Below, in pieces: positions 1 through 32,916 of a stretch of DNA of 32,916 nucleotides. The DNA lies in contig JAPDIX010000024.1 of assembly GCA_029259345.1 (NCBI GenBank), positions 1-32,916 of the forward strand, read 5' to 3'. Below the pieces are notes generated by a model, which saw nothing but the letters and a program-made list of their open reading frames with translations, was not told the origin of the DNA and made no database searches. Source of the stretch: Archaeoglobi archaeon. Its GTDB lineage: Archaea > Halobacteriota > Archaeoglobi > Archaeoglobales > Archaeoglobaceae. Position numbers and translations under genes: made by a program. Numbering within the stretch: the stretch's first letter is position 1; the number at the start of each line of letters is the position of its first letter.

Positions 1-2
1 TA

Positions 3-1520
3 AACTTGCTGGTGAAGGTTGGAGAGATGGTTGAGGAAGAGGGCATAGTGGAGATGGATCTGAATCCAGTTTTTGTTTACGATAGGGGTTACTGTGTGGT
101 TGATGCGAGGATGGTTGTTGGTGAGAGAAAAAGGTTTAGTTACTCGATTCCTGACCTTTCGGATTTGTTTTATCCCAAAAGCGTTGCGGTAATAGGTGCC
201 TCGAGAACTGTTGGAAAGCCAGGGTTCAATATAGTCTGGAATCTAAAGCAAAACGGATTTACAGGTAAGGTATATCCTGTTAACCCCAATACAGACAGAA
301 TTCTGGACTTTAAGTGCTATCCTTCCATCCTTGATATCCCAGATGAAGTAGATGTGGCCATCATAGCGGTGCCGGCAAAAATCGTTCCGAAGGTGATGGA
401 GGAGTGCGCCAAAAAGGGTATAAAGGGCGCTGTCATCGTCAGTTCTGGTTTCAGCGAGGAAGGTGAGGAAGGGGCGAAATATGAAAGAGCGGTTCTTGAA
501 ATAGCCAGAAAGCACGGGATACGAATTTTTGGACCCAACACAACGGGAGTTCTGAATACGGAAAATGGCTTTATAACATCCTTTGCAATTCAACCGGTCA
601 TAAGGAAGGGAAACATTGGCATCATAGCACAAACTGGACTGTTCCTCGGAATAATGATGGACATTGTAGTGTCCAACCATCCGAGCGTTGGTTTTAGCAA
701 GATTGTAGGGATGGGAAACAAGATTGATGTTGAGGATTACGAAGTTCTGAATTTCCTGCTCAAGGATGATCATACAAGTGTTGTTGGGTTGTATATGGAA
801 GGGATAAAGAACGGTAGAGCCTTCTATGATGTTGCGAACAAGACTGATAAGCCGATCGTTGTTTTCAAGAGTGGCAGAACAGAATACGGTCAGAAGGCTG
901 CCATGAGCCATACAGCATCAATTTGCGGTGATGATACTGTTTTCGATGCAGTTTGCAGACAGGCAAACATGGTGAGAGTTTACAGTTTCGATGAACTCTT
1001 CAACGTTACAAAGGCCTTTGCCCTTCAACCACTACCAAAAGGGGACAGGGTAGGCGTAATCCACTACACTGGCTCTGGATGTGTTCAGGGGTCTGATGCA
1101 ACCTATTTTGCAGGTCTAAAACTTGCAGAGTTCTCTGATGAGACAATTGAGAAAATTCTAGAGGTTACTCCTGAGTGGCATAATGTAAACAATCCGGTGG
1201 ACATATGGCCTATGGTCGAGTACAATGGAGTTTACAAAGCGTATGAAACAGCTGTTGAGGCTATTTTGGAAGATGACGGAGTAGATTCATTAGTTGTTTG
1301 TGTATGGGCCAGCAGAATGTTCAGCATGAACTATCAGCCAGACTACAAGAGGATTAAAAAATACGGAAAACCGGTTTACTTTACAGCAGAAGGGCCGAGA
1401 GAGGCTGTTTTTGAACTTAAAAACGACTACGAGCTTAACGGACTCCCTGTTTATCCGGACGTCATAACCGCAGTCAGTGTGCTTGGGAAAGTTACTCAAT
1501 ACGCAAGAAAAAGATATTAG
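3..1520 (+). CDS. ADP-forming acyl-CoA synthetase, 3' part: end of an ATP-grasp (beta) domain followed by a complete CoA-binding/ligase (alpha) domain; 5' end outside window
   Basis: Frame is open to the window edge. 'VEEEGIVEMDLNPVFVYDRGYCVVDARMVVG' resembles the C-terminus of ATP-grasp_5. 'FYPKSVAVIGASRTVGKPGFNIVWNL' and 'GIRIFGPNTTGVLN' are the CoA-binding / succinyl-CoA-ligase-like alpha domain. Confidence 0.8.
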   Translation, partial: NLLVKVGEMVEEEGIVEMDLNPVFVYDRGYCVVDARMVVGERKRFSYSIPDLSDLFYPKSVAVIGASRTVGKPGFNIVWNLKQNGFTGKVYPVNPNTDRILDFKCYPSILDIPDEVDVAIIAVPAKIVPKVMEECAKKGIKGAVIVSSGFSEEGEEGAKYERAVLEIARKHGIRIFGPNTTGVLNTENGFITSFAIQPVIRKGNIGIIAQTGLFLGIMMDIVVSNHPSVGFSKIVGMGNKIDVEDYEVLNFLLKDDHTSVVGLYMEGIKNGRAFYDVANKTDKPIVVFKSGRTEYGQKAAMSHTASICGDDTVFDAVCRQANMVRVYSFDELFNVTKAFALQPLPKGDRVGVIHYTGSGCVQGSDATYFAGLKLAEFSDETIEKILEVTPEWHNVNNPVDIWPMVEYNGVYKAYETAVEAILEDDGVDSLVVCVWASRMFSMNYQPDYKRIKKYGKPVYFTAEGPREAVFELKNDYELNGLPVYPDVITAVSVLGKVTQYARKRY

Positions 1521-1776
1521 TGTGTTACTTCTTTTTAATTTCAATCTACACCACTATGTCCTTTTTACTCAGAACCTTTTTTACTGTTTTCTTTACCACT
1601 GTGATTTCCTAAACTTATTTTCCACCATCGAACCACCTCCAGCAATAACCCAAAGCTCTTTCAGGTGGAAGCATTTAGAGTGAGTACACTACGAAAGAAA
1701 GCATTCAATGAGTTTGTGGTATAACAGACCGGTTCTATTGTAATAGAAACTAGGATAAAAAAATTTAAAAATTTTA

Positions 1777-3288
1777 TTATTCTCCATAGAACTTTCTTAG
1801 AAATTCCTCCGAAGGAGGTGGGGTAAGTAGCGACACTACCACTGTAACTATTCCTGATACCAATGTGGGTATAGCTCCTTCCCAAAGTCCCCATGGATTG
1901 TAAGGCCAGTCTGGAAACAGGACAAAGAGGTTCAACAGTAGTACGATGAATCCTGTTAGGATTCCTGCAAAAATCCCCCATCCAGTAGCTCTTCTCCATA
2001 TTAGCATTATTACAATGGGTATTGACAGAACTGCGTATCCTGACCATATATATTTAACTGCTATTCCAACAATTGGTATGTCTGGTTTCAGGGCAGCAGA
2101 CACTGCTATTCCAAGCACGATTAGAACTAGAAGTCTTGATGTTATGTCTACTTTCCTATGGTCCCACTGTACTTTGAAAACTTTCTCAAATATGTCTATA
2201 TGCAGAACTGACGCGTTGAGAACGAGTAAAGCGGCTGCTGTTGTATTTCCTGCTGCTATCAGCCCCAACATTAACACTGCGGCTAAAACTGGGCCGAAAA
2301 ACTTAATGAACAACAATGATAGCAGTTCTTCTGGTGCAGATAAGTCGGGTGGTTGTGGAAATGTTGCGACTAGCGCTGCACCTATTACAATTGGTACAAG
2401 AGCGTACGTTATTGGTATGAATATACCACTCCCTAATCCCATCGATAGTACTGCCTTAGTATCTCTAGCAGAATATGTTCTCACCAGAATGTGAGGTGCT
2501 AAACACGTCCAAGTTATATTTGCAAGTATTATGTAACTATACATATATTGAGGTGGTAGTGCTAAGCTAGGAGCTGGCTGGAATACTTCTTGTCCTTTTG
2601 GTGTATTTACAGCAGCTTGAATTAATTCGGCAAGTCCGCCCCATTTTACTATGAGAACTATTACAAGCCCAAAGATGAGGGCGGTAAATGTCAAACCTTG
2701 AAGTATATCAGTGTACGCGACCCCTCTCAATCCACCGAGTACTGTGTATATTGCTATAATCGCAGCAAAAAGCAAAACAAGGAATTCGTATGACAGCTCA
2801 CCACCAGTTAGTCCTGCTAACATCCCTCCCATTGCCTGTAGCTGCATAGAAACATAAAACACGCTTGGGAAGAATATCAGCCCAAATCCAACAAGAATTC
2901 TTAGTGGTATGTCTAATTTCTCACCAGATCTATGTGCAATCAAGTCAGTTGGCGTTATATAGTTGTGCATCTTTCCTAACTTGTAAAGTCTCAATGCTAG
3001 GAATATTGTGAGTGGTGTGATTACAGCAGCATACGATATCGTATCTATCAGAGCCCACTGACATCCCCAAAAATAATATGTGACACCATGACCAACAAAA
3101 GCATAAGTGCTTAAGTATGTAGATACAAATACCCAAAATGTTACGAACGCTCCAAGTTTTCCACCTGCAATGTAGTATTCACCCTTTCCTTTCCCGGTTC
3201 TCTTCCATCCAAGAAGTCCAAGTAAAATGTTTGCGAGGCTATATATCACTACAAGAGTCAGGATAACCGTAGTCAAAAAAGACACCAT
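1777..3288 (-). CDS. Sodium:solute symporter (SSS) family permease, 503 aa
   Basis: Long ORF with many hydrophobic segments. SSS-like 'YYIAGGKLGAFVTFWVFVSTYLSTYAFVGH' and 'IYTVLGGLRGVAYTDILQGLTF'. Confidence 0.88.
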   Translation of the reverse strand: MVSFLTTVILTLVVIYSLANILLGLLGWKRTGKGKGEYYIAGGKLGAFVTFWVFVSTYLSTYAFVGHGVTYYFWGCQWALIDTISYAAVITPLTIFLALRLYKLGKMHNYITPTDLIAHRSGEKLDIPLRILVGFGLIFFPSVFYVSMQLQAMGGMLAGLTGGELSYEFLVLLFAAIIAIYTVLGGLRGVAYTDILQGLTFTALIFGLVIVLIVKWGGLAELIQAAVNTPKGQEVFQPAPSLALPPQYMYSYIILANITWTCLAPHILVRTYSARDTKAVLSMGLGSGIFIPITYALVPIVIGAALVATFPQPPDLSAPEELLSLLFIKFFGPVLAAVLMLGLIAAGNTTAAALLVLNASVLHIDIFEKVFKVQWDHRKVDITSRLLVLIVLGIAVSAALKPDIPIVGIAVKYIWSGYAVLSIPIVIMLIWRRATGWGIFAGILTGFIVLLLNLFVLFPDWPYNPWGLWEGAIPTLVSGIVTVVVSLLTPPPSEEFLRKFYGE

Positions 3289-3294
3289 ATTACA

Positions 3295-3585
3295 TCACCT
3301 TGTTAGGGTTATCTCTTTTTCCTTTTGCCCGAAGTGTCTTGTGTAAACGATGTAGAGTGTAAAACCAAGGACGGCAGCCCAAAATCCGTGAACCATATGT
3401 ATGAATACATTTTTTGGAAGCCCCATTATCCAAACTCCGTCAAATGTTGCGAAGTGTGTGACAGTGTACACTAACAGTACCCACATAGTCAATGTATATC
3501 CAATTATCCACTTCTCAAATGGCAGTAGTTTAGTTACTGGTATAGCTTTGTAGTCACTATTGTCCAACCCACTATCCTCACTCAT
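3295..3585 (-). CDS. Small membrane protein, probable accessory subunit of the SSS symporter (96 aa)
   Basis: Directly upstream of and co-directional with the symporter (6 bp gap); hydrophobic helices in 'WIIGYTLTMWVLLVYTV' and 'GFWAAVLGFTLYIVY'. Confidence 0.65.
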   Translation of the reverse strand: MSEDSGLDNSDYKAIPVTKLLPFEKWIIGYTLTMWVLLVYTVTHFATFDGVWIMGLPKNVFIHMVHGFWAAVLGFTLYIVYTRHFGQKEKEITLTR

Positions 3586-3622
3586 GCTTTTCTTAACCCG
3601 TTTAGTTTTTCTTATTATTTTC

Positions 3623-3653
3623 GTTAATATGTTAATTTTGTTAATATGTTAAG
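3623..3653. promoter_or_regulatory. Tandem GTTAATATGTTAA motif upstream of symporter operon 1
   Basis: GTTAATATGTTAAT (3623-3636) and GTTAATATGTTAAG (3640-3653), starts 17 bp apart, 38-68 bp upstream of the minus-strand start at 3585. Related to sites at 8119 and 12621. Confidence 0.45.
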
Positions 3654-4136
3654 GATTTTGGGACATAGAATATAAACCGAAAGTGTTAGCTTTAAGCTTT
3701 GTCGCATTCTTCTTTACAATGGCTTGCTGACTGAGTCGTTTGGATCGACTACGAGTAGTATTTCTATTTTCTAACCTTGAGGAGGCCCATTCCTACTTTT
3801 ACATAACTTTTACGGTTTTAAACGGGTATATTTCACGTGAAAATAGTTTTGGTTAGATCTCTTTGTGTGTGGAGATTGAATTGCTTGTTGTTTGTGAATT
3901 GAGTCTGTTTTTCAACTTGAGATTCAATTTGTTTTATTTACCCCTGAAGGCGTTTAGTTATCTATCCTTGGGTAGTAGTGTCCACAATTTTTGGATTTGC
4001 TTAGAGAAGAACAAATATGGTGAAAGTTGCATAATGATATTGAGCTTTCATGATTTTTTATGTATTAACATAGTAACAGAAACTTTAATTGCTAGTAGAG
4101 TCTTAAAATTTCCACTTCCGAGGAGGTGAGGAAAGT

Positions 4137-4796
4137 ATGAGCGATGCAGAAAAAAAACTTATGGAACTGAGAGATGCGATAATAGATGGCGACTCAGAAA
4201 AAGCTAAGGAAATCACAGAAGAACTCGTTAGAGATGGTATAGACCCACTTAGAATAATCAAAGAAGTGGTAGGACCCGCTTCAAAAATAGTAGGTGAAAA
4301 ATTCGAGAGCGCTGAAATATTTCTGCCAGACTTGATTATGGCTGGTGAAGCTCTAAAGGCGGTGGTAGATGTTGTGTCCTCTTCTATCCCAGAGGGGCAG
4401 AGTGCCAAGAAAGGAAAAATCCTTATCGCAACAGTTAAAGGGGACCTCCATGATATAGGTAAGAACATTGTAAGCAGCTTATTAGCTGCAAGCGGTTTTG
4501 AGGTTTATGATTTAGGTATTGACGTTGATGCTCAAGAAATAATACAGAAGGCAGAGGAAGTACAGGCTGATGTTATCGGCCTATCAGCTCTGTTAACCAC
4601 TACGCTTGAACAGCAGAGAGAAGTGATTAACTTGCTCAAAGAATTGGGCCTAAGAGACAAATATATCGTAGTTATCGGAGGAGCGCCAGTTACCAAAGAG
4701 TGGTGCGAAGAGATTGGTGCAGATGGATGGTCAACAGATGCCATTGAAGCTGTAAAATTAATAGAAGAGCTAATGGAAAAGAAGAAAAAGAGGTGA
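4137..4796 (+). CDS. Methyltransferase cognate corrinoid protein (MtmC/MtbC/MttC-like), 219 aa
   Basis: B12-binding signature 'GDLHDIGKNIV' (DxHxxG), 'GLSALLTTT', 'VIGGAPVT'; N-terminal helical cap domain. RBS-like gaggaggtgagg upstream. Confidence 0.93.
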   Translation: MSDAEKKLMELRDAIIDGDSEKAKEITEELVRDGIDPLRIIKEVVGPASKIVGEKFESAEIFLPDLIMAGEALKAVVDVVSSSIPEGQSAKKGKILIATVKGDLHDIGKNIVSSLLAASGFEVYDLGIDVDAQEIIQKAEEVQADVIGLSALLTTTLEQQREVINLLKELGLRDKYIVVIGGAPVTKEWCEEIGADGWSTDAIEAVKLIEELMEKKKKR

Positions 4797-4802
4797 GGAG
4801 AT

Positions 4803-6176
4803 ATGACAATCGAAATAACAGAACTAGAAGAAAGGGCACACACGGGCCCATTTATGGCTTTAAAAGATTTTCAGAAAAAAATGTACCTCAGAGCTCGAGA
4901 ATTAGTAAAAGAATACGACATCAATCGAGACCCAAATGACATTGTCCCGACAGATATTAGTATAACAAAAGATATCTACGAAGCAGCCTTACAGCTACTT
5001 CAAGATGTCGGGTTTATTTGTGTGGAAACATCCAGAACAGTTCAAGTCGAAAAAGATGAAATTTTACGAGGGTTACGTAAAGTTCCAACCGAAGTTCAAT
5101 TTGGCTCAAATAATGAAATCGTTAGAATTAAAAGGAGAGAGTTGTTTAGTCAATCCCCTATTGTGAAATGGTTAGGACCTTGGGGGGCCCAAATTTCTTC
5201 GCCAGAGATGTTTTTGCTAATCCATCAATCCTATGCCAAAGAGAATATTGATGCTCTACAGTGTGGAGTGGTATCAAAAATTGATGGAAAAACTGTGAGA
5301 AACAAATGTGTTAGCGAAATTATTTCAGCAACCTTGGGTGCTAAGTTATTAAGAGAAGCCGTCAAGAGAGTAGGTAGGCCAGATATGCCGATAAGCTTTG
5401 ATTGTGTTGGAGGTAGTGACGTTGCTTTTCCAGCAATATTTACACCCGATGGAGCAAGGCCGACTGACCATGTAGTACTATTTAATGTAATGTCAGAAAT
5501 GTCTTTTTCTTTGATGGACCTTAATAAAATCGCATTAGCCAAAGCATTTAACGAAAGCTATCCATTTTTAGGTTTCCTACAGAATCCTTACGGAGGTTTC
5601 GGAGGTGGTTCAGAAACTCTCGCAATCATATCTACAGCTGAGGCTATTTTCACCTTGGCTATTAGTGGTATTTGGGGCGTCTATACCGGAGTGACAACAA
5701 TATCTCCTATTCCGAAACACGAAGATCTCCTCTGGTTCGAGATCTGTAACAAGCTCACCCTTAAAAAACATACAGACGCAATAATTTGCGGATCTCCGGT
5801 ATCGTTTTCTGAACCAAGTACAGAAACGCTCGTCCACGAATTGGTTTACCGTACAATTCCATTGACTCTTACTTCAGATGCCTTGCTTGCTGCACAAGCT
5901 GCTTGTGGCAAACCCTACGATTACGTAACGGGAATGGAAGCGAGAATCGTTTCTGAAGTCACAGATGCCGTTTTAGGAATGGGTATAAAGATAGAGGATG
6001 CGAACGAATTGTGCAAAGAGATACTGAAAAGATATCTCAAAGACAAAGCGCCAGAAAAAGGAAAGAGGTTTTATGAATGCTACGATACTGAAAAAATCGA
6101 GCCAAGTAAAGAATACCTAAGCATATATGAAAAGCTAAAAAGAGAATACCAGGATATTGGTATAGAGTGGATTTAA
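4803..6176 (+). CDS. MtmB-family (monomethylamine:corrinoid methyltransferase-like) protein without pyrrolysine, 457 aa
   Basis: C-terminus 'TGMEARIVSEVTDAVLGMGIKIED...KGKRFYECYDTEKIEPSKEYLSIYEKLKREYQDIGI' parallels MtmB 'TGMEARMMGEVARATAGVEISE...AGKTFQECYDVKTVTPTEEYMQVYDGARKKLEDLGL' (from memory). Near-identical length; no internal TAG; 'GRPDMPIS' aligns with 'GRPGMGVO'. Confidence 0.85.
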   Translation: MTIEITELEERAHTGPFMALKDFQKKMYLRARELVKEYDINRDPNDIVPTDISITKDIYEAALQLLQDVGFICVETSRTVQVEKDEILRGLRKVPTEVQFGSNNEIVRIKRRELFSQSPIVKWLGPWGAQISSPEMFLLIHQSYAKENIDALQCGVVSKIDGKTVRNKCVSEIISATLGAKLLREAVKRVGRPDMPISFDCVGGSDVAFPAIFTPDGARPTDHVVLFNVMSEMSFSLMDLNKIALAKAFNESYPFLGFLQNPYGGFGGGSETLAIISTAEAIFTLAISGIWGVYTGVTTISPIPKHEDLLWFEICNKLTLKKHTDAIICGSPVSFSEPSTETLVHELVYRTIPLTLTSDALLAAQAACGKPYDYVTGMEARIVSEVTDAVLGMGIKIEDANELCKEILKRYLKDKAPEKGKRFYECYDTEKIEPSKEYLSIYEKLKREYQDIGIEWI

Positions 6177-6196
6177 TTTTTTAAATTTTAACTAAC

Positions 6197-7990
6197 ATGA
6201 TTGAGATAACATTCGAACCCGCAGGAAGGAAACTAAAAACTGACCCCGGACACATACTGGAAATCGCCAGAGATGCTGGAGTGCCCATCAGGTCTGATGG
6301 TGGTGGCAAAGGAGTCTGCGGGAAATGCAAAGTGGAAATAGTTGATGCTAAAGCGGAGTTTAGTAAAATCACCGAGGCGGAGAGAAAACACCTGAGCGAG
6401 GAGGAGCTAAAGTCGGGATATAGACTTGCCTGCCAGACTAAAATTTTAAGCGGTAGGGCGAAGATTTTGATTCCTCCTGAAAGCAGGCTGGAGTCCAGAA
6501 AGATCGCTGATCTTGCTGTAGAGCGAGAAATAAAGCTCAATCCACCAGTCAGAAAGGTTCATGCGATAATCAGCGAGCCAAGTCTCCACGACATAAGGCC
6601 CGATTTTGAAAGGCTTGAAGACGTATTTGGAGAGTTTCAAATACCTCTTAGTATTCTCAGTGAGCTCCCATCATTGCTGAGGGAGGCTAACTGGGATATC
6701 ACTGCCGTATTCTGGAAAGATACGCTGATATCTATTGAAAAAGGTGATACAAGTAATAGGGGTTACGGTCTTGCAGTTGACATAGGTTCGTCCAAAATTA
6801 TCTGTCATCTCGTCGATCTTTTGAGCGGTGAAACGGTGGCGAGAGGTTACACAGAGAACCCACAGGTTGCTTATGGTGAGGATGTGGTCTCAAGAATCAC
6901 TTATGCCTCGAAGAATAAAGACCACAGGAAAAAACTTCAGGAAATCGTGGTTACTGCTATAAACTCTGTAATATCAAATCTCTGTGAGGAGGCAGGGATT
7001 GGCGAGGAGGAAATTTACGAGGCAGTGGTGGTTGGAAACTCAGTGATGCACCACCTCTTTTTTGGAATAAATCCCAAGTTTATCGGAGTTCTACCCTTTG
7101 TTCCTGCAGTTAGACGTGGAATAAACTATCGGGCAAAGGAAGTTGGTTTGAAAATCAATCCAGAGGGTTTTGTTTCGTCACTTCCACTTATAGCCGGATT
7201 TGTCGGGGCAGATGCTGTTGCAAACATTGCCGTCACAGGAATTCACAAAAGCCAAGAAATTGCTATGCTTATAGATATTGGAACCAATACTGAAATTGTT
7301 TTAGGCAACAAAAGCAGATTGCTCGCATGCTCCGCCCCTTCCGGACCGGCTTTTGAAGGAGCACACATAAGCCATGGAATGAAAGCCGTGAGCGGTGCGA
7401 TAGAGAAGGTAAGAATTGTGGATGACGAAGTTATTTATGAAACTGTCGGTAACGTGAAGTCGAAGGGGATATGTGGAACCGGAATGATTGACCTGGTTGC
7501 CGAGCTTTACAGAAATGGCATAATAAGCAAAAATGGAAAATTCATCGGTAATACAGCGAGAATATCTGATGAAGAGATTCGGAAATATATTGTGGCTTAC
7601 GCAGAAGAAACTGAATTTGAAAAACCAATAACGGTTAGCGAGAAGGACGTAAAAGAGTTCCTAATGGCGAAAGGGGCGATAAAAGCTGGTTGGACAATTT
7701 TAGCCGAAAAACTTGGAATAACTGTAGAGAAAATCCAGAGAATCTTCCTTGTTGGCTCGTTCGGTAGAGAAATAAACATCAAAAATGCAAAAGCGATAGG
7801 TTTGTTGCCAAACATTCCAGATGAGAAAATTACCTTTGTCGGAGATACAGCTGTTGGTGGGGCTAAGATGGCTCTAAAATCACTGGGTGTTCGTAAGGAG
7901 ATGGAAGATGTAGTGAAAAGGATTGAATATATCGAACTTTCTGCAGTGAAGAACTTTTACAGTGTTTTTGCTAGATCTATTCCGATCTAG
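6197..7990 (+). CDS. Reductive activator of corrinoid proteins (RamA/RACE-like): N-terminal 2Fe-2S ferredoxin domain plus ASKHA/DUF4445 ATPase domain, 597 aa
   Basis: 'GGGKGVCGKCKVEI...YRLACQT' is a plant-type ferredoxin motif; 'YGLAVDIGSSKIICHLVDL', 'AMLIDIGTNTEIVLG' and 'IFLVGSFGREINIKNAKAIGLLPNIP' are ASKHA/DUF4445-like. Confidence 0.9.
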   Translation: MIEITFEPAGRKLKTDPGHILEIARDAGVPIRSDGGGKGVCGKCKVEIVDAKAEFSKITEAERKHLSEEELKSGYRLACQTKILSGRAKILIPPESRLESRKIADLAVEREIKLNPPVRKVHAIISEPSLHDIRPDFERLEDVFGEFQIPLSILSELPSLLREANWDITAVFWKDTLISIEKGDTSNRGYGLAVDIGSSKIICHLVDLLSGETVARGYTENPQVAYGEDVVSRITYASKNKDHRKKLQEIVVTAINSVISNLCEEAGIGEEEIYEAVVVGNSVMHHLFFGINPKFIGVLPFVPAVRRGINYRAKEVGLKINPEGFVSSLPLIAGFVGADAVANIAVTGIHKSQEIAMLIDIGTNTEIVLGNKSRLLACSAPSGPAFEGAHISHGMKAVSGAIEKVRIVDDEVIYETVGNVKSKGICGTGMIDLVAELYRNGIISKNGKFIGNTARISDEEIRKYIVAYAEETEFEKPITVSEKDVKEFLMAKGAIKAGWTILAEKLGITVEKIQRIFLVGSFGREINIKNAKAIGLLPNIPDEKITFVGDTAVGGAKMALKSLGVRKEMEDVVKRIEYIELSAVKNFYSVFARSIPI

Positions 7991-8118
7991 TCTACCAGTT
8001 TTTTTAGATCGCACTGATAGAGATCCGATAAGAGGGGATAAAGTAGCTATCGATTCCAAATATGAAGACGTAGAAAAGAGGAATTGAACTAAAAATCAAA
8101 GAACGCCATGAAAAGTAA

Positions 8119-8132
8119 GTTAACATCTTAAC
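8119..8132. promoter_or_regulatory. GTTAACATCTTAAC inverted-repeat motif upstream of CoA-transferase operon
   Basis: Perfect arms GTTAA-N4-TTAAC, 38 bp upstream of the start at 8171. Confidence 0.45.
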
Positions 8133-8170
8133 GGAAGATTAAATTTTACGTCCACCGCGGTCGTGTAGAG

Positions 8171-9760
8171 GTGAAAAAAATGGTCGAGTTCATAACATTT
8201 GAACAGGTTGCAGATCTCTTACGAAGTGGAGATGGTGTTTTTAGCTCAGGATTTGCGGGGATAACACACCCTGAGGCGATTAGTGCAGCAATTGAAAAAA
8301 GATTTCTTGAAACGGGATCACCGAAAAACCTCTCTTTGTTTTACTGCGCTGGTCAGGGTGCGGGTGAAGACAAGGGTCTAAACCATTTTGGGCACGAAGG
8401 TTTAGTCAAGTTTGTAATCGGTGGCCATTTTGGCTTTCACCCAAGACTTGTCAAGTTGATACTTGAAGATAAAATAGAAGCTTATGCATACCCACAGGGC
8501 GTTATCTCTCACTTGATTAGGGCAGCATCTGGTGGTAAACCTGGTATTATCACTCATATAGGTCTTGGAACATTTGTTGATCCTAGAAAAGACTGTGCTG
8601 CACTAAATTCGATTTCAAAAAGAAAATTTATCGAGCTAGTGGAGATCGACGGAAAGGAGTATTTATTTTATAAATCAGAACCCTTCAAAAAAGCAAATTT
8701 TGCCATAATCAGAGGCACAACAGCAGATGAAAATGGAAACATTACAATGGAAAAAGAGGCAGCAACACTTGAAGCGTTGAGTATAGCTACTTTGGCGAAA
8801 AACAATGGAGGGGTTGTTGTTGTCCAAGTGGAAAGAATAGCGAAAAAAGAAACATTCCATCCTCAAATGGTAAAAATTCCGGGTCATTTGGTAGACTATG
8901 TACTAAAAACACCCAGCGAAGATTACCACTGGCAAACATTTCAAGAAAAATATAACCCAGCGTATTCAGGTGAAATTAAAGTTCCACCTTCAGAATTTCC
9001 TAAACTTCCGTTAAATGAAAGAAAAATTATTGGGAGAAGAGCTGCATTCGAATTAAAATTAGGAAATATTGTAAATATAGGTATAGGTATGCCTGAGGCT
9101 GTCTCGCTTGTTGCTAGTGAGGAAGGTATTTTTGAGAATATAATACTTACCGTTGAAGATGGGGTGGTTGGAGGTGTGCCTGCAGGCGGATTAAGTTTTG
9201 GAGCATCGGTGAACCCATGGGCGATAATCGACCAGCCCTACATGTTCGACTTCTATGACGGGGGAGGAATAGAGATAGCGTTTTTAGGAATGGCTGAAGT
9301 AGACGAGGAAGGAAATGTTAACGTCAGTAAATTTGGCTCCCGACTACCTGGACCTGGGGGCTTCATCAATATCTCTCAAAGTGCCAAAAAGGTCGTATTC
9401 TGCGGTACCCTAACTGTTGGAGCAGAGCTTAAAATCGTAGATGAACAGTTGAAAATAGTAAAAGAGGGGAGAGCTAAAAAATTCGTGAAAAAAGTGGGAC
9501 ACGTAACCTTTAGTGGAGAGTACGCAGAGAAATTCGGTCAAGAAATTCTTTACGTGACTGAAAGAGCCGTATTTAAGTTATCAAAGAAGGGTTTGGAGTT
9601 AATAGAGTATGCACCAGGAATAGACATCGAAAAAGACGTTATTTCCCAAATGGAATTTGAACCAATAATAAAGGAGCCAAAAGAGATGGATCGTAGAATA
9701 TTTAGCAACAAAATAATGGATCTTAAAAATCTGTTACCTACAAAACAAAAGGTGAGGTGA
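8171..9760 (+). CDS. Family I CoA-transferase (fused alpha/beta; acetate/propionate or 3-oxoacid CoA-transferase-like), 529 aa
   Basis: 'GDGVFSSGFAGITHPEAISAAIEKRF', 'NIGIGMPEAVSLVASEEG' and 'LTVEDGVVGGVPAGG', which includes the expected catalytic Glu region. Confidence 0.88.
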   Translation: MKKMVEFITFEQVADLLRSGDGVFSSGFAGITHPEAISAAIEKRFLETGSPKNLSLFYCAGQGAGEDKGLNHFGHEGLVKFVIGGHFGFHPRLVKLILEDKIEAYAYPQGVISHLIRAASGGKPGIITHIGLGTFVDPRKDCAALNSISKRKFIELVEIDGKEYLFYKSEPFKKANFAIIRGTTADENGNITMEKEAATLEALSIATLAKNNGGVVVVQVERIAKKETFHPQMVKIPGHLVDYVLKTPSEDYHWQTFQEKYNPAYSGEIKVPPSEFPKLPLNERKIIGRRAAFELKLGNIVNIGIGMPEAVSLVASEEGIFENIILTVEDGVVGGVPAGGLSFGASVNPWAIIDQPYMFDFYDGGGIEIAFLGMAEVDEEGNVNVSKFGSRLPGPGGFINISQSAKKVVFCGTLTVGAELKIVDEQLKIVKEGRAKKFVKKVGHVTFSGEYAEKFGQEILYVTERAVFKLSKKGLELIEYAPGIDIEKDVISQMEFEPIIKEPKEMDRRIFSNKIMDLKNLLPTKQKVR

Positions 9761-9766
9761 TGTAAA

Positions 9767-10240
9767 ATGGTGGGTGAACCTAAATTTGAAGAGTTGTGGC
9801 AAAAATACAAAGCCTTAGGTGGAGAATTCAAAGAATTTAAGAAATTGAACTTGAAACCTGAAATTGGTGTTGAAATAAAATATGAAAAGAAAATAACAGA
9901 AGTAGATCTACATATGTTTGGATTAGTTTCTGGAGACCTTCAACCGCTACACTTTGACGAAGAATATGCCTCTAAAACAAGATTCAAGGGGAGAGTTGCT
10001 CATGGCATGCTAACAACAAGTTTAGTCTCAGCACCATTTGCTATGCTGGAGGGAACAGTGATCCTATTAGAATCTCACTTTAAGTACTTGGCTCCAGTAA
10101 GAATAGGCGACACAGTTCTGGTTAAGTGTGTTATTTCGGAGAAAGATGAAAAAGGAAGGTTCAAATCTAATGTCGAATGCTATGTTGGAGAGAAGAAAGT
10201 TGTAGATGGCTGGGTGAAGTTCTTAGTAGATTCTGACTAG
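9767..10240 (+). CDS. MaoC-like (R)-specific enoyl-CoA hydratase/dehydratase, 157 aa
   Basis: Hydratase-2 motif 'LVSGDLQPLHFDEEYASKTRFKGRVAHGML'. Starts 6 bp after the CoA-transferase stop. Confidence 0.88.
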   Translation: MVGEPKFEELWQKYKALGGEFKEFKKLNLKPEIGVEIKYEKKITEVDLHMFGLVSGDLQPLHFDEEYASKTRFKGRVAHGMLTTSLVSAPFAMLEGTVILLESHFKYLAPVRIGDTVLVKCVISEKDEKGRFKSNVECYVGEKKVVDGWVKFLVDSD

Positions 10241-10672
10241 TTCTGTTTAAACTTTTTTAACAATTTTTTTCGCCCAAGTTATAGGTAACTCCTCCTATAT
10301 GGGCTCCTTGTAGGCTTTCTCGAAAATCCCAAGAACTCCTCAGGCACCTCTTTTGCTATCGTTATAAATTCATCCGTTCTGTCAGCTAAGCTAGATTTTC
10401 CCCAACATTATTCACCCAGCCATCCGCAAGGCTTGCTTTGAACCAGTGTAACCAACTGATCGCTACCACTCTGCTAGTAACACAAGCTACCTCAACGCGC
10501 ATCGAGCTATTCATAGCTAAATCGATGTACTCGGCGAGCAAAAGACGAGGTAACTCGATATCCCTTGGCTCAACCCCGTTACCCTCGAAGGGCAGGCTCT
10601 ATAATTGCACGCTTTCTGACATCGGGGAGACGCCCGCACCTGAAAATTCAGAATAATAAAAAAATAGTGGAA

Positions 10673-12148
10673 TTATATTTCCATTATAGCTTTAATGTCT
10701 GGGTCAAGTTCCTCCTCTGTAGCTCCCTTTGTCACAAAAGAGACAAAGATCAGTGTCAAGATTGAAGCCATTATTGAGATTACGTAACTCGGTATTCCGT
10801 AAGGCATTGTGAAACCAAGACCCTTCTCCAGTATCAGAAATGCTATATTGGCTACCAACGCCACTGCCAAGCTTGCTACTGCACCCTCTCTTGTGGCCCT
10901 CTTCCAGTTCAGTCCGATGACGAAAACCGGAAATATCGCTGAGGCAAAGTATCCCCATCCGAGCGTTCCAAGAATGAGAACCATGTATCCTCCGTAGTAG
11001 CCGAAGATTAGGGCGAGTATCGTTATAACTACAGTCACGATTCTGCCCCAGAAGATTTGCCTCTTCTGGTCCAGTTCCTTTCCAAATGCCTTTGTCAAGT
11101 CTCTTGCGACTGCCGCTGAAGCTATAGCTATGAACCCACTAGCTGTAGACATGATAGCTGCTAGTAATCCTGCGTAGAGAAGGCCTGCCATCCATACGGG
11201 GAGGTGAGTTACAACGGCTATGGCAGCATCATCGGGTCTTTCTAATGGTGGCACAAATCCTTTTGCGACTAACCACAAAGCTGCATACCCTACGAATATC
11301 CACAGGAGACTGGTGAGCATGTATCCAAGTCCACTTACCACAGCACCCACTTTAAGATCTTTCCAATTTTTCAGGGTATAGAATTTTGTTGTTTGATGTG
11401 GTTGTGAACAATTGGTGAGCGAGAAAACCCACCACCAACATAGTGCGAGCATCCAGGTTCCTTTGCCTAACGGATCTATGAGTTTTGGATCCATTTGTTG
11501 TCCAACTGTTGTGAAAAGTCCTTCTGTACCTCCGGTCATGCCAAGAACCAATATAAGCGCGGCTATACCAGCAATGATCATGATAAGGCCCTGAAAGAAG
11601 TCTGTTAGAATGCTTGCAACCATTCCGCCTATGGCTGTGTAAGCCAGTACGACGCCAAAGGCCAGAAGAATTCCAACCTCCAAACTAACGCCAAGTAATC
11701 CGGCAACAACGATTCCTCCAGAGAGGACTTGAGTACCTAGATACGCCACAACACCAAGTAGAAGACTCAGCGCTAGTAATGCTCTAGCTGCATTGCTTTT
11801 ATATCTGTAGTACACTACATCTGGAAGAGAACCTATAGGTCTAACTTCAGCCATGAGTCTAAGTCTCTTACCCAGCATCCAAAAGCCAAACGCGAAACCG
11901 AACGGTGCGGTTAGAGTTATCCAAAGAGACGTAGCCCCTAGTTTATATACCATGCCTGGACCGCCAATGAATCCGAATCCGCTCATGACCGCTGCACACG
12001 AAGCAATACCCATCATAAAGGGTCCAAAGAGGCGGGTAGCACCGAAGTAGTGCTCGGATGTCTTGATCTTCCTAACACCAATGATTCCTATGATGAAGCT
12101 GAGAATAAAGTACCCAATAACGATAGTCGCTACAACCGGGTCTGTCAT
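10673..12148 (-). CDS. Sodium:solute symporter (SSS) family permease, 491 aa
   Basis: Multi-TM ORF with 'KTSEHYFGATRLFGPFMMGIASCAAVMSGFGFIGGPGMVYK' and 'AYTAIGGMVASILTDFFQGLIMI'. Confidence 0.9.
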   Translation of the reverse strand: MTDPVVATIVIGYFILSFIIGIIGVRKIKTSEHYFGATRLFGPFMMGIASCAAVMSGFGFIGGPGMVYKLGATSLWITLTAPFGFAFGFWMLGKRLRLMAEVRPIGSLPDVVYYRYKSNAARALLALSLLLGVVAYLGTQVLSGGIVVAGLLGVSLEVGILLAFGVVLAYTAIGGMVASILTDFFQGLIMIIAGIAALILVLGMTGGTEGLFTTVGQQMDPKLIDPLGKGTWMLALCWWWVFSLTNCSQPHQTTKFYTLKNWKDLKVGAVVSGLGYMLTSLLWIFVGYAALWLVAKGFVPPLERPDDAAIAVVTHLPVWMAGLLYAGLLAAIMSTASGFIAIASAAVARDLTKAFGKELDQKRQIFWGRIVTVVITILALIFGYYGGYMVLILGTLGWGYFASAIFPVFVIGLNWKRATREGAVASLAVALVANIAFLILEKGLGFTMPYGIPSYVISIMASILTLIFVSFVTKGATEEELDPDIKAIMEI

Positions 12149-12586
12149 CTACACACCTCCTAGGTTTTGCTCTTTGTATTTCTCCTCAAACTTCTTTACA
12201 TCCTCTTCACTAAGGACAGCTTTCTCGAAAAGCAGTGGGTACATTAGTGTCACTAGTACGAATAGTAGCAGCCACCATGTTGGGAAGAGTACAAAGAAGC
12301 CGGGGTGCATCCCAAGAATTGTGAAATCTGGGAAGACTCCTTTGTATAACTCCCAGTAGTAGAAGATTAGTGACAGGCAAATGCTCGATACGACGAATGT
12401 CGCGCCACCTACTGCAATGCCATATTTTACATTTTTTGTTGATGTTGCCAGTACTAGCCATATGCTAAGGTTAAGAAGCGCTAAGTACCCAAAAGCTTTG
12501 TAGGCGTTAGTCAGTGCTGTCACTGCTAGCAACAATGTTATCACTCCTTGCACTAATAAAATCCTATCTATCTTAGTCCAAGGCAT
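12149..12586 (-). CDS. Small membrane protein paired with the downstream symporter (145 aa, about 4 TM)
   Basis: Hydrophobic ORF abutting the symporter start with no gap on the same strand. Confidence 0.65.
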   Translation of the reverse strand: MPWTKIDRILLVQGVITLLLAVTALTNAYKAFGYLALLNLSIWLVLATSTKNVKYGIAVGGATFVVSSICLSLIFYYWELYKGVFPDFTILGMHPGFFVLFPTWWLLLFVLVTLMYPLLFEKAVLSEEDVKKFEEKYKEQNLGGV

Positions 12587-12620
12587 GATTTAATTTGCAC
12601 AAAACGTTTAATTTTTTTTT

Positions 12621-12634
12621 GTTAAAATGTTAAC
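12621..12634. promoter_or_regulatory. GTTAAAATGTTAAC inverted-repeat motif in the divergent symporter-2/regulator intergenic region
   Basis: Perfect arms GTTAA-N4-TTAAC, 35 bp upstream of the minus-strand start at 12586. Confidence 0.45.
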
Positions 12635-12806
12635 TTGATTAATCACTCGAAAAGAAAAGGGATAAATATCTATACTGTATTAAAAAATCGAAAACACGTT
12701 CATGGGTGCTACTCTTTATCTCAAAAATTGGGCAAAACTTTTAAATTCTTAATAATACTATCATCCAACATTAATTTCAACAATAGTCAACATCCGAGGG
12801 TGCAGA

Positions 12807-13556
12807 ATGTACATTGTGACTGTAGAAATGAAACAACCGGATTGTCCATTCGTCCTCACTTCCGAAGATGTAGAAGTCACGTATTTCTCACCATTCTGGG
12901 ACTTTAGGGAGAAAAATTTATTCGGTAGGATCTACATAACTGGAAAAAACTGTGAAGTAATTCAAACTTCAATAGAGATGTTAGAACTTCAACCAAACCT
13001 TCTTGAATTTGAACTTTTGTCAAGAGATGCTAAAGCGGTTTTAGCAAAGATAAGGATGGGAATAACAAACGCAATGGACATAGTAAGAAAGAACAATGGG
13101 TATATTGTAGGGCCATTCTTTATCAGAAAAGGTTGGGAAATATGGCAAATTGGATTTGATAAGAAAGAGTACATAGAGAATACTATTAGGGATTTAGAAA
13201 TGTCGCCAAACGAATTTAAAATAAAAAACCAGAACAATCTTACAATAGATCAATTTTCAAAGGTTATATGCAATGCTTCGCAAATTGCTGGTCTTATCAA
13301 TACTTTGGAAAATATTACTAAAGAAGAAAAGGACATTGTTAATGCACTAGTTGCGTATGGTTTTTACGATGATCCAAGAAAAATTAGTTTATCAGAACTT
13401 GCAAAAAAATTTGGGCTTACTGCTGCTGGAATGTCAAAAAAATTAAGGAAAATTGAGAAAAAAGTAATTGGCTCAGTTATACCCCTCATAGATCTTAATC
13501 AAGGAGAGTTTTCCTCCGATTTTTCTGAGTTGAAATTATCTAATCCGAAAAAATAA
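12807..13556 (+). CDS. Bacterio-opsin activator (Bat)-type HTH_10 domain transcriptional regulator, 249 aa
   Basis: C-terminal 'EEKDIVNALVAYGFYDDPRKISLSELAKKFGLTAAGMSKKLRKIEKKVI' is an HTH_10-like segment; archaeal-style N-terminal domain. Confidence 0.8.
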   Translation: MYIVTVEMKQPDCPFVLTSEDVEVTYFSPFWDFREKNLFGRIYITGKNCEVIQTSIEMLELQPNLLEFELLSRDAKAVLAKIRMGITNAMDIVRKNNGYIVGPFFIRKGWEIWQIGFDKKEYIENTIRDLEMSPNEFKIKNQNNLTIDQFSKVICNASQIAGLINTLENITKEEKDIVNALVAYGFYDDPRKISLSELAKKFGLTAAGMSKKLRKIEKKVIGSVIPLIDLNQGEFSSDFSELKLSNPKK

Positions 13557-13854
13557 ATAGGACGTGATGGCCGGAAAGTCTAATTGCCTTGATCTCCTCA
13601 GACTCTTCGTAGCTTCAGCCACTTCAACAACTCTCTTGGCTATCTGAGAACAAAGAGCGAAAATGGCACAACGGTATTGTTGCAACTGCAAGAAAGATTT
13701 AGTCTCTATTTATCAACTCCAGCCAAATATACACGAAGAGTTCAACATAAGTGGAATGAGACATTGTTAAAATGACTATACTCAGAGGAAAGGATACTGT
13801 AAATATCCAAATCCAAATCATAAATTTCTTATACTCAAGACGGAATGACGCTTC

Positions 13855-14772
13855 ATGTTCAAATTTAAGGCTGAACAAAAAATTTTCGAGGTTTATGGAG
13901 TAAAGGTTGGTGGAGAACCTGGACAACTCCCAACGGTGATGATCGGGAGTATTTTTTATCATGGCGACAAACTTGTAAAGGACGAAAAGAAAGGGATATT
14001 TGACAAGGATAGAGCTGAGGAATTACTAAAAAAGGAAGAGGAATTGGCACATCAAACAGGAAATCCGAGAATGGTAGACATTGTCGCTGCATCAACTACT
14101 GCTATGGAGAAGTATATTGAATTCATAGCCGACCATACAAACTCTCCCTTCCTTGTCGACGGCACAACAGAAGATGTTAAGATTGCTGGAGTAAAGTATG
14201 TTAGTGAAGTAGGATTATCTAGTCGAGCAATATACAATTCTATTTCTACCACAACTAAGCAAGAAGAGCTTATCGCAATCCGAGACTCAAAAATTACTTC
14301 TGCAATATTGCTGGCTATAAACACAAGAAGACCAACTATTGACGGCAGAATAGAGGTTTTAAGTGAAGAAAATGATGGTTTGATAAAAATAGCAAGTAAG
14401 TATGGAATTGAAAAACTACTTGTTGACCCCGGAGTTCTAGATTTACCCGATCCAGGTCCTGCAGCTAAAACTATACACATTATAAAAGAAAAGTTTGGAC
14501 TCCCAGCCGGATGTGCAGCACATAATGCCATAGATCTGTGGTCAAAACGTAAAAAGTTATCACATGATATCCGACTAATTGGTAATGTTGTAGCTAATAT
14601 TGTACCCACGATTATGGGTGCTGATTTTGTGTTTTATGGTCCCATAAGCAGAGCAGAACAAATATATCCGGCAATAGCATTAGCTGATGCTTACATAGCG
14701 TATTGCATGCAGCAGCAGTACAAAGTAAAACCTCTGACGAAAGATCATCCACTCTACAAGATTTTCAAATAA
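13855..14772 (+). CDS. mtrH: Tetrahydromethanopterin S-methyltransferase subunit H (MtrH) family methyltransferase, 305 aa, stand-alone
   Basis: 'MFKFKAEQKIFEVYGVKVGGEPGQLPTVMIGSIFYHGDKLV', 'YVSEVGLSSRAIYNSI' and 'GLPAGCAAHNA' match MtrH (from memory). No mtrA-G neighbours. Confidence 0.92.
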   Translation: MFKFKAEQKIFEVYGVKVGGEPGQLPTVMIGSIFYHGDKLVKDEKKGIFDKDRAEELLKKEEELAHQTGNPRMVDIVAASTTAMEKYIEFIADHTNSPFLVDGTTEDVKIAGVKYVSEVGLSSRAIYNSISTTTKQEELIAIRDSKITSAILLAINTRRPTIDGRIEVLSEENDGLIKIASKYGIEKLLVDPGVLDLPDPGPAAKTIHIIKEKFGLPAGCAAHNAIDLWSKRKKLSHDIRLIGNVVANIVPTIMGADFVFYGPISRAEQIYPAIALADAYIAYCMQQQYKVKPLTKDHPLYKIFK

Positions 14773-14959
14773 AATTGAAAATTTTGGTCGTATTCCAAGC
14801 TTTCGTGACCTCAATGATCTTACAACAGCCTCAACCGAGCCAAACTTTTCTGCTTTTCTTTCAACCTTTCCAGAACCTTGCAGGAACGAACTGACATTAT
14901 CGATAATATTTCGTCTGAATTCAACACTTGATAGTTCTCCATAGTTGCCTCATCAAAAT

Positions 14960-16351
14960 TTAGAAGTTAAGAATGGCCTCGAGTTTCAGCTTCCTCTCAA
15001 CCTCTCTTGCGATAACCTCCACCCAGTCATCTTCTCTTTTAATTTTCACACCGAGATACTTCCCCAGAGCATCTACAACATTTGCATTCCAGAACAAACC
15101 GTGCAGGTAGGTGCCCCAGCACATCCCATCCTCACTAACACACCCTTCATCCTCAAACAACGGCTTTGACGCCTCTGTAACGCCCTTGTGTATCTCATAG
15201 CCCCAGACTTCCTGCCCGGCAATCCTGTCCAGAATTACGACATTCCCCCTGACCCTCTTCACAACCTGAACCGTCCTCTTTCTGTAGTTCTCAAATCTCG
15301 TGACGGCATCAAGCAGCCCCAACCCCTTCACCCTGACTTTCCCATGCTCCACTCCATAATCAATCAGCTCCTTCCCCATAATCTGGTAGCCACCGCATAT
15401 CCCGATAACCGGAATCTTGCCCGCATTTCTGACGATTTCCTCACCGAGCCTTGACCTCTTCAGCTCCATCAAATCTGCAATGGTATCCTTCGTTCCCGGA
15501 ATTATGACTACCTCACATCCATCCAGCTCCGAATTCAGATCGAGAAAGCGCGTATATCTCCTTATAAACTCAAAATCCGTGAAGTTTGACACTCTGGGCA
15601 GCCTTACTATTCCCACCGGCCCCTCTTTTCCCCAGTCATCAATGTTCAGGGAGTCTTCTGAGGGAAAGTTGTAGTTAAGAAAGGGGAGCACCCCCAGAAC
15701 GGGAATGCCGGTCAGCTTCTCAAGCCGCATTATCCCGCTTTGCAGAATATCCTCCCTGCCCCTCAGCCTGTTTATAATGAATCCCTTCACCAATTTTCTG
15801 ACATCTTCGGGCAGAAGAGAGTAGGTGCCGAAAAGAGATGCAAACACACCTCCTCTGTCTATATCTCCGACAATGATTATGTCGGGCTTGGCAAACCTCA
15901 CGATGTGTATGTTCGCCAAATCCCTCTCGTAGAGGTTTATCTCGGCCATTCCACCCGCACCTTCAATAACCACAACATCGTACTCCTCAGCGAGGCTTGT
16001 GTATGCGTCCTCGACAACCTTCCTCAACCAGTCAACTTCTTCATAGTAATTCCTCGAATCCACATCACCAACGGCCTCACCCATCACAACAAGCTGAGAA
16101 GTAAAATTTCCTTTCGGCTTCAGCAGTATTGGATTCATCCTTTTATCCGGATCAATTCCGGCAGCAAAAGCCTGATAAGCCTGTGCTATCGCTATCTCCT
16201 TCCCATTTCTGGTCACGTATGAGTTAAGACTCATATTCTGAGCCTTAAAAGGGGCAACGTCGTAGCCCCTTTTCGCCAGAATTCGGCAGAGAGCGGCAAC
16301 AATTAAGCTCTTTCCGGCACTGCTTGTAGTTCCTCCGACCATAAGTGGCAT
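14960..16351 (-). CDS. cobQ: Cobyric acid synthase CobQ, 463 aa
   Basis: 'MVGGTTSSAGKSLIVAALCRILAKRGYDVAPFKAQNMSLNSYVT' and the GATase segment 'IPVIGICGGYQIMGKEL...GTYLHGLF'. Confidence 0.96.
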   Translation of the reverse strand: MPLMVGGTTSSAGKSLIVAALCRILAKRGYDVAPFKAQNMSLNSYVTRNGKEIAIAQAYQAFAAGIDPDKRMNPILLKPKGNFTSQLVVMGEAVGDVDSRNYYEEVDWLRKVVEDAYTSLAEEYDVVVIEGAGGMAEINLYERDLANIHIVRFAKPDIIIVGDIDRGGVFASLFGTYSLLPEDVRKLVKGFIINRLRGREDILQSGIMRLEKLTGIPVLGVLPFLNYNFPSEDSLNIDDWGKEGPVGIVRLPRVSNFTDFEFIRRYTRFLDLNSELDGCEVVIIPGTKDTIADLMELKRSRLGEEIVRNAGKIPVIGICGGYQIMGKELIDYGVEHGKVRVKGLGLLDAVTRFENYRKRTVQVVKRVRGNVVILDRIAGQEVWGYEIHKGVTEASKPLFEDEGCVSEDGMCWGTYLHGLFWNANVVDALGKYLGVKIKREDDWVEVIAREVERKLKLEAILNF

Positions 16352-16411
16352 CAGAAAAAGTAAACTAAACTCAAAATAAATTTATCTGTTATAAGGTTAA
16401 ATGGAATAAAA

Positions 16412-16948
16412 TCAGACTTTTCCCTTAAGCAGCTCTTCGCCCTTCTCAACAACTATTTTGGTAGGGGTCGGCATTTTCATTGCAGCCCTTCTCAGAGCCT
16501 CCTTCGCAATCTCAAAGTGCTCTGGTTTAACCCACACTGTCATTATCTTCGCTCCGGGCTTAACTCTTGCAGCCCTGCCAACCGGTTTGCCGAATGCAGC
16601 TCTCATTCCCTGTGAAATTCTGTCAGCTCCAGCACCAACAGCCATCTTGTGCTCTCTCAGAATGTGGTGTGGAAAGATTCGAAGCTTCAACTTGTAGTTA
16701 CTGCTTCCAGCGGTTCTCGCAACGTACTTATTTGCGATAACTCTTGCAGCCTCAAGAGCGTTCTCCCTAATTTGCACTGCTTCCTTAGCAACAAGTGTAA
16801 CCATGACTGGAAAGTCTGCGCTCTTGTTCCCCATGTCGAACATCCTGACTCTCATTCCCGGGACACCATCTATGTATTCAGTCCTTGTATAAGGCCTCTC
16901 AAGCCTTCTCCACATCCTCGCTGGTTTTCTTGCCATGCTCCTCCCCAC
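16412..16948 (-). CDS. rpl10e: 50S ribosomal protein L10e (L16/L10AE family)
   Basis: 'MARKPARMWRRLERPYTRTEYIDGVPGMRVRMFDMG' and 'FPHHILREHKMAVGAGADRISQGMRAAFGKPVG'. Confidence 0.96.
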   Translation of the reverse strand: MGRSMARKPARMWRRLERPYTRTEYIDGVPGMRVRMFDMGNKSADFPVMVTLVAKEAVQIRENALEAARVIANKYVARTAGSSNYKLKLRIFPHHILREHKMAVGAGADRISQGMRAAFGKPVGRAARVKPGAKIMTVWVKPEHFEIAKEALRRAAMKMPTPTKIVVEKGEELLKGKV

Positions 16949-16974
16949 TTCGTTATGTCAAATAAACCTTTCCA

Positions 16975-18093
16975 TCATCTTTCTGTAGGAGGTTTGTATT
17001 TTTTATCCTTATCTCCGACATACTTCGCTCTCGGCCTTATCAGTCTGTTGTTCTCATATTGCTCGATTACATGTGCCGTCCATCCCGCAATTCTCCCCAT
17101 CGCAAATATGTTGATGAAAAGGTCATCTGGAATTCCGAGGTTCGCATAAACGCTCGCTGAGTAAAAATCAACGTTTGGCAGCAGCTTTTTGTACTTATAT
17201 GCAGCCTTTGCAATAGCCTCGCTTACTTCAAACCACCTTGACACACCCTCCATCGAGAGTTTTTTGGCGAGTCTCTTCAGCAACTCGGCTCTCGGGTCTA
17301 TTACGCCCTTGTAGACTCTGTGTCCGAACCCCATTATCTTCTCCCCCTTCTCTATTTTTTTCTTGACGTATTCCTCCGCCCTTCTTGGCGAAGCAACTTT
17401 TCTCAGCATCTTCATCACTTCCTGCGCAGCTCCACCATGCAGCGGTCCCATAAGAGTTCCGGTAGCTGCGACAATGCACGCATACGTATCTGCGAGCGTT
17501 GATGCTGCAATCCGTGCGGCAAAGGTTGACGCGTTCAGTTCATGCTCGGCATGCAAAATCAAATCCATGTCAAGAGCCCTTTCAGCAGTTCTGCTCGGCT
17601 CTTCTCCGCTGAGCATATATAGAAAGTTTGCTGCATGATCGAGTTCCAGAGTGGGTGGGATTACGTTTTTTCCAGTCCTTATTCTATGATAATATGCAAT
17701 TATGGTTGGAAATTTCGCAATGAGGTTCCTGGCCTTCTCAAGGTTCTCTTCTCTCGTTTTGACGTCAATTTTTCTATCGAGCGATCCAAGGTAACTCGTT
17801 GAAGTTCTCAGAACCACCATCGGGTGGGTGTAAGGGGGCAAATGTGTGAGCAGGCCGATTATCTGAGGTGGCAGTTCTCTCCTCTCGGCCAGTTCAATTT
17901 TAAAATCCTGAAGCTCGTACCTTTTGGGCAGTTCACCGTAAAGAAGAAGATATGCCACCTCTTCATAGCTTGACTTTCGCGCCAAATCTCTTATATCGTA
18001 ACCCCTGTATTCAAGAATGGCCTTCCCGTTTACGAGCTCGATTCTGGATATTTTCGTTTCACACGCAATAACATCTTCCAGACCATCTTTCAT
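16975..18093 (-). CDS. Citrate synthase
   Basis: 'LEYRGYDIRDLARKSSYEEVAYLLLYGELP', 'LHAEHELNASTFAARIAASTLADTYACIVAATGTLMGPLHGGA' and 'GFGHRVYKG'. Start revised to the ATG at 18093, which overlaps the upstream stop. Confidence 0.95.
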   Translation of the reverse strand: MKDGLEDVIACETKISRIELVNGKAILEYRGYDIRDLARKSSYEEVAYLLLYGELPKRYELQDFKIELAERRELPPQIIGLLTHLPPYTHPMVVLRTSTSYLGSLDRKIDVKTREENLEKARNLIAKFPTIIAYYHRIRTGKNVIPPTLELDHAANFLYMLSGEEPSRTAERALDMDLILHAEHELNASTFAARIAASTLADTYACIVAATGTLMGPLHGGAAQEVMKMLRKVASPRRAEEYVKKKIEKGEKIMGFGHRVYKGVIDPRAELLKRLAKKLSMEGVSRWFEVSEAIAKAAYKYKKLLPNVDFYSASVYANLGIPDDLFINIFAMGRIAGWTAHVIEQYENNRLIRPRAKYVGDKDKKYKPPTER

Positions 18094-18094
18094 T

Positions 18095-19606
18095 TCAAAC
18101 ACCTCTCCTACCGTAAACCTCCAGCACCATTCCCGAAACCACAATTGGCCTCTCGGCGTTTGCAACCTCAATTGCGTTATCAAGCTTCCACTCCTTCTCA
18201 GCATAGATCGTGATAAGGGGGTCACCAGCTTTCACAACCTCTCCTCTCTTCTTGTGCACATAAACTCCCGCCCCCTTATCTTTGGGAGCGCCTGCAGTTC
18301 TTGTAATTTCGTTTAGAACGGCTATGTCTATCTCCCTCACATATCCCTCTTTTGCCGCATGGAGAGTGTATCTTTTATCCCCCACAGCAATGTCATCAGC
18401 CTTAACATTCTCATCTCCTCCCTGCGCAGCAACAATCTCCCTGAACTTCTCAAGAGTCTTACCACTCTCGAATATCTTTCTTGCATGCTGATAGCCGTTG
18501 GTAGCAATTCCAGTCATCTCGAAAAGGATTCCCGCTATGCCGAGAGATTTTTCAAGCATGTCCCCCTCAACCTTTCTTTCCATAACTTCCAGAACTTCCT
18601 TAGCTTCAAGTGCAGGACCTATTGCCCTCCCAAGGGGTTGAGAGCCATCAGTCAACGCAGTCGCAACCTTCAGACCGAGATTTCTGCCGATTTCCATCAT
18701 GGAGTTTGCAAAACTCCTTCCCACATCAACGTTCTCGATTTTGGCTTTACTGCCAACTGGAATGTCGATGGCAACAAACTTTGCCCCGCTACCCAGCTTT
18801 TTGGATAGCACACTCGCCATGAGATGGGGCGTGGGACTGAGTTCGAGCTGGTATTCAACTCTGATTATTTTTTCATCTGCCGGAGCTATTCCGGTAGCAG
18901 CGTTCCAGGCTATAACCCCTCCAACTTTCTCGGTTATCTCCTTTATCTCATCAACGCTCAGGTTTACGTTCGCCAGCACCTCCATTGCATCGGCAGTGCC
19001 GCTGGCAGTGGTTATAGCCCTACTTGCGGTTTTTGGAATCAAAAGTCCTGCTGCCGCAACTGTCGGGACAGCGATCAGTGCGAATCTGTTCCCGGGCAGC
19101 CCTCCAACGCTGTGCATGTCCACAACAGTCCCTCTTTCAAAAACGGCCTTTTCTCCAACCTCAACCATTGCCTCAACCATCCACTGAATCTCATCGTTCT
19201 GCATTCCCACAATCTCGTTGGCAAGTATGAAGGTAGACATCTCGATATCGCTAAGGATACCGTCTGAGATATCCTTTATTATTTGTCCGATCTCAACTCT
19301 CTCGTATCTACCACCGTCAAGTTTCTTTCGGATGTATTCGACGGATTTCGGTCTCGCAAAGGGAGTAATTTCAACCACACACTCTTCCTCAATACTGCAC
19401 GTTTCAGCGGTAAAGCTGCATACCCCAACTTCCCCTTGACTTACAAATTCTGAAGCAATTTCAACCTCGGCAACAAATGACCTCTTATCCAGACTAACCT
19501 TAACCCTGTCACCGGGAAGTAAACCGAGTTCAGCAGCATCATCTTGGCTCAGCACAACCGCAACTCTTTCAGTCCTAAGCGGCAGTATTTTTGACTTAAA
19601 CTTCAT
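18095..19606 (-). CDS. AMP phosphorylase / thymidine phosphorylase family, 503 aa
   Basis: 'VDMHSVGGLPGNRFALIAVPTVAAAGLLIPKTASRAITTASGTADAMEVL'; archaeal N-terminal extension 'LPGDRVKVSL'. Confidence 0.92.
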   Translation of the reverse strand: MKFKSKILPLRTERVAVVLSQDDAAELGLLPGDRVKVSLDKRSFVAEVEIASEFVSQGEVGVCSFTAETCSIEEECVVEITPFARPKSVEYIRKKLDGGRYERVEIGQIIKDISDGILSDIEMSTFILANEIVGMQNDEIQWMVEAMVEVGEKAVFERGTVVDMHSVGGLPGNRFALIAVPTVAAAGLLIPKTASRAITTASGTADAMEVLANVNLSVDEIKEITEKVGGVIAWNAATGIAPADEKIIRVEYQLELSPTPHLMASVLSKKLGSGAKFVAIDIPVGSKAKIENVDVGRSFANSMMEIGRNLGLKVATALTDGSQPLGRAIGPALEAKEVLEVMERKVEGDMLEKSLGIAGILFEMTGIATNGYQHARKIFESGKTLEKFREIVAAQGGDENVKADDIAVGDKRYTLHAAKEGYVREIDIAVLNEITRTAGAPKDKGAGVYVHKKRGEVVKAGDPLITIYAEKEWKLDNAIEVANAERPIVVSGMVLEVYGRRGV

Positions 19607-19681
19607 CAGCGGTTAAAGAATCTGCAGAAATATTAACTTTTTCCAAATTAATTTAAAAAAGTTGTAAAATTATATATAAAT

Positions 19682-20603
19682 TTAAAAATATCCTCCAACA
19701 GAGACCTTCAAACCCCTCTCCTCGAGGAAAGTAGCAAAATCGGTGGCAAGCTTCTTGGCATTCTCGACCATTCTTGGTGTTTCCAAGATATATTCCCTAC
19801 CCAGCAACCTGTATTTGTCTCTCGCTAAGGAATGGTAGGGCAGGACATCAACCCTTTCAACTCCAGCACTCTCCAGGACTCCCAAATATCCCTCAAAACC
19901 CTTGTATTCAAAGTTGTAACCGGGAATCACAGGGATTCTGACTATAACCTCCGCTCCACTGTCAACAAGCTTCCTGAGGTTCAAAAGGATGGTCTTGTTG
20001 CCAGCACCACACGTTCTTCTGTGCCTGTCATCTCTGTAATCCTTCAAATCGTAGAGGAAGAAGTCAACAAAGGGCAAGGTTCTCTCGATAACCTCCCATC
20101 TCACGTAACCAGAGGTGTCAACTGCCGTGTTTATCCTCCTGCTCTTACAGGCTCTCAGCAGTGCAAGGAGAAATTCAGACTGAAAGTAAGGCTCACCACC
20201 TGAAAACGTCACCCCCCCCACCAGAGTTTTCGTAGAATACTCTATCCCTTTCAACAAGAGCGATAACTTCCTCAACCGAAACATCCTTTCCAAACATCTC
20301 CAGAGCCCTACCGCTACACGCCTCGACGCATTTACCACATCCATCGCACATCTCCCTGTTTATTTCTATTCCTATCTCTGCTGGAATAATTGCACCTCTA
20401 TCGCAGACTTCAGCGCATTTGTGGCATGACAGACATTTCTCAGCTTTGTATCCGACCTCTGGCTCGAAACTCTGCGACTCTGGATTATGGCACCAGACGC
20501 AATGGAGGGGGCATCCTTTCAGAAATACTGTCGTTCTTATTCCGTAACCATCATGGATCGAGAACCTCTGTATCCTGAATATTCTGCCCTTCATAGCTTG
20601 CAT
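19682..20603 (-). pseudogene. Glycyl-radical enzyme activating enzyme (radical SAM, PflA-like), split by an apparent +1 frameshift in an 8-nt homopolymer
   Basis: ORF 20193-20603 carries 'GCPLHCVWCHNPESQ' (CX3CX2C) plus a ferredoxin-type insert; ORF 19682-20344 carries '..GVTFSGGEPYFQSEF'. With 7 instead of 8 C at 20212-20219 they join as 'FYENSGGGVTFSGGEP'. Confidence 0.85.
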
Positions 20604-22914
20604 GAAACCCTGCGAATTATCTCATCCTGCACGGGTTTTGAGAGTTCCACAAAGTAAGCACTCCACCCGGCAACTCTCACAAGGAGCCATCTGTACTTTT
20701 CTGGCTCTTCCTGAGCCTTTTTCAGAACGTCTGCCTTTAAAATGTTGAACTGAGCGTGCATGCAGCCCAAATCCAACGCACTTTTGATCAGGGCTTTTAT
20801 GATCTCGACACCTTTTGACCCAAGCACATCTTCGCTCAGATTCAAGGTCAGTGATGCTCCGTTAGGTATCTTTGCGTAGTTTATCTTTGAAGCAGACTTG
20901 ATTACGGCAGTAATACCCTCCCTGTCCATTCCAGTTGATGGGCTGACACCCGGATTTAGGGGCTCACCACTTCTTCTACCAGATGACAGTGCTGAAGTAA
21001 AGAACCCGAATCCGACATTTGTGGTCATGGGATAGCAGCCAGCAGCAAAATATCCTCCCCTGAAGTTTCTATGCCTGTTGACTTCATCGCAGTAGAATTC
21101 AAGAACCATCCTTGTGTATTTGTCCGCCCTATCATCATCGTTGCCATACTTCGGGCTCTCAATCAAAATTCTGCGGAGCTCTTCATTGTCAACAAAGTTT
21201 GTCTTGCATGCTTCAATTATCTCCTCTATCGTGTATCCTGCCTCTAAAGCTCTTTCAATAGCTGCAAGTGGATCTCCAACATCAGCAACGCCAACAGCCT
21301 GTATCCCCGTGAAGTTGTATCTCGCTCCACCCCTTGTTACATCTCTGCCCTCTTCAAAGCAGTCTTCAATACAGAGCGACAAAAGCGGTGTTGGTTTTCA
21401 GCATTTGCATGGCCAAGAACATTACATCCTTTTACAACGAGCTTTACGATGTGTGAAAGCTGCTTTCTGAAGTTTTCAATCAGTTCTTCCAGCGTTTTTG
21501 CCTTCCCCGTCTTCACACCAAACTCATGACCAAACTGAATGTCTTTTCCTTCGTTCATTGCATATTCCAGAGCTTTGGCAACATTTATCAGGGCAGCATC
21601 GCTGGATGTGAAGCTGTTACCAAAGGGTGCGATTTCCACGCAGCCGACTGTGGTGTAATTCCAAGCATCTTCATCTCTTACACCTATAGCCCTTAGAGCT
21701 TCAACCGCAACCTCGTCATTAAATAAAGCTATGGCATTACAGCCTGAAGCTATAGCTTCAGCAAGTCTAACCAGAAAATCTTCAGGAGTTCTTTTGCTCA
21801 CTCTCACATGGACGTTCGGCTGCCTAAGCCTTAGCCTGTTCGTAACTTCAAGCATGAGATACGTCAGCTCATTCGTAGCGTCTCTTCCGTAGATGTCGCA
21901 TCCTCCAATTGTTAGAGCCTGATTTGTTGTCTGACCGCTGAAGAACTGTTCAAGCAGTGAGTCAAATGGGGGAACTATCTCGTTTGTCTTAATCCACAGA
22001 TTCGCGAGAATTTCAAACGCTTTATGCTTGTCAATTCTACCCTCCTTCAAGTCTCTGTAGTAGTAGGGATAGAGATACTGGTCAATTCTTCCCATCGAAA
22101 TGGCTTGCTCGTAATTCTCCTGATGAAGAGCGGATTGAACAAGCCATAGAAACTGAACAGCTTCCCAGAAGCTCTCTGGCTTCTCTGCTGGAACTTTTCT
22201 GCAGATTTCTGCGATTTTCAAGAGCTCATCTTTCCTCGTTTCATTCTCAGTCTCTTCTGCAATCCTCTCTGCGAGTTCAGCGTATCTCAGACCGTAATTT
22301 ATTATTGCCTCAGAAACTATTCTTGCTGCATGATAAAATACATACTCCTCTCCCTCATAAACGCCGTTCTCCTCAAGCTCTTTAATCCTCCTTTCACTCT
22401 CCTCCAGAAACCATCTGAAACCTCTTCTCATCAGATATGGATAATTTATTGCTACATGAGATATTCCAGCAAGCTCGGTCAGAACGAAGACCGAGCCAGT
22501 GTAAAGAACGCTCATGATATCGGGCATTAATGGAAACGAAAAGGCCTCAATAGTTCTTTTCTGCCAGTAAGGAGCTATTTCTTCTCTGAGAACTCCTGCA
22601 TCTTCTTCGTCAACAAGCAACCTGTTTGTCTCTCTTTTGGGCAAGGTGTCAAGCTCATTTATCAATCTGAGACCCACACCCTCTGGAAAAAGAATTGCTC
22701 CAGGAGGATTGGGGAGCATGGTTCCAACAATTAATTCGTCATCAAGTATCTGAATAGGTATATTCTCAAGAATATTTTTCAGCGCTTTTGCCTGCCTTAA
22801 TATCATTGGCTCCCCTTCAGTATTCCTCATTGAATCTGTATACAGCTTGGCTCTCTCTACACTGAGACGTGGAGGTTTTGCCAGATTCCCAACAAGTTTC
22901 TCAATTCTGTCCAT
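20591..22914 (-). pseudogene. Glycyl-radical enzyme (PFL2/glycerol-dehydratase-like), split by an apparent 1-nt deletion
   Basis: 'YTTVGCVEIAPFGNSF' active-site Cys region; 'VRVAGWSAYFVELSKPVQDEIIRR' glycyl-radical motif. Frames switch at about 21393; restoring one base gives 'ENPTPLLSLCIEDC'. Confidence 0.87.
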
Positions 22915-22975
22915 GGAATGAGTTAATGATAAATTACTTAAAATTTTCAAAAATTCTTGAAACCATGTAACAAAT

Positions 22976-23144
22976 ATGAACATTCTGGAGATTGCTGAAC
23001 TTTACGGTGAGCCAGATGGGATAAAAGAGGAAAGCATATACTCGAATGGCTTGGAGTTTGCCGGAAGGGAGATTGAGGTTGTGGAAACACTAAGACCGCA
23101 GATGGACTGGAAACTTTTTTCAATTGTTAATTTACTTTCGGCTT
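22976..23144 (+). pseudogene. Fragment of an MBL-fold hydrolase paralog
   Basis: 'ILEIAELYGEPDGIKEESIYSNGLEFAGREIEVVET' resembles 'VLGEVAEVYGKPDSVDESRVIAVEDGQEFDLGGDTLKVFHA' in the intact gene just downstream. Confidence 0.5.
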
Positions 23145-24020
23145 ATGGAAGAGGTTTTACCGCAAATACATCTTATTGACACCCTCAAATACATAGAACT
23201 GGGAATTATCTCAACATATGTTGTAAAACACGATATAGCAGCGATAATAGACCCCGGAACAGCTAAAGGAGCGGACATAATCCTCAAAGAGATTAATGAA
23301 GACTGGAATGTCGAATATATCTGTCCAACGCACATCCACATTGATCACGGGGGAGGGGCGGCTAAGCTTGCAAAGACCTTTGATGCCAGAATCATAGTCC
23401 ACCCGAAAGGTGTTAGGCATGTGGTTAATCCAGAGAAACTCTGGCAGGCTTCAAAAGCAGTTCTGGGTGAGGTGGCAGAGGTCTACGGAAAACCTGACAG
23501 CGTAGATGAGAGCAGGGTTATTGCAGTAGAGGACGGACAGGAGTTTGATCTGGGTGGAGATACGCTTAAGGTATTCCATGCCCCCGGTCACGCACCCCAC
23601 ATGCTCGTCTACTATCTTGTTGACTCCAAAGTGCTATTTCCAGCGGATGCGGTGGGAATGTGCTTTGAAGGTGTCGTCTTCCCGCTAACCCCACCACCCT
23701 TCGATCCAGAATCTGCTGTGAAAACTCTGAGAAGGCTCATGAAGCTTGATGTAGAGTGCGTGGCCTTCACCCACTTTGGCGTTGTTGAAGGAAGCTGGCC
23801 AATCTCGAAGTCCCTTGAAAAAATAGAGGCATGGATGGAGATTGCAAAGGAAGTGGCTGAGGCAGGAGGAGTTGAAGAGTTTGTTGAAAGGCTTAGAAAG
23901 ACGGATGAGGATGTGGAGAAGCTCTTTCAGATGCTGAGTGAAAAGCCAGTCGCCCTGAGTTTCATCTACACCTCAGCCACTGGCATGCTCGACGCAGCCA
24001 AGAGGGGGGTAGTTAGATGA
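23145..24020 (+). CDS. Metallo-beta-lactamase fold hydrolase
   Basis: 'CPTHIHIDHGGGAAKLA' (HxHxDH), 'HAPGHAPHMLVYY', 'LFPADAVG' and 'AFTHFG'. Confidence 0.92.
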   Translation: MEEVLPQIHLIDTLKYIELGIISTYVVKHDIAAIIDPGTAKGADIILKEINEDWNVEYICPTHIHIDHGGGAAKLAKTFDARIIVHPKGVRHVVNPEKLWQASKAVLGEVAEVYGKPDSVDESRVIAVEDGQEFDLGGDTLKVFHAPGHAPHMLVYYLVDSKVLFPADAVGMCFEGVVFPLTPPPFDPESAVKTLRRLMKLDVECVAFTHFGVVEGSWPISKSLEKIEAWMEIAKEVAEAGGVEEFVERLRKTDEDVEKLFQMLSEKPVALSFIYTSATGMLDAAKRGVVR

Positions 24021-25018
24021 GCGAACTCAAATTTAACCCCGATCTGTGCCTAAATTGCAGTACCTACAGCTGTCTCACAAAATGCATAAACCTGAACTAC
24101 GATTTTGAGTCTGCAAGGGAAGAGAGAGTGAAAATTGCTCTGGGAGAGTATAGCAAAGTTCTTGAGGAATGTTATACATGTTACGGTTGCGAAGAATACT
24201 GTGAATTCGGAAATCATCCCTTCTACCGCATGGCTGAACTCCAAGAAAGCTTGGGTGTTAAGAAAATAGATGACGAAAACAGAAGAGCCCTTCTGCAGAG
24301 GTATGATGTTGAGGGGGAATTTATCCCAAAAAAAGTAGGAGGAAAGTTCGTCCACATCTGCCTATTTCCCGAAGTGAAAGAACTGATTAGAGGAGGACTG
24401 TTCGAAGGTTTTGAGGTGATAAGGGGGAGGCATGTCTTCTGCAACATGCTCTATCTCCATTACGGCATGATTTCAGTGGTAAAGGATAGAGCTGAGAGAA
24501 CCATAAAGAACTTGCAAAAGCTCGGTGCAGATGGAATCGTGCTCTATCACGACGAGTGCTACGCATTCTATAAATCCTTCGCTGAGGCATATGGGATCAA
24601 AGTACCCTTTAAATTCGTACATCTCTTCGATTATCTCTACAACCGGCTTAAAGACATGGAAGTGAAACCACTTGGGCTTAAGGTGGTATATCAGCGGAAC
24701 TGTTCCAACAGGTTTATCCCTGAAACGGATAAGACTCTTGACAAGATATTCGAACTGATTGGGATCGAAAGGGTGGATAGAGAGTATGACAGGGAAAGGG
24801 CATTATGCTGCGGTGCTCCATTTGTCCTCTCAAAGGAGTCAGGGAAGTTAGAGGTGCTTCAAAAGAAAAATCTCAATGATATGGCGAATTCGGGAGCAAC
24901 ACACGTGGTTTTCAATTGTCCAATGTGCTACACAACTCTGGCGGAGAGAGTTAAGGCAAAGGGATTGACACCGATAATAGTTAGTGAACTCTGCAGGATG
25001 GCAATTGGAGAGCTTTAA
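24017..25018 (+). CDS. HdrD/GlpC-like Fe-S oxidoreductase with CCG domains, 333 aa
   Basis: N-terminal Cys-rich 'CLNCSTYSCLTKC' and 'CYTCYGCEEYCEFG'; C-terminal CCG signature 'ALCCGAPF...FNCPMCY'. Overlaps the MBL stop. Confidence 0.85.
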   Translation: MSELKFNPDLCLNCSTYSCLTKCINLNYDFESAREERVKIALGEYSKVLEECYTCYGCEEYCEFGNHPFYRMAELQESLGVKKIDDENRRALLQRYDVEGEFIPKKVGGKFVHICLFPEVKELIRGGLFEGFEVIRGRHVFCNMLYLHYGMISVVKDRAERTIKNLQKLGADGIVLYHDECYAFYKSFAEAYGIKVPFKFVHLFDYLYNRLKDMEVKPLGLKVVYQRNCSNRFIPETDKTLDKIFELIGIERVDREYDRERALCCGAPFVLSKESGKLEVLQKKNLNDMANSGATHVVFNCPMCYTTLAERVKAKGLTPIIVSELCRMAIGEL

Positions 25019-25028
25019 AATAAAAAAA

Positions 25029-26450
25029 TCAAATGTCCAAGCAATCCTTAACAGCCCTCTCCTTGTCTTCAACATCCATCATAAACCTTAGAGTGATCAG
25101 TGCAGCAGACGGAGACCCTCCCCCATGAATAGCTCCAACAAAGTGTGACGATGTTGCCCAGAATTCAATGAACTTCACGATCTTCATTCTCTGCTCTGCG
25201 GTGAATTTTTCGCTTGCTTTAAGATAATTCGTTATCTTATCTCCGAGCTCCCCTGTCATATCAAATTCGGAGGGTGAGGTACCAATTGTTCCGCCTGAGA
25301 CATCTATCAGATTGATGAGGGACTTTGTGAATCCTTCGACACCTATCACTTTCCCAGCATTCGCCATGAGCGGGTTTGGCTGCCAGCTATCTTTGGCCTC
25401 ATAGCCCTTAGTTGCCGCTCCAACAGCAATTCCAAAGGCACCCTCACTCACAGCGACCATCTCCGCGATCCTCTGCTGCAAAACTGCCACACTCTCAAGC
25501 CCGTTCGCCTTCAGCATAAGACTTGCCGCTCCAGCCATAGAATCTATGAAACCTGCCTTACATGCAGCCCCAACACACCTGTGTGAAGCAGCAAAGTAGA
25601 TAAGCACGTCTCTCGCTGCCTTCAAGTCCTCAAAAACAAAAACCCTCTCCCAAGGTACAAAGACTTTATCAAAAACCACCATGCATGTTGTTCTGTCTCC
25701 ATATTTTGCATTTCCTGGCTCAAATTCCCCACCTTCTCTCTGCTTCGCCTGAACACCAGTATTCTGGATCACATACTTCACACCCTCGTCTTCAGGTGTA
25801 ACTGCAAAGACAATTGCAAATTCTTCCTCACCCTGCTTAAATGTCTGCGTGGGAAGGACAAAGTTAACGTCGGCAGCAAAAGCCCCACTCTGAGAAATTT
25901 TGGCCCCGCTGACGACTATCCCGTCCTCTCTCTTTTCGACAACATGGATAAACATTTCTCTCTGATCTGCCGGCCTTTTACTTCTGTCACCCTTAACATC
26001 TGTCAGTGCAGCCGTGCAGGAGTAGTCCTTCTTCTGAATCTCTTTAAGCAATTTTAAAAATCTCTGGTGGTAATCCGTTCCCTCTCTCTCATCCAGAGCC
26101 TTTGTTGCCGGATAAATGGCATTTATGGCATCACAACCCGTGCAGCGATAGTTGCAGGTTGCAGTTCTCTTGCTGAGCTCTCTCTGGTACTCGTATCTCG
26201 CAATAAGATCTTCAGGAGTCTTGTTTACATAATTCAGCCTGTTTACCTTCTCTCCCACAAGATCAGAGTATGGGGAGAACTCCTCTCTTGTTTTTGCAAG
26301 TTCGTAGGTGTAGGCAAAGGCATTAACAGTCGGTCTGATATTGGGGTGGTCAACAAAATTGTCGAGTTTCCTCCCAAGCACGTAAACGTCCCTCTTATAT
26401 TCTCTAAGTCGCTCGATATACTTTTCTGGAGAGCCAATCATCAAAACCAC
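25029..26450 (-). CDS. 4-hydroxybutyryl-CoA dehydratase / 4-hydroxyphenylacetate 3-hydroxylase family protein, 473 aa
   Basis: 'CNYRCTGCDA' and 'ASHRCVGAACKAGF' reproduce the C-x3-C ... H-x6-C pattern of 4Fe-4S ligands; family-wide similarity. Confidence 0.87.
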   Translation of the reverse strand: MVLMIGSPEKYIERLREYKRDVYVLGRKLDNFVDHPNIRPTVNAFAYTYELAKTREEFSPYSDLVGEKVNRLNYVNKTPEDLIARYEYQRELSKRTATCNYRCTGCDAINAIYPATKALDEREGTDYHQRFLKLLKEIQKKDYSCTAALTDVKGDRSKRPADQREMFIHVVEKREDGIVVSGAKISQSGAFAADVNFVLPTQTFKQGEEEFAIVFAVTPEDEGVKYVIQNTGVQAKQREGGEFEPGNAKYGDRTTCMVVFDKVFVPWERVFVFEDLKAARDVLIYFAASHRCVGAACKAGFIDSMAGAASLMLKANGLESVAVLQQRIAEMVAVSEGAFGIAVGAATKGYEAKDSWQPNPLMANAGKVIGVEGFTKSLINLIDVSGGTIGTSPSEFDMTGELGDKITNYLKASEKFTAEQRMKIVKFIEFWATSSHFVGAIHGGGSPSAALITLRFMMDVEDKERAVKDCLDI

Positions 26451-26661
26451 CTCTTTTATTTCTCATTAACACAAAATCTTTTTAAAAATTGCTATTTTGC
26501 TCCTAAAATAACTGAACTTTCGATGTCACCGGGAATGGGTCTGACCCAGTTTTTCGTAACACCAATCAATAGAGAGCATATACCACGGTTGTATGACTGA
26601 AAAGACTTTAAAAGTTCAGAGGTAAGGCTCAACATACCCTCTTGACATGGGGTGGTAGCAG

Positions 26662-28167
26662 TTGGAGACCATACTTGAAATGAGAAACATCGTAAAGAGA
26701 TTTGAGGATGTTGTTGCCAACGACCATGTTAACCTTGAAGTTAGAAAGGGAGAAATACACGGACTTCTGGGTGAGAACGGAGCTGGAAAAACCACTTTAA
26801 TGAATGTTCTTTACGGAATCTACCAGCCTGATGAGGGGGAGATAATCTTTGAGGGCAGAAAAGTGAGATTCAGGAATCCCAGAGATGCGATCTCAGCAGG
26901 TATAGGTATGGTTCACCAGCATTTCATGCTCGTGCCGAGAATGAACGTTCTCCAGAATGTAATCCTTGGCTATCGAACTCCTTCTGATCCACTGATAAAC
27001 CACAAATGGGTGGAGAGCAAGGTTGAGGAGCTATCAGAGAAATACGGGATTGACATAGCTCTGTATGAGGTTGTAATGAACCTTAGCGTCGGTGAAGAGC
27101 AGAGGGTTGAGATTCTGAAAGCTCTTTTCAGGGATGTCAAGCTCCTCATTCTGGATGAGCCCACCGCGGTTCTCACCCCTCAAGAAGTTGACAGCCTATT
27201 TTATGCCCTCAAATCTATGACGAAGAGTGGCCTAACGATCATATTTATCACACACAAGCTCAAGGAGGCTTTGAAAGTTACAGACAAAATAACGGTGCTG
27301 AGAAAAGGAAAAAATGTAGGAACAGTCATCACAGCTGAAACGAGCGAACGTGAGCTTGCAAGAATGATGGTGGGGAGAGACGTGGTGATGGATGTAGCCA
27401 AACCAGAAGTTAAGTTTGGTAAAGAGGTGCTGAGGGTTGAGGATTTATGGGTCAAAGATGATAGAGGCGGTTTTGCGGTAAAGGGTGTGAGTTTTTCCAT
27501 CAGAGAGGGTGAAATTTTTGGAATTGCAGGAGTCTCGGGCAATGGTCAGAAGGAGCTTGAGGAGGCCATAGCAGGACTCAGAACTCCTGCAAGAGGAAGA
27601 ATACTGCTCAACGGAAAGGATATCACCAGACTCGGGGTTGAAAAGAGAGAGGAGATAGCTTATGTCCCAGAAGACAGGATCGGTGTTGGTTTAGCCCCTT
27701 CCCTCTCCGTTCTCGAAAATCTGATGCTAAAGGACTTCAAAAAGTACAGAAAGGGTTTGGTGCTGGACTATGAAAAAATGGAGGATAGGGCGAAGGAACT
27801 GATAGAGGAATTCTCAGTAAAAACCCCTTCTCTCCACTCTCCTGCAAGCACACTTTCTGGCGGAAACATTCAGCGCTTGATTCTCGCAAGAGAACTTTCC
27901 AGAAGTCCAAGACTGATAATAGCATCCCAGCCCACGAGAGGGCTTGATGTTGCTGGGATAGATTACGTGAGAAGAAGGCTTGTTGAAAGTGCTGCCAAGG
28001 GGTGCGCTGTTCTTCTGATATCTGAAGATTTGGATGAAATTTTCCAGATAAGCGATAGGATTGCAGTGATATTTGAGGGAGATATTAGAGGAATTATGGA
28101 CAGAAAAGAGGCAGATTATGAGAGAGTCGGCTATTTAATGGCTGGCGGTCTGGAGGTTGCGGTATGA
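26662..28167 (+). CDS. ABC transporter ATP-binding protein with two ATPase domains (BMP/nucleoside or sugar type)
   Basis: Walker A 'GLLGENGAGKTTLMNVLYG', 'LSVGEEQRVEILKAL', 'LLILDEPTAVLTP', second-domain 'LSGGNIQRLILARELS'. TTG start. Confidence 0.95.
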   Translation: METILEMRNIVKRFEDVVANDHVNLEVRKGEIHGLLGENGAGKTTLMNVLYGIYQPDEGEIIFEGRKVRFRNPRDAISAGIGMVHQHFMLVPRMNVLQNVILGYRTPSDPLINHKWVESKVEELSEKYGIDIALYEVVMNLSVGEEQRVEILKALFRDVKLLILDEPTAVLTPQEVDSLFYALKSMTKSGLTIIFITHKLKEALKVTDKITVLRKGKNVGTVITAETSERELARMMVGRDVVMDVAKPEVKFGKEVLRVEDLWVKDDRGGFAVKGVSFSIREGEIFGIAGVSGNGQKELEEAIAGLRTPARGRILLNGKDITRLGVEKREEIAYVPEDRIGVGLAPSLSVLENLMLKDFKKYRKGLVLDYEKMEDRAKELIEEFSVKTPSLHSPASTLSGGNIQRLILARELSRSPRLIIASQPTRGLDVAGIDYVRRRLVESAAKGCAVLLISEDLDEIFQISDRIAVIFEGDIRGIMDRKEADYERVGYLMAGGLEVAV

Positions 28168-29168
28168 GGAGTTACTTATCACCAGTGATCTCGATACTCG
28201 CATCCCTTGCTGTTGTTGGAGTGATGCTTGCTGTTATGGGGATAAATCCTCTTGAAGCCTACATCGTGATGTTTTCTCGGTCTTTTGCATCCAGATTTGG
28301 TCTGGCTGAACTCTGTGTGAAAACAACACCACTCATCCTCACAGGCTTGGCTGTTGCAGTTCCCCTTAGGGCAGGTTTGTGGAATATCGGTGCGGAGGGG
28401 CAGCTTTACATGGGCGCTTTTGCGGCGAGTGTCGTTGCTCTCTACGTCAACTTACCGGATTTTCTTGCGATTCCCTCAATGTTAGTTGCTGGAGCCATCT
28501 TCGGCATGGGATGGGCTGCAATCCCGGCATTTTTAAAGGCAAAATTCGACCTTAACGAGATTATTTCCACTCTCCTTCTAAATTACGTGGCGATATATTG
28601 GGTAGAATATATGGTCTACGGGCCGATGAGGGGTAAGGAGGTCTACAATTTCCCCTTTACCGATCTCTTTCCAGATGCTGCAACTCTTCCAAGGTTTTTC
28701 GGCACCCGCCTTCACCTCGGCTTTTTAATTGCCATCCTCGCTGCAATCGTAATGTACCACATTCTGAAAAAGACAGAGTTCGGCTTTGCCGTACGAGTTT
28801 TAGGTGCAAATCCAAGAGCTGCTGATTATGCAGGGATAAGCAGGCAAAAAATAATTATTTGCTCTATGCTTCTCGGAGGAATGTTTGCAGGAATTGCCGG
28901 GATGATTGAGGTTAGCGGAATACAGCTGAGATTGAGGCCAGCAATCTCCACTGGATATGGATACGCAGGGATTCCTGTAGCGCTGCTTGCATCCGGAAAC
29001 CCGTTACTGGTCCTACTCTCCGCATCACTCTTTGGATTCATATATGTCGGCGGATCAGCCCTCCAAACCACTTATTCCGTTCCGGTAGCAGTAGTTTATG
29101 TTTTTCAGGCACTGATAGTGCTTTTCATCATCGGTGGACAGTCGCTTAGGAGGGGAGACCATGCTTGA
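28164..29168 (+). CDS. ABC transporter permease
   Basis: Multi-TM; 'LRAGLWNIGAEGQLYMGAFAA'. Overlaps the ATPase stop. Confidence 0.93.
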   Translation: MRSYLSPVISILASLAVVGVMLAVMGINPLEAYIVMFSRSFASRFGLAELCVKTTPLILTGLAVAVPLRAGLWNIGAEGQLYMGAFAASVVALYVNLPDFLAIPSMLVAGAIFGMGWAAIPAFLKAKFDLNEIISTLLLNYVAIYWVEYMVYGPMRGKEVYNFPFTDLFPDAATLPRFFGTRLHLGFLIAILAAIVMYHILKKTEFGFAVRVLGANPRAADYAGISRQKIIICSMLLGGMFAGIAGMIEVSGIQLRLRPAISTGYGYAGIPVALLASGNPLLVLLSASLFGFIYVGGSALQTTYSVPVAVVYVFQALIVLFIIGGQSLRRGDHA

Positions 29169-30093
29169 CGTGGGATTCGTATCATCGCTCTTGGCATCCT
29201 CGATAAGAGCCGGTACGCCCTTACTCTACGCCACCCTAGGTGAAACTCTAACTGAAAGAAGCGGAATACTGAATCTTGGAGTCGAGGGGATAATGATAAC
29301 CGGAGCATTTACGGGGTTTGCGGTGAGTGTACTCACAGGCAATCCATGGCTCGGAGTGCTTTTTGCGGGATTTGCGGGTATGGCGCTGGCTTTTATTCAT
29401 GCTTTCTTTTCCGTAACCTTAAAGGCAAATCAACCCATTACAGGCCTGATGATCGTTCTTCTCGGTCTCGGAATCACAGGTTTCTTCGGAAGAAGCTATA
29501 TTGGAGAGGTAGCTGTTTATATTAATCCCATCCACATTCCGCATCTCTCCACTTTGCCCTACCTTGGAGAAATACTGTTCACCCACGATCCTCTCGCCTA
29601 CATTGCTGTAATCCTCGCTGCTGTCCTATGGTTTTTACTCTTCAAAACGAGGTATGGATTGGAGATAATTGCAACAGGAGAAAACCCGGAAGCAGCAGAT
29701 AGCGTTGGAGTTGATGTGGACAGAGTCAGATACATTTGCACGCTGATGGGGGGATTTCTGGTTGGTATTGGAGGGGCTTATCTCAGTCTCGCATACGCAA
29801 AGCTCTGGACGGAAGGGATGACTGCAGGAAGAGGGTGGATCAGTCTCGCTCTAGTCATCTTCAGCGGATGGATGCCGCAGAGGGCAGTTCTCGGAGCTTA
29901 CCTCTTCGGCGGGTTGGATGTTCTCTCATTCAAACTTCAGGCCATTGGAGTTGGTATTCCCTACCACTTCATGAAGATGGTGCCTTATGTTGTCACAATA
30001 GTCGTGCTGCTGTTCAGCGTTATAAGGAAAAGGGCAGCCTTTGGAGCGCCTGCAGCACTTGGAATACCTTATGTCAGAGGAAAGAAAGAGTAA
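29161..30093 (+). CDS. ABC transporter permease
   Basis: 'ERSGILNLGVEGIMITGAFTGF'; start at 29161 overlaps the upstream stop. Confidence 0.93.
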   Translation: MLDVGFVSSLLASSIRAGTPLLYATLGETLTERSGILNLGVEGIMITGAFTGFAVSVLTGNPWLGVLFAGFAGMALAFIHAFFSVTLKANQPITGLMIVLLGLGITGFFGRSYIGEVAVYINPIHIPHLSTLPYLGEILFTHDPLAYIAVILAAVLWFLLFKTRYGLEIIATGENPEAADSVGVDVDRVRYICTLMGGFLVGIGGAYLSLAYAKLWTEGMTAGRGWISLALVIFSGWMPQRAVLGAYLFGGLDVLSFKLQAIGVGIPYHFMKMVPYVVTIVVLLFSVIRKRAAFGAPAALGIPYVRGKKE

Positions 30094-30124
30094 AGTTTAT
30101 TTCTTATGCCATTTGGCAGAGAAT

Positions 30125-31276
30125 ATGAAGGGTAAGTTTCTGGTTCTCATTGCGCTGGCAGTTTTGGCTGCCGGACTGTTAGCAGGATGTGCGGGCGAGG
30201 AAGGGAAGCAGGCAACAACTACCACACCCACACCTGTAAAAACAACCACTGCTGAGGGGAAAAAAGAGCTAAAAGCTGCATTCGTTTACGTAAGCCCCAT
30301 CGGAGATGCAGGGTGGACTTACAGCCACGACCTTGGGAGGCAGTATATCGAGAAGGTTTACGGAGTAGAGACTGCTTTCGCCGATAATGTTGCTGAAGGA
30401 GGAGATGATGAGAGGGTCATCAGGGAATTTGCCGAGCAGGGTTATGATGTAATCTTCACAACATCCTTCGGCTTCATGGATGCCACCATTACAGTTGCCG
30501 AAGACTTCCCCGACACGATCTTCGAGCACTGCAGTGGTTACAAGACCGCTGAGAATGTGGGGACTTACTTCGGCAGGATGTATCAGGCAAGATATCTGAG
30601 CGGTATGGTGGCAGGAGCGATGACGGAGACGAATAAAATTGGCTATGTTGCAGCAGTTCCAATTCCGGAGGTCATCAGAGGAATAAATGCTTTCGCTCTC
30701 GGTGTCAAGAAAGTGAATCCAGAAGCTAAGGTTTACGTTGTCTGGACGGGAACTTGGTATGACCCCGGTGATGAGAAGGATGCAGCAATTAGCCTGATCG
30801 ATGAAGGCTGTGACGTTATTGCTCAGCATCAGGACTCTCCAGCAGCGCAGCAGGCAGCAGAAGAGAGGGGAGTTTACTCCATAGGCTACCACACCGACAT
30901 GTCCAAGTTTGCACCCAATGCCCACCTCACGTCTGCAGTTTGGAACTGGAGTGTGATTTACTCCTACATCATTGAGCAGGTGATGCAGGGAACGTGGAAG
31001 AGTGAACAAATCTGGTGGGGCATAGACAAAGGTGTTGTTGGCCTTGCACCATTCAACGATGCTGTTCCAGAAGACGTGAGAAAGATTGTCGAAGAGGAGA
31101 AGCAGAAGTATATAAACGGAGAGGTTCCGGAGCAGTATCCATTTGTAGGCCCGATCTACGACCAGCAGGGAAATCTTGTGAAGGCTGAAGGAGAGGTCAT
31201 GACAGACGAAGAATTGCTTTCAATGAGCTTCTTTGTTGACAACGTCGTGGGAGAAATTCCCGCGGCTTCTAAATAA
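30125..31276 (+). CDS. BMP family substrate-binding lipoprotein
   Basis: Lipoprotein signal 'MKGKFLVLIALAVLAAGLLAGCAG'; Thr-rich linker; 'AFVYVSPIGDAGWTYSHDLGRQYIEK'. Confidence 0.93.
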   Translation: MKGKFLVLIALAVLAAGLLAGCAGEEGKQATTTTPTPVKTTTAEGKKELKAAFVYVSPIGDAGWTYSHDLGRQYIEKVYGVETAFADNVAEGGDDERVIREFAEQGYDVIFTTSFGFMDATITVAEDFPDTIFEHCSGYKTAENVGTYFGRMYQARYLSGMVAGAMTETNKIGYVAAVPIPEVIRGINAFALGVKKVNPEAKVYVVWTGTWYDPGDEKDAAISLIDEGCDVIAQHQDSPAAQQAAEERGVYSIGYHTDMSKFAPNAHLTSAVWNWSVIYSYIIEQVMQGTWKSEQIWWGIDKGVVGLAPFNDAVPEDVRKIVEEEKQKYINGEVPEQYPFVGPIYDQQGNLVKAEGEVMTDEELLSMSFFVDNVVGEIPAASK

Positions 31277-31320
31277 TTTTTTAACACATTTTTAAAAAAT
31301 TAGATAGTAGCTTTTGACTC

Positions 31321-32034
31321 TTAGAGTTTTCTAACTGTTCCTTCCCCCTTTACAATCACGTCTCCGACCCAAGCATCCTCCTGCTTTACAAAGGTGGGCA
31401 TTAGCTCGAAGTCTCCGCCGATCTTTATCTCTCCAGCTTTCATGTCTCCTCCGACGAATCCGCAGTTTCCGTGAATGATTATTGTTCCTCCCTTCATCTC
31501 AGTGCCAATGAAATCTCCAGCATTTCCCTTAATTTCTATTTCCCCGCCGGCCATCTTCTCTCCAATGTAGTTTCCGGCGTTGCCCTCAATGGTGATTTTT
31601 CCACCACTCATTCCGGTAGCATCGCCGTAGTAGGCGCAGCCCACCAAGTTTGCGGCATTTCCTTTGACCACTATCTCTCCGTCCTTCATCTCTGCCCCAA
31701 GCCAGTCGTCCGCATTGCCCTCAATGACTATTTTGCCACCAGCCATGTATGCTCCACAGTTCGCTCCAACACTGCCTTTGACCACTATCTCTCCATCGCT
31801 CATCCTGCATCCAATCCACTTCACCCTGCTGAAGTCCCCTTCAAGGACGAGTTTCTTGTCGTCTCCCTCCTTTGTTACCTCAAAGAGCTCTCCCAGCTCG
31901 ACTACGTCTTTCCCATAGTACACCTTGAACTTCTTGATCTCTTCCACGTCCTTCTCTGCCAAGTCTGGTGTGAGTTCTGCCTCAACCGTCACAACAAACT
32001 CCGTCTTGGGTTTTATGATGATCACCTTTACCAC
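31321..32034 (-). CDS. fwdC: Formylmethanofuran dehydrogenase subunit C
   Basis: Repeated 'GxIxIeGNAGxxxGxxMxGGeIxIxGNA' beta-helix motifs; adjacent to fwdA. Confidence 0.93.
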   Translation of the reverse strand: MVKVIIIKPKTEFVVTVEAELTPDLAEKDVEEIKKFKVYYGKDVVELGELFEVTKEGDDKKLVLEGDFSRVKWIGCRMSDGEIVVKGSVGANCGAYMAGGKIVIEGNADDWLGAEMKDGEIVVKGNAANLVGCAYYGDATGMSGGKITIEGNAGNYIGEKMAGGEIEIKGNAGDFIGTEMKGGTIIIHGNCGFVGGDMKAGEIKIGGDFELMPTFVKQEDAWVGDVIVKGEGTVRKL

Positions 32035-32038
32035 CCCC

Positions 32039-32916
32039 TCAGATTACTATCCTCTCTGGTTTCTTCAACCATCCCTCCTCAACACCGTAGTTCTGAAGTT
32101 CTACGCTGTAGTACTTGAAGTAGTCCTCAAGGTCTGGCTTGATTGCTTCCATATTCACTCTGCCCGTTGCATCAACCCAGTAGGTCTTGCCCCAGTACTC
32201 ATCCACAAGCTCACCGTTCTTTGCCAGAATCCTGCCGCTCTTTATCGTGTACTCTGCTGTCTTGAAGGCCTTGTAAACCTTCTCGAAGTCGTTTGATGTG
32301 TCGATTTCAAGCGGATTCAGGTCGTAAATTGCGATATCCGCATCCGCTCCAACGCCGAGATGTCCCTTTTGTGGCAGTCCGAGAATTCTCGCTGGCAGAG
32401 ATCGGGTCATGTGTATGATCTCTTCCAGTGTCTTCTCCGTGTCGATAGCAGGGAGGTTTGTAGCCTTCTGAACGAATGGGCTAACTTTCTCAAGCTCACC
32501 CTCTCTCATCTTCTTGCTCATCAGCATGGCCATGACATACGGATATTCAGTAAACGGCCCACCGTTTGGATAGTCTGTTGTCAGAACAACCTTGTCGCTG
32601 TCAATCAGCAAACCGAGCTCCAGGCCAATTGCCCACTGCAGTGCATGGACTGGATTCTTCGGCAGGTAAACAAGCGGAACTATTCCTGCTCCGCCCTCAA
32701 CCTCGCTGTCCTTGTTGCTCCACCTCGCCCCTGTCAGCTTGTGGAGGGTGAACTGGAATGGCGCGTCTCCTGTCATGGCAGTTGCATGTCCGAAAATTGG
32801 CTGCCCCATGTCGATTGTTACGTTGTCCATGCTGTTCACGGTTTTAGCTATCTCCTCTGCACCACTCGAAACAGTCCTCCAGCTGTCTCCAGCGTAGGCG
32901 TTGAACTGCACGTGCG
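32039..32916 (-). CDS. fwdA: Formylmethanofuran dehydrogenase subunit A, C-terminal part (N-terminus outside window)
   Basis: 'TIDMGQPIFGHATAMTGDAPFQFTLHKLTGARWSN' and 'TTDYPNGGPFTEYPYVMA'; reading frame open to window edge. Confidence 0.94.
   Translation of the reverse strand, partial: HVQFNAYAGDSWRTVSSGAEEIAKTVNSMDNVTIDMGQPIFGHATAMTGDAPFQFTLHKLTGARWSNKDSEVEGGAGIVPLVYLPKNPVHALQWAIGLELGLLIDSDKVVLTTDYPNGGPFTEYPYVMAMLMSKKMREGELEKVSPFVQKATNLPAIDTEKTLEEIIHMTRSLPARILGLPQKGHLGVGADADIAIYDLNPLEIDTSNDFEKVYKAFKTAEYTIKSGRILAKNGELVDEYWGKTYWVDATGRVNMEAIKPDLEDYFKYYSVELQNYGVEEGWLKKPERIVI

Follow-up and report, generated by a model that had tools for sequence, protein, structure and literature searches.

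The window, by which we mean the whole stretch of 32,916 nucleotides analyzed, belongs to a genome taken to be that of an Archaeoglobus species: a genome of the same genus has an operon that agrees with the published AF_0006 to AF_0013 of A. fulgidus. It carries a gene for an MtmB-family methyltransferase, here called P0001, together with genes for other components of a corrinoid methyltransferase system (Table 1). The genes for the first methyltransferase (MT1), the corrinoid protein and the activase are contiguous (4137 to 7990), and that for the second methyltransferase (MT2, mtrH) starts at 13855, about 7.7 kb downstream of mtmB. Because two minus-strand genes lie between them, mtmB and mtrH do not form one operon. 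Two small predicted membrane proteins without a Pfam match are encoded at 3295 to 3585 and 12149 to 12586, both on the minus strand, each directly upstream of an SSF symporter gene. No Rfam elements were found in the window, and a promoter and terminator scan of bacterial type gave results near chance.

Table 1. Features of the P0001 locus; positions are those of the window
Feature	Position	Strand	Basis or remark
SSF sodium:solute symporter, candidate for uptake, gene divergent from the module	1777..3288	-	Pfam
Corrinoid (B12-binding) protein, 219 aa, DxHxxG motif as GDLHDIG	4137..4796	+	Pfam B12-binding and B12-binding_2; 6-bp gap to the mtmB-like gene
Non-Pyl MtmB-family methyltransferase (MT1), P0001, 457 aa	4803..6176	+	PF05369, E = 1.1e-65; AlphaFold pLDDT 93.9; TM 0.93 to 1L2Q/1TV2/1NTH
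AGC codon, Ser198, Pyl202 column	5394..5396	+	Sequence alignments
RACo-type reductive activase of the corrinoid protein, 597 aa	6197..7990	+	Pfam RACo_C_ter, Raco_middle, RACo_linker, Fer2; PDB 3ZYY
Family I CoA-transferase (YdiF/FadX type)	8171..9760	+	Link to the module uncertain, 180-bp gap
MaoC-type enoyl-CoA hydratase, forms a pair with the CoA-transferase	9767..10240	+	Pfam
SSF sodium:solute symporter, candidate uptake system	10673..12148	-	Pfam
HTH_10 archaeal regulator, precedes mtrH	12807..13556	+	Pfam
MtrH/MtoA/MtgA-type second methyltransferase (MT2), predicted methyl transfer from corrinoid to tetrahydromethanopterin	13855..14772	+	PF02007, E = 1.7e-93
Cobyric acid synthase CobQ (corrinoid synthesis), adjoins mtrH on the other strand	14960..16351	-	TIGR00313, 661.6 bits, above cut-off

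P0001 is a full-length MtmB-family protein without pyrrolysine (Pyl). Its 457-codon frame contains no internal stop or TAG, in agreement with the first-pass annotation, and a missed amber codon or frameshift was rejected, the frame being open and the local sequence clean. As this annotation had also proposed, membership in the MtmB family extends over the whole protein: PF05369 covers residues 4 to 454 (222.7 bits against a cut-off of 25; profile positions 2 to 450 of 450), and phmmer aligned the Methanosarcina barkeri MtmB structures 1TV2 and 1L2Q with residues 10 to 454 (about 7e-42). The C terminus had been described as very similar to that of methanogen MtmB; this holds for a few C-terminal motifs, but the protein as a whole is only 24 to 29% identical to methanogen MtmB. 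The AlphaFold model, built with 58 aligned sequences as input, had a pTM of 0.93 and no disordered stretch, and it fitted the three MtmB crystal structures to 2.0 Å. In contrast, the TM score to MttB and MtgB was about 0.5, and a Pfam scan of P0001 gave no match to PF06253 (MttB). P0001 shares with the MtgB/MttB superfamily (non-Pyl COG5598), which has a non-Pyl branch acting on quaternary amines, the predicted role of a TIM-barrel corrinoid MT1, but it has no detectable sequence homology to it. We therefore rejected a placement in the MttB superfamily, which the first-pass annotation had named as one outcome that would overturn its reading.

Ser198 was found opposite Pyl202 in three separate alignments: the phmmer alignment to 1TV2/1L2Q, a MAFFT alignment with three TAG-containing MtmBs, and a larger alignment in which all TAG-bearing rows (97/97) place Pyl in this column. 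In the AlphaFold model, residues 197 and 198 form a short strand, which fits the location of Pyl202 on a strand of the TIM barrel (PMC9842639). Judged by sequence alignment and the overall structural match, Ser198 superposes on the Pyl202 column, and the assignment made at first pass stands. The weight it had put on the serine does not. After removal of near-duplicates, the column held 14 different residues across the non-Pyl homologues (I 10, M 9, V 9, N 9, L 7, Q 3, T 3, H 3, G 3, F 2, K 2, and S, P and W once each), P0001 being the only one with serine. Serine as a conserved catalytic substitute for Pyl was rejected on the grounds of this variability. Since there is no common replacement residue, the chemistry is presumably set by the shape of the pocket and the choice of substrate rather than by side chain 198.

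The surroundings of this column have changed as well. According to the alignment, Glu229, Glu259, Gln333 and Tyr335 of MtmB, which line the Pyl pocket, correspond to Val225, Leu259, Ser331 and Val333 in P0001. A substrate or chemistry other than that of MtmB is likely, as had been suggested from the sequence. The replacements bear on the idea that P0001 is a monomethylamine methyltransferase working without Pyl. The family name and the fold speak for such an activity, and the non-Pyl MtmB MtqB demethylates monomethylamine slightly (11 nmol/min/mg; PMC13044021). With Pyl absent and all four residues replaced, we rejected an argument from pocket conservation and regard this activity as very improbable.

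The first-pass annotation was not aware of any characterized non-Pyl MtmB. Such proteins have been known for years and are common, and one of them, MtqB of Methanococcoides methylutens Q3c, was characterized in 2026 (PMC13044021). It demethylates tetramethylammonium (37 nmol/min/mg) and choline (42 nmol/min/mg), and its authors' tree of 1,061 MtmB sequences with and without Pyl contains many non-Pyl ones of unknown function (PMC13044021). Furthermore, the most induced protein in the dichloromethane-grown strain DCMF is a non-Pyl MtmB (PMC9768040). A scan of genome contigs gave nothing with P0001 alone and succeeded with an alignment, and plasmids gave no match. In our own scans, 49 of the 398 Thermoproteota genomes and 25 of the 228 Asgard genomes had relatives, almost all of which lacked an internal TAG. 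P0001 is a new, very divergent member of a known family. Its best identity to any sequence found was at most 34%. The nearest sequences (33 to 34%) were uncharacterized non-Pyl MtmBs of Methanomethylicales, Bathyarchaeia (Hecatella) and Asgard archaea, where no orthologue above 34% was found. MtmB was absent from the 53 other Archaeoglobaceae genomes searched, and only two other genomes of the class Archaeoglobi, from another family of the same order, carry it (26 to 29% identity to P0001).

Some genomes carry more than one MtmB homologue. Ca. Hecatella orcuttiae has 12 MtmB homologues (L232 to L239, L141 and L150 among the loci of genome G254), one with an internal TAG and some in tandem. A single 961-codon frame (G453:C78:4740-7550, L167) contains two MtmB homologues and is possibly a tandem fusion. 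In four loci of Methanosuratincola/Methanomethylicales (L058 to L060 and L062), a corrinoid protein gene is followed by two different non-Pyl MtmB genes in tandem, with Ile or Leu in the Pyl column of the first product and Asn in that of the second.

In a tree of 69 representatives, the Pyl-MtmBs formed one group (support 100). P0001 was the longest end branch (1.5 changes per column). AU tests rejected none of its placements with the Pyl-MtmBs, with the MtqB-like rows or with the clade of the other Archaeoglobales family (p-AU 0.57 to 0.67), so that the lineage of P0001 may have lost Pyl or may never have had it.

The long branch raises the question of a decaying or non-functional copy. P0001 also departs from five near-invariant columns of the family (P120 to I, G194 to D, K234 to S, G337 to E and G358 to S), and other genes of the window are apparently frame-shifted. 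On the other hand, its frame is intact and preceded by a good ribosome-binding site, the model is confident and free of disordered stretches, and the corrinoid partner and the activase are well preserved. We consider decay improbable. As for the other genes, a glycyl radical enzyme of the PFL2-3 type is encoded on the minus strand at 20591 to 22983 over two overlapping frames (21337 to 22983 and 20591 to 21382), the frameshift being either real or assembly-derived. The gene for its radical-SAM activase (19682 to 20603, minus strand) is apparently split into 19682 to 20344 and 20193 to 20603, the latter with the 4Fe-4S domains. A gene for an HpaB/4-hydroxybutyryl-CoA dehydratase-like flavoprotein (25029 to 26450, minus strand) lies near genes for MBL-fold and CCG-domain proteins.

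P0001 and MtqB are both non-Pyl MtmBs with an upstream corrinoid protein gene, and P0001 could be the MtqB orthologue, hence a tetramethylammonium/choline methyltransferase. MtqB is the only characterized non-Pyl MtmB (PMC13044021), the MtqB-like rows L054 and L047 are among the closest methanogen sequences in BLAST, and a clade of MtqB and P0001 was among the placements that the AU tests did not reject (p-AU 0.57). However, identity to these rows is only 28 to 30%, and the MtqB-like status of L054, L047, L045 and L069 itself comes from genome context and motif. Moreover, the C-M-C motif of the MtqB-like rows corresponds to Leu259-Gln260-Asn261 in P0001. The conserved Met-Cys pair of MtqB, which lies near the ligand, is, as far as our mapping of the published positions holds, thus replaced by Gln260-Asn261, and MtqB specificity is not indicated. 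The corrinoid protein of the window lies in a supported branch other than that of the MtqC-like proteins, and the organism and the predicted methyl acceptor differ too. Orthology with MtqB is thus unlikely.

The corrinoid protein encoded next to P0001 belongs to a group of 28 corrinoid proteins (support 97). Besides that of the window, 21 members of this group adjoin non-Pyl MtmBs and none adjoins a Pyl-MtmB. Of 99 non-Pyl MtmB genes for which the sequence upstream was long enough, 37 were preceded by an adjacent corrinoid gene. The best identity of the corrinoid protein was 57%, reached among the same archaeal groups that hold the nearest relatives of P0001. For pairs of non-Pyl MtmBs whose corrinoid proteins are 55 to 60% identical, MtmB identity was 50% ± 5% (n = 12, minimum 42%), versus only 28% for the one pair that involves P0001. 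By these identities, divergence has gone much further in P0001 than in its corrinoid partner, and beyond what the latter would predict. This would reflect either rapid evolution of P0001 following a switch of substrate or a secondary pairing of the two proteins.

The remaining components point to the Mto system of Archaeoglobus. In A. fulgidus, MtoB, MtoC, MtoA and MtoD (AF_0006 to AF_0010, with AF_0010 named MtoD) were assigned by genomics and transcriptomics to the transfer of methyl groups from methoxyaromatics to tetrahydromethanopterin (H4MPT) (PMC8359953). The activase of the window is 66 to 69% identical to MtoD, that is, to AF_0010 (66%) and its homologues in two genomes of the same genus. 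The MtrH-type MT2 scored above the cut-off of the MtrH model TIGR01114 and well below that of the MtgA model (298.7 bits; cut-off 550); it is 44% identical to MtoA and 55% identical to an MtrH encoded beside a corrinoid gene in the Archaeoglobales genome G219. Distant homologues of the HTH_10 regulator are encoded directly upstream of corrinoid-mtmB pairs in G219 and in G209. Unlike in the A. fulgidus system, however, the MT1 is of MtmB type and not a UroD-type MtoB, and the corrinoid protein is of another branch (40 to 44% identity). The window thus looks like Mto-type hardware of Archaeoglobus with an MtmB-type front end. GC3 of the genes from about 1.8 to 14.8 kb (1777 to 14772) is 0.29 to 0.47 (0.29 to 0.43 for most), compared to about 0.41 to 0.61 to the right. 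Part of this AT-richer block could have been gained laterally, although the activase looks native.

The MtmB system of M. barkeri has an adjacent corrinoid protein as well, with MtbA/CoM as the acceptor route; the route predicted here is MtrH/H4MPT. The host genome (1.49 Mb) is 80% complete, which makes absences provisional; in it, McrA gave no match, no gene of the MttB family (PF06253) was present, and the PylS search gave no more than weak hits to class II synthetases, under the cut-off. The host is heat-loving and probably not a methane maker. The cultured type species of Archaeoglobus is a non-methanogen. Taken together, a complete methyl-transfer module around P0001, in a host without detected methanogenesis genes, is plausible from the gene content, and we put the probability that P0001 serves as the MT1 in such an Archaeoglobus module at roughly 80%.

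In this module, the MtmB-fold barrel would bind a small methylated compound, and Co(I) would take the methyl group directly, with no pyrrolysine adduct. The methyl group would pass to the corrinoid protein, and the MtrH/MtoA-type MT2 would hand it on to tetrahydromethanopterin for oxidation or assimilation by the Wood-Ljungdahl pathway. The RACo/MtoD-type activase would return accidentally oxidized Co(II) to Co(I). We infer both the order of transfer and the pathway from the protein families.

As to the substrate, our leading guess, to which we give somewhat less than an even chance, is a quaternary ammonium compound, betaine- or choline-like. It is drawn by analogy with MtqB and the non-Pyl MttBs, and it agrees with the presence of the two flanking SSF symporter genes. 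A non-amine substrate (a methoxy, methylthio or sulfonium carboxylate, or a haloalkane), perhaps tied to the CoA-transferase and MaoC genes, is a possibility that we rate clearly lower. It would suit the position of this pair, which follows next after the activase gene in the same orientation, the Mto type of the activase and the strong induction of a non-Pyl MtmB in dichloromethane-grown DCMF (PMC9768040). However, a gap of 180 bp precedes the CoA-transferase gene, and none of the other mtmB loci compared had the pair as a neighbor.

The substrate of P0001 is possibly new. We tentatively hypothesize, as a less likely possibility, that P0001 represents a functional class of its own among the MtmB-fold methyltransferases, specialized for a substrate new to the MtmB and MttB enzymes. 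Joined to the methoxyl-demethylation hardware of Archaeoglobus (MtoD-type activase and MtrH-type MT2), it would let a non-methanogenic archaeon oxidize a new methylated compound. One member of the large non-Pyl MtmB family has been characterized, and the recognizable activase and MT2 beside P0001 make substrate screening tractable. With P0001, non-methanogenic hyperthermophiles would join the organisms that oxidize amines or other methyl compounds, and the enzyme would help to decide whether an older pyrrolysine-free family acquired pyrrolysine or lost it.
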